From: a bacterium
GTDB taxonomy: Bacteria; Armatimonadota; Zipacnadia; Zipacnadales; UBA11051
Direction: 5' to 3'
Length of the DNA stretch: 64,000 bases
NCBI GenBank assembly: GCA_030604405.1
Contig: JAUVVY010000007.1
Span: 1 to 64,000, forward strand
The notes under the pieces are model-generated. The model did no database searches and was not told the origin of the DNA. It was given only the letters and a program-made list of their open reading frames with translations. The stretch's first letter is position 1; each line of letters opens with the position of its first letter. This document shows positions 1-64,000 of the stretch, in pieces. The translations under genes were made by a program, and so were the position numbers.

Positions 1-352
1 GCCCAGATTGCAGCGCCACCTATGTGACGCGCCACGTAAGCGTCAGCGGCGCAATTTAGACGGACTTGACGTCTTTGGCCGCGCCACTAACGCTTAAGTT
101 AGCGCCAATGGGGGCCGGGGGTGAGGGGCCCGCGGTGAGGGCAAGGTGAGTAGTTACGAATTAGGTATGCTCTCCCCAGAATTCTATTGGCCTACCCAAT
201 AGAAAAAATTCGCGTTCTATTTTGCAACTTTGCCTGCTTGCATGCAAAGTAGATTTCCTCCCCCCCTAGTAACAAATGCCGTAGTATCAGGGCCTCGTGG
301 CGTTGGCGGCGATTTACTCCCCTAGAGCAAATCGCCGAAAAACGCCATTTTG
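1..352. other. intergenic stretch with inverted repeats
   Basis: No credible gene is visible. The stretch holds two clean hairpins: 182-204 (9-bp stem, 5-nt loop, followed on the plus strand by an A-run) and 307-337 (9-bp stem, 13-nt loop). Neither has a U-tract in the sense expected for a terminator of the minus-strand gene that ends at 384. They may be recombination or RNA-structure signals, or chance. Confidence 0.5.
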
Positions 353-384
353 ACCCCCCTCAGCAAGGGGTTGCAGAGGGGGGT
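353..384 (-). terminator. strong hairpin immediately after the stop of the glycosidase gene
   Basis: A 9-bp GC-rich stem (353-361 with 376-384) continues, after one A-A mismatch, into a second stem (GCAA/TTGC around a GGGG loop). It overlaps the stop codon of the minus-strand gene at 384. There is no good U-tract, so it is either an atypical terminator or an mRNA 3'-end stabiliser. Confidence 0.5.
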
Positions 385-2927
385 TAAATCAGGCGCAGGC
401 ACCTTGAGAACCCATACGGATGCGGTGGCAGCAACGGCCCGTCTGCCGGAGCCTTGTCGCTGAGGATCACCTGCCGTGCGGGCGGCTCGTAGCCGATCAG
501 CCATGCCTCGAAGCTCACGTCGCCTGCGCCATCGCCCAGCACATCCACCGTCACCGATGAGTAGCCGCCGTCCGGCACCCGGAAGACATAATCATCGCGC
601 TCCCGCGGGCCGACTGGCGGCAGCGTCCGCACTGTGCCGTAGCCGCGGGTCTCCTTGCGGAAAATCCTCTCTACCGCCGCAAAGTGCCGCGCATCAACAC
701 CCTTGTGGCGGCAGTTGCCACCTTTGACCGTCAGGCTGTCCAGCGCTTCCTGCGGGCCGCGAACTGTCACCAGCACCTCGGCTTTCTCGGTGCGGTGCGG
801 CACGCCGATATACCATTGCAGCCGCCAGCCGCCCGCAATCGCCTCATCGGCTGTCTCCTCCGCGTTGAAAGCGGGGATCTGCATCTGCGGGTGGATAATC
901 GGGCCGATCTCGTCGGTGAGTTTGGCATTTCCGGGGAAGCAGTATTCGAACCCCTCGTCACAGGCCTTGACCATGAACGCTGCGCCGGCAATAGGCGAGA
1001 CCGAGGCCTGCTGCTCCCTGAATATGTTGAGCAGCGCCACCTCGTGGCCCACCAGTTGCACCGTGGGCGGCTGCAGGTCCTGCCAGTACGGATAGACCTG
1101 CCGGACGGTCCCGGGGTCGTAGCCCAGCCATTCGGCCAGCGGCAGCTCCACGCTCTGCGGCTCGACCGAGGGATTGCGCAGCACCAGCCACGCGCTGTCA
1201 GCGCTGGGGTGCAGAAAGCCGTAGATTTCGCCATACGCCGGATGGCCCAGGACCATCTGCGTGTGCCGGGTGCCGAGTTCGTTAGCGTGATAGTGCAGCC
1301 AGTCGAGCGCCGCTTGAGTGTAGTCGGCCTGCCACTGCCGCATCGCTTCAGGGCAGAAAGTCATGTGCAGGTAGGTGGTGCCCCGGGTGAATTGCAGCAC
1401 CATATTGTCCAGCCAGGTGCTGGGCTCGTCGTAGAAGGGGTTGTCCACCGCATCGGCGAAGCCGTGGTTGTCGTAGGCATCGAGAGGCACCGGCGTCTCG
1501 GCCTTGCGCTGTATCTGGTAGTACATGGCATCGCGGTGGGTGTTGTCACGATCGCGCTGCGTCCGCGACGGCCAGCACGCATACTCCAGATCGCCGGAAT
1601 TGACCAGCCAGACGTGATCTGCCGCCTGCAGCCACCACGGGCTGGGCCACCAGCCGTTGCGAGTCACCAGGTCGGGGTTCCTGGCCCTCATGCGCCGGTC
1701 AATGCGGTTGAATATCTTCAGCGAGGCCTCGCGCACGTGATCGGTGGTCGGATAGACCTCATCGAAATCCGGCGTGGTCGCGCACTCATTATCCCAGTCT
1801 ATCTTCAGGTGATCTGTGCCGACTTCGTCCACAAGCCGCTCGAAGCGCTGCGCCAGGGCCTCTTCGAAGCTGGGCTGCATCATGACCACGAAGTCCATGC
1901 CGTGGTAGGTCCCCGGCCCGTCGCCGACCACCCAGCCCTGCTCTTGAATCCAATCCATGTCTAAGCCGGTGCGTCCGTTGTGGCTGACCCATAGCGACAG
2001 CTTCATTCCGTTATCTTGAAGGCGCTTTCTGAGCGCGATCAGTTTGCTGTCCTGATCATCGTCTTGTTTGCCGTGGAAGATCGAAGCGCGGTCGAAATAG
2101 CCGGCGTCGAGCGCCAGCGCATCAGGCCGCAAGCCGATATCCAGCGTCGCGTCGAGAAATGCGTCCATCCCTTCCCAGGAGAAGACGTACTCGCCGCCGC
2201 CCAGCACGCGTGTTGACCAGCCGACACTGAGCGTTATCAGCGGGTCGGCCAGGCGTGGAATGCGGATGCCCCAGACATAGTCCATGAACGCTTCCGGCAC
2301 CGCCTCGTGGTCGGCTGCGACGCCAAACACCGCCGGGAAGGTCTCTATGATGCCGCTTTCGTCCCAGATGGGGTGATGGTAAATCTCCAGCCGCTCGCCG
2401 GGCACTGTGAAAGCGGAGGCGTGTTCGATGCCGAAGAACCAGTCGCCGGCATAGACCGGAAAGCCGCATCCGGGCTGGTCGGCGTAGGTGTCCAGGCCGC
2501 TTTGTTGTTCGGCCTCCGGCCCGCCACGCAGACCATAGCCCACGCGTCGAACGGGCACAGGCGGGTCGGACTGGAGGTCCACCCACACCCGGTCGAGAGT
2601 AGGCGTCCCGTCCGGCGCCGTAAGGGTCAACTGCTTGCGGAACCACGGCTTGTCGGCCTCCAGCCAGTAGCGCACCTGCACCGCGATTCCGCTCGGCTCA
2701 TGGCTGTATGAGAATGTCACTTCGTCCGCGCCGGCTTGCACGTCGCTGAGCGCGAAGTCATCGCCGGCCAACTCCTCGCCGGCTAGTTTGATGGCAAAGG
2801 CCGGGAAGTCAAAAGCCCGGCTCTGGCCGGAGAGACGGTTTGCCACCTGCAGGCCGCCGTCTTTCCAGGTCAACGCCAATGCGGGGTCCTCCAGTGCAAT
2901 GTCAATCGTCGTGGGATCCAGGCTCAT
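384..2927 (-). CDS. alpha-galactosidase-like glycoside hydrolase (GH36/GH27-type barrel)
   Basis: The 847-residue product has an N-terminal beta-sandwich (about 1-235), a TIM barrel (about 240-600) and C-terminal beta domains. LKIDWDN at about 374-380 fits the beta-strand-4 nucleophile motif (K-x-D) of clan GH-D alpha-galactosidases, where Asp is the nucleophile. A later NSGDLEYA segment could supply the acid/base. No signal peptide is seen, so it probably acts in the cytoplasm on oligosaccharides. The start is the ATG at 2927, behind GGAGGAATTCTCC; an upstream in-frame extension lacks a ribosome site. The substrate is not known. It could be a related raffinose-synthase-like or unassigned GH-D enzyme rather than a true alpha-galactosidase. 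Confidence 0.75.
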   Translation of the reverse strand: MSLDPTTIDIALEDPALALTWKDGGLQVANRLSGQSRAFDFPAFAIKLAGEELAGDDFALSDVQAGADEVTFSYSHEPSGIAVQVRYWLEADKPWFRKQLTLTAPDGTPTLDRVWVDLQSDPPVPVRRVGYGLRGGPEAEQQSGLDTYADQPGCGFPVYAGDWFFGIEHASAFTVPGERLEIYHHPIWDESGIIETFPAVFGVAADHEAVPEAFMDYVWGIRIPRLADPLITLSVGWSTRVLGGGEYVFSWEGMDAFLDATLDIGLRPDALALDAGYFDRASIFHGKQDDDQDSKLIALRKRLQDNGMKLSLWVSHNGRTGLDMDWIQEQGWVVGDGPGTYHGMDFVVMMQPSFEEALAQRFERLVDEVGTDHLKIDWDNECATTPDFDEVYPTTDHVREASLKIFNRIDRRMRARNPDLVTRNGWWPSPWWLQAADHVWLVNSGDLEYACWPSRTQRDRDNTHRDAMYYQIQRKAETPVPLDAYDNHGFADAVDNPFYDEPSTWLDNMVLQFTRGTTYLHMTFCPEAMRQWQADYTQAALDWLHYHANELGTRHTQMVLGHPAYGEIYGFLHPSADSAWLVLRNPSVEPQSVELPLAEWLGYDPGTVRQVYPYWQDLQPPTVQLVGHEVALLNIFREQQASVSPIAGAAFMVKACDEGFEYCFPGNAKLTDEIGPIIHPQMQIPAFNAEETADEAIAGGWRLQWYIGVPHRTEKAEVLVTVRGPQEALDSLTVKGGNCRHKGVDARHFAAVERIFRKETRGYGTVRTLPPVGPRERDDYVFRVPDGGYSSVTVDVLGDGAGDVSFEAWLIGYEPPARQVILSDKAPADGPLLPPHPYGFSRCLRLI

Positions 2928-3402
2928 GGAGAATTCCTCCGAAATCATTTTGCGCGGCCACATACACCCGCAAGCTTCGCCGCGGGTGCGATGAAAACCT
3001 GCGCCGCCCCGGTGCATCAGCGGCTTTTGTGCATACTCACGCCGGCAGTTGGAGGGGATGAGCCATTTCGAAGCTTGCCAGGAAGCAACACAAGGCGAAG
3101 GACAATGGCCTCGAGCAGGATGACGCTGCTGCTTTTTGAAATACGAAGGGATTATTGCCTGAATAGGTTTGAGCGCGCTATTGCTGTTCTTCGAAAGTCT
3201 TGTCGTGTTTGTTAGAGAGTCTCAACAGTTCATTGAAAGCAGCCTGCGTTTTGTAGGGCGGGGGCTTGTACCCCGCCGCAGTTATTAGACGACTGCGGGA
3301 GCAATGCCAAAAAGCAGCAGCGTCAGGATGCCCGAGCCACGCCACAATGCTTGGGAAACCCGGCCCGTGTGAATGGATTTGACATGCTTTGAATAATCGG
3401 GC
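2928..3402. other. 475-bp intergenic region with a GC-rich hairpin
   Basis: No gene is supported. It contains a perfect 7-bp inverted repeat at 3257-3277 (GGCGGGG, 7-nt loop, CCCCGCC) preceded by a GTAG. This resembles small interspersed hairpin elements seen between genes in many bacteria. The rest is featureless to my reading. Confidence 0.5.
3257..3277. repeat. GC-rich hairpin, REP-like
   Basis: Perfect 7-bp stem with loop GCTTGTA. No U-tract follows on either strand, so it is more like a dispersed palindrome than a terminator. I did not find a second close copy in this window. Confidence 0.4.
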
Positions 3403-5799
3403 CTAGTCTTGTGCGGGTGCGGTGACGACGTGCAACTTGCCATCCCGGAGGCAAGCCACAAACACTTGCGCATCAGTTTCCAGCGTGCCCCCTGTCGGCA
3501 GCGGGACGACCATCTTCGCGTCACCTCGGTTGAAGGCGACCACGATGTCGCCTACTCTGACGGCGTCGCAGCCATCAGTAGATACTTGCTGCAGCGGCGC
3601 AACTGCCTGGCCGGCGTCACCGATGAGTAGTGGAACCAGAAAAGCAGCCTCCGCAACCGGCCCGGTCTTGAGTTCGAGCATGTTAATCTCAGGCTCTTGG
3701 GGTGTCAGATCGCGTGTGGGATGGACGAACTGAGGCCGGTAGGTGACGGTCTCCCCCACTAGCTGCTCAGGCAGCAGCGGCGCGACTGTGACCTGGGCTT
3801 CGTCGCGTACGATGGTCCAACGACCGTCGGCCTCAGCGGTCTCTCCCCAGTGGTGCAGCAGCCAACTGAAGGTGCGTGGCTCTTTGGCGGCCAGCCGATC
3901 ATATACGACTACCAGGTCACGCCCTGCCAGCACGACAGTGCGGTCAAAGCGGGTCAGGCCGAGGTCGTCGGGATAGGCTGACTGTGCGTCTCCGCTGATG
4001 ATGGTGATGTCGCCGTCGGTGACGAACTGTGTGATGCGGGCGCGACCGGGCTTTGGTCCGGGCCACATCTCGCCATCGCCGTACTGCCCCTGGCCATCCA
4101 CCAGGACCGTGTTGTGGTTGCGCGTCTTCTTATCGTAGGTATAGCCGGGGTCTCCGGCCAATACCGCGCCACGGCTGAAGAGCACGAAATGGTTCTGCGC
4201 CGGGTGATTGTGACCGGTGCCGCTGAGGCGATATTTGTCACATAGTTCGGCCCACATGTGCCCACCTAACGGCCGGCTGACAAACGCGATGTAGGTGGCG
4301 TCATCACCCCAATCGGTGCGGACGAAGGCAGTCTCGACATCCTGGTAATACCTGGCCAGCGGGATATTGCCCTGGACGTCAGCCGCCGCCAGACTCTCGT
4401 CAAGCCACAATAGGTTGAAGCGGTCGGAACGCGGGCCTGTGTTGAGCAGTTCGGCAAGCCCCGTGGTGACCGGGTCCTGGAAGCGTTTGGCCTCCCACAG
4501 CAGCAATTTGATTGGCGGACGGCCCAACCTGACCGAACTATCCTCCATTGGGGCGCTGCGTGTCAGGCCCGGGTAAAGATAATGGAAGCGGAACTGTCCC
4601 TGGCCGGCGAAGCCGTCATCGCCGGCGGGGATTTCGAGACCTGTGCACCATTCGTAGAGGTCGGTGTACATGTAGAGCGTGGGCATGGAATAATCCCAGT
4701 AGGCGGGCCCCTCGTGGAAGCTTGCGTCAGGGCTGAAGGTCAGCCCGATGCGCTCATAGCGGTCCCAGGCCCAGGCCAGCCAGCGCTCGGCCTCAGGCTC
4801 TTCCCCGCAGATGGCCGCTGCGCCCAGCGCGAGCGCAAGATGAGCGAACCAGTAATGGTTCTGCTGGAAATGCAGCCCGCCGCCGGTAGCCCCCGCCACT
4901 GAGGCATTGAAGAGCAGCCGGCACTGCTTCGCGATTGTCTGCCGCACGCGGTCGCGCAAGTCCTCCGGCAAATCGTCATAGAGCCAATCATAGGTCAAGG
5001 CCAGGCCCTCTATGAAATACTCGGCATCGAGGTCAACGCCGACTGTATCGTAGGTAGTCGCCATCTCCAGCCACTCGATAATGGCGGCAAGCTGGTCCTC
5101 GTCGGGCGCAAGCACGTGCCCCAGAGCATAGGTCCCGAGGCCCCGGAAGGCGCCGCCGTTGCGCTTGCCGGGTTCGAAGGGCGGAGGCTTTCTGGTCAGC
5201 AGCCCGGGCAGGGCGTAGAAGCTCTGGACGCGCTCATCGTCCAGCCGGGCTCGCAACGCTTCGATATCATCGGCTGTGAAAAAGATGCGCGGATGAGTGC
5301 CCATCAGCTCCTGGCGCATCGGCGGCTGAGGCATCTTGGTGGTAGCCATGGCGATGCTTACAGTCTTGATGGCACTACCCGGAGCCTCGCGCAGGGTCAG
5401 GCCAAAGCTGTGCTTGCCCGCCTCCGCTATATCAAGGATAAATGAACGGCTGCCGAGTGCGCCCCTGGGGATCACAAAGGGCTTGTCAATCTGCGCTCCG
5501 TCGAAGGCAAGCCAGTAAGAATCAGTGCCGTTATCGGGAGCCTGCGCTTCCACCTCGAAAATGACGCGGCCTACAGACAATTCCACATCGAGGCTGAGCT
5601 CAAAGCCCGCCCCGGTGAGGGCGACCTGCTGGCCCTCCAGTTCATCCAGCGTCGCGCCTGTCGCTTTCTGCACAACCTCGGCAGCCGTAAGCTCGACAAC
5701 GAACTCTCGCACAAGCATCGGCTTATCAAGGAGAGTATTGAGATCAACACCCGAATAAGGCCCTATTGCCAGTGCTCCGGCCATCAGTAACTCCAGCAT
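3403..5799 (-). CDS. heparinase II/III family polysaccharide lyase-like protein
   Basis: This 798-residue protein has an N-terminal beta-rich region (about 1-160), an (alpha/alpha) toroid (about 165-480), and a C-terminal beta-sandwich. The sandwich contains TGHNHPAQNHF followed by LFSRGAVLAGDPGYTY and NHNTVLVDGQGQ, the hallmark stretch of the heparinase II/III C-terminal domain. Family members eliminate uronic-acid-containing polysaccharides such as heparan sulfate or alginate; the substrate here cannot be read from sequence. The N-terminus (MLELLMAGALAIGP) is not a convincing signal peptide, so it may be cytoplasmic or its start may be misplaced. GGGGTGA lies a few bases before the ATG. It is separated by 475 bp from the glycosidase downstream. 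Confidence 0.8.
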   Translation of the reverse strand: MLELLMAGALAIGPYSGVDLNTLLDKPMLVREFVVELTAAEVVQKATGATLDELEGQQVALTGAGFELSLDVELSVGRVIFEVEAQAPDNGTDSYWLAFDGAQIDKPFVIPRGALGSRSFILDIAEAGKHSFGLTLREAPGSAIKTVSIAMATTKMPQPPMRQELMGTHPRIFFTADDIEALRARLDDERVQSFYALPGLLTRKPPPFEPGKRNGGAFRGLGTYALGHVLAPDEDQLAAIIEWLEMATTYDTVGVDLDAEYFIEGLALTYDWLYDDLPEDLRDRVRQTIAKQCRLLFNASVAGATGGGLHFQQNHYWFAHLALALGAAAICGEEPEAERWLAWAWDRYERIGLTFSPDASFHEGPAYWDYSMPTLYMYTDLYEWCTGLEIPAGDDGFAGQGQFRFHYLYPGLTRSAPMEDSSVRLGRPPIKLLLWEAKRFQDPVTTGLAELLNTGPRSDRFNLLWLDESLAAADVQGNIPLARYYQDVETAFVRTDWGDDATYIAFVSRPLGGHMWAELCDKYRLSGTGHNHPAQNHFVLFSRGAVLAGDPGYTYDKKTRNHNTVLVDGQGQYGDGEMWPGPKPGRARITQFVTDGDITIISGDAQSAYPDDLGLTRFDRTVVLAGRDLVVVYDRLAAKEPRTFSWLLHHWGETAEADGRWTIVRDEAQVTVAPLLPEQLVGETVTYRPQFVHPTRDLTPQEPEINMLELKTGPVAEAAFLVPLLIGDAGQAVAPLQQVSTDGCDAVRVGDIVVAFNRGDAKMVVPLPTGGTLETDAQVFVACLRDGKLHVVTAPAQD

Positions 5800-6097
5800 A
5801 AGATCACCCCATGTAACATCAATCCGCCCGGCTCACGCGGGCTGCCTGCATGAGCCGAATGAAAAGTGATACGTCCCTCGTATCTACATGTTCACCCCCC
5901 TTTGCGTGAATTCCTTCTGCCGAGACCCAAGCAGGGAAAAGCGACCGGGGCCCTCTTGTATCACAAAAATGAGCCGGTATCCTCGCCTTGTCCGAAGAAG
6001 ACTGAAAAAGGCTCCACCGGCTTTTCCGGGAAGGAATATGGCCCGCTTAGGGTGAATGTCAATAGGGGCGAGCAAAACGGGAAATGGTGAGAGAGTC
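5800..6097. promoter_or_regulatory. divergent intergenic region between heparinase and cyclase genes
   Basis: This 298-bp gap separates two divergent genes and must hold both promoters. A short 6-bp inverted repeat (GATACG/CGTATC) lies at about 5869-5885. I cannot identify convincing -35/-10 pairs. Confidence 0.3.
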
Positions 6098-8032
6098 ATG
6101 GAGCAAGATGCGACGAGCAAACAGCTAGCACAGCGCCGGGCTGAGGGCATTCGGACAGGCGTTACAATCGCCGTGGTCGTCGTCGTGCTGCGCTACCTGC
6201 CTGCTACATCCAATCTGTTTCTCTTCCCTCTCATTGACAATTTCGCCTATGACGTTGCTTTTGGGCTGCGCGCGCCGCAGCAGCCGTCGGATATCGTGAT
6301 CGTCGCTATAGATGACGATAGTCTGAAGGAGGAGCGACTGGGATGGTTTCCGTGGCGACGAGATACCTACGTGAAACTGCTGGAGAAGCTCGATGGGGCC
6401 AAAGTCGTGGGGTTCGATGTGCTGTTTGCCGAACCTGACCGGCACAACCCGGAAGCCGACAGCCGCTTTGCCGAGGCAATCGAGCGGCACGGGCGGGTGG
6501 TGCTGGCGTCGTACAGGCGAGTGAGATCGGAGGTCAGCGCGGAGCAAGGCACCGAAGCAGCCGCCATCATGCCCTCGTATCCGCCCCCTGCAGGCGGCAC
6601 CGGCCCACTGATGCCGGTGCAGCCACGGAACCTCGCCCCGCCCATACCCAAGCTCGCCAAAGCAGCCGCCGGCATCGGGTATGTTGACATCGTGCCTGAC
6701 AGCGACGGCGTATATCGGTACGTAGCCCCACTGAAGGCAGGCTATGACCGCCGCGTGTATCCGCACTTTGCCACGGAGATGGCCCGTGTGGTCTCCGGCA
6801 CAACGGCCGAGCAGATCGTGGCGCGGGCGCCGGACAAGCAAGTAATGATGGACGAGCGGCCGGTCTATCTCAACGCCGATGGCAAGATGCTGATCAACTA
6901 TTGCGGCCCGACCGGCACGATACCGCGCTTCCGCTTCTGGGACGTAATCAGCGGGCAGGTTTCGGAGGATCAGTTCAAGGGTAAAATTGTACTCGTGGGT
7001 GCAACTGCGCCCGGGCTTTATGACATACGCAACGCGCCATACCGAGAGAAGAGCCGCTTCTTCCTGGGCGTGGAGACCAACGCCAATATCGTCAACAGCC
7101 TGCTGTACATGCCGCCACTGAGGGACAGCTCGCGCACAGTCGTATGGTTGGTTTTCGCGATGATATTGGGCTCGCTGGCATGCTGGGTTGTGTGGAGCAG
7201 CGCAGAGACAACCGGCCCGTTCGTCGGAGGCCTGATACTCGTCGTAATTGCGCTGCCTTCGTTCTTTGTGGTGTTCTACCTGGCCAATCAGGTAATTCCC
7301 TATGGAGCGATCGCCCTGGCCACGGCTCTGCCGGTCGGGCTGGGGATATATGACCGGCTGGGCGCGGAGCGGCGCATGATCCGTGGGCAGTTTGCCTCCT
7401 ACGTCTCAGAAGATGTGCTGGCGATGCTGACGAGGGACCCGGAGCTTATCCGCAGTGGCACACAGCGCGAGATCACTGTGCTGTTTTCCGATGTGCGGGG
7501 TTCAACATCGCTGGCGGAACAGTCAATCCCGGAGGCATGGCTGGCTCAGCTCAATCAGTACATGAGTCAGATGACGGAGGCGATCTTTGACTACAACGGC
7601 TACCTCGACAAGTTCATGGGTGACGGGATAATGGCGATCTGGAACGCCTTCGGCACTGATGCGAAACACGCTGAACTTGCCGTGCGCGCCGGTCTGGCAA
7701 TGCTTGAGCGGCTGGAAGTGCTGAATCAGGAGTGGGAAAACGCCGAGAACCGGCTCCCGTTCGGCATCCGTGTCGGCCTGCACACCGGTGAGGCAATGCT
7801 CGGAGATGCCGGTTCCGACCAGCGACGCCAGTACACCGCCATAGGCGACGTGGTCAACACCGCCGCCCGCATCGAAGAAATGAACAGGGAACTCGGCACC
7901 ACATTCATAATCAGTGAAACCGCCGCGCAACTGGTCGGGGACGTGTTCGAGTTGCGCGAGATCGGCGAGGTGGAGGTCCGTGGCCGCAGCAAGGGCATCA
8001 AAGTTTTCGAGGTGATGGGCGAAAGATCGTGA
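6098..8032 (+). CDS. CHASE2-domain class III adenylate/guanylate cyclase
   Basis: The 644-residue product has one N-terminal membrane segment (about 20-45), an extracytoplasmic CHASE2 sensor (about 50-320), two or three further membrane segments (about 330-430) and a class III nucleotide cyclase domain (about 455-635). The cyclase has the two metal-binding Asp motifs, FSDVRGS (near 463) and FMGDGIM, and the YTAIGDVVNTAARIE segment. It should make cAMP or cGMP in response to an envelope signal. The ATG at 6098 (MEQDA) was chosen; another in-frame ATG lies 42 bases upstream. The FecR-domain gene follows after 28 bases, a recurrent CHASE2/FecR pairing, so the two probably form one sensory unit. 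Confidence 0.9.
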   Translation: MEQDATSKQLAQRRAEGIRTGVTIAVVVVVLRYLPATSNLFLFPLIDNFAYDVAFGLRAPQQPSDIVIVAIDDDSLKEERLGWFPWRRDTYVKLLEKLDGAKVVGFDVLFAEPDRHNPEADSRFAEAIERHGRVVLASYRRVRSEVSAEQGTEAAAIMPSYPPPAGGTGPLMPVQPRNLAPPIPKLAKAAAGIGYVDIVPDSDGVYRYVAPLKAGYDRRVYPHFATEMARVVSGTTAEQIVARAPDKQVMMDERPVYLNADGKMLINYCGPTGTIPRFRFWDVISGQVSEDQFKGKIVLVGATAPGLYDIRNAPYREKSRFFLGVETNANIVNSLLYMPPLRDSSRTVVWLVFAMILGSLACWVVWSSAETTGPFVGGLILVVIALPSFFVVFYLANQVIPYGAIALATALPVGLGIYDRLGAERRMIRGQFASYVSEDVLAMLTRDPELIRSGTQREITVLFSDVRGSTSLAEQSIPEAWLAQLNQYMSQMTEAIFDYNGYLDKFMGDGIMAIWNAFGTDAKHAELAVRAGLAMLERLEVLNQEWENAENRLPFGIRVGLHTGEAMLGDAGSDQRRQYTAIGDVVNTAARIEEMNRELGTTFIISETAAQLVGDVFELREIGEVEVRGRSKGIKVFEVMGERS

Positions 8033-8060
8033 GATGTGAAAGCCAGAACGAGGTAATCCG

Positions 8061-9257
8061 ATGCTTAACTTGTTCGGCAGAAGGAAGAAGAAGCCGCGAG
8101 GCGACGTAGTGTCGGACGCGCTCGCCGACCTCAAAGATGACCAGAAGAGGAAAGCCAAACGCCGCAAACGTCGGGGGAAACAACTGCTCCCATCATGGGT
8201 GGACCGGCGCATGCTGATCGGGCTGGGAATAATTCTAATCGCAATCATAGCCGATGGCGTGCGCCGCGAAAACGAGGAATTCTACGCCAATATTACCAAG
8301 GTGTACGGGCAGGTCCAGGTCTATGCCGATGCCGAATCAGTCGGCAAGCCCGCGCAGGTCGGGGACAAGCTGCAGGACCGTAACATCATCCGCACCGGCG
8401 CGCAATCAGGCGCAGTGCTGGAGTTTCCTGATGACAGTGTGGTCACCGTTGGTGCCAACTCGCAAATGGTGGTCAAGCTGCTGGAGTACAACCGCGGTGG
8501 AGCCTGGCGAGCACGCTCGTTCTTCCTCCAATTCGGGCAGGTATGGGCCAGGGTCTCACCGCACTTCGGCGAGAAGTCGGAGATCAAGATATACACGCCC
8601 TCGTCTGTGGCCGCCGTTCGCGGCACCACGTTTTCCGTCTATCAGGGGCCCAGAGGCGCCGCGAGCGACATTATGTGCAGCGATGGGACGGTGGCGGCGC
8701 AGGGCCTCACCGGCGCCCCGCAAGCGGTCGGTGCCAATACCTGCGCCACTGTCTCAGCGGGCAAAGCCACGGGGCCGATGCGGGGAATGTCAAGCGAACA
8801 GACGGGCTATTTCAGACAACCTGAGCTGTGGAAAGAGATTCCTGAACCGCACTGGCTGAAGACTGTGGAGCTGACGATCACTCAGACGCTGGACGCGCCG
8901 CTTACGATTCTGGGCATCGGCAAGGCCTCTCCGTACGTCGGCTGCGCGAATTTTGCGCGTCGGACGGCGGCTCAGGAGCAACTGCGGCGACTCTACCTCG
9001 ATCTCGAGGGCGCCAAATACCCGAAATACATCAACCCCGGCACCATGGAACAACTCGACATTCCGGGCGACAAGCTGCGAATAATGCTGTCCACTTTCCA
9101 CGGTGATGCGATTGAGCTATACCGTCAACTCGAGAGCGGTAGGAGCTTCATTGTGTTGGCGCGCGCACGAGACACCCGGCGGACCCTGTACAAGGTCACG
9201 CCCTATGGTGTGGACAATGCCACCGAAGCCGAGCTGCGCCAGTACCAGGCCTACTGA
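8061..9257 (+). CDS. FecR-domain membrane-anchored protein
   Basis: This 398-residue protein has a very basic N-terminal cytoplasmic segment (KKKPRG, KRKAKRRKRRGK), one membrane helix (about 50-68) and a periplasmic FecR domain (about 75-195). The FecR domain is marked by VGDKLQDRNIIRTG, GAVLEFPDDSVVTVG and IYTPSSVAAVRGTTF. The remaining 200 residues have no fold I recognise. FecR domains often accompany CHASE2 cyclases, and this gene lies 28 bases after one. It may bind an extracytoplasmic ligand or polymer and modulate the cyclase. A rho-independent terminator follows the stop codon. Confidence 0.85.
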   Translation: MLNLFGRRKKKPRGDVVSDALADLKDDQKRKAKRRKRRGKQLLPSWVDRRMLIGLGIILIAIIADGVRRENEEFYANITKVYGQVQVYADAESVGKPAQVGDKLQDRNIIRTGAQSGAVLEFPDDSVVTVGANSQMVVKLLEYNRGGAWRARSFFLQFGQVWARVSPHFGEKSEIKIYTPSSVAAVRGTTFSVYQGPRGAASDIMCSDGTVAAQGLTGAPQAVGANTCATVSAGKATGPMRGMSSEQTGYFRQPELWKEIPEPHWLKTVELTITQTLDAPLTILGIGKASPYVGCANFARRTAAQEQLRRLYLDLEGAKYPKYINPGTMEQLDIPGDKLRIMLSTFHGDAIELYRQLESGRSFIVLARARDTRRTLYKVTPYGVDNATEAELRQYQAY

Positions 9258-9294
9258 GGCTGACGGCCGACCGAATGTGATAACCAGTTGGAAA

Positions 9295-9330
9295 GACGGA
9301 AGCCGATACGGGGCTTCCGTCGCTTGTTTC
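9295..9330 (+). terminator. intrinsic terminator after the FecR gene
   Basis: A perfect 10-bp stem (GACGGAAGCC at 9295-9304 with GGCTTCCGTC at 9312-9321) is followed by a T-rich run (GCTTGTTTC). It lies between convergent genes and ends the CHASE2-FecR transcript. Confidence 0.8.
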
Positions 9331-9349
9331 TACTGCGCACAACGCAGTG

Positions 9350-10387
9350 CTATTGGCTGACCTGTATGACAGCGCCGGGGACTGCATCGGCGCTGAGAAT
9401 CCAATCGGCGCCGTCGCGGGCCACTGAATAGATATTGCTGCGCAATCGGCCGCCTCTGGGCGCGACAGATACGAAGTCTGCCTGAGGCTCCTCCGACACT
9501 TCCAGGCCACTGATGCGGAAACTCAGTTGGCTGTTGATAACACCAGTCGGCCACTGTCCTGCGATTTCGAACTGGACCTTCTGCGGCCCGGCTTCAATGA
9601 CATTGACCGACAGCGCCCGCCGCAGCAGGACGTAGTCTATCACGTCATCGGGTTTGGCGGCCCACAGCCTGGCGTCTGAGATGTCGCGCAGCTTCTCGAA
9701 CCGCCGAGTCAGGTCCTCAGGGGTGATGCACTTGCGCGACTGCGGGACATTCCACATCACCAGGTGCGAGGTCTCATACAGCCACGAGCCGACCAGGAAG
9801 TCCAGCGCCAGGTTGTCAGTCAGCAGTTCGTCCTTCCAATCGTAGGCGTCGGATATCTTCCCGGATGCGACCATGAAATTGCCGATCTTGTACAGGTCGA
9901 AGTCTTCGCGGTTGGGCGCGCCATCTATGTAAGCGCAGGCCAGATAGTGCTGCTTGACGAGGTCTATTACCGGCTCGTAGTTATATTTGTCATTTGGGAT
10001 AGTGAAAATGCGCACCGGACGATCGAGCATGTCCTCCAGGCGGTACTTGCTCCAGACCACCTCGCGCCACAAATCGAGCCCCGGCTGCGTCGGATACACG
10101 TAATGCGACCAGGAATGATTGCCCACACCCCAGCCACGGGCCATGAGGAATTTCAGCTCCTCGACGCTCATCTGCATGTAATCATTGAGTGAGCTGCCGT
10201 AGGCGCTGCGCTGCTTGCCGAGCTGTCCGACAACTACATCAACATGGCCGGGGAAGCCGAACTCCTGGTGTACTGGCAGCGCATTGGCGAGGGCGTCCAC
10301 AGTGCCCTCGTCGTAAGTCATCGAATACGCAAACGGGGCATCCTGGGGCCAGGTGCATATCTGTACCGGCGCATTTTCCTTAGCCAT
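9350..10387 (-). CDS. polysaccharide deacetylase-like (NodB fold) protein
   Basis: The 345-residue product carries NodB-like motifs: MTYDEGT (D26, E27) in place of the usual TFDDG, and NHSWSHY (H91, H95), the metal-binding HSxxH. The second acidic ligand is thus Glu instead of Asp. Family enzymes remove acetyl groups from chitin- or peptidoglycan-type sugars, or act on related amides. There is no signal peptide, so a cytoplasmic role is likely. The start is the ATG at 10387 behind GGGAGAATTCAC. It is the last gene after the M14-like and subtilase-like genes, 54 bases behind the latter, and is probably co-transcribed with them. Confidence 0.7.
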   Translation of the reverse strand: MAKENAPVQICTWPQDAPFAYSMTYDEGTVDALANALPVHQEFGFPGHVDVVVGQLGKQRSAYGSSLNDYMQMSVEELKFLMARGWGVGNHSWSHYVYPTQPGLDLWREVVWSKYRLEDMLDRPVRIFTIPNDKYNYEPVIDLVKQHYLACAYIDGAPNREDFDLYKIGNFMVASGKISDAYDWKDELLTDNLALDFLVGSWLYETSHLVMWNVPQSRKCITPEDLTRRFEKLRDISDARLWAAKPDDVIDYVLLRRALSVNVIEAGPQKVQFEIAGQWPTGVINSQLSFRISGLEVSEEPQADFVSVAPRGGRLRSNIYSVARDGADWILSADAVPGAVIQVSQ

Positions 10388-10441
10388 GTGAATTCTCCCA
10401 GCTTTCGGGCAGCCGCAAAAGAAGGCGGCCGCCACAGTCAT

Positions 10442-11794
10442 CTACGTACGCCGCTTTCTCAGCGTGGGTATCTTGACGGTATGCACTTGATCCGAGCCGT
10501 GGCGGTCGAGGGTGCAGAGCTGTAGCCAGATTCTCTTCGGCGGTGCCTCGGTAAGCTTGATAGCAAACTCGGTGGAGTGCAGACCGCGGACCGGAGCGAT
10601 GGCGTGGCCGATCTGGCGGGTGATGAGAATCTGGGGCTTGGCCATTGTCGCTCTGGGCGCGGCGGCTTTGAGCGGATCGCCGTTGAAGGCCACCAGCAGC
10701 GCTTGGTCCACGTCGAAGGCGCCGCGGTTGTGTACGCTGATTTGCAGGACAGGCTTGCCGCGGGCCCTCCGCAGGGCGGCGCTTGAGAGCTCGATTTGCA
10801 ACTCCTGCTTCAGGGCATTCGGCTTGAGATTGACGGCCCTGGCGGCATTCAGGATACCCCAGCCCAGTTTGTTATCCCACTTGTCATTGCCGGCGGTGTT
10901 GCGCAGAATCTGGCGGATCTGCTCATTGCTCAGTTCTGGGAAGCGCGAGCAGACCAGCGCCGCCACACCACCGCCGAACCCCGAAGCCATACAGCCTCCG
11001 CTGGACGATACGTAGTCATTGTCGCCACCGGTGCTCCACACCCGGTCCACTTCGTTGTTGGTTCCGCGCTGTCCACCCGGAGCCCCTACCTCCACATAAT
11101 TCGCTTCTGCGACGATATCCGCAGCACGGCCATGCCGGTTGCTGGAGCCGATTGAAATCACCGAGGCGAAGCCCGAGTTGGCGGTGGCAACCCGCCTGCC
11201 GCGATTATCTGCCGTGCCACGACAGGTCAGACATCCCGCATCATAGGCATCGTCCAAGGCGCGGCGGATCTGTGGGTTGTCCACCGGATAGCCAAAATCG
11301 GTCCCTCGGTAGAAAAGCGGGCTCCTCGCACTCGTCTTGCCATAGCTGATGAACCCATGCGGAATGACCAGCACCTTCGCACCATGCTCGACCGCATAAT
11401 CAATGCCCTGCCACCAACTGTCCGGTTTGCCGTAGCCGACCCGCACGATCATCACCTTGCACTCCGGCGCGCAGGCCATCACCTCGCCGGCTACGAACGC
11501 GTGGTGTCTGCGGTTATAATCATTATCCTGCCCCGGGCCAGTGGGCTCCAGGCTGGCATCATCGTCAAAGCAGTCCCAGCCGTGGAGGTCGCCTTTGGTC
11601 GGTTTGGGGTTGATCCACAGATGCCCCTCGTGGTCGGGATGTTGGACGTAGCCGAGATCAATGACGGCAACCACGACATCAGGGCTGCCGCGAGTGACCT
11701 TGTGGGCCTTGGGGATGCCGAGCTGCTGAAACGGCCAGCCGTACGGCGTTTTGTGCATGGTGAACAGATTCAGTTCAGGAGCTTCCTGGCTCAT
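10442..11794 (-). CDS. subtilase (S8) family protein with Cys at the catalytic Ser position
   Basis: The 450-residue product has a subtilisin fold at about 35-310. Catalytic Asp is D46 in VAVIDLGY. Catalytic His is H97 in RRHHAFVAG (usually HGTHVAG). The oxyanion Asn is N197 in TADNRG. The Ser motif GTSMAxP is replaced by GGCMASG, putting Cys268 at the nucleophile position. The C-terminal 140 residues are beta-rich. No signal peptide is present, so it probably works in the cytoplasm. Its ATG is one base after the stop of the M14-like gene (TGA-G-ATG), so the two are translationally coupled. It may be a cysteine-nucleophile protease or a pseudoenzyme. Confidence 0.8.
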   Translation of the reverse strand: MSQEAPELNLFTMHKTPYGWPFQQLGIPKAHKVTRGSPDVVVAVIDLGYVQHPDHEGHLWINPKPTKGDLHGWDCFDDDASLEPTGPGQDNDYNRRHHAFVAGEVMACAPECKVMIVRVGYGKPDSWWQGIDYAVEHGAKVLVIPHGFISYGKTSARSPLFYRGTDFGYPVDNPQIRRALDDAYDAGCLTCRGTADNRGRRVATANSGFASVISIGSSNRHGRAADIVAEANYVEVGAPGGQRGTNNEVDRVWSTGGDNDYVSSSGGCMASGFGGGVAALVCSRFPELSNEQIRQILRNTAGNDKWDNKLGWGILNAARAVNLKPNALKQELQIELSSAALRRARGKPVLQISVHNRGAFDVDQALLVAFNGDPLKAAAPRATMAKPQILITRQIGHAIAPVRGLHSTEFAIKLTEAPPKRIWLQLCTLDRHGSDQVHTVKIPTLRKRRT

Positions 11795-11795
11795 C

Positions 11796-12944
11796 TCACA
11801 TCGCTCCCAGCGCCGCGTCAAGCAGCGTGATCAGCAGCGGCTTGGTGCCCTCGGCGGTGAGGGCATAGTCCTGTATGCACAGCGCCGTGCTGCCCAGGTA
11901 TCTTGCCGCCAGGACCAGTTCACTTTCCGTCGTGTCAAACTCGGGGTCGTCCACCGGTACCGGCACCACCCGCCATTGCGGGCAACACGCAAGTATGGCT
12001 TGCGCAACCCGTTCCGCCCGCTGCGCACATTCTTCATCAAGATACCATTGGCCCTTCACGGGGTTGAGCTTGGGTGAATCTACGCTGCCAGGATGCACGT
12101 GTACATCCAGCATCAACGCAGGCGCATGGGCCGCCATGTCATTCCAGGTATGCAGGGACTCTTCGGCACACTTTTGGCCGCGCCTGGCGAGGCCGAAGTC
12201 AAACATCGGGCAGCGGTCGCGGGCGTTCATGATCGAGTATCCGTGCGCTGCACCGTCGGGCATGGGCACAGGCAGAATGGTGAACTGGAACCGCTCCAAC
12301 AGCTCCTGGCTGCGTTTTGTCGGCGTCCCCAGCCAGTCCAATACGTGCAGTACGGTGTCGCCGGCGAATTCGGCACTTTGGAAGCTGGCGTGGATGAAGA
12401 TCCGCTGATCGCGCGGCTCGGTCTCGACTACCCACAGATCGCGCCCTTCGGCGGTTTTGCCCAGGCTGCGGGCGGAGGCAAAAGGCAGTCGCGCGGCGTA
12501 TTGCTTTACGGTCTGTTCGGTTTCGCCAGAGGTCCACTGCGGCTTGGTGGAAAGCACAGTGTCCTGACCGGGCGCCAATGTCAACACCGTATCTACCCAG
12601 CCATCGCCGTGCTTGTGGTTGGCCGCCGGCAGATGCCGCCAGCAGCGGCCCTCCTTCACCCAGTACGGCCCGCACATGAACTTGATGTTGCGCGCTGCTG
12701 ACCGCTCGCACAGGTGCAGCCTGATGTGCGCGTCTGCCGCTTCATCAGTGGTGTTGCGTACGCCGAGGGCGAAGTTGTAGTCATAAAAGACGCCGTGGAA
12801 TGCCATCTCTGGAATGTCCGGTTCTTCCAGGCACTCCACATGGAAGATGCCATCGCAGATCTCACGCAGGCCGCCGACACTCGCTCCCTCGAAGCCGCTG
12901 TAGAGCACGGTGCCGCGAGCCTCGCCAAGGGCCTTCTGGGTCAT
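11796..12944 (-). CDS. M14-like (cytosolic carboxypeptidase-type) protein with altered zinc motif
   Basis: The 382-residue product has an N-terminal beta-sandwich (about 1-140) and a carboxypeptidase-like domain (about 150-380), as in cytosolic carboxypeptidases. In the first zinc motif the usual HPxE aligns to ASFQSAE (186-192), so Q189 sits at the zinc His while E192 stays. The NPDG loop survives as PMPDG (227-231), but the usual DLNR substrate site reads DFGL (249-252). The second zinc His region is DVHVH (280-284), and the catalytic Glu fits E365 in ALTAEGT. No signal peptide is visible. It is coupled to the subtilase-like gene. Activity is doubtful; it may be a binding protein or use other ligands. 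Confidence 0.65.
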   Translation of the reverse strand: MTQKALGEARGTVLYSGFEGASVGGLREICDGIFHVECLEEPDIPEMAFHGVFYDYNFALGVRNTTDEAADAHIRLHLCERSAARNIKFMCGPYWVKEGRCWRHLPAANHKHGDGWVDTVLTLAPGQDTVLSTKPQWTSGETEQTVKQYAARLPFASARSLGKTAEGRDLWVVETEPRDQRIFIHASFQSAEFAGDTVLHVLDWLGTPTKRSQELLERFQFTILPVPMPDGAAHGYSIMNARDRCPMFDFGLARRGQKCAEESLHTWNDMAAHAPALMLDVHVHPGSVDSPKLNPVKGQWYLDEECAQRAERVAQAILACCPQWRVVPVPVDDPEFDTTESELVLAARYLGSTALCIQDYALTAEGTKPLLITLLDAALGAM

Positions 12945-12967
12945 GGCAATCCTCCTCACTTTCGGGG

Positions 12968-13163
12968 TTCCACCAGATGGGCCAGCAGCAGTGCGTCCTG
13001 GACATGGTGAAGAGATTCAGAGCGGGTCGCTGCCGGCTGACATGAGCCTCCCAATGGCAGGCCCGATCTGGCGGGTAATGAGAATCTGAGGCTTGGTCAT
13101 TGTGGCTCCGGGCCCGGCCGCTTTGAGCGGAACACCATCTCGATACACGCCAGCCCACAGTAG
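12968..13163 (-). pseudogene. collapsed remnant of a second subtilase-like gene
   Basis: At 13163-13050 the minus strand encodes a segment ending MTKPQILITRQIGPAIG, nearly the same as MAKPQILITRQIGHAIA in the C-terminal domain of the subtilase-like gene 2.4 kb downstream; DNA similarity is obvious against 10611-10682. It is followed in another frame, at about 13021-12968, by a segment (ALNLFTMSRT..WPIWW) matching that protein's N-terminus (ELNLFTMHKT..WPFQQ). A C-terminal piece followed by an N-terminal piece suggests that tandem paralogues once stood here and were lost by deletion, leaving their ends. Confidence 0.75.
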
Positions 13164-13171
13164 CTGGGTAG

Positions 13172-15106
13172 CTAGTTTACCTTCTCGAGCTGCAGGGATG
13201 CTTTCTCTGGGCGAGTATTCCTGCCCGCCAGCCATCTTATCATCTCGAGAAGCATAGCCGCATTGCCGGTCGCTTTGTCCGCGATTTCAGGGTGCGAGCT
13301 ACACAGGACCACACGGCCCTTGCCGTAGAGATCATATACGATGCAAGGATGATCGGTGAAAAAGCTGCCAGGTTTGGCGCAGACATGCTCAGGGTTGAAA
13401 TCCACCGTGCCCGTTCTGCCGGTAAACGTTGCCACCACGTACATCGGCTTGCTCGGATCATTTATCTCCCACTGCGGGCCGTTAGCGTGGCGGATCGTGC
13501 GGACCGTCGCTGGGAGGTATTCAGGGAGGGTGAATACCTTTGAGGCCTCGTCCTCCATTCTGATCTCAATGTCCCCCGTGCCAGTGCACGTCCCTGTTAT
13601 CTTCACATTAGCCAGGCCCAGGCAATAGTTGTAAGAGCCGAACGAGCCCGCGTAGCCGCCTCCGCAGATGCCCAGGAAGCCACCGCCGCTTCTCACAAAC
13701 TCGCGTATCCTATCCTGCCCCTCCTTGCCAAGGGCCTCGGCGTGCATCGAGGACTTGCCGCCTCCGGGGAAGTAGAAGACATCATATCTGTCCCTGGCCA
13801 ATTCATTCTTGACATCCCCGAACTTGATCCCAGTCGAAACGATCTCTGTACCCTCGACCGCGGATAGGTAGCCGGCTATGCAGGATCTGCACGGGACGCC
13901 CCCCTCACCTTCCGCAGTATGGACGATATACGCGACCCTGATCGCGCCCGTGTCACTGTTCGCCTGCTCGTTTTGTGGCACAGCGTAATCATCCTCAAGG
14001 ACACCCGCCTGCCAGCAGGCCAGATTTGCCAGCATTTCGCTGAACGCAGCTTTGTCCGGATGCACAACGTAGTGTTGGTTGATGAGCTGGCCGATCCGCC
14101 GGTCAAACTCGTACAGCCACAGCCAGCGCAGTGGATGGTATCTGCCGACCTCGGAGCCGTACTGGGAGTCCACGTGACTGCGGAACTCGGGTTGTGCCTC
14201 GTCCTTGTTCCACAGAACATTGATGAACGTGTTCGCGAGCCGCTTCATGTCTTGTTGATCGAAGACAATTCCCAGGTGATAGGCCCGTATCGCGAACTCG
14301 ATGTCCAGATTGGCATGACCGGTATCCTCGCGGCGCCCGTCCTTCATGTAGTCCCACAGGTAGGCATCGTCTTGTTGAAGGTATCTCAGGTCGTCCTTGA
14401 AGAACTGCGCCATCTCCGTAGCCGCTTGCAGGTAGAAATCGGGGAAGGCCGGATTCGAGGGCGTGTAATGGGGTGATTGCGCGATTTCGTGCAGCACCAA
14501 CAGAAGCGTGCCGAAGGCCAGGTATTGGTTGTGTGGCAGGTGCTTGAAGCCTCCCCACTGGCGCAGATGGGTGTGGGTGCCGCGGTCCGCATTCCAGTTC
14601 GCGTGCCACTTGGCGACGATGTGTTGTTCCACAGTGCTCAAATACTCGTCAGCCTTTGCCTTGTACTTCTCGTGCAGTGCAGCGTCGCTGTAAACCAACT
14701 TGACGAACCGCGCGATCGGAACACAGGTGTGGCCGTCGTGAACCAGCAACTCGTCATATTGTTCCGTGTACCTCGCCGTACCCCAGCCCTTGAAGCCGTC
14801 CTGGTATCCCTCCCAGTACTCCGCACCCCCGTCAGGTATGTCTCTCATTTCGCTGTTGAGATTATCAATCCGAACAACCATGTAATCCAGCCACTTTGTG
14901 TCCTTGCTTGCCCGGTACATCGCCAGGTAGGCACGCAACGTATATGCTTCGCTCCATCCAGGCGCTCCCTTGGACCGATGATACAGTCCGGCATCAGGGT
15001 TGTCATATCGCGACTCAAACTCCTCGTACCAATCTGCAGCGCATGCCTGGGACACCATGCCCAGGCCCAGAGATAGACCTAGCAGAAGAACGAGCGGCTG
15101 CCTCAT
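13172..15106 (-). CDS. secreted (alpha/alpha) toroid protein fused to a GATase1-like (BPL_N-type) domain
   Basis: The 644-residue product has a signal peptide (MRQPLVLLLG..ACA-AD, cleavage near 24). A helical toroid-type region (about 25-385) follows; it resembles the secreted protein encoded at 34044. A class I glutamine-amidotransferase-like domain (about 390-630) comes last. That domain has YFPGGG and a nucleophile-elbow stretch GFLGICGGGYAGSF with C481, as in the N-terminal domain of biotin-protein-ligase-like proteins and ThuA-like relatives. The start has a good GGAGGTG ribosome site. The toroid may bind or process an acidic or neutral glycan. The fusion partner's role is unknown. It precedes the subtilase remnant and may head the M14/subtilase transcript. 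Confidence 0.65.
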   Translation of the reverse strand: MRQPLVLLLGLSLGLGMVSQACAADWYEEFESRYDNPDAGLYHRSKGAPGWSEAYTLRAYLAMYRASKDTKWLDYMVVRIDNLNSEMRDIPDGGAEYWEGYQDGFKGWGTARYTEQYDELLVHDGHTCVPIARFVKLVYSDAALHEKYKAKADEYLSTVEQHIVAKWHANWNADRGTHTHLRQWGGFKHLPHNQYLAFGTLLLVLHEIAQSPHYTPSNPAFPDFYLQAATEMAQFFKDDLRYLQQDDAYLWDYMKDGRREDTGHANLDIEFAIRAYHLGIVFDQQDMKRLANTFINVLWNKDEAQPEFRSHVDSQYGSEVGRYHPLRWLWLYEFDRRIGQLINQHYVVHPDKAAFSEMLANLACWQAGVLEDDYAVPQNEQANSDTGAIRVAYIVHTAEGEGGVPCRSCIAGYLSAVEGTEIVSTGIKFGDVKNELARDRYDVFYFPGGGKSSMHAEALGKEGQDRIREFVRSGGGFLGICGGGYAGSFGSYNYCLGLANVKITGTCTGTGDIEIRMEDEASKVFTLPEYLPATVRTIRHANGPQWEINDPSKPMYVVATFTGRTGTVDFNPEHVCAKPGSFFTDHPCIVYDLYGKGRVVLCSSHPEIADKATGNAAMLLEMIRWLAGRNTRPEKASLQLEKVN

Positions 15107-15214
15107 CAGACACCTCCGGCACATCAGCGATCCCAGTTTCTACGCATCGGGTTCGCTGAGTCCAATATTCTTTGTTGCCCACAAAGACGCGTGTGAGGCG
15201 GTTGGGATCCGCTA

Positions 15215-16240
15215 CTATTCATAGCACCCGTAGCGACCTATCGCCTCGCTCATGGCGCGGACGTTTTCGAGTTTCATGTCCGCGGTGAGGCTGTTGGATG
15301 AAGAGATGATGTACCCGCCGCCAGCACCGATCTTCTCAATACGGGCGCGCACCTGAGCGGTGATGTCGTCAGGGGTCTTGTGCACCAGATCATCCATGAA
15401 TATGTTGCCCACCAGGCAGATGCGGTCGCCATAGTCAGCCTTGATCTGGACGATGTCCATCACATCGGGCTGGATCGGATGAAGCGCCACCTGCCCCATC
15501 GTCAGCCAGTCGTCAAGTATCGGCATCATGTCGCCGTCGCTGTGGGCAATCAGTGGCAATTCCAAGGGGCCGGCCGCTTTCTGCTGAATCGGCAGGACCG
15601 TCTCGCGGTAGAAGTCGGGCGAGAACATCGGCCCGGAGTTGAAGGCTACATCATCAAAGGCCCAGAAGATGTCGAAGCCGATCTCGGCCAGGCGTGGGGC
15701 TATGCGGATCGTCCAGTCGGCGTACATCTCCATGATCTCGATGATAAGGTCGGGGTCGTCAACCATCGCATAGGAGAACGCCTGCAGGCCCATGGTCATG
15801 ATGGTCGCGCCGATTCCGAGCCGGATACAGGCCACAGCGCAGAAGTCTTCCTTGTGGGCGATGAATTCGGCGGCGCTGTCGAAGAAGCCCGCAGCGTCCA
15901 TGTCAGGGAACTGCATCAGCTTCAGGTCGTCGCGCGTGTGAACCAAACCCTCGCCGACGATGACGACGCCCTCCATGCTCGTCCTGCCCGCATATACCGG
16001 CGCAAAGGCGTTGTAGTTGATGTTGTCCTTGCCCAGCGCCCGACAGACCTTCTTCTGCTGCTCTGCGAGATATGCGCCGGAAGCTACAGGCGTGCCGTCC
16101 GGGGCGATGTCCCAGTTGACGCTGATTTGCTCGCCGCACAGCTCACTGGCAAACGCATCGTCAACGATGCCCTCCATCCAGGGCACGCGGTCCGGGATTT
16201 CGTGCCGCAGAGCAGCTATAACTCGTTCGCGAGACGTCAT
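15215..16240 (-). CDS. uroporphyrinogen decarboxylase (URO-D) family protein
   Basis: This 341-residue protein has the URO-D/MtaA-CmuA fold: the opening MTSRERVIAALRHEIPDRVPW, the central IAHSDGDMMPILDDWL, and LHPIQPDVMDI with VGNIFMDDL near the C-terminus. Members include heme-pathway decarboxylases and methyltransferases that move methyl groups to or from corrinoids or thiols. The DxxDIxxIK-type spacing and the gene context point to the methyltransferase-like branch, not heme synthesis; that is inference. The ATG overlaps the stop of the isochorismatase-fold gene (ATGA) and sits behind GAGGAATTGCT, so translation is coupled. Confidence 0.8.
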   Translation of the reverse strand: MTSRERVIAALRHEIPDRVPWMEGIVDDAFASELCGEQISVNWDIAPDGTPVASGAYLAEQQKKVCRALGKDNINYNAFAPVYAGRTSMEGVVIVGEGLVHTRDDLKLMQFPDMDAAGFFDSAAEFIAHKEDFCAVACIRLGIGATIMTMGLQAFSYAMVDDPDLIIEIMEMYADWTIRIAPRLAEIGFDIFWAFDDVAFNSGPMFSPDFYRETVLPIQQKAAGPLELPLIAHSDGDMMPILDDWLTMGQVALHPIQPDVMDIVQIKADYGDRICLVGNIFMDDLVHKTPDDITAQVRARIEKIGAGGGYIISSSNSLTADMKLENVRAMSEAIGRYGCYE

Positions 16241-17010
16241 AGCAATTCCTCACATGCTCTCAGAAAATCGGCCAAGGTTATGGTGTCACCGCAATGGGCC
16301 TCGAAATAACGAACCGCCCAGCGTGTGGCGATGCGCTCCTCAAAGGTGTCAGGAAGCTCGACGCCGAGTGTGGCATCGCGCATCAGAAACAGCCGATACC
16401 CAAATGGTGCCATTGGGGCGATGCCGCCGGGAGCGTTGAGGATGCACATGTCGGCAGCAAATCCGCTGTAGATGAGATTCTCGATGCCAAGCCGGCGCAG
16501 GAGCCTGTCAAACTGGCCGGTCTGATACACAAATGGCTCTTCGGGCAGCGGTGCAACTACCTTCGCACGATCCATGCGGGCATAGGGCGAATCGCTGGCG
16601 TAGTCCTTGCCGTGAGCGCGGTTGAGTATGCTCTGCCCCCAGCCGGGCACTACCTCGGTCGGCTGCGGGACCGGCTCAGCCGGTGGATCAATATCGTGCT
16701 GGGCCTCCGGGTGCTTTGCCGCTATCGTTGCACTTTCGACATGACAGACCAGGATTCCGGCAGCCCGGGCGGCGTCCATCGCGGGCCTGATACACTCGAC
16801 TATAATTCGCTCCGCCTCGGCGAAGGTCTCGTAGAAGCCCATGCCGACACAGTATGCCGGATCAATCTCCGGCCCGTCCTCGCAGCCGATGTTCCAGCAG
16901 TGCATGCCAACGAAGGCCGTCTTCGCCGGGTCGAGTTCGAGCATTTCAGTCTCGTAGCCCGTATCCGTTATCGGCAGTGTTTTGAAGTAGCGGCCTGGGA
17001 GTCTTAACAT
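16237..17010 (-). CDS. isochorismatase-fold cysteine hydrolase with altered active site
   Basis: The 257-residue product has the isochorismatase-like fold. The nucleophile Cys is C189 in GFAADMCI, at the usual place after beta-strand 4. The usual catalytic Asp (VxDxQN) is replaced by AFVGMHCWN, with H37 at the Asp position. The usual Lys before the FxxTxLxxxL segment is not seen in PLPEEPFVYQTGQFDRLL. Family enzymes hydrolyse amides or vinyl ethers such as nicotinamide, N-carbamoylsarcosine or isochorismate. With two of three triad residues changed, the chemistry is uncertain. The ATG at 17010 follows GGAGATTTCA; the 3' end overlaps the URO-D gene by four bases. Confidence 0.7.
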   Translation of the reverse strand: MLRLPGRYFKTLPITDTGYETEMLELDPAKTAFVGMHCWNIGCEDGPEIDPAYCVGMGFYETFAEAERIIVECIRPAMDAARAAGILVCHVESATIAAKHPEAQHDIDPPAEPVPQPTEVVPGWGQSILNRAHGKDYASDSPYARMDRAKVVAPLPEEPFVYQTGQFDRLLRRLGIENLIYSGFAADMCILNAPGGIAPMAPFGYRLFLMRDATLGVELPDTFEERIATRWAVRYFEAHCGDTITLADFLRACEELL

Positions 17011-17179
17011 TGAAATCTCCGTGTCCGGTCCAGTTTTGTAGCTATTCACCTACCCCCGGCGGATGCCCCGCATCCGCCACCCCCTTCCGACGCGGAAGGG
17101 GGAACAGGTGCATGCCATGCGCCCCTACAAGCGGGTCAGTGAGCAGTCAGTTGGCTTTCTGTCGGTCGCGGCGGCGATC

Positions 17180-18430
17180 TCAGCGGCGGTTGCGCTCGGC
17201 GACCTGGCTAACGAACGCGGCCGCCAGCTCACAATGCTCGGGCTGGTACTTCTCACAGAAGGTTGCCCAGCGGATCCAGTTTTCCAGGAAGGCCGTAGCA
17301 GTCGGAGTCGCCTCGGCTCCGTAGTGGTATTCACGCGAGGCCGGGGGCATCGAGTAGGGATAGACTTTGACGCGCGCGTTGCGTTCCAAAAATAGACATG
17401 CTTCAGGCATCAGGTAATAGGCGCCCTTGCCCGCGCCGGGAATGCCGGCATCGACAAGCTGAGCGCCGAAGTCCCACGCATCACAGGTGAACTGCTGCGG
17501 GTCAATACTCATGCCGAACATCCAGGCCGAATATACATTCATGTAATCGGGGATCGGCGTCGGAGTTATCCCCGGAATCTCGGCGATCAGATCACTCAGC
17601 AGGCGCACCATCTTGTCTATGTGCGCGACCTGGTCGCGGATGATCTCAAGCTGCGCCAGGCAGATCGCTGCCGTGCACAGCGGCATCCGGTAGGCGTAGC
17701 CGTTGACAACATGCTGTCGCCCGTATCGCGGTTTGGCCTGCGCCCCGCGACTCTGGCCGAGGAAACGGATGCGTTCGGCAAGCTCGTCGTCATCGGTGAC
17801 CACGCAGCCGCCGACGTCAGAGCCCATCGTCTTTTCCGCGTCGAACGAGAACCCGCCCGCCCTGGATAGAGCGCCGGCAAGACGGCCCTTGTACTCGCCG
17901 AATACCGCCTGACAAACGTCTTCATAGACGATCAGGTCATGCTGTTCGGCCAGCTCGTTGATCGGGTCCATGTCGCAGATGATGCCGGCTTTGTGCACCA
18001 GCAATACGGCGCGCGTGCGGTCGGTGATACAGGCTGCGACGGTTTCCGCATTGACATTGACGGTGCCCGGCTCGGTGTCGGCGAAAACCGGGATGTAGTT
18101 CTCCTTGAGCAGGCCCTGGATGGTGCCGTAATCCGTAATCGGGCTGACAATGATCTCGTCGCCGGGGTCAAAGTCAAAGGCGGCGGCCATCGCAGCCAAA
18201 GCCGGCGTGCAGCCCGGAGTGGCGATGCAGTGCTTGACGCCGTACTCTTCGGCGAATCTCTGCTCAAAACGCCCGATTGTGTCGCTGGTGAGGCCGCTGT
18301 CCACTATCTCCTGCAGGTACTTCATTGCGTTGGGGCCCATGGTGCGGGGAAAGGGGTTGGGCAACTCGCCTTGCATGTGCGCCCAGGCCTCGGCCCCGTA
18401 TTTTGCTCTGGTGCTTTGTGGCTTTGCCAT
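17180..18430 (-). CDS. DegT/DnrJ/EryC1/StrS-family PLP aminotransferase
   Basis: The 416-residue protein has the fold-type I features of sugar aminotransferases. The cofactor-binding Asp lies in YEDVCQAVFGEYKG (about 169-182). The Schiff-base Lys is K200 in GGFSFDAEKTMGSDVGG. HCIATPGCTPALAAMAAAF binds the phosphate. Such enzymes transaminate keto-sugar nucleotides or keto-inositols. The neighbouring Gfo/Idh/MocA oxidoreductase could supply the keto substrate, so an oxidation-transamination pair is plausible. The start has GAGGCGATCAACG before the ATG. It lies 42 bases after the oxidoreductase gene on the same strand. Confidence 0.88.
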   Translation of the reverse strand: MAKPQSTRAKYGAEAWAHMQGELPNPFPRTMGPNAMKYLQEIVDSGLTSDTIGRFEQRFAEEYGVKHCIATPGCTPALAAMAAAFDFDPGDEIIVSPITDYGTIQGLLKENYIPVFADTEPGTVNVNAETVAACITDRTRAVLLVHKAGIICDMDPINELAEQHDLIVYEDVCQAVFGEYKGRLAGALSRAGGFSFDAEKTMGSDVGGCVVTDDDELAERIRFLGQSRGAQAKPRYGRQHVVNGYAYRMPLCTAAICLAQLEIIRDQVAHIDKMVRLLSDLIAEIPGITPTPIPDYMNVYSAWMFGMSIDPQQFTCDAWDFGAQLVDAGIPGAGKGAYYLMPEACLFLERNARVKVYPYSMPPASREYHYGAEATPTATAFLENWIRWATFCEKYQPEHCELAAAFVSQVAERNRR

Positions 18431-18472
18431 CGTTGATCGCCTCGTCAGTTGATTGCCGATGATCGAAGGTAC

Positions 18473-19441
18473 TTAGGAGTCTTGAAGCTCGATACGTTTA
18501 TTCCTCTGGGCCGATATCGTCGCCAGCACCGCCAGCCTGTTGGCGCGCAGGGAAGCCTCCTGCGGAATACGGTCCCCGCCGGCAAGCCAGTCGGCTACTA
18601 CGGAAACCAGCTCCGGGAGTTGTGTTATCTCCTGGTCGGCGGCATCAGGATCGCTCACAACCAGACAGTTATCGGCCATGCCAAGGTCGGCATAACCAGC
18701 CGTGCCGGCGACAGTGACCCGATAATCCGAAGCCCTGGTGTCAGGTAACATGCGCTGACCTTCGCACAAGGCGGCGCTGCCGTCGTCCAGCTCACAGAAT
18801 ACTGCCGCATGGTCGCGAAGATGTTCATCGTCAACATTGGCGAGATTCCCCATAGTGGCCGTCATCGCGACGATGCGCCGGCCGGTGACCCATTCCACCT
18901 GGTCGAGGCCGTGGATCAGCAGGTCGAGGAAGAGCCCGCCGGAGCGGCGCACGTCCAGGAACCACGGTGGCCGCTCGGCGCGCTTGAGCCGCACTGCCAT
19001 GCGCACATGCATAAACGCAGGAGTGCCGATGCGCCCGCAGGCCACGACCTCCCGCAGCCCGGCCCACGACGGCTGGCCGCGCAAGGTGAGCAGGTTCAGC
19101 ACGCGCCGCTGTGGGTTAGCGGCCAGCGCGGCCTCGATGGCCTCCTGCTCATCCATCGTCAGCGCCAGCGGCTTGTCGCAAATCACGTCCGTGCCGGCAG
19201 CTAGAGCAGCCAGAATGACCTCCGCCCGCAGATCGTTTTCATTGGCTACGGCGAGGATGTCCGGAGCGTAGCTGTCCAGCAGTTCGCGATAGTCACGCAC
19301 CAGCGGGCATCCAAACTGCTCGCGCGCGGCGTCTTCCTGCTCAGGTCTGACGGCGGCGGCGACGATCTCAAGTAGCTCCCCGTGGAGCTTAGTAACTTCG
19401 CCGATGTGAGTTTCCCCGCCGACAATGCCCACTGTATGCAT
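18473..19441 (-). CDS. Gfo/Idh/MocA-family NAD(P)-dependent oxidoreductase
   Basis: The 322-residue product begins with a Rossmann motif (MHTVGIVGGETHIGEVTKLHG) and has the family CDKPLALTMDEQEAI segment, where Lys takes part in catalysis. The second half holds the alpha/beta substrate domain (GGLFLDLLIHGLDQVEWVTG). These enzymes oxidise sugar or inositol hydroxyls or rearrange sugars through keto intermediates. The start ATG at 19441 follows AGGAGACGAGTT. It opens the minus-strand run oxidoreductase, aminotransferase, isochorismatase fold, URO-D, and faces the divergent secretin genes across 244 bp. Confidence 0.88.
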   Translation of the reverse strand: MHTVGIVGGETHIGEVTKLHGELLEIVAAAVRPEQEDAAREQFGCPLVRDYRELLDSYAPDILAVANENDLRAEVILAALAAGTDVICDKPLALTMDEQEAIEAALAANPQRRVLNLLTLRGQPSWAGLREVVACGRIGTPAFMHVRMAVRLKRAERPPWFLDVRRSGGLFLDLLIHGLDQVEWVTGRRIVAMTATMGNLANVDDEHLRDHAAVFCELDDGSAALCEGQRMLPDTRASDYRVTVAGTAGYADLGMADNCLVVSDPDAADQEITQLPELVSVVADWLAGGDRIPQEASLRANRLAVLATISAQRNKRIELQDS

Positions 19442-19685
19442 AACTCGTCTCCTTGCATCACAGATAATATCACAGTCTCGTGGCACGCGCCACTACCTCA
19501 GCTAGCGAGCCCACCTGTCATAACCAGTTGTTGGTTCCAAACAGCTTTGACATTATCCTGCCAAGCTCTTGAAAGAAGGCCAAGTAGGTTGAGCTGGAGA
19601 AATACCGCATTTGAATAGACAATTCCCGGGGTGATTTCAACACTATACTCTTGGATATCGTATTGCGTCTCAGGAGAGGGAAGCG

Positions 19686-21014
19686 ATGGTTAAATCCGTA
19701 TCAACGCAGAAGTTGCCGACAAGCGCGATATTTTCGGGAGCGTTATGTCTGGCGTTAGCTCTCATCCTTGCATTATCCTTGCCCGGCTACGGCGCGCAGA
19801 AACCGGGAAGGGCCGGCGAGGGCGAGAAGGACACCGTAGTCATTGAGGTGACGGTGACCGAGACAGGCGTGCGGCTGTACGCGGTCAACGCCGATGCCCG
19901 CAAGCTGCTGATCGAGCTGGCCGAGCAGGTGGGCTTGCAGTTGATAGTTGACGATACCGTTGACCGCACGGTGAGCATCAACCTGATAGATAAGCAGCCG
20001 CGCGAGGTGCTCAACTGTCTGATTGACGCCTACGGACTGTCGCTGGCTGAGGTGGATGAGGTGCTGATTGTGAGCCAGGGGCTGCCCGAGAGCCCTTCGT
20101 CGTATTTGATGGCTGACATCGCGGCGGTGACGACCAAGTACGTGCAACCGGCGCGGGCGCGCGACCTGCTGCCGAGTTTCCTGCAGGGCCATGTGAAGAC
20201 GAACCTGGCCCAGAATTCGGTGGTGCTTTGCGCGCCTACCCCGGTATTGCGCAAGTTCCGCGAGGATGTCGAGCAGTTCGACATCCCCGCCGCGCAGATA
20301 ATGCTCAACGTGCTGGTGGTGGAGTTCACCGACATGAACTTTGATGAGTTCAGCGCCAGGTTCGGCTGGCACAACCAGTCGCTCGGGATTACGACTGATT
20401 CGCTGCTGGGCGAGGCCGTGCTGAGTGCCGTTGCGCATCTGCCCACCCAGTTCTTCGTTGATCTGCACGCGCTGGTGCGCGATCAGAAGGCGCGTGTGCG
20501 TGCCAACCCATCGGTGGCCACCGTCAGCGGCCGCCGTGCCAGCATATTCATCGGCCAGGAGCAGTACCTCAGCATACCGGTAAGCGGTGGCAAGAACTCC
20601 ATTGACGCCGGCGTTAGCCTGGGGATGACCCCGCTCACCGGCGGCGAGGGGGAGATAATCCTCGACATTGAGGTGGAGATCAGCACGCTGAGTGCGCCTG
20701 ATCCGACAACTGGTCTGCCCGACAAAACCAGCCGGTCGGCCGAAACAATCATCCGCGTGCACGATGGCGACACCATCATCATCGGCGGACTGTGTCAGGA
20801 AGAGATGCGCATGACACGGGGGAAGATTCCCATTCTCGGCGACATACCGATAATCGGCAAGCTGTTCAGGTCCAAGCGTACCGAGAAGACCAACGTGGAC
20901 CTGGTCGTGTTCATCACCGCCGACATACTCTCACCCACCGGCCATCTGCCTGCCGAACGGGAGCAGCAAATGAAGCAGCGCATGGGGGTAACCGCTACGG
21001 AGGAGCAGCCATGA
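19686..21014 (+). CDS. secretin-family protein 1 (short)
   Basis: The 442-residue product has a signal peptide (about 1-37), a small STN/N0-type domain (about 55-140: DARKLLIELAEQVG..LIVDD..VSINL), an N1-type domain (about 145-210) and a C-terminal secretin domain (about 250-425). That domain has the conserved ANPSVATVSGRRA, DGDTIIIGGL and KIPILGDIPIIGKLFR..LVVFITADIL blocks. Secretins form outer-membrane gated rings. GGAGAGGGAAGCG precedes the ATG, and the stop overlaps the next start (ATGA). No ATPase, pilin or inner-membrane partner lies nearby. Confidence 0.88.
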   Translation: MVKSVSTQKLPTSAIFSGALCLALALILALSLPGYGAQKPGRAGEGEKDTVVIEVTVTETGVRLYAVNADARKLLIELAEQVGLQLIVDDTVDRTVSINLIDKQPREVLNCLIDAYGLSLAEVDEVLIVSQGLPESPSSYLMADIAAVTTKYVQPARARDLLPSFLQGHVKTNLAQNSVVLCAPTPVLRKFREDVEQFDIPAAQIMLNVLVVEFTDMNFDEFSARFGWHNQSLGITTDSLLGEAVLSAVAHLPTQFFVDLHALVRDQKARVRANPSVATVSGRRASIFIGQEQYLSIPVSGGKNSIDAGVSLGMTPLTGGEGEIILDIEVEISTLSAPDPTTGLPDKTSRSAETIIRVHDGDTIIIGGLCQEEMRMTRGKIPILGDIPIIGKLFRSKRTEKTNVDLVVFITADILSPTGHLPAEREQQMKQRMGVTATEEQP

Positions 21015-22729
21015 CCCCGCCAGCCACGATCTATCGGGGACATGGCAGCCGGTGGCGCCGTCTGGCCCTGTCGGCATTGTGTTTCGCTCTGGGCGCCTTG
21101 CACCTGGGCGCAATGGCAGCCTACGCGCAGACCCGGGGCTATTGCACCGTTACTGACGTGGAGGTCGTGCAGCTCAGCAACGCCGTGCGCATCACGCTGA
21201 AGGCCGACGGCGCGCTGCGCGTCGAGGTTGATGAGGTCAGCGCCTGGGAACAGAGCGAAGAGGGGGGCTGGCAGATGAAGAAGTTCGACGTTATCGAATT
21301 CCGCTTGCCCAACGCCCGCTCCAACCTCGGCAGCTTCGTTGACATCAGCGCCTATCCGGTAAGTTATCTAAAGCTGGCAATCCCTCTTGAATCACAGGAG
21401 GGCATCGGCCTGAAGTGCGGTCTCGTCTTGTACCGACCGGCGGTGTACGGTCGGGTGCGGGCTGACAACTACCGCAGCGGCGGCAGGTGGCTACGCAGTG
21501 ACGTACAGGTGGATATTGAGAAGGCAGACAACGGGCGCGAGTTGTACCTTACCGTGACCAGCGGCAAGCATGTTGACCTGACTGAGTTGGAGGAGAAACC
21601 GAGGCCCAAGGATCTGGAGCGTCGGCTGTCGGTGACGAAAGAGGCATCGGGAAGGCTTACCCTACATGCCCTCAACGCCGATCTGCGCGAGGCGCTGAAG
21701 CAAATCTCGGAGCAAAACGGCGTCGCGCTGGTTGTGGACGACGCGGTGACCGGTAACCTGAGCTGCCATCTGACAGACATGGAGCTGGACCCGCTGCTGC
21801 AGCGGCTGGCGCGAGCCTGCGGGCTGGTGGTGGCCCGGCAGCAGGACACCTATTACGTAAGCACCGGCGTGCCGACTAGCGTCGCATCGTACTGGCTTTC
21901 CAGCACCGAAACGATTCCGCTGCACTATCTGACTGCTACCGAGGCGCTCCCGCTTCTGCCCGATTACATCCTGCGGTACGTACATTCCAACAAAGCCGGC
22001 AATGCTCTGGTGGCCACGGGGCCGCCCGAGTTGCTGCAAAAGCTCCGGGCCGATATTGCCAAAGTGGACAGGCGGGGTATGCAGATTCGGGTGCGCAGCG
22101 TTCTGGTGGAGTTCCATGACAGTACTGATGCCGAACGAGCGCTCAAGGCTCTTGTTGCCAGGGGCAACACGGAGGTCAGTTTTGACTCCAGTGATGCTGA
22201 TGTGCGGTTCGCGGTACTGCGGGACCGCCTCAGCGCGGTACAGGCGGAGATGAAATGGCTGCGTCGAGGCAGCAATGCAAAGATCTATGTCAACCCCTCG
22301 CTCCAGGTGCGCAGCGGCGAGACGGCTGAAGTATTCTTCGGTCAGAAGCTTTACTTCAAGTTCACGCGTGAGGGATGGAGGGGTCCCGAAGTTGTCATAG
22401 AGTCGACCGATATTGGGGTACGCTTGCGTGCCACGCCCTGGGGCGCCGAACGGGACTACATAATGGTGCCGCTTACGCTGGAGGCCAGCAGCCTGGTTTC
22501 TGTCGGTGGGGGCGGGCTACCCACGGTCGCCACCCGCCGAGCCTACGCGACCCTGGCACTCAAGAGCGGCCAAACAGTCATTGTCGGTGGTTTGCGGGTG
22601 CGCCAGTCAGGCCGCAGCCGGCAACGGACCGCCGCGGCCATGATGCTGGGCCCGCTTGGGACCAGCACGCAGCAACATGTAATTGAGCGAGAGGCACTCA
22701 TACTCTTACAGGTGGACGCAGTCTCCTGA
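21011..22729 (+). CDS. secretin-family protein 2, divergent, with AMIN-like N-terminus
   Basis: The 572-residue product has a signal peptide ending near AYAQ (about 38), then an AMIN-like beta domain (about 42-140: YCTVTDVEVVQLSNAVRI). An STN-type domain follows (about 215-290) and then N1 and secretin domains. The secretin core is weak: SGQTVIVGGLRV stands for the usual DGxTVxIGGL, and the KIPxLGDIPxxGxLF block is degraded to a TAAAMMLGPLG stretch. It may not form a pore alone. The ATG overlaps the stop of secretin 1 and AGGAG lies just upstream, so the two are translationally coupled. Confidence 0.8.
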   Translation: MTPPATIYRGHGSRWRRLALSALCFALGALHLGAMAAYAQTRGYCTVTDVEVVQLSNAVRITLKADGALRVEVDEVSAWEQSEEGGWQMKKFDVIEFRLPNARSNLGSFVDISAYPVSYLKLAIPLESQEGIGLKCGLVLYRPAVYGRVRADNYRSGGRWLRSDVQVDIEKADNGRELYLTVTSGKHVDLTELEEKPRPKDLERRLSVTKEASGRLTLHALNADLREALKQISEQNGVALVVDDAVTGNLSCHLTDMELDPLLQRLARACGLVVARQQDTYYVSTGVPTSVASYWLSSTETIPLHYLTATEALPLLPDYILRYVHSNKAGNALVATGPPELLQKLRADIAKVDRRGMQIRVRSVLVEFHDSTDAERALKALVARGNTEVSFDSSDADVRFAVLRDRLSAVQAEMKWLRRGSNAKIYVNPSLQVRSGETAEVFFGQKLYFKFTREGWRGPEVVIESTDIGVRLRATPWGAERDYIMVPLTLEASSLVSVGGGGLPTVATRRAYATLALKSGQTVIVGGLRVRQSGRSRQRTAAAMMLGPLGTSTQQHVIEREALILLQVDAVS

Positions 22730-22772
22730 CCGCGTTCTCCGGGCAGTTCCAGACCAGAAAAAGGAGCCAGAT

Positions 22773-24506
22773 ATGACAGACGGCAAGTCAAGAATGAGGA
22801 GTTGGCAGATGGCAGCGCTGTGCGCACTACTGGTCGCAGCCACGGCCAACTGCGGACTCACTCAAAGCTACTGCAATATCACCGGCGTTGATGTGGAGGA
22901 GCTTTCCAACGGGGTGCAGGTCTCCGTACATTCCGACGGCAGGCTCGAATGGAACGAAACGCAGCGCTCCGACCAGGGCAAGAAACTGACGTTCCTGTTC
23001 AGCAACGCGCGCCTACAGCTCGACGAAACCTTCTACCAGTTCGATGCCGTGCCGCTCACCTACCTGCAGTTCGTCGTCTCCGCCTCGGCGAGGCAGGGCG
23101 TCGGCTGCACGATGACCGTAGGCCTTTCGGAGCGGGCGGGGGTGCGCTCCACAACCAGCCGCGACCTGCAGACTCTCATCGTGACACTTATGACCGAGCG
23201 TTCGACCGCCGGCGGCCGCGAGGATGATAAAGCCAAGACCCCGGAGACCGGCCAGGCTGAAAGGGAGCTTTCGGTTGAATCCGACAACGGGCTATTGACC
23301 GTGCGGGCGCTCAATGCCGATATCCACGAGGTAGTCGCACGCATCGCCAAAGAAGGCGGCGTCAACGTCGCCGTGGATGACCACGTCAAGCACGAAGTGA
23401 GCATCAATATCGAGAATGCTCCGCCCATGGTCATCATGCAGTGCCTGGCAGCCGGCTACGGGCTGGCGCTTTCCGAGGTCGGAGATGTGGTGATGTTCAG
23501 CGAGGGTGTCCTGAAGAAAAAGGACCTGGCCACGTACAACCGCAGCGAAACCGCCTCCTTCCCTATCACCTACCTCCAGGCCGACGCCGCGGCCGGCCTG
23601 TTGCCTAACTTCCTGATTAGCTACCTGCATGTCAACGCCGAGCAGAACGCTGTGGTGGTGACCGCACCCAGCCAGATGCTGGCGAAAATACAAAGCGACC
23701 TGAAGGCGGTTGACGTGCCGCCGCCGCTGATTATGGTGGACGCGCTGGTGGTGGAGATCACCAAGACAGGCGAGTTCGAGAGAGATCTGGAGATAGACTA
23801 CACCAATAGGGACCTCGAAACCTCGATGGACGCCGGCAAGGGCAGAGTCGTCTATGATGACGAAGAGACGGCGGAGGTGGCCCTGGAGAACGGTGTGGTG
23901 GCGACCGCCAGGCTGACCGCTAAGCTGAAGGCGCTGATCAGCAAGGGCGCGGCTCGCATTCGGGCCAACCCCCGGATGGCGGCGGTCAATGGCAAGCGCG
24001 CACAGCTTTTCATCGGCGCACAGCGCTTTATTAAGGTGACCTACTCGCAGTATGGCCAGCAGCAGGAACGGATCCAGGGCGTGCCGGTCGGCGTGGAGCT
24101 TGATGTCACCCCCTGGACTGGCGGCGGGGGCGAGATAACTACGCGCGTCGTGGTCAAGGTCAGCAATATCAGCTCGATTGACCCGGCGACAGGTCTGCCG
24201 CGTCTGAGCACCCGCCACGCCCGGACTACCGTCCGAACCAAAGACGGCGAGACTATCATCATCGGCGGCCTCATCCAGCGGCAGACCGAAACGACACACC
24301 GCAAGATCCCGCTGCTGGGCGACATTCCACTGATCGGGCAACTGTTTCGCAGCAAGTCCACCACTTCGGTGGAAACGGAGCTGCTGATTTTCCTGACACC
24401 GCAGCTACTTGACAATCGCGGCCGGCTTTCCCCCGAAGAGGAGGCGGCCACGCGCTCACGTTTTCTGGAGGAAAGCGATCCAGGTTACATGCCACCTCCG
24501 GAGTAG
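22773..24506 (+). CDS. secretin-family protein 3 with AMIN-like N-terminus
   Basis: The 577-residue product has a signal peptide (about 1-30). An AMIN-like domain follows (about 32-130, starting YCNITGVDVEELSNGVQV, similar to secretin 2), then STN/N0 (about 175-245), N1 (about 255-330) and secretin (about 385-555) domains. The secretin domain has intact ANPRMAAVNGKRAQ, DGETIIIGGLIQR and KIPLLGDIPLIGQLFR..LLIFLTPQLL blocks. The ATG at 22773 is behind AAGGAG and 43 bases after secretin 2. The AMIN-like domain suggests peptidoglycan or envelope localisation. The three genes look like an operon of related but unequal secretins. Confidence 0.87.
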   Translation: MTDGKSRMRSWQMAALCALLVAATANCGLTQSYCNITGVDVEELSNGVQVSVHSDGRLEWNETQRSDQGKKLTFLFSNARLQLDETFYQFDAVPLTYLQFVVSASARQGVGCTMTVGLSERAGVRSTTSRDLQTLIVTLMTERSTAGGREDDKAKTPETGQAERELSVESDNGLLTVRALNADIHEVVARIAKEGGVNVAVDDHVKHEVSINIENAPPMVIMQCLAAGYGLALSEVGDVVMFSEGVLKKKDLATYNRSETASFPITYLQADAAAGLLPNFLISYLHVNAEQNAVVVTAPSQMLAKIQSDLKAVDVPPPLIMVDALVVEITKTGEFERDLEIDYTNRDLETSMDAGKGRVVYDDEETAEVALENGVVATARLTAKLKALISKGAARIRANPRMAAVNGKRAQLFIGAQRFIKVTYSQYGQQQERIQGVPVGVELDVTPWTGGGGEITTRVVVKVSNISSIDPATGLPRLSTRHARTTVRTKDGETIIIGGLIQRQTETTHRKIPLLGDIPLIGQLFRSKSTTSVETELLIFLTPQLLDNRGRLSPEEEAATRSRFLEESDPGYMPPPE

Positions 24507-24571
24507 TGAGATGCACCTGTCTCCCCATCCCTTGATGCGGCTGGTGACGACCAGCAGAGGAGATATGGCAG

Positions 24572-25981
24572 ATGGGGCTTTATGCCCAGCCAGAAAAGTG
24601 GCTGAATGACCCGCGTTTGCTTTACCACGACGGGGTCTATCATCTGTTCCACCTGCAGGGCCCACGCGACTTGCCCAAACCGCCGTATGAGGAGATGGCT
24701 CACGCGACCTCCACGGACTTGCTCAACTGGCAAGCAAGCGAATTGCTACTGCCGCCGGGCGAGCCGGGTTCGTGGGATGACCGGGCCGTGTGGACGAGCG
24801 GCTATGTGTTCTACAACGGTAGATACTACACGCTCTACACCGGCCTTTGCGATGGCGAGGGCGGCAGGATACAGCGCCTGGGCCTGGCAACCTCCGCCGA
24901 CCTCAAAAGCTGGGAGAGGCACCCGGCAAATCCCGTGCTTGAGGCCGATCCGCGTTACTACGAGAGCGACCCCGATGACTCGCCGGACTATGACCATATC
25001 GCGTGGCGTGATCCGTGGCTGTGGCACAACCCGGACGATAGTATCTTCTACGCATTCATCACCGGCAGGCTCAACCACGGCCCCGGCGATGCGCGCGGGT
25101 GTGTCGCCTTGGCAAAGTCGCCAGACCTGGCGGAATGGGAGTGCCTGCCGCCCGCCTACGCGCCTGGGCGAGAGGTGTATCACGAGGTGCCCGAACTTTT
25201 CCCCTGGCAGGGCAAATGGGTGCTGCTATTCGGCAGCAAGGACGAAGGCCTGTCCATGAAGTACATCGTGAGCGACGACCCGCTGAGATGGGACAGCAAC
25301 GATCCGGGCAAGATGCTCATCGGCAGTGTGGCGCTGATGGAATACTCCGTGACCACTGCTGTGCGCGGCGATGGTCGGGATGTCGTGCACCTGGTCTATG
25401 AATGGCACACTGAGCACCCGGACCACCCGCGCGTACGAGGGCGCGTATCTTTGCCTAAGACGCTCGCCGGCGGGCCTGATAACCTGCACCTGCGCCTGCG
25501 CGAAGATCTCGCCCCGGGTGCGGAGGACCGGCTGGACGCGGCAGAGCTGGCAGCAACGGCACCGGACCGCTGGCAGGCAGATGGTACATTATTGAAAGGA
25601 CAGCCCCAGGGTGAGATCACTCGCGTATCGCTGGCTGGTAAGGGCCCGCGAACCGTGGCGGTAAACATAAGTTCCACCGACTCCGGCGAGGCGGGCTTCG
25701 TCATCGGAAAAGACGAGGTGGTCGTCGGCTTGCACAGCGACCGCAAGCTAGTCGCCCGGACCACCGGCATCGAGGGTGAGCGGACCTGGGACACTGACGC
25801 CGAGGGCGAGCTGGCCGTGGCGCTGGTTGGCCGGCACGCCGACGTGTATTTCAACCGGCGCTATCTCGGCACCGTATGTGCGGTTGCCGAGGGTGACAAG
25901 TCAGTGGCCCTCTACTGCAGCGGAACGGGCGAATTCAGCTTCGCCGATATTTCAAGCCGGCCGATTCGCGTTGGCGGATAG
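24572..25981 (+). CDS. GH32-like five-bladed propeller glycoside hydrolase
   Basis: The 469-residue product opens with EKWLNDPRLLYHDGVYHLF, close to the WMNDPNG nucleophile motif of GH32 fructosidases (Asp in NDP). It has the transition-state stabiliser WRDPWLW (about 148-154) and an acidic HEVPELF near 208, where GH32 has its EC acid/base. A C-terminal beta-sandwich (about 330-465) completes the GH32 layout. Known members hydrolyse beta-fructosides; GH43, GH68 and GH130-like proteins share the propeller, so the substrate is open. There is no signal peptide. It follows the secretins by 65 bases and may simply be read through. Confidence 0.78.
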   Translation: MGLYAQPEKWLNDPRLLYHDGVYHLFHLQGPRDLPKPPYEEMAHATSTDLLNWQASELLLPPGEPGSWDDRAVWTSGYVFYNGRYYTLYTGLCDGEGGRIQRLGLATSADLKSWERHPANPVLEADPRYYESDPDDSPDYDHIAWRDPWLWHNPDDSIFYAFITGRLNHGPGDARGCVALAKSPDLAEWECLPPAYAPGREVYHEVPELFPWQGKWVLLFGSKDEGLSMKYIVSDDPLRWDSNDPGKMLIGSVALMEYSVTTAVRGDGRDVVHLVYEWHTEHPDHPRVRGRVSLPKTLAGGPDNLHLRLREDLAPGAEDRLDAAELAATAPDRWQADGTLLKGQPQGEITRVSLAGKGPRTVAVNISSTDSGEAGFVIGKDEVVVGLHSDRKLVARTTGIEGERTWDTDAEGELAVALVGRHADVYFNRRYLGTVCAVAEGDKSVALYCSGTGEFSFADISSRPIRVGG

Positions 25982-26037
25982 CCGAAGCAAGCAGCGGCGC
26001 TCCGGCGCCTGGTACACGTTATTTGCATTGCGGCTCA

Positions 26038-26448
26038 TTATGAGCTATCCGGCGCCTGACGTTTTACGTGTCTGCTGTACCAGTACCCCCCTACCATGCA
26101 CGAGAGCACTGGTAACCCCCATATGAAAGCAATGTGAGGAACTGACATGACCCCGTGCAAGTCAGGATGGCCTCGGATAAGGTCAAACGCCATCGTGATG
26201 GCCCCCACGGCCCCTCCCATCAATGCTCCGCCACCGGCCCGGCACGCTGCTACCCAGCCTGCCCGAAACCCGGCCACCGGAATCATGGCCAGGCCGAACC
26301 CTGTTATGATCGGACCCAGCACAGGTCGCTCGTAGAAATCAGCCACCAATAAGCCCGTGCCCGAAAACATAAACAGAACCATGAAGTAAAGATAGTACAC
26401 TGCGCTACAGTACAGGATGATCCAGATACTCTTCAATACGGAAAGCAT
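26038..26448 (-). CDS. small four-helix membrane protein of unknown function
   Basis: The 136-residue product has four hydrophobic segments (about 5-30, 40-62, 66-88 and 108-125) with glycine-rich packing (GGGALMGGAVGAI). I recognise no family. GGAGGTGTCCGAT precedes the ATG at 26448. It lies downstream of the FAD oxidoreductase with 114 bases between, and converges on the GH32-like gene. It has the look of a conserved uncharacterised membrane protein, not a transporter. Confidence 0.65.
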   Translation of the reverse strand: MLSVLKSIWIILYCSAVYYLYFMVLFMFSGTGLLVADFYERPVLGPIITGFGLAMIPVAGFRAGWVAACRAGGGALMGGAVGAITMAFDLIRGHPDLHGVMSVPHIAFIWGLPVLSCMVGGYWYSRHVKRQAPDSS

Positions 26449-26558
26449 ATCGGACACCTCCTGTTCAGTGTCATGCCGAGTGAGATGCAGCACACAGGTT
26501 TCGGTGACCAGGTAACGGTGTTGCTGCCGACATCAATGGCTGTTATCCACTTACCCAT
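26433..26558 (-). pseudogene. 41-codon reading frame starting MGKWITAIDVGSNT
   Basis: A short frame starts at an ATG four bases after the FAD oxidoreductase stop, behind GGTGATGCT. Its first residues resemble the N-terminal motif of the Ppx/GppA exopolyphosphatases (AIDVGSNT), but it loses that similarity after Thr and stops. The underlying DNA (26518-26540) is repeated exactly at 28156-28178. It is probably a remnant, not a functional peptide. Confidence 0.35.
26518..26540 (-). repeat. 23-bp exact repeat, copy A
   Basis: This stretch is identical to 28156-28178. On the minus strand both copies read AIDVGSNT in the same phase, while the flanks are unrelated. Chance identity over 23 bases in this window is very unlikely. 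Confidence 0.75.
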
Positions 26559-26562
26559 AGCA

Positions 26563-27873
26563 TCACCCTGACACGTCTGCGGCCTCATAGATACTCGCAC
26601 CGCGTTGCTTGAGGCGCTCCCGTAACCTCGACACATCAATCTCGCGGGTGGTTTTGCCTTGGCGTACACACATGGCCGCAGCCACGCCTGCTGCCTCGCC
26701 CGTGGACGCCGCTATCGGCATCACCCGCAGCGAACCGTGGGCGTAATGGTCGGCGCTTATCGGCCGCCCGGCGACCAGCAGATTCTCAAACCCCCGTGGC
26801 GTCAGGCACCGGTACGGTATGTCATACGCATCGCCCGCCGGCACCGGCTTCGCATAGATACCGTGCCCCGTCGGATTGTGGATGTCTATGCTGAAGCACC
26901 CTCGCGCAACACCATCAGCGAACTTGCGCGCTTCGGTCACATCATCCCCGCTGAGCACATAGTCCCCCAGCACCCGTCGTGACTCCCGCACCCCTGTCTG
27001 GGGTGCGATGGAGCACAGATACGCATCCTCAAATCCGGCCACGCGCTGCTTCAAGAAGCGCACCAGTTGCTCGACCTGGCGCCGGGCAACAATCTCGACC
27101 TCGGTCATCGAAGCCGCGTTGGTCGCATCGTGTCCCAGTACTCGCGTGGTATTGAAGGTGACCTCACCCGGATGCGTGGTGTAGATGATCCTATGTACGT
27201 CATCGCGCGGATTGTCGATTCGTCCCGCCGCTTTCTCCTGCAGATACATCTCCGCAATCTCTTCATACGACGGCAGCCGCGTTTCATCAACGCCTGCCAT
27301 ACGGAAGTAGAGCGTCATCGGCTGACAGAGACCGTCCTCAGGCCTGCCCATCTCGAACTCCGCCCCGGCTCTGGCCGCCAGATCAGCATCCCCTGAAGCG
27401 TCCACGAACACCTCGCCTGCGATAGCCTGCAGGCCCGACTTGCTGCTTACTATCCCGCGTTGCACTCGTCCATGGGATGCTACCGCGTCCACCAGGAAGG
27501 TGTGCAGAAGCACCCGCACACCGGCCTCCGCAACCAGCTCATCACAAACCAGCTTCAGCGCCTGCGGGTCGAAGGCCCGTTGCTCGGCGTCCGTCCCTCC
27601 GCGCGCACCCCTCTGCTCCAGCTTCTCCAGTATGCGCGCGAACACACCGGCGTTGACCACTTCGTCGCCGGACATGTAGCGCATGAACGGGTTCACCAGC
27701 GCCGCGGTAGCCATCCCGCCCATGAAGCCGTAGCGCTCCACAAGCAGCGTCTCGGCACCCACTTCAGCGGCAGCGACCGCCGCACACAGCCCGGCAGGCC
27801 CCGCACCCACGACTACAACTTCTCCACTCGCCACCACTGGCAGCGACTCGTATGCGTGCTGCATCTCCGTCAT
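26563..27873 (-). CDS. FAD-dependent oxidoreductase (FAD_oxidored type)
   Basis: The 436-residue product has an N-terminal dinucleotide-binding fold, VVVVGAGPAGLCAAVAAAEVG, followed by ERYGFMGGMATAALVNPF, which is typical of the FAD-dependent oxidoreductase group often found among sugar-catabolic genes. A second FAD-contact region, PYRCLTPRGFENLLVAGRPIS, lies near the C-terminus. The substrate is unknown; homologues sit beside glycosidases and URO-D proteins. Two starts are possible. The ATG at 27873 overlaps the stop of the broken gene upstream (ATGA). The ATG at 27864 has GGGAG at better spacing. Confidence 0.8.
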   Translation of the reverse strand: MTEMQHAYESLPVVASGEVVVVGAGPAGLCAAVAAAEVGAETLLVERYGFMGGMATAALVNPFMRYMSGDEVVNAGVFARILEKLEQRGARGGTDAEQRAFDPQALKLVCDELVAEAGVRVLLHTFLVDAVASHGRVQRGIVSSKSGLQAIAGEVFVDASGDADLAARAGAEFEMGRPEDGLCQPMTLYFRMAGVDETRLPSYEEIAEMYLQEKAAGRIDNPRDDVHRIIYTTHPGEVTFNTTRVLGHDATNAASMTEVEIVARRQVEQLVRFLKQRVAGFEDAYLCSIAPQTGVRESRRVLGDYVLSGDDVTEARKFADGVARGCFSIDIHNPTGHGIYAKPVPAGDAYDIPYRCLTPRGFENLLVAGRPISADHYAHGSLRVMPIAASTGEAAGVAAAMCVRQGKTTREIDVSRLRERLKQRGASIYEAADVSG

Positions 27874-28220
27874 CTCCCTGTCATCCCCATTCGGTCTAGC
27901 CGTATGGCATCTCCGCACTGCACATCGAACACCGCGACCTCGCCAAACGGATGGCCTCTCAGTTGCAGCGAGGCCAGGTGCTTCAGGTCGCGCTGTTTCC
28001 TCAATTGTGCAGCCAGCTTCGGATCATCAAAGACCAGCTACGTCCTAGCCCGGGCAGAGCACAACTCGGCCGCGATGTCTGCCGGTGCGTTGTGGGCAGG
28101 CCTCCCCACGTACACCATGTTGAGATGATAGGCAGACCATAGGCCGTGGCCGCACGTGTTGCTGCCGACATCAATGGCCGCGACGTGTTTGGTGTTTGGC
28201 GGTTGGCCGCTCGTCGGCAC
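27870..28220 (-). pseudogene. gene remnant split by an in-frame amber stop
   Basis: One minus-strand frame runs from an ATG at 28220 through KHVAAIDVGSNTCGHGLW to a TAG at 28040-28038. It then continues in the same frame for 55 codons (LVFDDPKLAAQL..LRGHPFGEVAVFDVQCG) to a TGA that overlaps the FAD gene's start. The second half reads like the C-terminus of a real protein, and the coupled stop/start suggests an older operon. I infer a C-terminal remnant of a deleted gene. The family is not recognisable; a membrane glycosyltransferase tail is one guess. Confidence 0.55.
28156..28178 (-). repeat. 23-bp exact repeat, copy B
   Basis: Identical to 26518-26540 and lying within the broken gene remnant. 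The two copies are about 1.6 kb apart, in the same orientation, and flank the FAD oxidoreductase gene. Confidence 0.75.
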
Positions 28221-28268
28221 TCTGTGAGCTCCTGTCCATGGGACAATGACATAATCAGCCCGGTGTCA

Positions 28269-29288
28269 CTATCCGCGCCGGTAAGCGCGAGCTGCTTCGA
28301 TCAAGGCCAGCAGATTATCCAGAGGGACATCGGCCTGCAGAGTGATCCCAGGCTCGAGGATGAAGCCGCCGCCCTTCCCCAGTTCGGCAGCTTTGGTGTT
28401 GACCTCTGCGCGTACATCGGCAGGGGCTCCGTAAGGCAAGGTGCGCTGGGTGCTGATGCCTCCGCAGAAGGTGATGTCGCGCCCGTATTCTCGCTTCAAG
28501 TCGAACACGTCCATTGCCTCGGGCTGGAGCGGATGCAGAATGTCCAGACCGATCTCGATCAGATCCGGGACTATAGCGCTGACGTTTCCACACGAGTGCA
28601 GCATAGTCACGAGGTCATGCTTGCTTGCGGCGGCCAAGAGCCTGGCCAGGCGGGGTTTGATGAACTGTCTCCAGTCGCCGGGTGACATCATCAGCGCGTT
28701 CTGGAAACCATAGTCATCGCTGATGAAGACGCCGTCGGGCTGAAAGCGGGCCATGCCCTCCAATGTCGCCAGGTTGTATTCGCAAATGTGGTCCAACAGA
28801 TCGCGCACGAATGCGGGCGCGGTGTACAAGTCCAGGAGCAGTTCAGCGAGACCGCGCATCAAATGGGCCCGCTCCCACAAGTCGCCGATGACCGCCAGAT
28901 GAAACTGGTGTGGGTGCCTGTAAGCGAACTCCGGCACGCGAGCCCAGCGCTGCGGGGCCCACGGATCAGGGAACTGGTAGCCGCTCAGGTTCGGTTCTGT
29001 CAGAGGATGGCGCACGGGGTAGCCGCGATCTATGTCGGATGTGGACCAGACCACGCCGAACTCGTCAGTGATGCTTTCCCCGTATCGCTCCGGAGGCGCG
29101 TACAACGGCTTTCCCCAGCAGCCGAAGAGATAGAGGTTGATGTCCAGAGCGGCCTGCAGGTCGTCGGTGCCAAGATGATTGCAAAGCGCGGCCTCGGCCG
29201 GGGGCGAGAACATAAAGTTGTAGGGAAGGCGCGCCGTCTCCTCGTGGCGCAGCGCCGCATACACCAACTCCCTGGCGGTCATCGCCAT
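28269..29288 (-). CDS. uroporphyrinogen decarboxylase (URO-D) family protein
   Basis: The 339-residue product is a second, diverged member of the URO-D/methyltransferase family. It has TARELVYAALRHEETARLPYN at the N-terminus, MLHSCGNVSAIVPDLIEIG with LHPLQPEAMDVFDLKREYG, and FCGGISTQRTLPYG near the C-terminus. The HSCG and CGG segments supply His and Cys residues used as zinc ligands in the methyltransferase branch (MtaA/CmuA type), so a metal-dependent methyl transfer is more likely than heme synthesis. The ATG at 29288 follows AAAGGTG with good spacing. It is downstream of the sulfatase-like gene by 123 bases. Confidence 0.82.
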   Translation of the reverse strand: MAMTARELVYAALRHEETARLPYNFMFSPPAEAALCNHLGTDDLQAALDINLYLFGCWGKPLYAPPERYGESITDEFGVVWSTSDIDRGYPVRHPLTEPNLSGYQFPDPWAPQRWARVPEFAYRHPHQFHLAVIGDLWERAHLMRGLAELLLDLYTAPAFVRDLLDHICEYNLATLEGMARFQPDGVFISDDYGFQNALMMSPGDWRQFIKPRLARLLAAASKHDLVTMLHSCGNVSAIVPDLIEIGLDILHPLQPEAMDVFDLKREYGRDITFCGGISTQRTLPYGAPADVRAEVNTKAAELGKGGGFILEPGITLQADVPLDNLLALIEAARAYRRG

Positions 29289-29411
29289 CCAGCACCTTTC
29301 CGTGAATCCAGACAGCCCCAGAGCTTCCGGGCCCTGTCCCAAACCAGGCTTCCGCTCCGGGCCTTTAAGGTCTCCTGCAACTGTCCGCTAGCCATGCCGC
29401 GCGAGGGGCAG

Positions 29412-30851
29412 TTAGGGGCGCCGTTCCGACGCCTGACCGATCGCGTCGGTTGTCCTCTCCATGTCATATACAGGCAACTCGCCGCCCGCATCGGCGAGTA
29501 TGCGTTCCCACGCCCGGTCGAATACAGCTTCATCCAGCTCGTGCGAAATGTCATTCTGGCACAGCGGATCCGACCTGACATCGAAGGCCTCGCCAAGTTC
29601 CCGGTCCGTGTTCGTGCGAATCCACACTTCATCATCAATGTAGCAGATGGCGTTATTATAGCGGCTGGTGACGTACTGCCAGGGCTGCCATTCGCCATCT
29701 GCGCCGATCAGCGGTAGCAGGCTCTGGCCGTCAAGGCCCTGGCCGGCTCCGATGCCGGTCAGATCGCAAACAGTGGCCGAGATGTCCAGATTATAGACGA
29801 GTTCGTCAGCCACTTTGCCTGCGCCAAGCTGCCGTGGCATGCGCACCAGCAGCGGCAGGTGCATCACGCCCGGCCACAGCGAATGGGCCGGCTTGCCGAT
29901 GATGTCGAAGGGGTTATCGCTGAAGTTGGTGCCATGATCTGAGGTGAAGACGACCATCGTGTTGTCGGCCAGCCCGAGGCGGTCGAGCTTATCCAGCAGC
30001 ATCCCGAACCATGCGTCCGTGAGGCTGACCAGGCCACTGTAATGGGCAATGATGTCTGCTGTCGCCGCCTCATCGAGACCTTGCTCGTGGCGCGTGGTGT
30101 AGCGCGCGTGAAGCACGGTAGGTCCGTCGTAGGTGCCGTCGGCGTACATCTCGTAATACATCGGCGGCGCCTCCCACGGCTCGTGCGGCGCGAATGAATC
30201 CACGTAGAGGTAGAACGGCTCGGCATTGCGATTGTCCTCCAGAAAATCCATCGCCCACTGAAAGGTCCGCGCCGTGCAGAAGTCCTGCTCGTGTCGCCGA
30301 TCCGCAGTGTTGGCGATGTGGTAAGGCACATGCGCGTAAAGCTGCGGCGGCGGAACGCGGCCTTCGGGGCTGATATACTCAAGGTAATCAGCCATCTGCT
30401 TGCCGGTTACGGTGTTGACCGAGCGCCAGCGGTCCTGCTGCATTCCGCGGATATACTCCCACTGCCGAAAGCCGCGAAAGAAGTTGAATCCCGGCGCGAA
30501 ATACGGAAGCGTATCGCTGACGAAGCCGGTGTGGTAGCCGGCGTCGGCCAGGCGCTCGGCGATGCAGTCCTCCTCGCGATCCAGCGGTTGCCAGCCGGGC
30601 AGATATACTATGTCCCAGGGCACGGGCGCGTAGTTGCGGAACGGATAGGCACGGCGACCGGTGTGGATCGCCCGCCGCACCGGAATAGTGGGCAAGGACT
30701 CCGGATAGGCTCTGGTGAATTTCACCGACTGCTCGGCGAATGTGTCAAGGTTGGGGGTACGGATCGTGTCATTGCCGTAGCAGCCCAGAAACGCGGTGCG
30801 CAGAGTGTCGGTCATGACCACGATAATATTGGGCCTGGCTTGTTCGGACAT
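29412..30851 (-). CDS. sulfatase-family protein with Thr at the formylglycine position
   Basis: The 479-residue product has the alkaline-phosphatase/sulfatase fold: PNIIVVMTDTLR at the N-terminus, TPNLDTFAEQSVKFTRAY, and VFTSDHGTNFSDN for the C-terminal metal ligands. The sulfatase signature C/S-x-P-x-R..TGR appears as LPTIPVRRAIHTGR, putting T55 where Cys or Ser is converted to formylglycine. The first metal site reads TDT instead of DD. Thr is the nucleophile in phosphodiesterase members of the superfamily, so a phosphoester activity, or none, is possible. The start has GGAGGACTCCGAA. It lies 19 bases after a heparinase gene. Confidence 0.8.
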   Translation of the reverse strand: MSEQARPNIIVVMTDTLRTAFLGCYGNDTIRTPNLDTFAEQSVKFTRAYPESLPTIPVRRAIHTGRRAYPFRNYAPVPWDIVYLPGWQPLDREEDCIAERLADAGYHTGFVSDTLPYFAPGFNFFRGFRQWEYIRGMQQDRWRSVNTVTGKQMADYLEYISPEGRVPPPQLYAHVPYHIANTADRRHEQDFCTARTFQWAMDFLEDNRNAEPFYLYVDSFAPHEPWEAPPMYYEMYADGTYDGPTVLHARYTTRHEQGLDEAATADIIAHYSGLVSLTDAWFGMLLDKLDRLGLADNTMVVFTSDHGTNFSDNPFDIIGKPAHSLWPGVMHLPLLVRMPRQLGAGKVADELVYNLDISATVCDLTGIGAGQGLDGQSLLPLIGADGEWQPWQYVTSRYNNAICYIDDEVWIRTNTDRELGEAFDVRSDPLCQNDISHELDEAVFDRAWERILADAGGELPVYDMERTTDAIGQASERRP

Positions 30852-30870
30852 TTCGGAGTCCTCCCGGATT

Positions 30871-33807
30871 TCATTCGAGGTTGACAACTTGCGCGGTGTC
30901 CTGGCCTAAGTTGCGCACCCACGAGGCCCAGGCGCTGGTCTTTATCCCGGCAAATTCACGTTCGATGCCGCCATCCGGGGCCAGCATGAACAGATCGCGC
31001 TGTTGCCCACGCGCAATTTCCAGCGCCACAGCACCTTCTCCCCCGCCGACCGCTATCTGCTTGACACTGCTGACGGCGGGAGTATCGCGGTAGGGCTCGA
31101 GTATCGAAATGAAGCTGGTGTTGGTTCCCTTGCGCCGCACTACCACCATCGGGCAGTCCTGCGGAGGATTGTTAGCCATGCCCATGCCGAAGTACAATTG
31201 TGTGGCTGGCGTACCAAGCACCGTCAGCCGTACATTCGCGTTATCGAGCTTGAAATCGGCAGACCAAGTCTCTGCTGTCTCTGCTTCGCTGATGTCTTTG
31301 ATATGCTGGTAGCCGTGGCCGTCGCCCAGAGGTTCGGAACGGGGTTCGCGAGGCAGTTGTGGCTCCAACTCGCCGAAGTTGTGATACAGCCAATCGTAGG
31401 TGTGCTCGTCAGCGCTGCTGACAGAGAATATGTCTATGACGTAGTCCTCGGTCAGCGCCGTTGTGCGGCGCATCATGACACCATCATAGGCCGCATCGCA
31501 CTCGGCCTGGGCGATACTGAAGCCGGGCTCGGAATGGAACCTGGTCAGCTTGCCCTGGGTCGCGGCCTGGCTTTTGTGGTCAACGCATACCGTGTTATGA
31601 GCGAATGTCTGCTTGTACCATGAGCCCTGCAGTGGCGCGCCATAGGCCAGCCGCGCCGGATCAGGGGCAAGCTGCTGCCCGAGAGCGAACAGGATGATCG
31701 TCAGCTTGTCAGGATGGCCATGCCCGCCGCCATGAGGGCCATAGTCGAGGTGCAGGTAGAGTTGGTCCTGGCCGCTTCCCTGGCGCAATACCACCGCTCC
31801 TATGCCGCTGAAATCCTTGCTCTCGAAGGCCACCTGCGGGGCCTCGGGCAGCTTGTCAACGCCCCACAGAAACGTCTCGAGGCTCTTGCGGCCGCCATGC
31901 CGGGCCACCGTCAGAAACTTGGGATCGCCAAAGCGCGCATAGGCCAAATCGTACAGACGGTGCCTCCCGGTGATCGAAAAGACCTCGCTGTCATTGACCG
32001 CGGGGAACGTAAGGTCCGGGAACACGTACAGCAGCGGGGCATCGTAAAGCGATTTGTATGGCTGATTGTCATAGAAGTTGATGCCCGCGAAGTAGGCCGC
32101 CTCAGTGGTCCAGCGCAGGGCGTCGAGTGCGTAGTAGTGGTACGCGGCGGTGCCCTCATACCAGAACCCATCACTGAGAATGCTGTTTGCCAACTGAAAG
32201 CGCAGGCCGCTTCTACCATTGATTGCCAGCGAGGCGATGTCCTCATCCTGCAGGCAGAAGCCGACCGCAGCGATCCCTGCGTTGTGCCACGACTGCCAGT
32301 TGCTAATTCCTGCGTCGTGGCGGCGGATCGTCGCAACCACCTCGCGCAAGAACTTGGTCTCAATCGCTGTGCGGTCATCGTCCGACAAGCATGGGCTGTT
32401 ATAGATGAGGTCATATCCCCATGCGACGCGGATTATGGCCACAGCCTCGTCGAGTGTTTGAGCGAAAACGCGCGCGGCCGAGGCGCTCTCGTTCCCCCTC
32501 ACGTCATGATACGGGTAGCTCAGATACTTGTCGGCGTAGGCCAGCAGAATCTCGCGCGCCTGCTCTGCATAAGCCTCCTTACCGGTGAATGCGTAGCCCA
32601 AGCCGAGATTGCAGATGTTGCGCCACTGGCGGTGATGGGCGCGAGCTGCAATGACCTGGTCATAGGGCCAGCCGGTGTACTCGGCGCCACACTTGCGGCA
32701 CACGTGCTTGCCGTGTTGGTACTTCAGACCCGCACCACACTTTTTGCAGACGTAGTGGTGGCTCCATTGGCCGGGCTCGTCGGGGATTTCAATTGCGGCC
32801 TTTAACCCGGCCTCGGCGTCGTTAATTATCCCGTCCAGTCGGTCCTTGGCCCAGGAGTACTCTTCGGCCCGGGCTTTGGCCTGCTCAAAGACCTCGGCAT
32901 CGCCAAATAGGAACGGGTGCCGGCGCTGGGGCAGCGGCACGGCTGCGGCGATCGTAATTTCAGGGTCTGGAACATCAGGGCTAGCGAGTTTCACCTGAAC
33001 CACAAACTCCTCTCTGGTCAGCGGCTCGGCCTGGGCCAATTTCTCTGCCGTCGCCCGCAGGTTCACCGGCAAAGGCACTCGTTCACCCGGCGCAATCAGG
33101 GGCGTACCGGCGGGCAATTCCGCAAGCTCATATATGCCGCCATCCTGCTCTTCCCCTGGCAATCGGTGTGCTTCGAGCTTGTACTGACGCGGCTGTTGGG
33201 AAAGGTTGGCCACGGCAACGCTATAAGTGATGGCGATTGACCCATCCTGGTGCCGCTGGATTTTCTTGTCATCTATTTGCAGGCGAACGGGGTCGCGTAT
33301 CAGTTTCACATCATCAAGATACAGCACTGTATCGGCGAGCGGATAGTGCCCCCAGCCGCCGGAATTGATGCCGAAGGAAGCTATCTGGTTCCAGCCCAGC
33401 GGATGCCGCGCTGGTCGGAAGTCGCCGGCCAAAGTCAGATTGCAGCGCTTCCAGCCCTGCCAATCCACTGACAAATGATAGAAGAAATAATCCCAACCCG
33501 CCTTGGTCTCATCCTCAGATGTCGCAGTGAGTGTGAGTCTCTGACCATTCGGCCGCTCGGAGTAAAGCCAGAAGACGAGGCGGTCGAAAACGGACCAGTC
33601 ACGAGGAATATCTGGCACAGCCAGGGAGCTTTGATGCTTGAGGTCGGCCCATTCGCCGGAGAAGCGCCCGCCCTTGACCCGCTCATCACTCTGGCCCAGG
33701 CCCTTCCACACAGCGGCCTCAAAATCGCCCAGTACCACGACGCCAGGAGCCTGGGCAAAGGCCAGCGAGACTACGAGAAGCAGACCAGCCAACCAGATAA
33801 ATCTCAT
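30871..33807 (-). CDS. large exported heparinase II/III protein with zinc-ribbon-like insert
   Basis: The 978-residue product has a signal peptide (MRFIWLAGLLLVVSLAFA), an N-terminal carbohydrate-binding-like sandwich (about 25-160), a second beta domain (about 165-280), a helical toroid (about 290-640) and a heparinase II/III C-terminal sandwich (about 650-960). The last contains HLDYGPHGGGHGHPDKL and FAHNTVCVDHKSQ. Between the beta domains and the toroid lies a CKKC..CRKC pair (about 353-374) that could bind zinc. It should be a periplasmic or outer polysaccharide lyase for uronic-acid glycans. The coupled sulfatase-like gene suggests a substituted, perhaps sulfated, substrate. The ATG at 33807 follows a G-rich site. 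Confidence 0.85.
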   Translation of the reverse strand: MRFIWLAGLLLVVSLAFAQAPGVVVLGDFEAAVWKGLGQSDERVKGGRFSGEWADLKHQSSLAVPDIPRDWSVFDRLVFWLYSERPNGQRLTLTATSEDETKAGWDYFFYHLSVDWQGWKRCNLTLAGDFRPARHPLGWNQIASFGINSGGWGHYPLADTVLYLDDVKLIRDPVRLQIDDKKIQRHQDGSIAITYSVAVANLSQQPRQYKLEAHRLPGEEQDGGIYELAELPAGTPLIAPGERVPLPVNLRATAEKLAQAEPLTREEFVVQVKLASPDVPDPEITIAAAVPLPQRRHPFLFGDAEVFEQAKARAEEYSWAKDRLDGIINDAEAGLKAAIEIPDEPGQWSHHYVCKKCGAGLKYQHGKHVCRKCGAEYTGWPYDQVIAARAHHRQWRNICNLGLGYAFTGKEAYAEQAREILLAYADKYLSYPYHDVRGNESASAARVFAQTLDEAVAIIRVAWGYDLIYNSPCLSDDDRTAIETKFLREVVATIRRHDAGISNWQSWHNAGIAAVGFCLQDEDIASLAINGRSGLRFQLANSILSDGFWYEGTAAYHYYALDALRWTTEAAYFAGINFYDNQPYKSLYDAPLLYVFPDLTFPAVNDSEVFSITGRHRLYDLAYARFGDPKFLTVARHGGRKSLETFLWGVDKLPEAPQVAFESKDFSGIGAVVLRQGSGQDQLYLHLDYGPHGGGHGHPDKLTIILFALGQQLAPDPARLAYGAPLQGSWYKQTFAHNTVCVDHKSQAATQGKLTRFHSEPGFSIAQAECDAAYDGVMMRRTTALTEDYVIDIFSVSSADEHTYDWLYHNFGELEPQLPREPRSEPLGDGHGYQHIKDISEAETAETWSADFKLDNANVRLTVLGTPATQLYFGMGMANNPPQDCPMVVVRRKGTNTSFISILEPYRDTPAVSSVKQIAVGGGEGAVALEIARGQQRDLFMLAPDGGIEREFAGIKTSAWASWVRNLGQDTAQVVNLE

Positions 33808-34043
33808 CACATGCCCCCCGTGTCAAGAGCGAAAAAGCCGTAAGCGTCTCATTGTAGATGAAATGGTTGATGTTGCCAAGTCCAGTGTCCCCCGGCCAAA
33901 GCTTTGTGCGTATGCGAGCAACGGAGGGGCAGGATACTCCCAACATGAGGCGAACTTTGGCATTATAAGCACCGGGCCAGACAACCAAGCGGCAATATGA
34001 TTCTAAGCCACAAGGTGAGTAGCTACGAAGGGAGTAAGGAAAG
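33808..34043. promoter_or_regulatory. divergent intergenic region
   Basis: This 236-bp gap separates the minus-strand heparinase operon from the plus-strand toroid gene and must hold both promoters. I cannot point to a specific promoter or operator. Confidence 0.3.
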
Positions 34044-35270
34044 ATGATGAAGAGTAGAGCCTGGCCGTGGGCAGTTTTGCTGCTGGGACTTGGACTGGCT
34101 TGTTCTCTCTGGGGGAAAGAAGGGATGGAGGATACGATTGAGTGGTACGACCAGCAGGTTTACGAGAATCTCCAACAGCGGGACGACTATTATAAGGAGC
34201 GGGCCGCATGTGGATATACGGGTACAAGGTGCCCCGATGGGTCCGGCGGCTACTATACCTTCGCCCAAATCACCGATGGCATCGCCGCTGCGTATGAGGC
34301 CAGCGGAAGGGAGTACTACCTGCAGAGGCTCATAGAATACACCAAGCTGATGATGGCCGCGGGCAAAGATAACAATGGGGATGGATATGTTGACTACTTT
34401 CATTGGATGAAAGACCGCGAAAGTTACTGCAAGTGGGACTATGAGCCTGGCTACAACTACGGGGCGCACTGCTACTGGAATGCCATGCGTACCATCGGCC
34501 GCTGTGCGCGAGTGGGACGACTCGGGCCTCATTACGAGAAACACAAGGCCGATATTGATGAGATAGCCGAATTTGTTGAGAAGCAGATAGTCGAAAAATG
34601 GGAGAAAGGCGACCAGGGCATGACGCTTGAACAGTGGGTAAGCCTGGGCAGTTTCACGATCAGTGGGATGCATTCTCATGCCGGCGCTTTCATGGTTGAC
34701 GCCTATCTGGCTACGGGTGATGAGCACATCGGGGATCTGGCTACTCGTTTTGCCGAGAAGGTAAAGGGGGCGTGGGTCCTCTACAGCAATGGGTCTTATG
34801 CGTGGTGCGGTGATGGCGGAGTTCGTATTCCAAAGGATCACGAGGAAATTTCGTTCGACCATGAGGGCAAGAAGTATGGAGTACAGGACACCGCTCATTC
34901 AATCCGCGTAATTCGCTTTGCTGCAATAGCCCACCGGGCGGGCCTGGTCGTGACCGACGAGGACATGGAGCACCTGGTCAACACCTTCGACAAGAGCCTC
35001 TGGCGCGGCGAAGACGAGAAGTTCGCCGACTACGTCAACGGCGCCGACCCTCCCGAAGGCGGGCGGGAGTTCTCCTGCATCACGCAGTGGGTGCGCGTCG
35101 GGGCGTTTGATGAAGCAACGCACCAACGGCTGGTGGACTGGACCGGCGGGCCCAGGCGTCCGGACAAGTATCACGAGGACAGAATCCATTACTACGGGAT
35201 TCTGGCGCTTAATCTCAAATTGCAGAAAGATGGGTACAGGCTCTATCCCTTCGAGGAAGTGGAACAGTAG
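34044..35270 (+). CDS. secreted (alpha/alpha) toroid-type protein
   Basis: The 408-residue product has a signal peptide (MMKSRAWPWAVLLLGLGLACSLWG; the Cys is not in a canonical lipobox). The rest is a helical toroid-like domain. It contains an EF-hand-type calcium loop DNNGDGYVDYFHW (about 112-124). The stretch VQDTAHSIRVIRFAAIAHRAGLVVTDEDM..LVNTF aligns with DTGHANLDIEFAIRAYHLGIVFDQQDM..LANTF in the toroid of the GATase-fusion protein at 13172, so the two are homologous. A glycan-processing or binding role is likely. GGAGTAAGGAAAG precedes the start. The next gene begins 25 bases later. Confidence 0.65.
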   Translation: MMKSRAWPWAVLLLGLGLACSLWGKEGMEDTIEWYDQQVYENLQQRDDYYKERAACGYTGTRCPDGSGGYYTFAQITDGIAAAYEASGREYYLQRLIEYTKLMMAAGKDNNGDGYVDYFHWMKDRESYCKWDYEPGYNYGAHCYWNAMRTIGRCARVGRLGPHYEKHKADIDEIAEFVEKQIVEKWEKGDQGMTLEQWVSLGSFTISGMHSHAGAFMVDAYLATGDEHIGDLATRFAEKVKGAWVLYSNGSYAWCGDGGVRIPKDHEEISFDHEGKKYGVQDTAHSIRVIRFAAIAHRAGLVVTDEDMEHLVNTFDKSLWRGEDEKFADYVNGADPPEGGREFSCITQWVRVGAFDEATHQRLVDWTGGPRRPDKYHEDRIHYYGILALNLKLQKDGYRLYPFEEVEQ

Positions 35271-35295
35271 AATAGCTCTAAGGAGAGAGAATATC

Positions 35296-38262
35296 ATGTC
35301 ATCTGGACATACCGTGACGCGAATAGCTGTCGCAGGCGCGTTCGTATGCCTAGCTGTCTGCGTCGGCATTCGCGTGGCTGTGGCGGAACCGATTGCCACG
35401 GCAACCGAAATCCCCGTAGGGCAACGGCCACTGCTTGACGGCAAGCTCACCGATGCCTGCTGGCAAAAGGGCGACTGGCAAACTGATTTCAAGGTGCTTT
35501 CCAAGACGATGCCCGCCACACAGCAGACCCGATTCTGTGTGCTCTACGATGAAGATAATATTTACATCGCCGCCGAGTGCATGGAGCCCGACATGGACCA
35601 GCTAAAGGAAGTCAAAGGCGGTGGAATCTTCAGGGGCGAGTGCATTGAGATCTTCTTCGACATAGATTGCGACCAGCAAACCGACTACCACCTGACGACC
35701 AATAGCATCGGCGTGTGCGAGGGCCACGCGAAGGGCCGGGAGATTGTCTGGCGCGCCGGTGCATACAAGGCACAAGACCGCTGGAGCACCGAGGCGGCCA
35801 TTCCCTTCAGTAGCTTTGTCATCGGGCCACAGGTCGGCTCCACGTGGCGCTTCAACGTGTGTCGCCAACGATATGCCGGCCAGCGCGCATTGAGCACATG
35901 GGCGCAGTTGGGACCAATGGACGGATTTCACCAGCCCGAGCATTTCGGGGAATTGCACGGCCTTGAGGTTGACTTCAGCCGCTTCCGATATGTCGTCGGT
36001 GATCCGCAATTGCAGACCGACATAAAGGGGCGAGCTCTGAATGTACGCTTCGAGGTTCCGGTGAAGAATGATACCGGCCAAGCCGGTGAGTTGCGGCTGG
36101 AGGGCAGCCTGATACCACCCGTCGGTAAGCCGCAGAGCAGCGACGTCGAAATCTCACTCGACCAGGCACAGGAACTCAGCGCACAACTCAGCGGCTATAC
36201 GGTCACCGACAGCGGCGACTATAAACTGCTTGTGGCCTTGACCGATCCTACAGCCGGTCGCGTTTATTACCGCGCGAAGTTCACCGTGCAGCTTGACTAC
36301 ACTCCGCTGGCGATCCGCATGATCCAGCCCTGCTACCGCGACACCATCTTTGCGACGCAGGACCTCAAGCAAATCGAACTGGCGGTTGAGGTGGGCCTGG
36401 ATGAGGCGGAGTTGAAGAACTCGACGCTGTACGTAGAGCTTGGCGCGGCGTCGCCAGCTCCACAGCCTTTGCAGACCCAAAAGATCGGCCCGCTTCAGGC
36501 CTCACCTGTGCTCGTACGATTCGATGCCACAGAGTTGCCCGTCGGCGCCTGGATGATTACCGCAAAGCTTGCCGACGGCGATGGTAAGCTGGTTGCGACC
36601 ACCGAGAATCTGCTGCACAAGCTGCCGCCTGCGCCCGGCTCAGAAGTCAGGATTGACGAGAATAACAACACGGTGATAAATGGGGTGCCGACCTTCATTT
36701 ACGGCTATTTCGCCGTGGGATTAGGAACCTATCCAGGCCGCGACTTCAAGGCGATGGTGCAAACCGCCAGCGACGGTTGCACGGCGCTTCTGGACTACAA
36801 TCAGCACTACTGGTCGGAGGAAAGCGGCACCCGCTTCCTGGACACCGCGCACAAGAATGGCCTGGGCGTGGCAGTCTATCCCTACTACCGCACCTTCTTC
36901 CGAGACGGCGGGCTGCCGAAAGTTGGCGCGCCGGACCCCAGCCTCTCGCAAGAGATGCGAGAGGGGATCACCGAGCGGGTGCTGATGTGGAAAGACCACC
37001 CCGCCTTCGTGGCATGGTATCTGGCTGACGAGCCTGATTGCGCTAACACCTCACCGGAGGCGCTGGAAGAGGTCTATCAGTTGGTCAGGAGCCTCGATCC
37101 CTATCATCCTTGTATTGTGCTCTGCAGCGGAGCCAGCACCCACCACGCTGTGCGCAATGCCGCCGACATCTTCATGCCAGACCCCTACATCCACCCCAGA
37201 TTAGATGGCAAGTTCGACACACCGCTGACCGTCTATCGCACCTACTTTGAGACTATCAAGCAGGAGGGCAAAGCGCCTTGGATAACGCCGCAGGCTTTTG
37301 CCAGTGGATTCCGCAACGAAAGTACGCACTGCGAGCCAGGCTTCGAGCACCTGCGGGCCATGGCATATATGTCCTTGGTGCACAATTGCAAAGGCGTGTT
37401 GTATTACGCCTGGTGCTACCTGGCCGGCTTTCCTGCCTCCCACCATGGTGCGCGCCACCTCAGCAGAGAAGTGGCTGCAATGGCGCCGGTGCTGCTGGCT
37501 CCTGACAGCGGCCTGCAGGCAACGGTCAAGCCCCCGGACGCAGAAATAGAAGTGCTGGTGAAGGAGTATGAGGGTGACATCTACATTATTGCAGTCAACA
37601 CACAGTTTCCCAAAGTTACCGCGCGCTTTGAGGTGCCCGGCCTCAACGGACGGCAGTTGTCAGCCATCTTTGAGGGCCGGAAGGTGAAGGTAACAGAGAA
37701 CAGCTTTGGAGACCATTTCGACAAATACGAAGTGCATCTGTACACCACTGCCGCAGAGCCGCCTGATGTCGGGCAGACGGTTCAGCAGGTACAAGCCGAG
37801 GTCGCCGAAATGCAGCAGGCCCGGTTCAAGGAAGGCAATCTGGCCCTGCGCATGACCAAAGACGGCAGACTGAGCGGCGTCAACGTCGAATCGGAGCAAG
37901 GCGTTCAGACCATTGACGGCTATACGAACCCATTTACGGCATACAGGCGGAACGTTCACCGGAAATTACCCGCAGACCTGACCATCAGCTTCCCTCGCCA
38001 GGAGACGGTGGCGAGGGTCGTTGTCTATAGCCCTAACATGAAGAGCTACGAAATTCAAATCCCTGATGGGGACAACTGGCGGACCGTAGCGACTGTCGCG
38101 GAGAATGCTGAGCGGGTAATTAGCAGCCGGTTTGATGCGGTCAAGACCGACAAGCTGCGGCTCCATATTACGGCCGCGTATCCGCCTGAATGGGAGAAAG
38201 AGCAGTACGGCTTCGCAGCCCACGGCGCGATAGTGGATGAGATCGAGGTGTACGGGCCCTGA
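35296..38262 (+). CDS. exported multidomain glycosidase-like protein (CBM9-like, TIM barrel, discoidin-like)
   Basis: The 988-residue product has a signal peptide (cleavage after AVA, about 31). A CBM9-like sandwich follows (about 38-230: LLDGKLTDACWQKGDW..FCVLYDEDNIYIAAEC). Next come an Ig-like linker region (about 235-440), a TIM-barrel region (about 450-740) and a C-terminal F5/8-type sandwich (about 870-985). In the barrel, FVAWYLADEPDC (about 572-583) looks like the acid/base strand of GH5/GH2-like enzymes, with Glu in DEP. It probably binds and perhaps cleaves an external polysaccharide. AGGAGAG lies nine bases before the ATG, and it follows the toroid gene in an operon. Confidence 0.75.
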   Translation: MSSGHTVTRIAVAGAFVCLAVCVGIRVAVAEPIATATEIPVGQRPLLDGKLTDACWQKGDWQTDFKVLSKTMPATQQTRFCVLYDEDNIYIAAECMEPDMDQLKEVKGGGIFRGECIEIFFDIDCDQQTDYHLTTNSIGVCEGHAKGREIVWRAGAYKAQDRWSTEAAIPFSSFVIGPQVGSTWRFNVCRQRYAGQRALSTWAQLGPMDGFHQPEHFGELHGLEVDFSRFRYVVGDPQLQTDIKGRALNVRFEVPVKNDTGQAGELRLEGSLIPPVGKPQSSDVEISLDQAQELSAQLSGYTVTDSGDYKLLVALTDPTAGRVYYRAKFTVQLDYTPLAIRMIQPCYRDTIFATQDLKQIELAVEVGLDEAELKNSTLYVELGAASPAPQPLQTQKIGPLQASPVLVRFDATELPVGAWMITAKLADGDGKLVATTENLLHKLPPAPGSEVRIDENNNTVINGVPTFIYGYFAVGLGTYPGRDFKAMVQTASDGCTALLDYNQHYWSEESGTRFLDTAHKNGLGVAVYPYYRTFFRDGGLPKVGAPDPSLSQEMREGITERVLMWKDHPAFVAWYLADEPDCANTSPEALEEVYQLVRSLDPYHPCIVLCSGASTHHAVRNAADIFMPDPYIHPRLDGKFDTPLTVYRTYFETIKQEGKAPWITPQAFASGFRNESTHCEPGFEHLRAMAYMSLVHNCKGVLYYAWCYLAGFPASHHGARHLSREVAAMAPVLLAPDSGLQATVKPPDAEIEVLVKEYEGDIYIIAVNTQFPKVTARFEVPGLNGRQLSAIFEGRKVKVTENSFGDHFDKYEVHLYTTAAEPPDVGQTVQQVQAEVAEMQQARFKEGNLALRMTKDGRLSGVNVESEQGVQTIDGYTNPFTAYRRNVHRKLPADLTISFPRQETVARVVVYSPNMKSYEIQIPDGDNWRTVATVAENAERVISSRFDAVKTDKLRLHITAAYPPEWEKEQYGFAAHGAIVDEIEVYGP

Positions 38263-38301
38263 GCAATGTACCGATACAGCCGGCTAATCGGGGACAAAAG
38301 C

Positions 38302-38330
38302 AGGGCCATGTCGGACGCAGACATGGCCCT
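38302..38330. terminator. bidirectional terminator hairpin between convergent genes
   Basis: A perfect 11-bp stem (AGGGCCATGTC at 38302-38312 with GACATGGCCCT at 38320-38330) and a 7-nt loop lie between the plus-strand glycosidase-like gene and the minus-strand WD40 gene. On the minus strand it is followed by GCTTTTGT. It should end both transcripts. Confidence 0.75.
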
Positions 38331-38365
38331 CCTTATTGAGTCTGGTCAGACGACTTATCTGCCGG

Positions 38366-40234
38366 CTACTCCAGCTCCCAGACCAGCAGCGTGGTATCGG
38401 CCGAGGCCGACACCAGCAGCTTTCCGTCGGGTGAAAGGGCCAGGGCGCACACAGCCGACTGATGACCCTTGAAGGTGCCGACTTGCTCGCAACTGGCCAA
38501 GTCCCAGCGGACGATGACTTTGTCATCTCCCGCCGCATACACCTGTGCGCCATCGGGCGAAGTGGCGAGTGTCTTCAGCCAAGCTCCCTGTGGCATCTCA
38601 TCTGCCAGCTTTCCGGAAGCGAGGTTCCAGCGTATCACTCGCGCATCGCGGCCGCCTGAGAGCGCGTACTGGCCCCCGGCCGCAAATGCAACACAGTTGA
38701 CCCAGCCGCGATGACCTTCCATCTTCTTGAGCTCTTTTTCCGCAGCCAAATCCCAGACGCGCACCGTGCCGTCGCGCCCGCCGCTGAGCACCAGCGTGTC
38801 GTCAGCCGATACGGCCACCGCCAACACGCCGCCACGATGGCCCTGCAGCACCGCCACTGCTTCGTCTGCATCGGCGGCCCAGATGCGTACGGAACCATCA
38901 TCGGCGCTGCTGATCAGGCGGCTGCCGTCGTGGGTGTATGCGACCGACCGCACATACCCGAGATGGCCGGCAAGCTCACGTATGAGTGTGCCGTCAGCGA
39001 GGTCGAATTCCCGCAGCATACCGTCCTTGCAGCCCGCGGCGGCCTTGGTCCCATCGGGGGAAACGGCTATGGCCCACGCACCGAGCTTGGCCCCTGCGAT
39101 GACCCGCACCGTGGTGCCGGTGCTGATATCCCACAGCCGCAGCGTACCGTCGGCTGAGCCGCTCAGGACATGCTGTCCGTCGGGCAAGAACGCCACGCCA
39201 TTGACGGCTCCGGCATGGCGCTCCCATTTCACGCGTGCCTCGCCGGTGGCCAGATCGCTTTCCGCTACCAGGCCGCCACCGTAAGACAGCACCCACTTGC
39301 CATCGGGAGAGACGCGCTGCATAGTGACATACCGCTCGTGCGGGAACCAGCGCCGCAGTATCTCGGCTGTTTCGCGGTTCCAGCGGCGGATCGAGCCGTC
39401 GCGCGAGCCGGTCAGAATCTGCTCCGGCTCGTGGCAATAAGCGACGGAGTTGACGGCGCCGCCGTGATGGCCCGCGAACCGCTTCAGCTCCTCATAGCCG
39501 TCAATCTTCCACTCGCTGCCAAAGCTGCGGCTGCCGACCAGCAGCCGCTCCTGGTCCGGCGACAGGCACAGGTCGTAAGCGCAGTAGTTGCTGAGGAACT
39601 GCGTGAGCTTCTCACCAGTAGTGAGGTCATAGTGGCACACGACCTGCTCGTAGCCGGCGCCTGCAAAGGCTGTCTTCCCCCCTGGCCCGTATACTGCCTT
39701 GTAGAACGTGGCCGCATCGTCGCTGCCATCAATGGCTATGAGCTCCTTGCCGGTGGCTAGCTCGAATTCCTTGACTGTCGGCGGCACGGTGCCGGTGGTC
39801 AAGACTCGTGTTTCGTCAGGCGAATAGAAGACCCACCTAAAGCTCACCTGATTGGTGGGGAACCTGTGGAGTTCTTTCTGTTCGGCCAGGCTCCATTCCA
39901 GGACATCGCCGCCGGAACGGAACAGCAGCCTGGTGCCGTCTTTGCTCACCTGCATGCAGCCCACACCTGCGTCGGACACCTTGTGGGTCGCCACTTGCTC
40001 GCCGGCGGCAAGGTCCCAGATGTGAATGCTGCTGCCGGTAGCGACAACGCCCCTGCCATCGGGCAGGTAGCGGATGTCGGAGACGCCGCCGGTGTACTTC
40101 ATGCGCAGGGTGCCGAGACGCTGCACCGCGCCTTCTGGTAGTGCATCGCCCAGGCTGTCGGTCGCTTCCTGTGCGACTGCGGCCATGCTTAACACCAAGA
40201 TACTTGCCAGTGACAAAAGCAGTTCGACTCTCAT
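38366..40234 (-). CDS. exported WD40-repeat protein 1
   Basis: The 622-residue product has a signal peptide (MRVELLLSLASILVLSMAAVA) and then twelve to fourteen WD40 repeats, enough for two propellers. The best repeats are in the second half, each ending in WDL, WDI or WEL (for example GHRGGVLAVAVS..GTVRVWDL). Directly after the signal peptide is LGDALPEGAVQRLGTLRMKY, a lead-in typical of WD40 proteins of Planctomycetes-like bacteria. It is a scaffold, not an enzyme. GGAGGAATGAGTC precedes the ATG. It is closely similar to the WD40 protein at 45905 and lies 77 bases downstream of a beta-helix gene. Confidence 0.88.
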   Translation of the reverse strand: MRVELLLSLASILVLSMAAVAQEATDSLGDALPEGAVQRLGTLRMKYTGGVSDIRYLPDGRGVVATGSSIHIWDLAAGEQVATHKVSDAGVGCMQVSKDGTRLLFRSGGDVLEWSLAEQKELHRFPTNQVSFRWVFYSPDETRVLTTGTVPPTVKEFELATGKELIAIDGSDDAATFYKAVYGPGGKTAFAGAGYEQVVCHYDLTTGEKLTQFLSNYCAYDLCLSPDQERLLVGSRSFGSEWKIDGYEELKRFAGHHGGAVNSVAYCHEPEQILTGSRDGSIRRWNRETAEILRRWFPHERYVTMQRVSPDGKWVLSYGGGLVAESDLATGEARVKWERHAGAVNGVAFLPDGQHVLSGSADGTLRLWDISTGTTVRVIAGAKLGAWAIAVSPDGTKAAAGCKDGMLREFDLADGTLIRELAGHLGYVRSVAYTHDGSRLISSADDGSVRIWAADADEAVAVLQGHRGGVLAVAVSADDTLVLSGGRDGTVRVWDLAAEKELKKMEGHRGWVNCVAFAAGGQYALSGGRDARVIRWNLASGKLADEMPQGAWLKTLATSPDGAQVYAAGDDKVIVRWDLASCEQVGTFKGHQSAVCALALSPDGKLLVSASADTTLLVWELE

Positions 40235-40311
40235 GACTCATTCCTCCCGCGTCGTGTATTGTTGATGAACATCGGCCGGGAATCGCGTGTCATCGTCCCG
40301 CGCCAGGTGTC

Positions 40312-41349
40312 CTAAAACTCGATTGGCTCTTTCTGGGGCGTCTTTTCCGGCCCCCACACGTTTTTGTAAGCGCGCGTGTTGCCCACCGAATAGACGGCTT
40401 CCTCCGGCGCGTTGAAAAACCAGTTGTGGTGGATCTCTGCTCCCTGTGAGGGCGTTCCCCGGATGCCGACCTCCCGCTTCGGCCCCAGGAACGTATTGTG
40501 ATGTATGTCCATCCAATCCCCCGCGATGTCTGTGTTGTCACCCCGGTCTCGGCCACCGTGCATATCCAACTCCGTGCTGGTGCAGTTCTCCATGATGAGG
40601 TTCCAGGCGGCCTCGTAGCTGCATCCCGGGCGACCGCCCGCCGCAACATGGTGGCGGCAGTAGTCGAACTTGTTGGCGATGATGTTCACGTCTGAGCTAT
40701 AGACCACCACGCCGTAGCCATAGCCGCTGCGCTGGCAGTGATGGATGTAGTTGTGGTGTACCTGCACCTGAGAGGCACCAAGAGCCGTACAAACGCCCTG
40801 GATGTTCCAGTTGTAGATCTCGCAATTGTCAATTTCGGTGCGGAAATGACTGACGCGCAGGAATGTGGCATTTTGCGCTGTTCTCTCTGTGCCGGCAAAG
40901 GGCCCCTCAATGCGCAGGCCTGTGACACGGCCCTCGTTGCCGGTGGTGACGAACTGCGTGCCCGATCTCTGCCTGGTAAAGAGCAGCGCCCCCTGCGATC
41001 CGTTCAGCCCGCGGGTGCCGGCGAGCGTCACCGCACCCGGTAGCTGTATGCCCATGGTGCCGGTCAACTCGATCTCTACGCCATCGGGCACAAAGATTAC
41101 CTGGCTGGCCTGGGCCTGCTTCAGCGCCTCTAATAGCTCTTCTTTGCTGGTGACGGTGAAATCACCGCTGGTACAAATGTCGCTGTAGCCTTCGCCCCCG
41201 CCGATGGGGTTGCCGGTCGGATTGGCCTCACAGCCGAAAGTCTCCTCAGCGTCCTGAGCTACGGCCGGACATGAGGACATGCAAGTCCACGAGAGAATCA
41301 ACAACCCCCAAAAAGCCATCCGCGGCGCTTCTCTAATCAATTCAGTCAC
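40312..41349 (-). CDS. exported pectate-lyase-like beta-helix protein, paralogue 1
   Basis: The 345-residue product has a signal peptide and a mature N-terminus EETFGCEANPTGNPIGGG, followed by a region resembling the N-terminal cap of PL1-type pectate lyases (SKEELLEALKQAQ..VIFVPDGVEIELTG). The remainder is a right-handed beta-helix with HHNYIHHCQRSGYGYGV, NKFDYCRHHV and DMHGGRDRGDNTDIAGDW. It probably cleaves or binds an acidic polysaccharide outside the cell, but the PL1 catalytic Arg cannot be assigned by eye. Closest in make-up to the copies at 44758 and 43685; it keeps the C-terminal EKTPQKEPIEF. It is last of the five-gene helix run and directly upstream of WD40 protein 1. Confidence 0.75.
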   Translation of the reverse strand: MTELIREAPRMAFWGLLILSWTCMSSCPAVAQDAEETFGCEANPTGNPIGGGEGYSDICTSGDFTVTSKEELLEALKQAQASQVIFVPDGVEIELTGTMGIQLPGAVTLAGTRGLNGSQGALLFTRQRSGTQFVTTGNEGRVTGLRIEGPFAGTERTAQNATFLRVSHFRTEIDNCEIYNWNIQGVCTALGASQVQVHHNYIHHCQRSGYGYGVVVYSSDVNIIANKFDYCRHHVAAGGRPGCSYEAAWNLIMENCTSTELDMHGGRDRGDNTDIAGDWMDIHHNTFLGPKREVGIRGTPSQGAEIHHNWFFNAPEEAVYSVGNTRAYKNVWGPEKTPQKEPIEF

Positions 41350-41417
41350 CGTCCTTTGCTTTCCGTTGACGTCAGCGCTGGCGGCCAGAAAGTGACCTAG
41401 ACTGTATCATCCATGAG

Positions 41418-41497
41418 CAACGACCTCGGGCTGGAAGCTGAGAATGCTGTGGCATTCTCACCTGCCCTTCGACAAGCTCAGGGCAGGCCGAGCTACG
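41418..41497 (+). repeat. interspersed double-hairpin element, copy 1
   Basis: This 80-bp element starts CAACGACCTCGGGCTGGAAG and has two hairpins. The first is a 9-bp stem (41439-41447 with 41452-41460, loop TGTG). The second is an 8-bp stem (41461-41468 with 41480-41487). The second includes the sequence that, read as protein, gives the well-known spurious peptide FDKLRAG. An inverted copy lies at 53435-53518. It sits in the gap between two beta-helix genes. Confidence 0.85.
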
Positions 41498-41522
41498 CGT
41501 TGGTGGATGATTCGAACCAGGG

Positions 41523-42560
41523 TCAATACTCGACCGGTTTGCCATCAACAAACTTCAGCGGCTTCTCCTGTGGCGTCTTGTCCGGCCCGTGAACGTTGTC
41601 ATAGACACGGGTGTTGCCGAGAGAATAGACTGTTTCATCTGGCGGCTTCGCAAACCAGTTGTTGTGAATCTCCGCCCCCTGTGAGGGGACGCCGCGGATG
41701 GCGACCGCGCGGTTCGGGTTCTGGAAGGTGTTGTGGTGAATGTGCATCCAGTCGCCCGCGATGTCGGTGCTGTCACCGCGGTCGCGCCCGCCGTGCATGT
41801 CGAAGTGGTGGCTGGTGGCGTTGGGACCGATGAGATTCCATGCGGCTTCGTACGAGCAGCCGGGCGCGCCGCTTGAGGCGATGTGGTGGCGGCAGTAATC
41901 GAACTTGTTGGCGATGATGTGTACGGTGCAATTGTCTATGCGCACACCGTAGCCATAGCCACTGCGCTGGACGTGGTGGATGTAGTTATGGTGGACTCGG
42001 ACATTGGCAGCCCCGTAGCCGGCGGCTACACCCCGGTGGTTGAAGTTGTAGATCTCACAGTTATCCACTTCAGTGCCGTAATGTGGGGTCCACAAGAAGG
42101 TGTTGTGGGCCGAGATTCTGTCCGTTCCGCCAAAAGGGCCCTCGAAACGCAGACCGGTGAGGCGGACCTCATCGCCGCCTGTGCGAAACAGATAACTCGG
42201 CAGCTTGCCGGTGAATACGCGGGCGCCGGCCGAGCCGTTGAGCCCGCGCGTGCCGGCCACTGTCACCCCGGGCGGTATCACTACGGCACTCCACCCGGTC
42301 ACATCAATCTCCACGCCGTCGGGCAAGAAGATGACCTGTCCGGGCTGGGCCTGCTTGAGGGCGTCCAGGAGCTCTGCGGTCGTGCCGACCGTGAAATCGC
42401 CGCTGGTGTAAATGTCGCTGTAGCCTTCGCCCCCGCCGATTGGATTGCCGGTCGGGTTGGCTTCACAGCCGAAGGTTGCTTCAGCCTGCTGCGCAGTTGC
42501 CGTTCCCAGAACTAACACCCCCAGCAGAACCACCAGCCCGCCGCAACGCACCATTTTCAT
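41523..42560 (-). CDS. exported pectate-lyase-like beta-helix protein, paralogue 2
   Basis: The 345-residue product has a signal peptide (MKMVRCGGLVVLLGVLVLG..AQQ) and the shared ATFGCEANPTGNPIGGGEGY motif. Specific features are TVGTTAELLDALKQAQPGQ in the cap, HRGVAAGYGAANVRVHHNYIHHVQ, and NLIGPNATSHHFDMHGGRDRGDST. The C-terminus is EKPLKFVDGKPVEY, almost the same as the copy at 44758. ATGs at 42560 and 42554 are both possible; GCAGGTGAG is just upstream. It is the third-closest to the WD40-linked copy at 47789 in the SHHFDMHGG stretch. Confidence 0.75.
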   Translation of the reverse strand: MKMVRCGGLVVLLGVLVLGTATAQQAEATFGCEANPTGNPIGGGEGYSDIYTSGDFTVGTTAELLDALKQAQPGQVIFLPDGVEIDVTGWSAVVIPPGVTVAGTRGLNGSAGARVFTGKLPSYLFRTGGDEVRLTGLRFEGPFGGTDRISAHNTFLWTPHYGTEVDNCEIYNFNHRGVAAGYGAANVRVHHNYIHHVQRSGYGYGVRIDNCTVHIIANKFDYCRHHIASSGAPGCSYEAAWNLIGPNATSHHFDMHGGRDRGDSTDIAGDWMHIHHNTFQNPNRAVAIRGVPSQGAEIHNNWFAKPPDETVYSLGNTRVYDNVHGPDKTPQEKPLKFVDGKPVEY

Positions 42561-42611
42561 CTCACCTGCACCTACATTCCTCGCACTTGCCCACCAGAGC
42601 CACCGTCCGTG

Positions 42612-43628
42612 CTAGTCTTTTCTCCAGTCTATCGGGTCAGAATCCATCGTCTTCTCGGACCCATACAGATTCCGCCAGGCTTTAGTATTCCCGCCGGAGG
42701 TCACATTTCCCTTGGCCGGTCCGAACCAGTTGTGGTGGATGTCTGCGCCCTGGGACGGCACGCCGCGGATGACGATATTCCGCACCTTGGTCTCAAAGGT
42801 GTTGTGGTGGATGTGAATGTAGTCACCTGCTATCCTCGTCCCGTCCCCTCGGTCCCTGCCCCCGTGCATGTCGAAGCTATGCCCATTCGCGTTCGGTCCG
42901 GAGAAGTTCCACGCCGCTTCGTACCCGCTCCCGGGCTGACCTGATGACGCGATATGGTGGCGACACCAGTCAAACTTGTTGGCGATGACGGAGAAGAAAT
43001 TCCCGCTAGCTGCGATCCCGTACCCGTAGCCTGAACGCTGGCAATGATGGATGTAATTGTGGTGCACCCGCATCCCGATGATGCCCTCTGCGCCCCCGAT
43101 ACCATAGTAGCTGAAGCACGATACCTCGCAGTTGTCCACCTCGCAGTAGGCGTGACCGATATTGATCCCGCCGGTATGGTCAGTCACCGTCGCACGTTCC
43201 CCATACGGCCCCTCAATGCGCAGGCCGGTCACGCGAACCCCATACCCTCCAGTCCTGAACATCGTATGGCTCTGTCGCCAGGTGGTGTACAAACGCGCGC
43301 CTGCCGATCCCTTCAAACCGCGCGTCCCGGCCAGCGTCACCTGCTGCGGAATGATTATGTCCTCGTGTCCGGCCAAATCTATCTCCACCCCGTCAGGCAC
43401 AAAGACCACCTGGCCGGCCTGGGCGTTTTTCAGCGCCTCCAGCAGCTCTTCTTTGGTCGTCACGGTGAAATCGCCACTGGTGCGAATGTCGCTGTAGCCC
43501 TCACCCCCGCCGATCGGATTTCCCGTCGGATTCGCTTCACAGCCGAAGGTCTCGGCAGCGTCCTGCGCTACAGTTGGGGCAACGAAGATGCAAAGCAGCA
43601 ATATCCCCAGTACCGTCCTGGCTGCCAC
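42612..43628 (-). CDS. exported pectate-lyase-like beta-helix protein, paralogue 3
   Basis: The 338-residue product starts at a GTG (43628) behind GGAGAGGAAACA and has a signal peptide ending near PTVAQ. The ETFGCEANPTGNPIGGGEGY motif follows. This copy is the most diverged: the helix has CEVSCFSYYGIGGAEGIIGMRVHH where others have CEIYN, and NKFDWCRHHI instead of NKFDYCRHHV. The C-terminus ends TMDSDPIDWRKD and lacks the PEKTPQE tail. It is separated from its neighbours by about 50 bases on each side, so the array is likely one transcript. Confidence 0.75.
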   Translation of the reverse strand: MAARTVLGILLLCIFVAPTVAQDAAETFGCEANPTGNPIGGGEGYSDIRTSGDFTVTTKEELLEALKNAQAGQVVFVPDGVEIDLAGHEDIIIPQQVTLAGTRGLKGSAGARLYTTWRQSHTMFRTGGYGVRVTGLRIEGPYGERATVTDHTGGINIGHAYCEVDNCEVSCFSYYGIGGAEGIIGMRVHHNYIHHCQRSGYGYGIAASGNFFSVIANKFDWCRHHIASSGQPGSGYEAAWNFSGPNANGHSFDMHGGRDRGDGTRIAGDYIHIHHNTFETKVRNIVIRGVPSQGADIHHNWFGPAKGNVTSGGNTKAWRNLYGSEKTMDSDPIDWRKD

Positions 43629-43684
43629 TGTTTCCTCTCCTTGGCGGTCGTCATGATTTCTGCGCGCGGCAACATCCGGGCTTC

Positions 43685-44680
43685 TCAGAATTCGATTGGC
43701 TCTTCCTGCAAGGTTTTGTCCGGTCCATACACATTGTCATAAACGCGGGTGTTTCCCACCGCGTGGACTGCCTCGGCGGACGGCTCCGTGAACCAGTTAT
43801 GGTGGATCTGGCCCTCCTCAGAAGGAACACCGTAGATGCCAACGGCGCGCTGCTTGCCCTGAAAGGTATTGTGATGGATATATATCCAGTCGCCGGCGAT
43901 ATCGGTACCGTCGCCGCGATCCCCGCCGCCGTGCATGTCCAGGCAATAGCCGGTGCAATTGGGCATAATCAGATTCCAGGCGGCCTCATAACTGCAGCCC
44001 GGTGCGCCATCGCCTGCGACGTGATGGCGGCAGTAGTCGAACTTGTTGGCGATGATGTCGGCGTCGGCCGCAGCGATGCACACGCCGTAGCCGTATCCGC
44101 CACGCTGGGAGTGATGGATGTAGTTGTGGTGGACTTGCACCCTGGAAGCCCCGAGGCTGATGGAAATGGCCATGTAGTTCCAGTTGTAAATCTCACAATT
44201 GTCCACCTCGGTGCCGTAATGCCTGGTGGAAAGAAACAGGCCCCAAAACTTGCCCGATCTTTCTGATCCACTGTATGGGCCTTCAAAGCGCAATCCCGTG
44301 AAGCGAACTTCGTCAGCGCTGGTGATAAATTGCGTAACGTTTTCCTGGGTGGTAAAGACCCTGGCGCCCGGCGATCCATGCAGGCCGCGCGTACCCGCCA
44401 CTATAACGCCGCCCGGAACGCCGATGCTGAGATGGCCTGTCAAGTCAATCTCCACGCCGTCGGGCAAGAAAATGACCTGGCCGTGCTCGGCCTGCTTCAG
44501 GGCGTCTAGCAACTCCTCGGCTGTGGTGACGGTGAAATCGCCGCTGGTGAAGATGTCGCTGTAGCCTTCGCCTCCGCCGATGGGGTTGCCGGTCGGATTG
44601 GCTTCACAGCCGTAAGCCCCGTCAGAGCCCTGTGCTGCGGCACTCACGGCCAACAGAGAAACTACCAGCACCGATAGCAT
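43685..44680 (-). CDS. exported pectate-lyase-like beta-helix protein, paralogue 4
   Basis: The 331-residue product has a short signal peptide (MLSVLVVSLLAVSAAA) and a shortened link to the motif GAYGCEANPTGNPIGGG. Distinct features are DMHGGGDRGDGTDIAGDWIYIHH (Gly for Arg in HGGRD) and GVPSEEGQIHHNWF where others have GxPSQGAEIHHNWF. The C-terminus is DKTLQEEPIEF. No clear ribosome site precedes the ATG at 44680, so the start is less certain than in the other copies. Confidence 0.72.
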   Translation of the reverse strand: MLSVLVVSLLAVSAAAQGSDGAYGCEANPTGNPIGGGEGYSDIFTSGDFTVTTAEELLDALKQAEHGQVIFLPDGVEIDLTGHLSIGVPGGVIVAGTRGLHGSPGARVFTTQENVTQFITSADEVRFTGLRFEGPYSGSERSGKFWGLFLSTRHYGTEVDNCEIYNWNYMAISISLGASRVQVHHNYIHHSQRGGYGYGVCIAAADADIIANKFDYCRHHVAGDGAPGCSYEAAWNLIMPNCTGYCLDMHGGGDRGDGTDIAGDWIYIHHNTFQGKQRAVGIYGVPSEEGQIHHNWFTEPSAEAVHAVGNTRVYDNVYGPDKTLQEEPIEF

Positions 44681-44757
44681 CGTCCAGTATGCCAGTTTTA
44701 CTCTTCTCTTCCTTCCTCACAGTGTTGCTGCCCAGTCATATCTGCGCCGGGCTAAGG

Positions 44758-45822
44758 TCAATACTCGACCGGTTTGGCGTCAACAAACTTCAACGGCTTT
44801 TCCTGTGGCGTCTTCTCTGGTCCATAGACATTGTTGTAGGCGCGCGTATTGCCCACCGAATAGAGGGTCGTCTTCGGCTCATCGTAGAACCAGTTGTTGT
44901 ATATCTCCGCGCCCTGACTGGGAGTGCCACGAATGCCCACAGCCCTTTGTTTGCCCTGAAAAGTGTTGTGATGAATGTCCATCCAGTCGCCGGCGATGTC
45001 GGTGTTGTCTCCCCGGTCGCGCCCGCCGTGCATGTCCAGAGCTGTGCTGGTGCAATTGGGCATGATCAGGTTCCAGCCACATTCATAGTTGCAGCCGGGC
45101 TGCCCACCGGCGGCTACATGATGGCGGCAGTAATCGAACTTGTTGGCGATGATGTGCACAGATGCCGCGCCTACAACGACACCGTAGCCATAGCCGGATC
45201 GCTGACTGTGGTGGATGTAGTTATGATGGACACGCACCTTGATAGCGCCGCTGCCCACCCCGATGACACTGGTGTTGAAGTTGTATATCTCGCAGTTGTC
45301 CACCTCGACGCCGTAGTGGCTTATCGACAAGAACCCGCAGTGGTCAGCGACCCTCTCTGTGCCTGCGAAGGAGCCCTCGAAACGCAGCCCGGTCAGGCGT
45401 GCTTCATCGCCAGCCGTCCGCATCAGAGTATGACTTTGGCGCAGCGTGGTGAAGATGCGCGCTCCGGGGGAGCCGTTGAGGCCCCGAGTTCCGGCCAGTG
45501 TCACCCCGACAGGGATACCTATACCGCGCTCGCCGGTAAGATCAATCTCGACTCCGTCAGGGACGAAGATTACCTGGCCGGGCTGGGCCTGCTTAAGAGC
45601 GGCCAGCAATTCTTCTTTGGTCGTCACGGTGAAATCACCACTGGTGTAAATGTCGCTATAGCCTTCGCCCCCGCCGATGGGGTTGCCGGTCGGGTTGGCC
45701 TCGCAGCCGAAGGTCTCCTCAGCCTGCTGCGCCAGGCCCATCCCGCAAATGATACACAAACACAGGACCGCCAATATACTTGAGAAGCTCATCTGCACAC
45801 ATTTTGGCATCATTTCGAGCAT
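44758..45822 (-). CDS. exported pectate-lyase-like beta-helix protein, paralogue 5
   Basis: The 354-residue product has a signal peptide with several in-frame ATGs (45822, 45813, 45810, 45792); the first has AGGGGCG upstream. The mature part begins EETFGCEANPTGNPIGGG. It has LRQSHTLMRTAGDEARLTGLRFEG, nearly identical to a stretch of the copy at 47789. NLIMPNCTSTALDMHGGRDRGDNT matches the copy at 40312. It is first of the five-gene helix run, 82 bases downstream of WD40 protein 2. Confidence 0.76.
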   Translation of the reverse strand: MLEMMPKCVQMSFSSILAVLCLCIICGMGLAQQAEETFGCEANPTGNPIGGGEGYSDIYTSGDFTVTTKEELLAALKQAQPGQVIFVPDGVEIDLTGERGIGIPVGVTLAGTRGLNGSPGARIFTTLRQSHTLMRTAGDEARLTGLRFEGSFAGTERVADHCGFLSISHYGVEVDNCEIYNFNTSVIGVGSGAIKVRVHHNYIHHSQRSGYGYGVVVGAASVHIIANKFDYCRHHVAAGGQPGCNYECGWNLIMPNCTSTALDMHGGRDRGDNTDIAGDWMDIHHNTFQGKQRAVGIRGTPSQGAEIYNNWFYDEPKTTLYSVGNTRAYNNVYGPEKTPQEKPLKFVDAKPVEY

Positions 45823-45904
45823 TGCGTTCGCCCCTTATCTGATATACTGTTTGGCGCCGGTCTCAACTGTACCTGCGCATTCTTGCCGAACTGATTGGCT
45901 GTCA

Positions 45905-47785
45905 TCAGCCTTCAGGTACTTCCCATACCAGCAGCGTGGTATCCGAAGATGCCGTGACTAACAGCCTGCCATCCGGGGACACTGCCAGCGCCGTCACGGC
46001 TGCGGTATGGCCTTTGTACTGGGCTATCTGCTCGCCTTCGGCAAGGTCCCAGCATATCACTCCACGGTTGCCGCCGACCGAGTATGCGCTGGTGCCGTCG
46101 GGCGAGCAGGCCAGGTCGTACACCCAGCCCCCGTGGCCCATTTCGGCGGCAAGTTCGCGCGCTGCGAGATTCCAACGCAAGACACGACCATCCCGGCCGC
46201 CGGAGAACACGTACTCGCCGTTGCCGGCGAACGCGACCGCCTGCACCCAGCCGCGATGCTCTTCAAGCTTCTGCACCTCTGCGTTCGTCGTCAGGTCCCA
46301 AACACGCACTGTGCCGTCGCGCCCGCCGCTGACTAGCAGCTTGTCGTCAGGCGACACCGCCACCGCGAGCACACCGCCGCGATGGCCCTCAAGCCGTGCC
46401 ACCGGCTCAGCCGCGTCGCCCTCCCACACGCAAATGGAGCCGTCGTCGGCACTGCTCAACAACCGGCTGCCCTCATGAGTATAGGCAACGGAGCGGACAT
46501 AGCCGAGGTGGCCGTCCAGCTCGCGCAGCAGTGAGCCGTCCGCCAGAGCGAACTCGCGTACAACGCTGTCCTTGCAGCCGGCTGCCACACGCTCGCCGTC
46601 CGGAGACACGTCCAGTGCATAGGCTCCGAGTTTGGCGCCTTCAATGACGAGTTGGCTCTCGGCGCTGACAGGGTCCCACACTCGCAGCGTGCCATCCGAC
46701 GACCCGCTGATAACCCGGTCCCCGGAAGGCGTAAAGGCTACCGATTCGACAGATCCGCTGTGGCGCTCCCACTGCAGCCGCGGCTTTCCGGTGTCCATAT
46801 TTGTCTCCGCAAGCAGACCGCCGCCGTGTGATAGCACCCACTGGCCGTCGGGCGATATACAGATGCTATAGATGGGGCCGGTGTGCGCCATCCAGGAGAA
46901 GACCTGCTTGCCCGTCTCACGGTCAAAGCGATGAATCGAGCCGGTTCGGAGCCCAAGGACGGCCTCATTGCGCTGCGGGGCATACTCGTGTGCGAAGCAG
47001 CGGCCGGCCTCCCCGCGCACAGCATCATACCTGTACAATACCGAGTAGTCCTCCAGCTTCCATTCCACCGCGTGACTTTCCACACCAACCAGCAGGCATG
47101 TGCCGTCCGGTGACAGCTTAATGTCCTTAGCCTCGTAATTGCCGCCCCATTTGTGCAGCAGTTCTCCGGTTGCCAGGTCGCGGCGCTCCAGCAGGTGGTT
47201 GTAGCCGCCGCCCATGATGGCAGTCTTGCCCTCCGGCCCATAGATCGCGCCACAGCGGGTGGTGGCAAAACCTGGTGTTCTTATATCGGCGATCTTCTCG
47301 CCAGTTTCGATGCTCAACTCCATCAGACCGAGCGGCGAGGAGCCGGCGACCAACAGCCGCGTCTCATCGGCCGAATAGCAGGCACTTCGCAGACTTCCCT
47401 GACCAGTTTCCCACTGCCGCACAACCTCCTGCTTCTCGAAGTCCCACTCGTACACCGTGCCGGCCGCATCGCCCAGTAGCAGCACTTTGCCGTCCGAGCG
47501 TAATTGGACACACGTCAAGCCTGATCCAGAGACCTTGGTTCGAGACTGCACCTCACCATCAACCAAGTCCCAGATATGCACATAGCCGCCGGTGAGTAAA
47601 ACGCCGCGCCCGTCTGGGAGATATGCCAGGCCGCCTACCCCTCCGTAGCGCATCCGCAACGTACCCAGCCGCTGGATGGCTGCTTCAGGTAGTGGCTCGC
47701 CGAGGCTGTCCAGTGCCTGCCCGGCGGCTTCGCTCATGGTGGTCAAAGCAAACAGTCCGACTAACAGATACAATACTGCTTTCAC
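45905..47785 (-). CDS. exported WD40-repeat protein 2
   Basis: The 626-residue product has a signal peptide (MKAVLYLLVGLFALTTMSEAAG) and the lead-in LGEPLPEAAIQRLGTLRMRY, then twelve to fourteen WD40 repeats. It aligns end to end with WD40 protein 1; for example both contain ELxGHLGYVRSVAYTH, SRLxSSADDGS and LAVSPDGxLLVxASxDTTLLVWE. It starts with GTG behind GGAGGAATGAACC, with only three bases between it and the stop of the beta-helix gene upstream, so translation is coupled. It likely acts in the periplasm as a binding scaffold for the beta-helix proteins; that partner role is inference. Confidence 0.88.
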   Translation of the reverse strand: MKAVLYLLVGLFALTTMSEAAGQALDSLGEPLPEAAIQRLGTLRMRYGGVGGLAYLPDGRGVLLTGGYVHIWDLVDGEVQSRTKVSGSGLTCVQLRSDGKVLLLGDAAGTVYEWDFEKQEVVRQWETGQGSLRSACYSADETRLLVAGSSPLGLMELSIETGEKIADIRTPGFATTRCGAIYGPEGKTAIMGGGYNHLLERRDLATGELLHKWGGNYEAKDIKLSPDGTCLLVGVESHAVEWKLEDYSVLYRYDAVRGEAGRCFAHEYAPQRNEAVLGLRTGSIHRFDRETGKQVFSWMAHTGPIYSICISPDGQWVLSHGGGLLAETNMDTGKPRLQWERHSGSVESVAFTPSGDRVISGSSDGTLRVWDPVSAESQLVIEGAKLGAYALDVSPDGERVAAGCKDSVVREFALADGSLLRELDGHLGYVRSVAYTHEGSRLLSSADDGSICVWEGDAAEPVARLEGHRGGVLAVAVSPDDKLLVSGGRDGTVRVWDLTTNAEVQKLEEHRGWVQAVAFAGNGEYVFSGGRDGRVLRWNLAARELAAEMGHGGWVYDLACSPDGTSAYSVGGNRGVICWDLAEGEQIAQYKGHTAAVTALAVSPDGRLLVTASSDTTLLVWEVPEG

Positions 47786-47788
47786 GGT

Positions 47789-48790
47789 TCATTCCTCCAA
47801 TACTTTGTCAGGGCCGTACACGTTGCGATAAACACCCGTGTTGCCGCGCGAGATTACCGTTTTTTCGACCGGCAGTGCAAACCAATTGTGATGCACTTGC
47901 GCGCCTTGAGAAGGCACGCCGCGTATTACGACTGAGCGGGCCTTGCCCTGGAAGGTGTTGTGGTGAATGTGCATCCAGTCGCCGGCAATGTCGGTGTTGT
48001 CGCCGCGGTCTCGGCCTCCGTGCATGTCGAAGTGGTGGCTGCTGGCGTCGGGACCGATGAAGTTCCACGCCGCCTCGTAGCCGGAACCAGGCAGGCCACC
48101 GGAGGCGATGTGGTGGCGGCAGAAGTCAAACTTGTTGGCGATGATGTGGATGTCGCTTGAGCCGGTGGACACCCCGTAGCCATACCCGGAGCGCTGGCAG
48201 TGATGAATGTAATTGTGGTGGATCTGGATGTTGTTGGTGGCGACGCCTACACCGATGCCTCTGACATTGAAGTTGTATATTTCGCAGTTATCCACCTCGC
48301 AGCCCCAGTGGCTTATGCCGAGGAATCCGGAATGCTCGGCGACCTTCTCTCTGCCTCCGTAGGCCCCCTCAAAGCGCAGGCCTGTGATGCGTACTTCCTC
48401 GCCGGCGGTCACCATCAGGACGTGGCTTTGGCGCAGTGTGGTGAAGATGCGCGCTCCGGCCGAGCCGTTGAGGCCGCGAGTGCCAGCCAGTGTAACCGCG
48501 CTCGGTATCGCGATATTGCGCTCGCCGGTGAGGTCAATGACTACACCGTCGGGCACGAAGATCACCTGGCCGGCCTTGGCATTTTTCAGCGCGGCCAGCA
48601 GCTCTTCTTTGGTCGTCACGGTGAAATCGCCGCTGGTGAATATGTCGGTATAGCCCTCGCCTCCGCCAATCGGGTTGCCAGTGGGGTTGGCCTCACAGCC
48701 AAAAGTCTCCTCTGCCTCATCAGCGCCAAGCACAGGGCACAATAGGGCCAGTACGAGTGTCACACAGAGCCAGCGAGTGTGCACTGCCAT
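47789..48790 (-). CDS. exported pectate-lyase-like beta-helix protein, paralogue 6 (WD40-coupled)
   Basis: The 333-residue product has a signal peptide (MAVHTRWLCVTLVLALLCPVLGA) and the EETFGCEANPTGNPIGGG motif. The helix carries HHNYIHHCQRSGYGYGV, NKFDFCRHHI and SSHHFDMHGGRDRGD. It stops early at GPDKVLEE, lacking the 15-20-residue tail of other copies, because its stop codon lies within the ribosome site of WD40 protein 2. GGAGGAGGTACGATC precedes the ATG. It is the most upstream gene of the array and probably the first of the operon. Confidence 0.76.
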   Translation of the reverse strand: MAVHTRWLCVTLVLALLCPVLGADEAEETFGCEANPTGNPIGGGEGYTDIFTSGDFTVTTKEELLAALKNAKAGQVIFVPDGVVIDLTGERNIAIPSAVTLAGTRGLNGSAGARIFTTLRQSHVLMVTAGEEVRITGLRFEGAYGGREKVAEHSGFLGISHWGCEVDNCEIYNFNVRGIGVGVATNNIQIHHNYIHHCQRSGYGYGVSTGSSDIHIIANKFDFCRHHIASGGLPGSGYEAAWNFIGPDASSHHFDMHGGRDRGDNTDIAGDWMHIHHNTFQGKARSVVIRGVPSQGAQVHHNWFALPVEKTVISRGNTGVYRNVYGPDKVLEE

Positions 48791-48831
48791 GATCGTACCT
48801 CCTCCAAATCGCTTTCGCGGCTGCCGGCGGA

Positions 48832-50313
48832 CTACTTTATGACAATGCGCCCCTCGACAGCCGGGCTGACCGTGCCCATCTCGCGGAGCGCCTCCAGCAC
48901 CACCGCGCTCTCAGAGTAGCCGAGATACGCCGGCTCCGCACCGGTAGTGAGCATGTCGTAGCCGTCGCCACCTGCCAGCATGAATTCGCTGGCGGCGAGA
49001 GTGTAGGTTTTACTCGGGTCCAGAGGCTGGCCGCCAACGGTCACTTTGCCGAGAATGCCGCCGCTGATTTCCATGGTCAGCCCGGAGACCTGCAGGAACG
49101 CCCCGGAGGGCCGCTGCAGCGAGGCGTTGAATTCCAGCACCTTGCGGAGTTCGGCTCCACTGACCGCTTTGGTGGCGACCAGGTTTCCAAACGGCAGCAC
49201 GGTGAGGATGTCTCCGACGGTAATCGGTCCGGCCGCAATCGAAGCCCGGATGCCGCCGCCGTTCCACAGGCATACATCGGCTTTGGCGTAGTCGCGGACG
49301 ATGTCGCAAATCAAGTTGCCGAGGTTGGTCTCCCGAGCGCGGATGTGTTCGCGCTTACCATCCAGGGGCACAGTCGTAGTCGCCACCACCTCGCTCAGCC
49401 GTTCCTCAAGCTCATCAGCGTACTTATCAACGACAGCCTGCACCTCTGGGTCTGGCGCAATAGTCTGGTCTATCGGCCTCAAAAAGCCCCGGTACCTGGC
49501 GATGTCGCCGCCGGAGATGAACATATCCACCTGACCCAGATAGAGACCATAGCTTTTTGCCTGGCACACCAAGGTCTTGCCTACCTTGGTCGGTGGTTCG
49601 ACAGTTGTATGGGTGTGGCCGCCTACGATCAGGTCAATATCGGGCACGGCTTTTGCCAGCTCGATATCGGCTTCGTAGCCCTGGTGTGTAACCGCAATGA
49701 TAAAGCCGGCCTGCTTCAAGAGCTCCGCCACAAGCCTCGTCGCCTCGGCTGCCGGGGCGGTGAACTTCAGGCCCACCACGTTCGTGGGCAAAGTCTGCAC
49801 TACGGTCTCCGGCGTGGTCAGGCCGAAAGCAGCGGCCCTGGTCCCGTCAGCCAGCGTGAACATGACAAACGGCTCAGCCAGGTGCTTGCCAGTCGCCTCC
49901 ACATAGATATTGGCCGAAAGGATGGGGAACTCTGCCAGCGCCTCCAATTTAGAAAGATTCTGTTGCCCGAAATCGAACTCGTGGTTGCCGATGCACATCG
50001 CATCCAGGTTCATCAGGTTAAGGCACTTGACATCCGGCGCGCCCTTATAGACCGTCGAAAGCGCCGTGCCCTGGAGGATGTCGCCTGCGTTGAGAAACAG
50101 CGTGGTATTACCGTGTGCGTCATTCCAATCGCGCACTTCGTCGGCCAGCGTCGCGATGCGTGCCATGCCGCCTTCGTCATCCCGGTTCGGCTGTAGATGT
50201 CCGTGAGAATCGTTGAAGTGCAGCACGGTAACATAACAGTCGCCCAGAGCGACTGACAGCGAAATGGCGGCCACCAAAATCAATACTGTGAGCCGCAAAC
50301 CGTACTTGCCCAT
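48832..50313 (-). CDS. exported 5'-nucleotidase/cyclic phosphodiesterase (UshA-like)
   Basis: The 493-residue product has a signal peptide (MGKYGLRLTVLILVAAISLSVALG). A metallophosphoesterase domain (about 27-290) contains VTVLHFNDSHGHL, LNAGDILQGT, MCIGNHEFDFG, VTHQGYEAD and VGGHTHTTVE for the two-metal site. A 5'-nucleotidase C-terminal domain (about 320-490) carries the substrate contacts (GGGIRASI, GDGYDML). It should dephosphorylate extracellular nucleotides to scavenge phosphate and nucleosides. Other specificities (2',3'-cyclic nucleotides, UDP-sugars) cannot be excluded. The ATG at 50313 follows GGAGGTCAGGGGAA. It lies 41 bases upstream of the beta-helix/WD40 array on the same strand. 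Confidence 0.88.
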   Translation of the reverse strand: MGKYGLRLTVLILVAAISLSVALGDCYVTVLHFNDSHGHLQPNRDDEGGMARIATLADEVRDWNDAHGNTTLFLNAGDILQGTALSTVYKGAPDVKCLNLMNLDAMCIGNHEFDFGQQNLSKLEALAEFPILSANIYVEATGKHLAEPFVMFTLADGTRAAAFGLTTPETVVQTLPTNVVGLKFTAPAAEATRLVAELLKQAGFIIAVTHQGYEADIELAKAVPDIDLIVGGHTHTTVEPPTKVGKTLVCQAKSYGLYLGQVDMFISGGDIARYRGFLRPIDQTIAPDPEVQAVVDKYADELEERLSEVVATTTVPLDGKREHIRARETNLGNLICDIVRDYAKADVCLWNGGGIRASIAAGPITVGDILTVLPFGNLVATKAVSGAELRKVLEFNASLQRPSGAFLQVSGLTMEISGGILGKVTVGGQPLDPSKTYTLAASEFMLAGGDGYDMLTTGAEPAYLGYSESAVVLEALREMGTVSPAVEGRIVIK

Positions 50314-50332
50314 TTCCCCTGACCTCCTGTCA

Positions 50333-50347
50333 CAGGGCAACGCCCTG
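50333..50347. repeat. short perfect hairpin upstream of the 5'-nucleotidase gene
   Basis: CAGGGC, a 3-nt AAC loop and GCCCTG, flanked by CTACTATG. It looks like a small intergenic palindrome. It lies 20 bases upstream of the 5'-nucleotidase start and could mask its leader or act as an attenuator. Confidence 0.4.
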
Positions 50348-50425
50348 CTACTATGATGTATAGCTACTATTGAACACGCATGAGCCCGAGGCCTGCCTGC
50401 ATAAGCAAACAACTTGCCCGGTCGC

Positions 50426-51787
50426 TTACGGCTTGAAGCAAATCGAGTACACGTCCGCGTCTTTCATCACGAAGCGCAGCCTGACGCCCCGCTTCTGCAG
50501 TTTCGACACATCATCCCCGCGCTTCCATGACACTGTGCGCTCTATCTCATCGCCATATATCTCCAGGCAGTCACGTAGCGTGTATCCTGGAATCGGCTTG
50601 CCCTTGCTATCACGGAGTTCCACGCGCACACTTCCCGCGGCCGAGGTAGCATAATTGACGACCAGCCGGCTGCCCTCGAATTTCAGCGGCGGCGTAGTCA
50701 ATTCACCGCCGCCATAGGGCGCATTGACCGATGCGAAACCGTCAGTGCGCAATGTCGCCCGTCGCAGGCGAGTGGTCGGCCGCCGGTAGTGCTCCACATA
50801 GTAGATCGAAAGCTCGTCCGGAGCCGTCTGCAGGATGCCACGAGCGATGTGGTTGCTGCGTTCGCCCCAGTTGCGGGGATCGCGCCCCGGTCGCAGAAAC
50901 GCCTCCATGAACCGCCGGCCCCAGTGCAGCCCATCGCGGCTGCTCATGAAAACACCATCGGACACACCGATATCGGGATGCTCCGCGATGGCCTTGCGGG
51001 TGGTCATGAAACGCTTAGGGAAACCGACGTAGATGTGCGGCGCGCGGGGATAGGCGACAATTGAGTTGGTGTAAAGATGCTCGCGCGGAGTATCGCCGTA
51101 GTCAATCTCGACGGTATCGGACCAGTTGCGGAAATCATCCGATGTCGCTCGTGCTATCGAGCGCACGCCGGAGAAGATGCCGCCGGCGCCGCCCTCATGG
51201 CTCATCCTGCCCGTCTTCGGGTCGGCGAACACACGAAAGTACGCCACGTACTGCTTCTGCACCGTGTCCCACATCGCCACATTCTGCGAATCGAAGGCCC
51301 CCTGGGTGATGATCGGGGCTTCGCGCAGCTTCTTCCAGTGCACGCCGTCGGCCGAGACCAGACCGATTAGCGGACCGCCGGCGAGCGCCTTGTAGCGCTG
51401 ACTGGGCCTGCAATCGGGGTTTTCATCAATGAAGGGGGCGAAGTTATGGCCGCCGAAGCCTGTCCAGATGATGTTGTTAGCCCTCGACCCGTCGTGCTTA
51501 TGGAGGCCCACCGGGGTTCTGATCCATTTCTTCGCATCGCTGCTTTCGGCACAGCAACTGTACTGCGGGCCACCCTCCGCGCGCGACCCCGACCCACGGT
51601 AATACATCCGGTACATGTCGCCATCCTGCAGGACTGTCACATAGTAACTCGTGCTGCCCTCCCACGGCTTGTTGAACCGCAGCGCGACCTCCTGCGGAAC
51701 CGCATGGTGCAGCTTCAGCGTCACGTTCTTGCACTTGTCAATCAAGTAGTCGTCAACAAACAGCTCCAGACGCGAACCGATATCCAA
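50426..51787 (-). CDS. five-bladed beta-propeller glycosidase-like protein
   Basis: The 453-residue product resembles GH43/GH32-type five-bladed propellers: LFVDDYLIDKCKNVTL at the start, then MYYRGSG, FIDENPDCRPSQRYKALAG, VSADGVHWKKL and FMSSRDGLHWGRRF blades. A C-terminal beta-sandwich (about 370-450) follows, with VRVELRDSKGKPIPGYTL. Catalytic acids cannot be fixed by eye. Similar proteins are common in polysaccharide-degrading uncultured bacteria. I take the TTG at 51787 as start because GGGAGG lies eight bases upstream and the 52 codons before it look non-coding. Without a signal peptide it should be cytoplasmic. Confidence 0.68.
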   Translation of the reverse strand: MDIGSRLELFVDDYLIDKCKNVTLKLHHAVPQEVALRFNKPWEGSTSYYVTVLQDGDMYRMYYRGSGSRAEGGPQYSCCAESSDAKKWIRTPVGLHKHDGSRANNIIWTGFGGHNFAPFIDENPDCRPSQRYKALAGGPLIGLVSADGVHWKKLREAPIITQGAFDSQNVAMWDTVQKQYVAYFRVFADPKTGRMSHEGGAGGIFSGVRSIARATSDDFRNWSDTVEIDYGDTPREHLYTNSIVAYPRAPHIYVGFPKRFMTTRKAIAEHPDIGVSDGVFMSSRDGLHWGRRFMEAFLRPGRDPRNWGERSNHIARGILQTAPDELSIYYVEHYRRPTTRLRRATLRTDGFASVNAPYGGGELTTPPLKFEGSRLVVNYATSAAGSVRVELRDSKGKPIPGYTLRDCLEIYGDEIERTVSWKRGDDVSKLQKRGVRLRFVMKDADVYSICFKP

Positions 51788-52038
51788 CTGGAAAACCTCC
51801 CTCGCTGACTTCTCTGCAAATGCGATCCGGGCAGGACATTTCAGGCCAGTAGTCAGCCGCCAGCGTGACCGCAGCACGGCGGCACAATCGTACCGCGGTC
51901 GCAGCTTTGCAGGGGAGTGTTTCCTCGTGGGCGTGGCCGACACCTGTCGAACGATCGCTTAAGCGTCGCCAATGCCGCAACAGGCTGAGGTCGGCGCGGC
52001 GCCTGTGAATGAGAACGCAACGAGATTGCGGGAAGAGC

Positions 52039-53337
52039 TTACTGGGGCGGTAATGCGGCGGCGCTGTCGTAACGCTCCTGGACCGTGGCCAGAGCCTCGG
52101 CGGGCGAACAGCGACCCCCAAGAGCCAGAAACAGCGCGTCATCAAGCATGGCCTCGAGGTTTTTCCAATCACGGTTGGGGCGGGCATGGGCGTGCTCGAA
52201 GCTGGCGACGAAAGCGTGCATCAGCGGCTCGCCGCGGACCTGCGAAATCACTTCCCGGTGCGAGGCGACCGAGCCGGTCTGGTGCATGCAATCTTGAGCG
52301 GCGCGCGAGGCCATGAACTTCAGAAACTCCACGCACTCGGCCCGATGCTGAGTGGTGCGCATGATCACCACATAGGTGGCAGATATCGAGGCCACGGGCT
52401 GGTCCCGGTAGGGCAGCGGGGCGACGGCGAAGTTGAGCGCGCCGTGTTCGTTCTTGAGCCGCTTGGCGAAGGCCGATCCGGCGATGATCATGCCCAGCTT
52501 GCGCTCGGCGAAGGCCTGCTGCAGTTGGGCGGCGTCCCACGATAGTACTTCCGGCTGCAAAGCTCCTGCCAGCGCCAGACGCACCCAGTACTCCAACGCC
52601 GCGGTCATTTGCACGGAAGTAAAGTCAATCGTCCCGTCCGCGTCGTAAAGAGAGCCTCCCGCACCCCACAAGAGGATCAATAGAGCCCGTGCCCCGCCAC
52701 CATTGATGGCTCCCGGCAGGCCCAGGCCATACACGCCCTGCTCCGGATCAGAGATCTCGGCAGCCGTCGCCAGCAGCTCGTCCCAGGTGCTCGGCACCTT
52801 GCGGCCTTCTGGCAGCAAGTCGGGGCGGTAGTACAACGCGCACGAATCCACCCGCCAGGGCACGCCGTAAATGCGGCCGTCAATAGTGATCGGATCGAGC
52901 ACAGCGGGGATGAACGGCTCCAGATAGCGGCCAAGGCCGGTGCCGAAGGTGTATAAGTTGGGAGCGAACTGCGCAAGCCACTCGTCGGGGATGACCGTCA
53001 TGTCCGGGGCGTACTCCCTCAGCGAGCCGCACCATCGCGATATGCGGGGATAGGCGCTCGCCCAAGCGTCATGGGTCATATCTATCTTCAGGTGCGGGTG
53101 CTGGCGGGAGAATTCCTCCAGCATCCCCACGCATTTGCGCAGATCGGGCCCGTCTTCGTGCTCCCACGCCACCAGCGTCAGCCGCTGCACCTGCTGGGCG
53201 CTGCCGGTGCGAGGCAATGCCAACAGACTCGCCGCACACGCCACCAACCAGAGCACGTGCAATGTGGAAAAAATGAAGGCTGCGGCATTCCCCCGCCACA
53301 GCCCCTTTACTTTGTCAGCAGAATGATTACAATTCAT
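52039..53337 (-). CDS. ABC-type sugar-binding protein (extracellular solute-binding family 1)
   Basis: The 432-residue product has a long signal peptide (hydrophobic 18-44, ending near GSAQQ). A family 1 solute-binding domain follows: LTLVAWEHEDGPDL, GRIYGVPWRVDSCALYYRPDLL, VPSTWDELLATAAEI and KLGMIIAGSAFAKRL. It should capture an oligosaccharide for import. No permease or ATPase gene lies next to it, so its transporter is encoded elsewhere or the gene is an orphan. The ribosome site is weak (GGTGA, 12 bases before the ATG). Confidence 0.85.
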   Translation of the reverse strand: MNCNHSADKVKGLWRGNAAAFIFSTLHVLWLVACAASLLALPRTGSAQQVQRLTLVAWEHEDGPDLRKCVGMLEEFSRQHPHLKIDMTHDAWASAYPRISRWCGSLREYAPDMTVIPDEWLAQFAPNLYTFGTGLGRYLEPFIPAVLDPITIDGRIYGVPWRVDSCALYYRPDLLPEGRKVPSTWDELLATAAEISDPEQGVYGLGLPGAINGGGARALLILLWGAGGSLYDADGTIDFTSVQMTAALEYWVRLALAGALQPEVLSWDAAQLQQAFAERKLGMIIAGSAFAKRLKNEHGALNFAVAPLPYRDQPVASISATYVVIMRTTQHRAECVEFLKFMASRAAQDCMHQTGSVASHREVISQVRGEPLMHAFVASFEHAHARPNRDWKNLEAMLDDALFLALGGRCSPAEALATVQERYDSAAALPPQ

Positions 53338-53633
53338 GCCTGTGACAGATCACCTATCCCGCACATTCACCAGTGCGTGGGCACCCGCCTATCCGTTGTG
53401 AGTCAGCTTTTCTAGCCCGAATTACTCACCAAGCCGTGGCTCGGCCTGAGCTTGGCATCATTTGCCAAGCTCAGGTGAGAACGCGATAGCGTTCTCAGCT
53501 TCCAGCCCGAGGTCGTTGAAGCTATCACAGTGTGCTACCTTACGCGGCCCAGCGACAACAGTTCCATGCCCCTACAAACGGTCTGTTCGTCTGATTGTGC
53601 TCAACGTATTATGTCGTTCACGACTAACGTGCG
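53338..53633. other. intergenic region holding hairpin element copy 2
   Basis: No gene is supported in this 296-bp gap. Its main content is the inverted double-hairpin element at 53435-53518; the remainder is featureless. Confidence 0.6.
53435..53518 (-). repeat. interspersed double-hairpin element, copy 2 (inverted)
   Basis: Read on the minus strand, this copy opens with the same CAACGACCTCGGGCTGGAAG as copy 1. The first hairpin keeps its 9-bp stem, with one T-A pair changed to C-G and a different loop. The second hairpin has a different and longer stem: 13 bp, 53445-53457 with 53463-53475. The end (CCGAGCCACG) matches copy 1 (CCGAGCTACG). Structure is kept while sequence drifts. Confidence 0.85.
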
Positions 53634-55133
53634 CTATCCGCTTTTGATGGTGGTAAGAGTGATCTCTGCCTCGGCTTCGAATTCTTTCTTTACCTCTTGC
53701 CTTGGCTGCTGTTGTCCCGGTGGTGCTGCTCCCCACTCCCGCTCTGCGGAATCGCCGGCCAGCAGGGGCTCCATCGCCGGCGGCACGAGCCCGCCGGGGC
53801 CCATCGGCCCCATGAACGGGTCGCCAGGCATCATACCCGGCATCTCGCCACCCATGCCCCCCCCACGAGTGACGCCACCGAACTGGCTGCTGTCAATCGT
53901 CAGCTTGTGGGTGACTATGTCCTGGCAGCGCACGAACTGGCCCAGCTCGTAGGCAAAGTAGCTAATGCGCGCGCCCTTGTACGAGGTCTTCACTTCCGTC
54001 ACAGCCGGCGCGGATACCGCAGCCGACTGACCACCAGGGGCGCCCGCACCTGCATCGGGCGGCATACCCGGACCGAAGACATCAGCCATCTCTGGCCCCA
54101 GCATCGGTCCGCCCGGAAAGCCCATCCCCATCCCCATATCAGGCCCTGCGCCGCCACGACCTGCTGCCGGCCCGGCCGAGGCACCCATGTGCAGCGTCAG
54201 CGTGACGTCGTTTTCCGAGTATGTACTGATTATCCGAGCACACTTGTAGCCCGCGACGCGTTGGAACCCGTCCAGACGGTGCTTGGCTGTCACCCTGCGC
54301 CGATCGGCCCGCAGCATCGGCAAGACGTACATGGGGCCTTTCCACGTGCTGCCTTCGCGCAGCGTCCTGTCAGGCAACTCGAGGTACAGCGCCCCCAGAT
54401 CGAACGTCGGGTCGCCCTTGTGCTTCGGGGAGATCGAGGCATCTGACTTAATAATCATAGTGAAAATATCGCCGACACGCCGCAGGTTGGTGGGTTTAGT
54501 GCCCTGGAAACTGGTGTAGCCCTCATTGAAGTACTTGCGCACGATGGCGGAGTGGCCCGCACTATTGCTCATAGCCCGCTCGCGCCAATCTGCGGTCAGG
54601 AGCCCACTATAGAGTTGGACAATCTGCTGATTAACGTCGTCGTGCTCAACAAGCTTGGCTCGACTGCGTCCGGTGGCTGCAACGTTCATTTCCCGGCCGC
54701 GCTTGTAATCAGCCACCAGCTTAATCGAGGTCGGCTTTTCATCGCTCGGGAGATCGTTTTGCAGCGTCACCCGCACACTGTCCTGGCCCAACTTCTGCCC
54801 CGAGGGCAGGTGCGCGACAGCCGTTACGGTGTATTCGCCGTCGGGGAAGACGGCTTTACCGTCGGCATCGCAACTGTTGCTGTCCCAATCGACTCTGAAG
54901 GGGCTGACGACGGCTACGCTGAAATCGCCGCTCTGCCCGGGACCCTCAATCTTGTACGAGATCCAGCCGTGCGCTGCGTCGGTCTTCGTCGCCTGAATAG
55001 CGATCACGCCGGATATCGCTTGTCCGCTGGTGGGGTTAGAAATCTCCACCTGGGCCAGACCCACCGACAAGGCACACAACAATGTCAGGGCTAGCAACAT
55101 GGCATTACAGGCAGACTTCTGTTGGCTATTCAT
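53634..55133 (-). CDS. exported protein with Ig-like N-terminus and Gly/Met/Pro-rich region, unknown function
   Basis: The 499-residue product has a signal peptide (hydrophobic 13-29), then an Ig-like domain (about 30-125: VEISNPTSGQAISGVIAIQA..YTVTAVAHLPSG). A central region without recognised domain follows (about 130-345). Next is low-complexity sequence rich in Gly, Met and Pro (about 350-400 and 435-470: MGMGMGFPGG, GGGMGGEMPGMMPGDPF). Between the two low-complexity parts lies a conserved-looking VTEVKTSYKGARISYFAYELG segment. I do not recognise a family. It could be a surface or matrix-anchored protein. The ATG at 55133 has GGGAG 11 bases upstream. Confidence 0.7.
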   Translation of the reverse strand: MNSQQKSACNAMLLALTLLCALSVGLAQVEISNPTSGQAISGVIAIQATKTDAAHGWISYKIEGPGQSGDFSVAVVSPFRVDWDSNSCDADGKAVFPDGEYTVTAVAHLPSGQKLGQDSVRVTLQNDLPSDEKPTSIKLVADYKRGREMNVAATGRSRAKLVEHDDVNQQIVQLYSGLLTADWRERAMSNSAGHSAIVRKYFNEGYTSFQGTKPTNLRRVGDIFTMIIKSDASISPKHKGDPTFDLGALYLELPDRTLREGSTWKGPMYVLPMLRADRRRVTAKHRLDGFQRVAGYKCARIISTYSENDVTLTLHMGASAGPAAGRGGAGPDMGMGMGFPGGPMLGPEMADVFGPGMPPDAGAGAPGGQSAAVSAPAVTEVKTSYKGARISYFAYELGQFVRCQDIVTHKLTIDSSQFGGVTRGGGMGGEMPGMMPGDPFMGPMGPGGLVPPAMEPLLAGDSAEREWGAAPPGQQQPRQEVKKEFEAEAEITLTTIKSG

Positions 55134-55203
55134 AGCTTCTGGTACTCCCCCTTCTTGCGATTGCGACCGCTGAGCGTGCAATCCGGCCGCGGTCAAACTT
55201 GGC

Positions 55204-55719
55204 TCAATCACCGCCCGGGCACGAAAGCTTCTCCTCTAGAGCCGCTTTCAGAACCGGCTGCAGGCCGGCATAGCTTTCGTCCAGATCTTGCGGCACAACT
55301 CGCGTGTCGCCGACGCTGGTCATGTAGTTGGTATCACCATTCCAGCGCGGAACCAGGTGCAGGTGCAGATGCTGCTCGATGCCGGCACCTGCGGCCTGTC
55401 CGATATTGATCCCGATGTTGAGGCCTTCGGCGTGCAGGTACTCGCTCATAACCTGGACGCAGCCCTGGGCGATAAGGAACATCTCCTGCAGAGCGGCAAT
55501 GTCCAGTTCAGTAAGGCACCTGACATGCGCATACGGCACCACCATCAGGTGGCCGCTGTTGTACGGATATGCGTTCAGTATAACAAAGTTATGCCGCGCC
55601 CGATAGAGTATATGGTTGTCCGTGTCTTTGCCCTGCTCCGCCGTGGTACAGAATATGCAACCATCGGGCTTGCTATCCACTACATAGCTCATTCGCCAGG
55701 GAGCCCACAAATGACGCAA
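55204..55719 (-). CDS. HIT-family hydrolase/nucleotidyltransferase
   Basis: The 171-residue product has the histidine-triad motif QHLHLHLVPRW (catalytic middle His). It also has the zinc-type CIFC near the N-terminus and the typical LNAYPYNSGHLMVVPYAHV segment of the bacterial Ap4A-phosphorylase/HIT group. It should split nucleoside phosphoramidates or dinucleoside polyphosphates. The family normally begins just before LWAPWRMSYV; I therefore take the TTG at 55719, with GGAG nine bases upstream. Another TTG at 55755 is poorly spaced. It lies 71 bases upstream of the Ig/Gly-Met-rich gene. Confidence 0.85.
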   Translation of the reverse strand: MRHLWAPWRMSYVVDSKPDGCIFCTTAEQGKDTDNHILYRARHNFVILNAYPYNSGHLMVVPYAHVRCLTELDIAALQEMFLIAQGCVQVMSEYLHAEGLNIGINIGQAAGAGIEQHLHLHLVPRWNGDTNYMTSVGDTRVVPQDLDESYAGLQPVLKAALEEKLSCPGGD

Positions 55720-55825
55720 CCAAACACGCTCCGAACACGATTCGTCTCTATACAAACCTCAGATTATACCGCCGTCTGAGCACCAATGTCAATGGAGTTC
55801 ACAGACGCCAAAGCCGCTTCAGCGA

Positions 55826-56056
55826 CTAAAAACCGTACTTTATCACTGCCACGACGACGCAAGAAAGAATCCAGACAATGGCCGAGACCTTGGTTATTCT
55901 GTCATAGAGCTCTTCCATGCTGCCCTTGGTGAACTGGGCTGTATCGCTGCCTCCCATCGCTGCGCTGAAGCCCGCACTCTTCGAATCCTGGAGCATCACC
56001 GAGATTATCAGCACAATGGCGCTGACAAAAGCGATAATCATGAAAGTCGTTTCCAT
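55826..56056 (-). CDS. secG: preprotein translocase subunit SecG
   Basis: The 76-residue product has two membrane helices (about 5-22 and 55-73) with the SecG linker VMLQDSKSAGFSAAMGGSDTAQF (SecG signature LLQxxKGxGxxxxxGG). SecG is an accessory subunit of the SecYEG channel in the inner membrane and eases SecA cycling. GGAGGATATAG precedes the ATG. It is the only recognisable housekeeping export gene here and fits the many Sec-exported products nearby. Confidence 0.93.
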   Translation of the reverse strand: METTFMIIAFVSAIVLIISVMLQDSKSAGFSAAMGGSDTAQFTKGSMEELYDRITKVSAIVWILSCVVVAVIKYGF

Positions 56057-56099
56057 CTATATCCTCCGATCCCGAGCGGGTAAACCGTCCCGCCCGGCC

Positions 56100-57041
56100 T
56101 TAATTCAAGAGATGCGCATCAATGAATCTGCGCAGCGGATCAACTACTACTTGCGGCGTCGGGATGTGCCCGCCCTCATACCAAACCACCTGCTTCGGCT
56201 CTCCAGCGGCCTGGTGCAGCAGTTCGGCATTCTCGCGCGGAATGATCTTGTCCTGCGTGCCATTGACGAACAGCAGCGGCCGGGGCGCAAAATGCCCGAT
56301 GAAATTGACCGGCTCGATTTGATACAGATGCTCAGCCGTCATCTCGCGGGGCTGCCAAGCCTCCCGCAGCCTCGTCAGAGCTGGGAAGTCTGAGTGCAAT
56401 AACATCAGGTCGAGACGCCCACCGGCGACGATCAGGGCTGCCGACTTTATGCGCCCGTCAACTGCGCCGAGCACCGAGCCCAAAATCCCACCCATACTCA
56501 TACCTATCAGCATGTAGCGCTCGTGATCAATATCGGCTCTGCTATCAAGGTAGTCCAGAGCGCGGCGATTGTCAATAACTGTCTTTACCATCGCGTCCCG
56601 GCTCGCCTGCAGATCCGCGCTCCACATTCCCACGCCTTCCTGCGCTCGCTCCCCGTGCAGGCGCGCGTCTATGGCCATCACTGCGACCCCCAGCGGCGCC
56701 ATGAATATCGCCATCGGCCTCGAATACGCGTCCTTGTTGCCGCCGTAACCGTGCAAGAGCACAACGCACGGCACTTTGCCATCCACATTGGGACGGTGTA
56801 GAATGGCCGGTATGAGAGTATTATCCACCGCCTGCAGCGTTATGTTCTCTGTGGAAAAATAGCTATTGCTGCTGCTCGCGGTGACCTCGGCCTGCAGCGG
56901 CAGGTCGCGATCGTATTCGTAGATGGCCTGTAGCTGCTCCCAGCTTACGACCTGCCCGTCGGCATGGCAGACGCGGCTGGCAAGCAAGGCCGCCAACAAG
57001 GTCGCGAGTAATATCTGTTTACAGCCCGCACCCGGTTTCAT
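56100..57041 (-). CDS. exported alpha/beta hydrolase (dienelactone-hydrolase/acetyl-esterase type)
   Basis: The 313-residue product has a signal peptide (MKPGAGCKQILLATLLAALLASRVCHA) and an alpha/beta hydrolase domain. VVLLHGYGGNKDAY forms the oxyanion hole, IGMSMGG (near 186) holds the nucleophile Ser, NGTQDKIIP gives the Asp and YEGGHIP gives the His. It resembles acetyl-xylan-esterase-like or dienelactone-hydrolase proteins and may de-esterify polysaccharides in the periplasm. The ATG at 57041 has GAGG six bases before it and is preferred over the ATG at 57053. It sits 43 bases upstream of secG. Confidence 0.82.
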   Translation of the reverse strand: MKPGAGCKQILLATLLAALLASRVCHADGQVVSWEQLQAIYEYDRDLPLQAEVTASSSNSYFSTENITLQAVDNTLIPAILHRPNVDGKVPCVVLLHGYGGNKDAYSRPMAIFMAPLGVAVMAIDARLHGERAQEGVGMWSADLQASRDAMVKTVIDNRRALDYLDSRADIDHERYMLIGMSMGGILGSVLGAVDGRIKSAALIVAGGRLDLMLLHSDFPALTRLREAWQPREMTAEHLYQIEPVNFIGHFAPRPLLFVNGTQDKIIPRENAELLHQAAGEPKQVVWYEGGHIPTPQVVVDPLRRFIDAHLLN

Positions 57042-57231
57042 TGATGTCCTCATCGTCGCGGCAGCGAGAGTTTGGTGTGGATACTAAGTTTAGCACAATG
57101 CGACACATTTTGCAGCATGTGGAATCTTACAATCACAGGTCGGAGTCGTCAAGCGATCCGCACGCAGGTAATGGGGCGCAAATGGTAGAATACTTCAAGT
57201 ACACTGCTTGTAATAGGCCCAGGAGATGAGT
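57042..57231. promoter_or_regulatory. divergent intergenic region
   Basis: A 190-bp gap between the minus-strand alpha/beta hydrolase and the plus-strand glycosidase; it must hold both promoters. AT content is raised near 57081-57135. No defined operator is evident. Confidence 0.3.
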
Positions 57232-59595
57232 ATGAAGCTGATATTGCCCCTCGCAGCAGTGGTCACAATCCTGCTGCTGACATTGACCAGCGCCGGAGCC
57301 GTCGCCGAAATCGTCTGGAATTTCGAGAGTGATGCCCCCAACTGGGATCCGACTGACGTGGATGACGGCAACATCTCCGTTGGGCTGGCAGCAGGCAAGG
57401 CGGGCGGCGGGCAGCATTGTCTGGCTGTAGCCGGCAAAGTGCCCGGCTCATTCGGGGTCAAGTATCGCCCCTGGGAGAACTGGCGCGGCCTTACCACCCT
57501 CGCGTTCGACATCCAGATGCCTGCTGACGCGCCCAAAGAACTCGACCTGTTCGTCTATATCAAGGATAGGCAATACCTGTGGTTCCAGACCGCGCCCTTA
57601 CACGACCCCAAGTCCGGCAAGCGCGTGAAGAACCTGCCGCCCGGCAAATGGGCCACTTTCACCATTGACATCTCCGAGGCTTCGACGGTCTGGGAACCAG
57701 GTGGGCATGAGCGCTCATGGGACCGCGTCCTGTACTACCCGCGCGAATTCGGCTTCCGCTTCTTCTCCAGAAAAGCCTGGTCAGGCGTAGTGCTGATTGA
57801 CAACGTCCGTCTCTCCGGCTCTGAGCCGCCGCTGGGCAAGATGCCCGACGGCAAGCCCGGCTCTGCCCGCGGCAGCATCGAGGTAAAGCCCAATACTGAC
57901 CGGCTCAAGATATACGAAAAGTTCGAGCTCACCTGCGAACTTGACCGCGACTACGAGAACCCCTTTGATCCCGGAGTTGTTGATGTCCAGGGCCATTTCC
58001 AGACCCCCGACGGTGCGCATCTGACCGTGCCCGGCTTCTACTACCAGGACTATCGCCGCACTCTGACTTCCGCAGGCTGGGAAAAGCTTATCCCCGTCGG
58101 CAAGCCGTGCTGGAAGGTACGCTTTGCGGCTACCGAGCCCGGCACGTATCAGTATTTTGTGCAGGTCAACGACGCGCTGGGCCAATTGCGCAGCGACGCC
58201 GGCAGCTTCACCGCCCTGCCCGACGACCAACACCGTGGCCTGGTGCGCATATCCAAGCAGGACCCACGCTATTTCGAGTTTGACAGCGGCGAATTCTTCT
58301 TCCCCACCGGCATCAACATGCGCGATGGCGGCGACCATGCCGACATGCAAAAAGGCACCTACGACTTCGATTATTTCTTCAAGCGCTTCAATGAAGAGGG
58401 CCTCAATTTCGTCCGCACCTGGATGTGCGGCTGGTGGGCGGGTATTGAATGGTCCGACGAGTACCATTCCCGCTATGACGACGTGGGCCGCTATTGCCTT
58501 TACAACGGCTGGCGCTTCGACTACATGCTGGATCTGGCCGAGCAGCTCGGAATTTACCTGGAGATCACGCTCAACAGCCACGGCCAGTTCCGCCGCGACA
58601 AATTCGATGCCGAATGGAGCTACAACCCCTACTCGGTCAAAAACGGCGGCTTCATTGCCAGCCCCGCGATGTTCTTCACCTCTACGAAGGCCGAGGAAAT
58701 GATCAAGCAGCGGAACCGCTACATCATCGCCCGCTGGGGATATTCGCCGATTATAATGTCCTGGGACCTGGTCAACGAGGTGGACCTGTCAGAGGGCTAC
58801 AGCAAGCCCGAGGTGGCCGCCTGGCACGCCGAGATGGCCCGCCATATCAGGGAGATTGACATCTACGACCACATTGTCACTTCACACATCTGCCTGTACT
58901 GGAGCTACGGCGCCGAACTGTGGGACCTCCCGGAGATACAGTACATTCAGGCCGACGCCTATTGGGAGCGCGCGCCTCAGAAAGACAATCCGCCGGAACA
59001 TGGCATGAACAAGTGCTGGAAGGCCCGTCAGCATTACAAAAAGCCATTCCTATTCATTGAGTACGGCCCGCAGACGGCATCTCTGCCGATACCGGCCAAT
59101 AACTGGAAACGCGATTTCCGCGTCGGCATGTGGGTCTCGAATCTGATGCCGTGCGCCGCACCGGGACAGTTCTGGTACCACAAGCAATGGGACAAGTACG
59201 AGCTGTACCAGTACCAGAAAGGCCTGTTCGCTTACAATGCCGGGGAAGACCGCCGCGGTCAGGGCCTCAAGACGATTACTGCCACCACAAGTGCGTCGGC
59301 CGGCCGCAAGGTTACGGCCCAGGCGATGAGCAACGGCCGGCAGACCTATATCTACGCATACGAGTTCGCCAACATGATCTATCCGTCACCCGAAGAGGTG
59401 CCGGAGGCGAAGGTGGTCGAGGCGGCTCAAGTGACCATTGGCGGGATGCAGCCTGGCCGCTACACGATCGAGTACTGGGACACCATCAGCGGCGAGATCA
59501 TCACAGTAAATGAGGCTACGGCCTCCGCCGGCGCGCTTAAGTTTCAGCTTCCCGACTTCGCCCAGGAAATCGCCGTCAAAGTCAAACCCATGTGA
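57232..59595 (+). CDS. exported DUF5060-type glycoside hydrolase
   Basis: The 787-residue product has a signal peptide (about 1-26), a carbohydrate-binding-like sandwich (about 28-205) and a DUF5060-like beta domain (about 215-325: YEKFELTCELDRDYENPFDPGVVDVQGHF). A TIM-barrel catalytic region (about 330-680) and a C-terminal beta domain follow. In the barrel, FFPTGINMRDGG opens strand 1, and SWDLVNEVD places the likely acid/base Glu at E516; LFIEYGPQ (about 605-612) offers the nucleophile Glu. This matches clan GH-A glycosidases. AGGAG lies six bases before the ATG at 57232; the ATG at 57226 is too close to it. Confidence 0.82.
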   Translation: MKLILPLAAVVTILLLTLTSAGAVAEIVWNFESDAPNWDPTDVDDGNISVGLAAGKAGGGQHCLAVAGKVPGSFGVKYRPWENWRGLTTLAFDIQMPADAPKELDLFVYIKDRQYLWFQTAPLHDPKSGKRVKNLPPGKWATFTIDISEASTVWEPGGHERSWDRVLYYPREFGFRFFSRKAWSGVVLIDNVRLSGSEPPLGKMPDGKPGSARGSIEVKPNTDRLKIYEKFELTCELDRDYENPFDPGVVDVQGHFQTPDGAHLTVPGFYYQDYRRTLTSAGWEKLIPVGKPCWKVRFAATEPGTYQYFVQVNDALGQLRSDAGSFTALPDDQHRGLVRISKQDPRYFEFDSGEFFFPTGINMRDGGDHADMQKGTYDFDYFFKRFNEEGLNFVRTWMCGWWAGIEWSDEYHSRYDDVGRYCLYNGWRFDYMLDLAEQLGIYLEITLNSHGQFRRDKFDAEWSYNPYSVKNGGFIASPAMFFTSTKAEEMIKQRNRYIIARWGYSPIIMSWDLVNEVDLSEGYSKPEVAAWHAEMARHIREIDIYDHIVTSHICLYWSYGAELWDLPEIQYIQADAYWERAPQKDNPPEHGMNKCWKARQHYKKPFLFIEYGPQTASLPIPANNWKRDFRVGMWVSNLMPCAAPGQFWYHKQWDKYELYQYQKGLFAYNAGEDRRGQGLKTITATTSASAGRKVTAQAMSNGRQTYIYAYEFANMIYPSPEEVPEAKVVEAAQVTIGGMQPGRYTIEYWDTISGEIITVNEATASAGALKFQLPDFAQEIAVKVKPM

Positions 59596-59686
59596 AGGCG
59601 GCATCTCGTACACACACCGAGGGACGGGTTCGTGGGGGGCAACTCTCGACCAGGACACACACAACAAAGGAGTGATCCACAAGGTG

Positions 59687-60676
59687 ATGCTCACAGCAGA
59701 GGAAATCAAGAAGGTCGCGAAGGCGATGGGCGCTGACATCGTCGGCATCGGAACACCTGATCGCTGGGATGGGGCCCCCGTGCAGATGGACCCGCGCCAG
59801 ATCATGCCTGAGGCGAAATCCGTTATCGCTTTCGGCTTCCGCATCATGCGCGGGAGTCTGCGCGGCGTTGAGGAAGGTACCTTCTTCAGCAACTACTCGT
59901 CAATGGGCTACGGCGGGCTCAACTGGCTGTACATCCCGCACACCATGATAAACATCGCCAAGTACATTGAGGACTACGGCCATGAGGCGATTCCACTGGG
60001 GCACCTCAGTCCCTGGCGTGGGATTGACAACGAAGGCGAGCTGCGCCCGGGCTACAGCCGCCCGGTCGAGCCCGGCAAGGCCGCCCCCGACGTGATGGTT
60101 CATCTGCGCATCGCTGCGTTTCTGTGCGGGCTGGGTGAAATCGGGTACTCGAAGGTCTTTCTGACCCCGCAGTTCGGCCCGCGGCAGCGACTCGGCGTCA
60201 TGCTCACCGAGGCCGAGTTGGAACCTGATCCGATCTACGACGGTCCACCGTTGTGCGACCGGTGCATGAAATGCGTCGCAGAATGTCCCGGCGACGCCAT
60301 CAGTCCTGACAAGACGGTCAAGGTTGCCGTCGCCGGTCACCAACTCGAGTGGAATGACCTCGACTGCGAGCGCTGCGGTATCTACTTCCGCGGCGGTGTC
60401 TATACCGACGAGGGGGAGACCGGGGAGTACATGAGTGCACAAGGGCGCGATGACATCAAGCCGGGCCCCATCTCGCCGTTCTATCACAAGCCGAACAACA
60501 TATACGAATACGGCGAGGCGATATGCGGCGCAAAGGGCTGCATTCGCGCCTGCATGATCCATCTCGAGGAGCGGGCCGTCATCGGGAATAAGTTCGAGAC
60601 GCCGTTCCGGCGCAACAAACTCTGGACGGTGGACTGGTCACAGGAGCCGGAAGCCGAGATGCCGGCGAGTGAATAG
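59687..60676 (+). CDS. epoxyqueuosine-reductase-like iron-sulfur protein
   Basis: The 329-residue product has an N-terminal domain like QueG and reductive-dehalogenase-type proteins (KAMGADIVGIGTPDRW..AKSVIAFGF). A ferredoxin motif CDRCMKCVAECPGD (C190, C193, C196, C200) comes next. Further Cys pairs CERC (227, 230) and GCIRAC (about 277, 281) could hold a second 4Fe-4S cluster. QueG itself needs cobalamin; its binding residues cannot be confirmed here. It is probably an electron-transferring reductase of unknown substrate. AAAGGAG lies upstream of the GTG-ATG pair; I take the ATG. The U32-like gene follows 62 bases later. Confidence 0.75.
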   Translation: MLTAEEIKKVAKAMGADIVGIGTPDRWDGAPVQMDPRQIMPEAKSVIAFGFRIMRGSLRGVEEGTFFSNYSSMGYGGLNWLYIPHTMINIAKYIEDYGHEAIPLGHLSPWRGIDNEGELRPGYSRPVEPGKAAPDVMVHLRIAAFLCGLGEIGYSKVFLTPQFGPRQRLGVMLTEAELEPDPIYDGPPLCDRCMKCVAECPGDAISPDKTVKVAVAGHQLEWNDLDCERCGIYFRGGVYTDEGETGEYMSAQGRDDIKPGPISPFYHKPNNIYEYGEAICGAKGCIRACMIHLEERAVIGNKFETPFRRNKLWTVDWSQEPEAEMPASE

Positions 60677-60738
60677 CGCCCCGGGATACGCTTGTCCGTA
60701 TCTGCTCCTCGTTGCATGAGAATTCAGGAGGCTCGCCC

Positions 60739-61773
60739 ATGCAATTCGCTGTCGGCTACCAGCTTCCCGACGCCGAAGATGAGTCCCTCATGGAGATCAT
60801 CGCCGACTACCGGGAGGTGATCGCGGAGGTCTATTTCCCGTGGGCTGACATGCCCTCGGGGCGAGCCGCTCTGGCAACCCGGCGCGGCTACACCGACTGG
60901 ACCGCGGAGCAGCAACTAGTCGGCGACCTGGCGACTCTTCGCGATATGGGCCTCCGGTTGGACCTGCTGTTCAACGCGAATTGCTACGGTGGCCGGGCGA
61001 TAAGCCGCTGGCTTGAGAACCAGGTCCGCTCGGTCCTGGACTACCTCGGCGAGGCCGTCGGTGGCGTTGACATCGTCACCACTACTTCACCCTTCGTCGC
61101 GCATGTCGTGAAGCAGCACCACCCTCAGGTCGAGACGCGGGCATCCGTCAACATGCGGATCGGCACCGTCAAGGCGATGGAGTACCTTGCCGACATCTTC
61201 GACAGCTACCACGTCCAGCGCGACAACCAGCGGAATCTGGAGTATCTGGCTGAACTGAAGTCATGGGCGGACGAGAACGCCAAGAGCCTCGTCATCCTGG
61301 CGAACAGTGGCTGCCTCGCGTTCTGCTCCGGCCAGACGTTCCATGACAACATGGTCGCACATGAGGCGGAGATAGACGAGACGATCAACGTCACTGAGTG
61401 GGAGGCACACACCTGCTGGCGGTTTCTGCAGGAGCGCGCCAATTGGGCGACTGCCCTGCAGAACACGTGGATTCGGCCGGAAGACATCCGCCACTACGAA
61501 GGCCTGTGCAGTGTGGTGAAGCTGGCCACGAGAATGCACGCGCGACCGCGGCTGGTCATTGACGCCTACGCACGTAGCAGCTTCTACGGCAATCTGCTGG
61601 ACCTGTGCGAGCCGGGCTTCGGGCCGGCTCTCGCGCCCTACGTCATAGACAACAGCCGCTTCCCTGCCGACTGGTTCGCGCGCACGAGCTCCTGCGACCG
61701 CCGCTGCCATCGCTGCGACTACTGCGCAGGCGTGCTTGAGATGGTGCTGGTCAATGCGCAGGAGGCAGGCTAG
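60739..61773 (+). CDS. peptidase U32-like (UbiU/YhbU-type) iron-sulfur protein
   Basis: The 344-residue product looks like a U32-family TIM-barrel protein. It has FNANCYGG (C82), NSGCLAFCSGQTFHDN (C192, C196), HTCW (C226) and GLCSVVKLATR (C257), in places where U32 proteins bind a 4Fe-4S cluster. A C-terminal knot of four Cys (SSCDRRCHRCDYC, 319-329) could bind a second metal. U32 members with clusters take part in oxygen-independent hydroxylation and RNA modification; proteolysis is unproven. GGAGGCTCGCCC precedes the ATG. It pairs with the QueG-like Fe-S gene, so the two may act together. Confidence 0.65.
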   Translation: MQFAVGYQLPDAEDESLMEIIADYREVIAEVYFPWADMPSGRAALATRRGYTDWTAEQQLVGDLATLRDMGLRLDLLFNANCYGGRAISRWLENQVRSVLDYLGEAVGGVDIVTTTSPFVAHVVKQHHPQVETRASVNMRIGTVKAMEYLADIFDSYHVQRDNQRNLEYLAELKSWADENAKSLVILANSGCLAFCSGQTFHDNMVAHEAEIDETINVTEWEAHTCWRFLQERANWATALQNTWIRPEDIRHYEGLCSVVKLATRMHARPRLVIDAYARSSFYGNLLDLCEPGFGPALAPYVIDNSRFPADWFARTSSCDRRCHRCDYCAGVLEMVLVNAQEAG

Positions 61774-61843
61774 CTGTGACCGCGAGGGGGTGGTACATGG
61801 CATTTTTCGCAGGTTGACAGCCGCCCATGCCAGGTTTGGCCGC

Positions 61844-63715
61844 TCATCCTGTCCGACGCTGCTCGGCTGGGAGCTCTCCGCGGCGATCCCGCCATGCCCG
61901 GTTGCGTTCCTTCTGCTCGTACATTCTTTCGTCCGCTCGTCGCACTACGTCATCGAGGGTCTCATCTGTTTCGTGCTGGTAGGATGCCGCCCCGCCGCTG
62001 ATCCACACAAGTGCCGCAGTCTCATCGGGCAGTTGCCCCTTCTCCGCCTGCTCTTGCAGATACTCTGTCAGCCGTTCAGCCAGGCGCCGGGTTATCGCCT
62101 CTGCGTCGGCCCAACTCGTGTTGGGCATCACTATAAGGAATTCATCACCGCCGAAGCGGATCGGTATATCGGCTCCTCGCGCATGCTGCCGTACCACCTC
62201 AGCCACCGCCTGCAGCACCTGGTCGCCCACTGCGTGCCCAAAGGCGTCGTTGACCGCCTTGAAGTTGTCAACATCCAGCATCAGCAGCGTCAGTGAAGTG
62301 CCATAGCGATCCGAGTGCTTGACCTCACGCCCAAACACATCATTGAAGTAGCGGCGGTTGTACAGGCCGGTGAGGCTGTCATGCAGCCTTTCCGCGTCGA
62401 GTTCCTCCATCAGCAGCTTGATCTCGGTTATATCCTGGCTGTCGGCCAGGACTGCGGGGCGACCCTCGTATTCTATCCGGCCAAGTTGCACATCATGCCA
62501 GCGCACTTCCCCGGGCAGCGGAGTGAATCTTATGGCCATACGTTCGCCCTGGCTCTTTCCGCTTAGCAGCAGGCGGAGCCTCGTCTCAACCTCTGCCCAG
62601 CTCTCGGCTTCAACGATCTCGTTAAGCTTCATGCCTTGCGCCTGTTCCGGGCTGTCAGCCCCGATGTACATAGACAGCGCAGAGTTACAATACACGATAC
62701 GGCCGTCTTGAATCACCCAGATGGGGTGCAGCGACTGCTCGGTAAAGGTGCGGAACTTCTTCTCCGAAGCCTGCAGTTGCCGCTCGGCTTCCTTGCGCTC
62801 GCTGAGGTCCACAAACCGGCCTTGAAGCAGCCGTCGGCCGGCGATCTCGATGAGAGCCGCACTAATATAGATCGGAACGCTGCTGCCATCCTTGCGCCTT
62901 AGCTCGGCCTCAAAGCCCACGGCGGACCCCTGCTCTACGTGTTGAGCGAACATCCGTCTATAGCGTTCGGCCTCGTCAGGGGGATGTACTTGGCTCTGGT
63001 GCATGTGCAACAGCTCGGCGCGACTATAGCCCGTGAGGGCCTCGGCCGCCTCGTTAGCTTCTACCAACATGCCGGTGTCGGGGTCGGCAAGGAAGATGGC
63101 GTCAACAGAGCCATCGAAGAGGGTTCGGAACCGTTCCTCGCTCTCCCGCAGTGCCTCCTCCGCCCGCTTGCGCTCGGTGATGTCAACTACATTCACCAGG
63201 ATGCCCTGGTCGGCGCCGCCGGCGATGGGCCGGGCCCATACATCAGCCCAACCACTTTCGCCGCTTTTCGTGAGGAATCGCAATTGGTATGTGTCAGCGA
63301 CATTTTCCCCGGCCTCTCGCGTGCGCATTCTTTGGGCGACCATGTCGCGGTGGTCAGGGTGGACCGTTTCCAGTACGCTTGTCTCTGCCAGCTCTTCGGG
63401 CTCGTATCCCAGCATCTCGGCAAAGCGCTTGTTGACGAACTGAAACTTGCCGTCCTTGTGGACGAATATGCCCACCAGGGCATTATCAATCAGCCCACGG
63501 CTGCGTTCTTCCGAAGCCGCTAGTAACTGACCATTGCGCACCACCAGCCAGCCGCTGAGCGTCAACAGGAAGGCCGTAGCGCCGATAACCATGAACGACG
63601 ACGCGTAGATGCCTTTGGTACAACTGATAACACAAAGTGACATTACGGAAATGGCCGCAAAAGCGGCCACATAGCCCGTTAGAGATGCGGTTTGTGCCGA
63701 TTGGCGTTGCGACAT
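61844..63715 (-). CDS. membrane PAS-PAS-PAS-GGDEF diguanylate cyclase
   Basis: The 623-residue product has two membrane helices (about 15-35 and 42-62), three PAS domains (about 72-190, 195-315, 318-435) and a GGDEF domain (about 445-605). The active site is RFGGDEFL. An inhibitory I-site RGAD lies exactly five residues before it, so the enzyme should be c-di-GMP-producing and feedback-inhibited. The ATG at 63715 has GGAG eight bases upstream. It is 69 bases downstream of the HD-GYP gene, so both making and breaking c-di-GMP are encoded together. Confidence 0.92.
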   Translation of the reverse strand: MSQRQSAQTASLTGYVAAFAAISVMSLCVISCTKGIYASSFMVIGATAFLLTLSGWLVVRNGQLLAASEERSRGLIDNALVGIFVHKDGKFQFVNKRFAEMLGYEPEELAETSVLETVHPDHRDMVAQRMRTREAGENVADTYQLRFLTKSGESGWADVWARPIAGGADQGILVNVVDITERKRAEEALRESEERFRTLFDGSVDAIFLADPDTGMLVEANEAAEALTGYSRAELLHMHQSQVHPPDEAERYRRMFAQHVEQGSAVGFEAELRRKDGSSVPIYISAALIEIAGRRLLQGRFVDLSERKEAERQLQASEKKFRTFTEQSLHPIWVIQDGRIVYCNSALSMYIGADSPEQAQGMKLNEIVEAESWAEVETRLRLLLSGKSQGERMAIRFTPLPGEVRWHDVQLGRIEYEGRPAVLADSQDITEIKLLMEELDAERLHDSLTGLYNRRYFNDVFGREVKHSDRYGTSLTLLMLDVDNFKAVNDAFGHAVGDQVLQAVAEVVRQHARGADIPIRFGGDEFLIVMPNTSWADAEAITRRLAERLTEYLQEQAEKGQLPDETAALVWISGGAASYQHETDETLDDVVRRADERMYEQKERNRAWRDRRGELPAEQRRTG

Positions 63716-63784
63716 GCTGTCCACTCCAGTTCGCTAGGTGCGATGCCAAATCACGAACATACCACGGTACTGCGTCCCGTCTGA

Positions 63785-64000
63785 CTATGCGGCCTTGTGC
63801 AATTGGTCTGTTATTGTCAGGAGGGCTTCGGCGGCTTCTGGTTCAAATTCGGCGCCGATGCCATTGACGATCATCTCGATAGCCTCGGAGTGGGCATATG
63901 CCGGCCGGTAGGGCCGCTCGCTGACGAGAGCGTCATAGACATCACAGACCCGCAGTATGCGGGCCTCAGGTAGGATCTCTTCTTCCGTCAGGCTCATCGG
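63785..64000 (-). CDS. HD-GYP domain protein, 5'-truncated by the window edge
   Basis: Only the C-terminal 70 or so residues are in the window. ILPEARILRVCDVYDALVSERPYRPAY is the C-terminal part of the HD-GYP domain, after the HD and GYP motifs, which lie outside. HD-GYP proteins hydrolyse c-di-GMP. The end, TDQLHKAA, is 69 bases upstream of the GGDEF gene on the same strand. What sensor or receiver domain precedes it cannot be seen. Confidence 0.85.
   Translation of the reverse strand, partial: PMSLTEEEILPEARILRVCDVYDALVSERPYRPAYAHSEAIEMIVNGIGAEFEPEAAEALLTITDQLHKAA

Follow-up and report, generated by a model that had tools for sequence, protein, structure and literature searches.

The alginate lyase PsAly of family PL31 (PDB 6KFN) is a right-handed beta-helix protein of a single domain and about 300 residues, with Tyr184 and Lys221 as the catalytic residues (PMC6796002). 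The beta-helix fold is shared by the larger PL6 proteins, such as BcAlyPL6 (7DMK) and chondroitinase B (1OFM), and by the uronan-acting mannuronan C-5 epimerases of the AlgE4 type, the catalytic residues of which (Tyr149, Asp152 and His154) follow the scheme Tyr + Asp-x-His (PMC7385640). Double-propeller scaffolds are represented by the UTP/Pwp2-type and axonemal proteins, which are eukaryotic and intracellular. Many secreted WD40 proteins occur in bacteria of Planctomycetes-like and related phyla, usually without an assigned partner, and we know of no WD40 partner of PsAly.

The genes analysed here form an array of exported beta-helix and WD40 proteins in a deep-sediment bacterium that named hits place near Candidatus Zipacnadia (Armatimonadota), a class that has been described (PMC10290634). 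Both folds are known; their obligate pairing appears to be undescribed, no account of a helix-WD40 module having been found in the literature searched, absence from which is not proof.

Organization of the array and probable coupling of H1 to W1

The array occupies positions 38366-48790 of the window (the whole analysed stretch of 64,000 nucleotides) and is transcribed from the minus strand in the order H1-W1-H2-H3-H4-H5-H6-W2:

H1, 47789..48790, minus strand: exported right-handed beta-helix protein of 333 aa; first gene of unit A, its end codons holding the W1 ribosome-binding site
H1 stop region, 47786..47800, minus strand: TTGGAGGAATGA ACC then GTG; W1 Shine-Dalgarno within the H1 -LEE* codons
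W1, 45905..47785, minus strand: exported WD40 protein of 626 aa; partner of H1 in unit A; 14 blades expected from the fused model
H2, 44758..45822, minus strand: extra beta-helix paralogue; L133 orthologue 90% identical
H3, 43685..44680, minus strand: extra beta-helix paralogue, placed with H6 by the tree
H4, 42612..43628, minus strand: extra beta-helix paralogue; L133 orthologue 82% identical
H5, 41523..42560, minus strand: extra beta-helix paralogue; L133 orthologue 91% identical
H6, 40312..41349, minus strand: beta-helix protein of unit B; W2 follows after 77 nt
W2, 38366..40234, minus strand: exported WD40 protein of 622 aa; partner of H6 in unit B

The intergenic gaps, in the order of transcription, are 3, 82, 77, 56, 51, 173 and 77 nt. 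The helices share 55-71% pairwise identity and every one of them carries a hydrophobic leader and GCEANPTGNPIGGGEGY, as the preliminary description had claimed; all six are full-length, but the series of six consecutive paralogues reported there is reduced to H2-H6, since W1 separates H1 from the others. Its two exported WD40 proteins, each directly downstream of a helix gene, were recovered after H1 and H6 and are homologous end to end (53% identity between W1 and W2). With identities this high, chance is no issue for the paralogy within the array. Pfam WD40 (PF00400) scored above cut-off in W1 and W2 (242.4 and 259.8 bits, respectively), and Beta_helix was matched, weakly, in five of the six helices.

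The W1 start lies 3 nt past the H1 stop, and the Shine-Dalgarno GGAGG of W1 is placed inside the last H1 codons, TTGGAGGAATGA. As judged from the sequence, H1 and W1 would be translationally coupled (47789/47785), in agreement with the earlier proposal. The same -LEE* end with its embedded site occurs in pairs of Armatimonadota, Pirellulaceae, Phycisphaerae, Lentisphaerae and Verrucomicrobia, and for about 19 of 31 pairs an automatic scan put the WD40 Shine-Dalgarno inside the helix ORF; a few of these (e.g. L133_2113 and L072) look mis-called. It had been suggested that H1 lost its tail to make room for W1; this is probably backwards, for paired helices of other phyla also end in -LEE*. The short end of H1 is probably the common form, and because it is the commoner one, it is likelier that H2-H6 gained their longer tails than that H1 lost part of its end.

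Leaders, called from hydrophobicity and by eye and not by SignalP, were present on both partners of nearly every pair, those of the L150 and L151 helices being Tat-like. A fusion was also considered for L150, whose helix ORF has a long N-terminal region, but was rejected, the real start lying after this region, where the Tat-like signal begins. In L083 and L086 both partners are without a leader, and their helices have Ala in place of the Cys of GCEANPT, a residue found in 47 of 49 exported relatives.

Distribution and common history of helix and WD40 genes

All four WD40 genes of the subfamily in the source genome lie directly downstream of a helix gene. Besides the array, contig C69 carries a helix (5701-6702) followed 3 nt later by a WD40 (6706-8580), and contig C51 another helix-WD40 pair in this order, in which the WD40 is extended at its C terminus. 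This extension of about 160 residues (L025 7533-9902) is absent from the other three WD40s of the genome.

Among 151 related Armatimonadota genomes the WD40 subfamily was found in 18, helices of the WD40-linked clade were present in the same 18, and the remaining 133 had neither, as read off the two match lists for WD40 and helix; the one-sided Fisher value for this co-occurrence is 1e-23, with kinship ignored. Helices outside the clade were present in seven genomes lacking both the WD40 subfamily and a linked-clade helix. In the Armatimonadota relatives 30 of the 31 WD40 genes adjoin a helix gene or are fused to it (one at a distance of 473 nt, L134_3427, and two with the helix downstream), and the last one begins a contig, the matching helix standing at the end of another contig of the same genome. 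This is the arrangement by which the proposed module is defined: a WD40 of the subfamily next to a WD40-clade helix or joined to it in one chain. Pairs occur also in metagenome-assembled genomes (MAGs) labelled Pirellulaceae, Phycisphaerae, Lentisphaerae, Verrucomicrobia, Latescibacterota and Gemmatimonadota, which extends them to the phyla Planctomycetota, Lentisphaerota, Verrucomicrobiota, Latescibacterota and Gemmatimonadota. The search for adjacent genes in other genomes, suggested earlier as a check, revealed pairing well beyond the source genome, in 18 of 151 relatives and five more phyla; most of these loci come from MAGs, for any single one of which a binning error is possible.

In a tree of 105 helices all those adjacent or fused to a WD40 fell into one group of 55 rows (support 89; 53 rows, support 98), and no WD40-linked helix was found outside that clade. 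Unlinked helices within it are mostly extra array copies or stand at contig ends; the exception is L081, a clade helix with room downstream yet without a WD40. In L148 and L149 both partners form one chain, with the leader in front, the WD40 first and a linker of about 30 residues. Separate genes are usually arranged the other way round, but the fusion order equals the WD40-then-helix junctions met within arrays (W1-H2; L143, which reads WD40-helix-WD40). The fused helices fall with L143 and L080 in the helix tree, the fused WD40s nearer to unit A in theirs, and the fusion therefore probably joined a WD40 to the helix that followed it.

For 33 pairs, the tree of the helices agrees with that of the WD40s (Mantel r 0.64, a value reached in 0 of 5000 permutations). 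As a control for species history, partners were re-paired only within genomes containing several units; 2 of 13,824 such re-pairings reached the observed match, one of them being the true pairing. The histories of helix and WD40, the comparison of which had been advised, match beyond species history.

Counterparts of unit A (H1 and W1) are L133_11539, L146_6264, L140_5588 and L141_6113, and those of unit B (H6 and W2) are L133_2113, L139_67 and L141_2902. In L141, a genome of the same genus, units A and B form a direct tandem, no gene lying between them, and extra helices between the units occur in the source window and in L133. The simplest account that fits these arrangements is an inherited A-B tandem with a later expansion of helices between A and B, as envisaged in the proposal of unit duplication followed by helix expansion; loss of the inserted genes in L141 is the alternative. 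In L137 (5232-6255) one helix of an array is spread over two overlapping ORFs, the result of a broken gene or a sequencing error.

The flanking genes differ by locus and encode, for instance, a 5'-nucleotidase, ankyrin, M20 peptidase, GH95, heparinase or alginate-lyase-like proteins; at some loci heparinase II/III, alginate-lyase-like, GH95 and CBM9 genes lie nearby. The source genome (4.4 Mb) is rich in uronan-type polysaccharide enzymes, with 60 matches to the Heparinase II/III C-terminal domain (9-72 in 15 relatives). Because of these 60 matches genome-wide, the nearness of heparinases to the pairs proves little and is not clearly above background expectation. An assignment of function from the neighbours was rejected, the flanks being mixed and heparinase proximity hard to separate from background. 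About 4.5 kb beyond the array, at 30871-33810 of the window (minus strand), lies the gene of a protein that combines an Alginate_lyase domain with a Heparinase II/III C-terminal domain.

Predicted structures of the two partners

The AlphaFold model of the helix (mean pLDDT 96.6, pTM 0.94) predicts a right-handed beta-helix as in PL31 alginate lyase, and its nearest PDB folds are PL31 alginate lyase, pectate lyases, GH28, PL6 chondroitinase B and phage depolymerases. The best of these matches, to PsAly, has a TM of 0.57 at 16% identity. The match of the model is to the general beta-helix, which also serves tailspikes and structural proteins; it supports a carbohydrate-enzyme-type fold, yet not membership of a family. 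A profile search linked the helix weakly (E 6e-5) with a single PL6 structure, that of the lyase BcAlyPL6. This match spans positions 48-184, which is part of the domain, and neither a full-length match at the family level nor a PL6 family call was obtained. No sequence relatives of a single helix were found in the PDB, and Pfam and NCBIfam offered no lyase family, no CAZy-type family and no name for it. Like NosD and Pfam Beta_helix proteins, the helices gave weak matches to PF13229, PF05048 or TIGR04247 (NosD), but the TIGR04247 score was 18.6 bits against a curated cut-off of 300.

Twelve residues are invariant across the 105 helices, including H173, Y182, Y215 and H234, and R202, H203, D232, D238, R239 and D241 are near-invariant (mature H1 numbering for Y182, R202, H203, Y215, D232 and H234). 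They persist at about 45% identity, also outside the WD40 clade. Compared by conservation and not by superposition, the Tyr + Lys pair of PL31 finds an invariant Tyr in the 105 helices but no invariant or near-invariant Lys to match Lys221, and for lack of an invariant counterpart of the catalytic Lys the helix was not assigned to PL31. The Tyr + Asp-x-His of AlgE4-type epimerases recalls D232-M-H234 of the helix; this is an analogy only, as no sequence match was seen and the residue order and spacing differ. In the eight helices of the source genome variability peaks at positions 68, 99, 129, 157, 188, 228, 262 and 285, with weak autocorrelation (0.20 at 32 residues). As the peaks come about once per coil, their spacing would imply a variable stripe along the solenoid.

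In the model of the fused WD40-helix chain (pTM 0.74) the propeller region and the helix are resolved, the linker between them is disordered with low confidence, and no interface is defined. The WD40 part matches the tandem-propeller scaffolds of the UTP/Pwp2 and axonemal types, from which the array WD40s differ in being bacterial and exported, and the WD40 protein is expected from this model to consist of two seven-bladed propellers.

The proposed module and its alternatives

That helix and WD40 are partners is very probable, and the fusions, the matched trees, the Shine-Dalgarno sites in the -LEE* ends and the signal peptides jointly missing in two lineages all support it. We propose that they constitute a conserved exported module of two components. 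The first would be a right-handed beta-helix of about 310 residues from a new family, probably carbohydrate-active as an enzyme or binder, with a polysaccharide, perhaps an acidic one, as its target. The second, a WD40 protein of about 620 residues, would be a dedicated non-catalytic partner, possibly in contact with the helix, with a role in docking, in presenting the substrate or in assembly; both would be made together by translational coupling and exported together. In the array, the inherited units A (H1 and W1) and B (H6 and W2) would enclose four additional helices; these have roughly one variable patch in each coil and keep the invariant set rich in Tyr, Arg, His and Asp. We lean slightly towards this reading, a conserved two-component module made of a carbohydrate-active helix that is secreted and translationally coupled to its double-propeller partner. 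Taken separately, a carbohydrate-active role of the putative enzyme or binder is probable, and its being a true enzyme is evenly balanced. A bolder version, held only tentatively, is an obligate two-protein machine spread over at least six phyla, in which a helix enzyme of a new family would depend on the double propeller, with the array helices sharing propellers and addressing many glycans. The overall interpretation in the preliminary description is supported in part: of its three refuting conditions, pairing confined to this genome and unrelated tree histories did not apply, and unit duplication with helix expansion fits; the WD40s may, as it supposed, act as scaffolds, and the helices may differ in substrate specificity.

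The helix contains no recognised catalytic motif or CAZy-type Pfam family, its fold occurs also in tailspikes and structural proteins, and its variability repeats along the helix, all of which would suit surface or periplasmic binding or adhesion proteins anchored by the WD40s, the paralogues having different ligand surfaces. We regard this as unlikely: the conservation of Tyr, Arg, His and Asp at about 45% identity, outside the WD40 clade too, exceeds the expectation for a pure scaffold, the closest solved folds are mostly carbohydrate enzymes, and two lineages (L083 and L086) appear to hold the pair in the cytoplasm. That the WD40 serves the helix as assembly factor, chaperone or inhibitor, and is not a part of the working complex, is quite improbable: natural fusions hold both partners permanently in one chain, and each WD40 has diversified together with its own helix to a degree that species history does not explain. 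In favour of such a role, the helix would be made first and the WD40 next through the coupled start, and the several helices of the array share two WD40s.

A travelling gene cassette, co-inherited by horizontal transfer without joint function, would account for the patchy spread (18 of 151 relatives and scattered phyla) and for flanking genes that change between loci, but hardly for the fusions, the embedded ribosome-binding sites and the jointly absent signal peptides, nor for the finding that neither partner occurs alone in the 151 genomes. Identity between distant pairs is low, which argues for long-term retention of the pair; the cassette is very improbable. A phage origin was also considered and rejected, as phage records gave 0 matches and viral contigs one weak partial match.

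If the helices of the proposed module act on polysaccharides, they would represent an undescribed enzyme architecture in bacteria rich in uronan-lyase-type genes, and the array would be a natural set of specificity variants. The role of the WD40s of this subfamily is directly testable, since they have only one partner, obligate at the level of the genomes, and fusions exist.

Helices outside the WD40 clade were met in other contexts. On contig C58 of the source genome (33000-49000) two longer ones flank two tandem PD40-type propeller genes (L026 4948-11784), and in a Clostridia MAG (L097) one chain combines a PD40 propeller with such a helix; both cases suggest a second, independent helix-propeller association. 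An Oscillospiraceae MAG (L123 3279-10975) carries a tandem of six outside-clade helices without this WD40 subfamily, and archaeal ones are encoded in Methanoculleus MAGs (L126 and L128), that of L128 being joined to CARDB domains.
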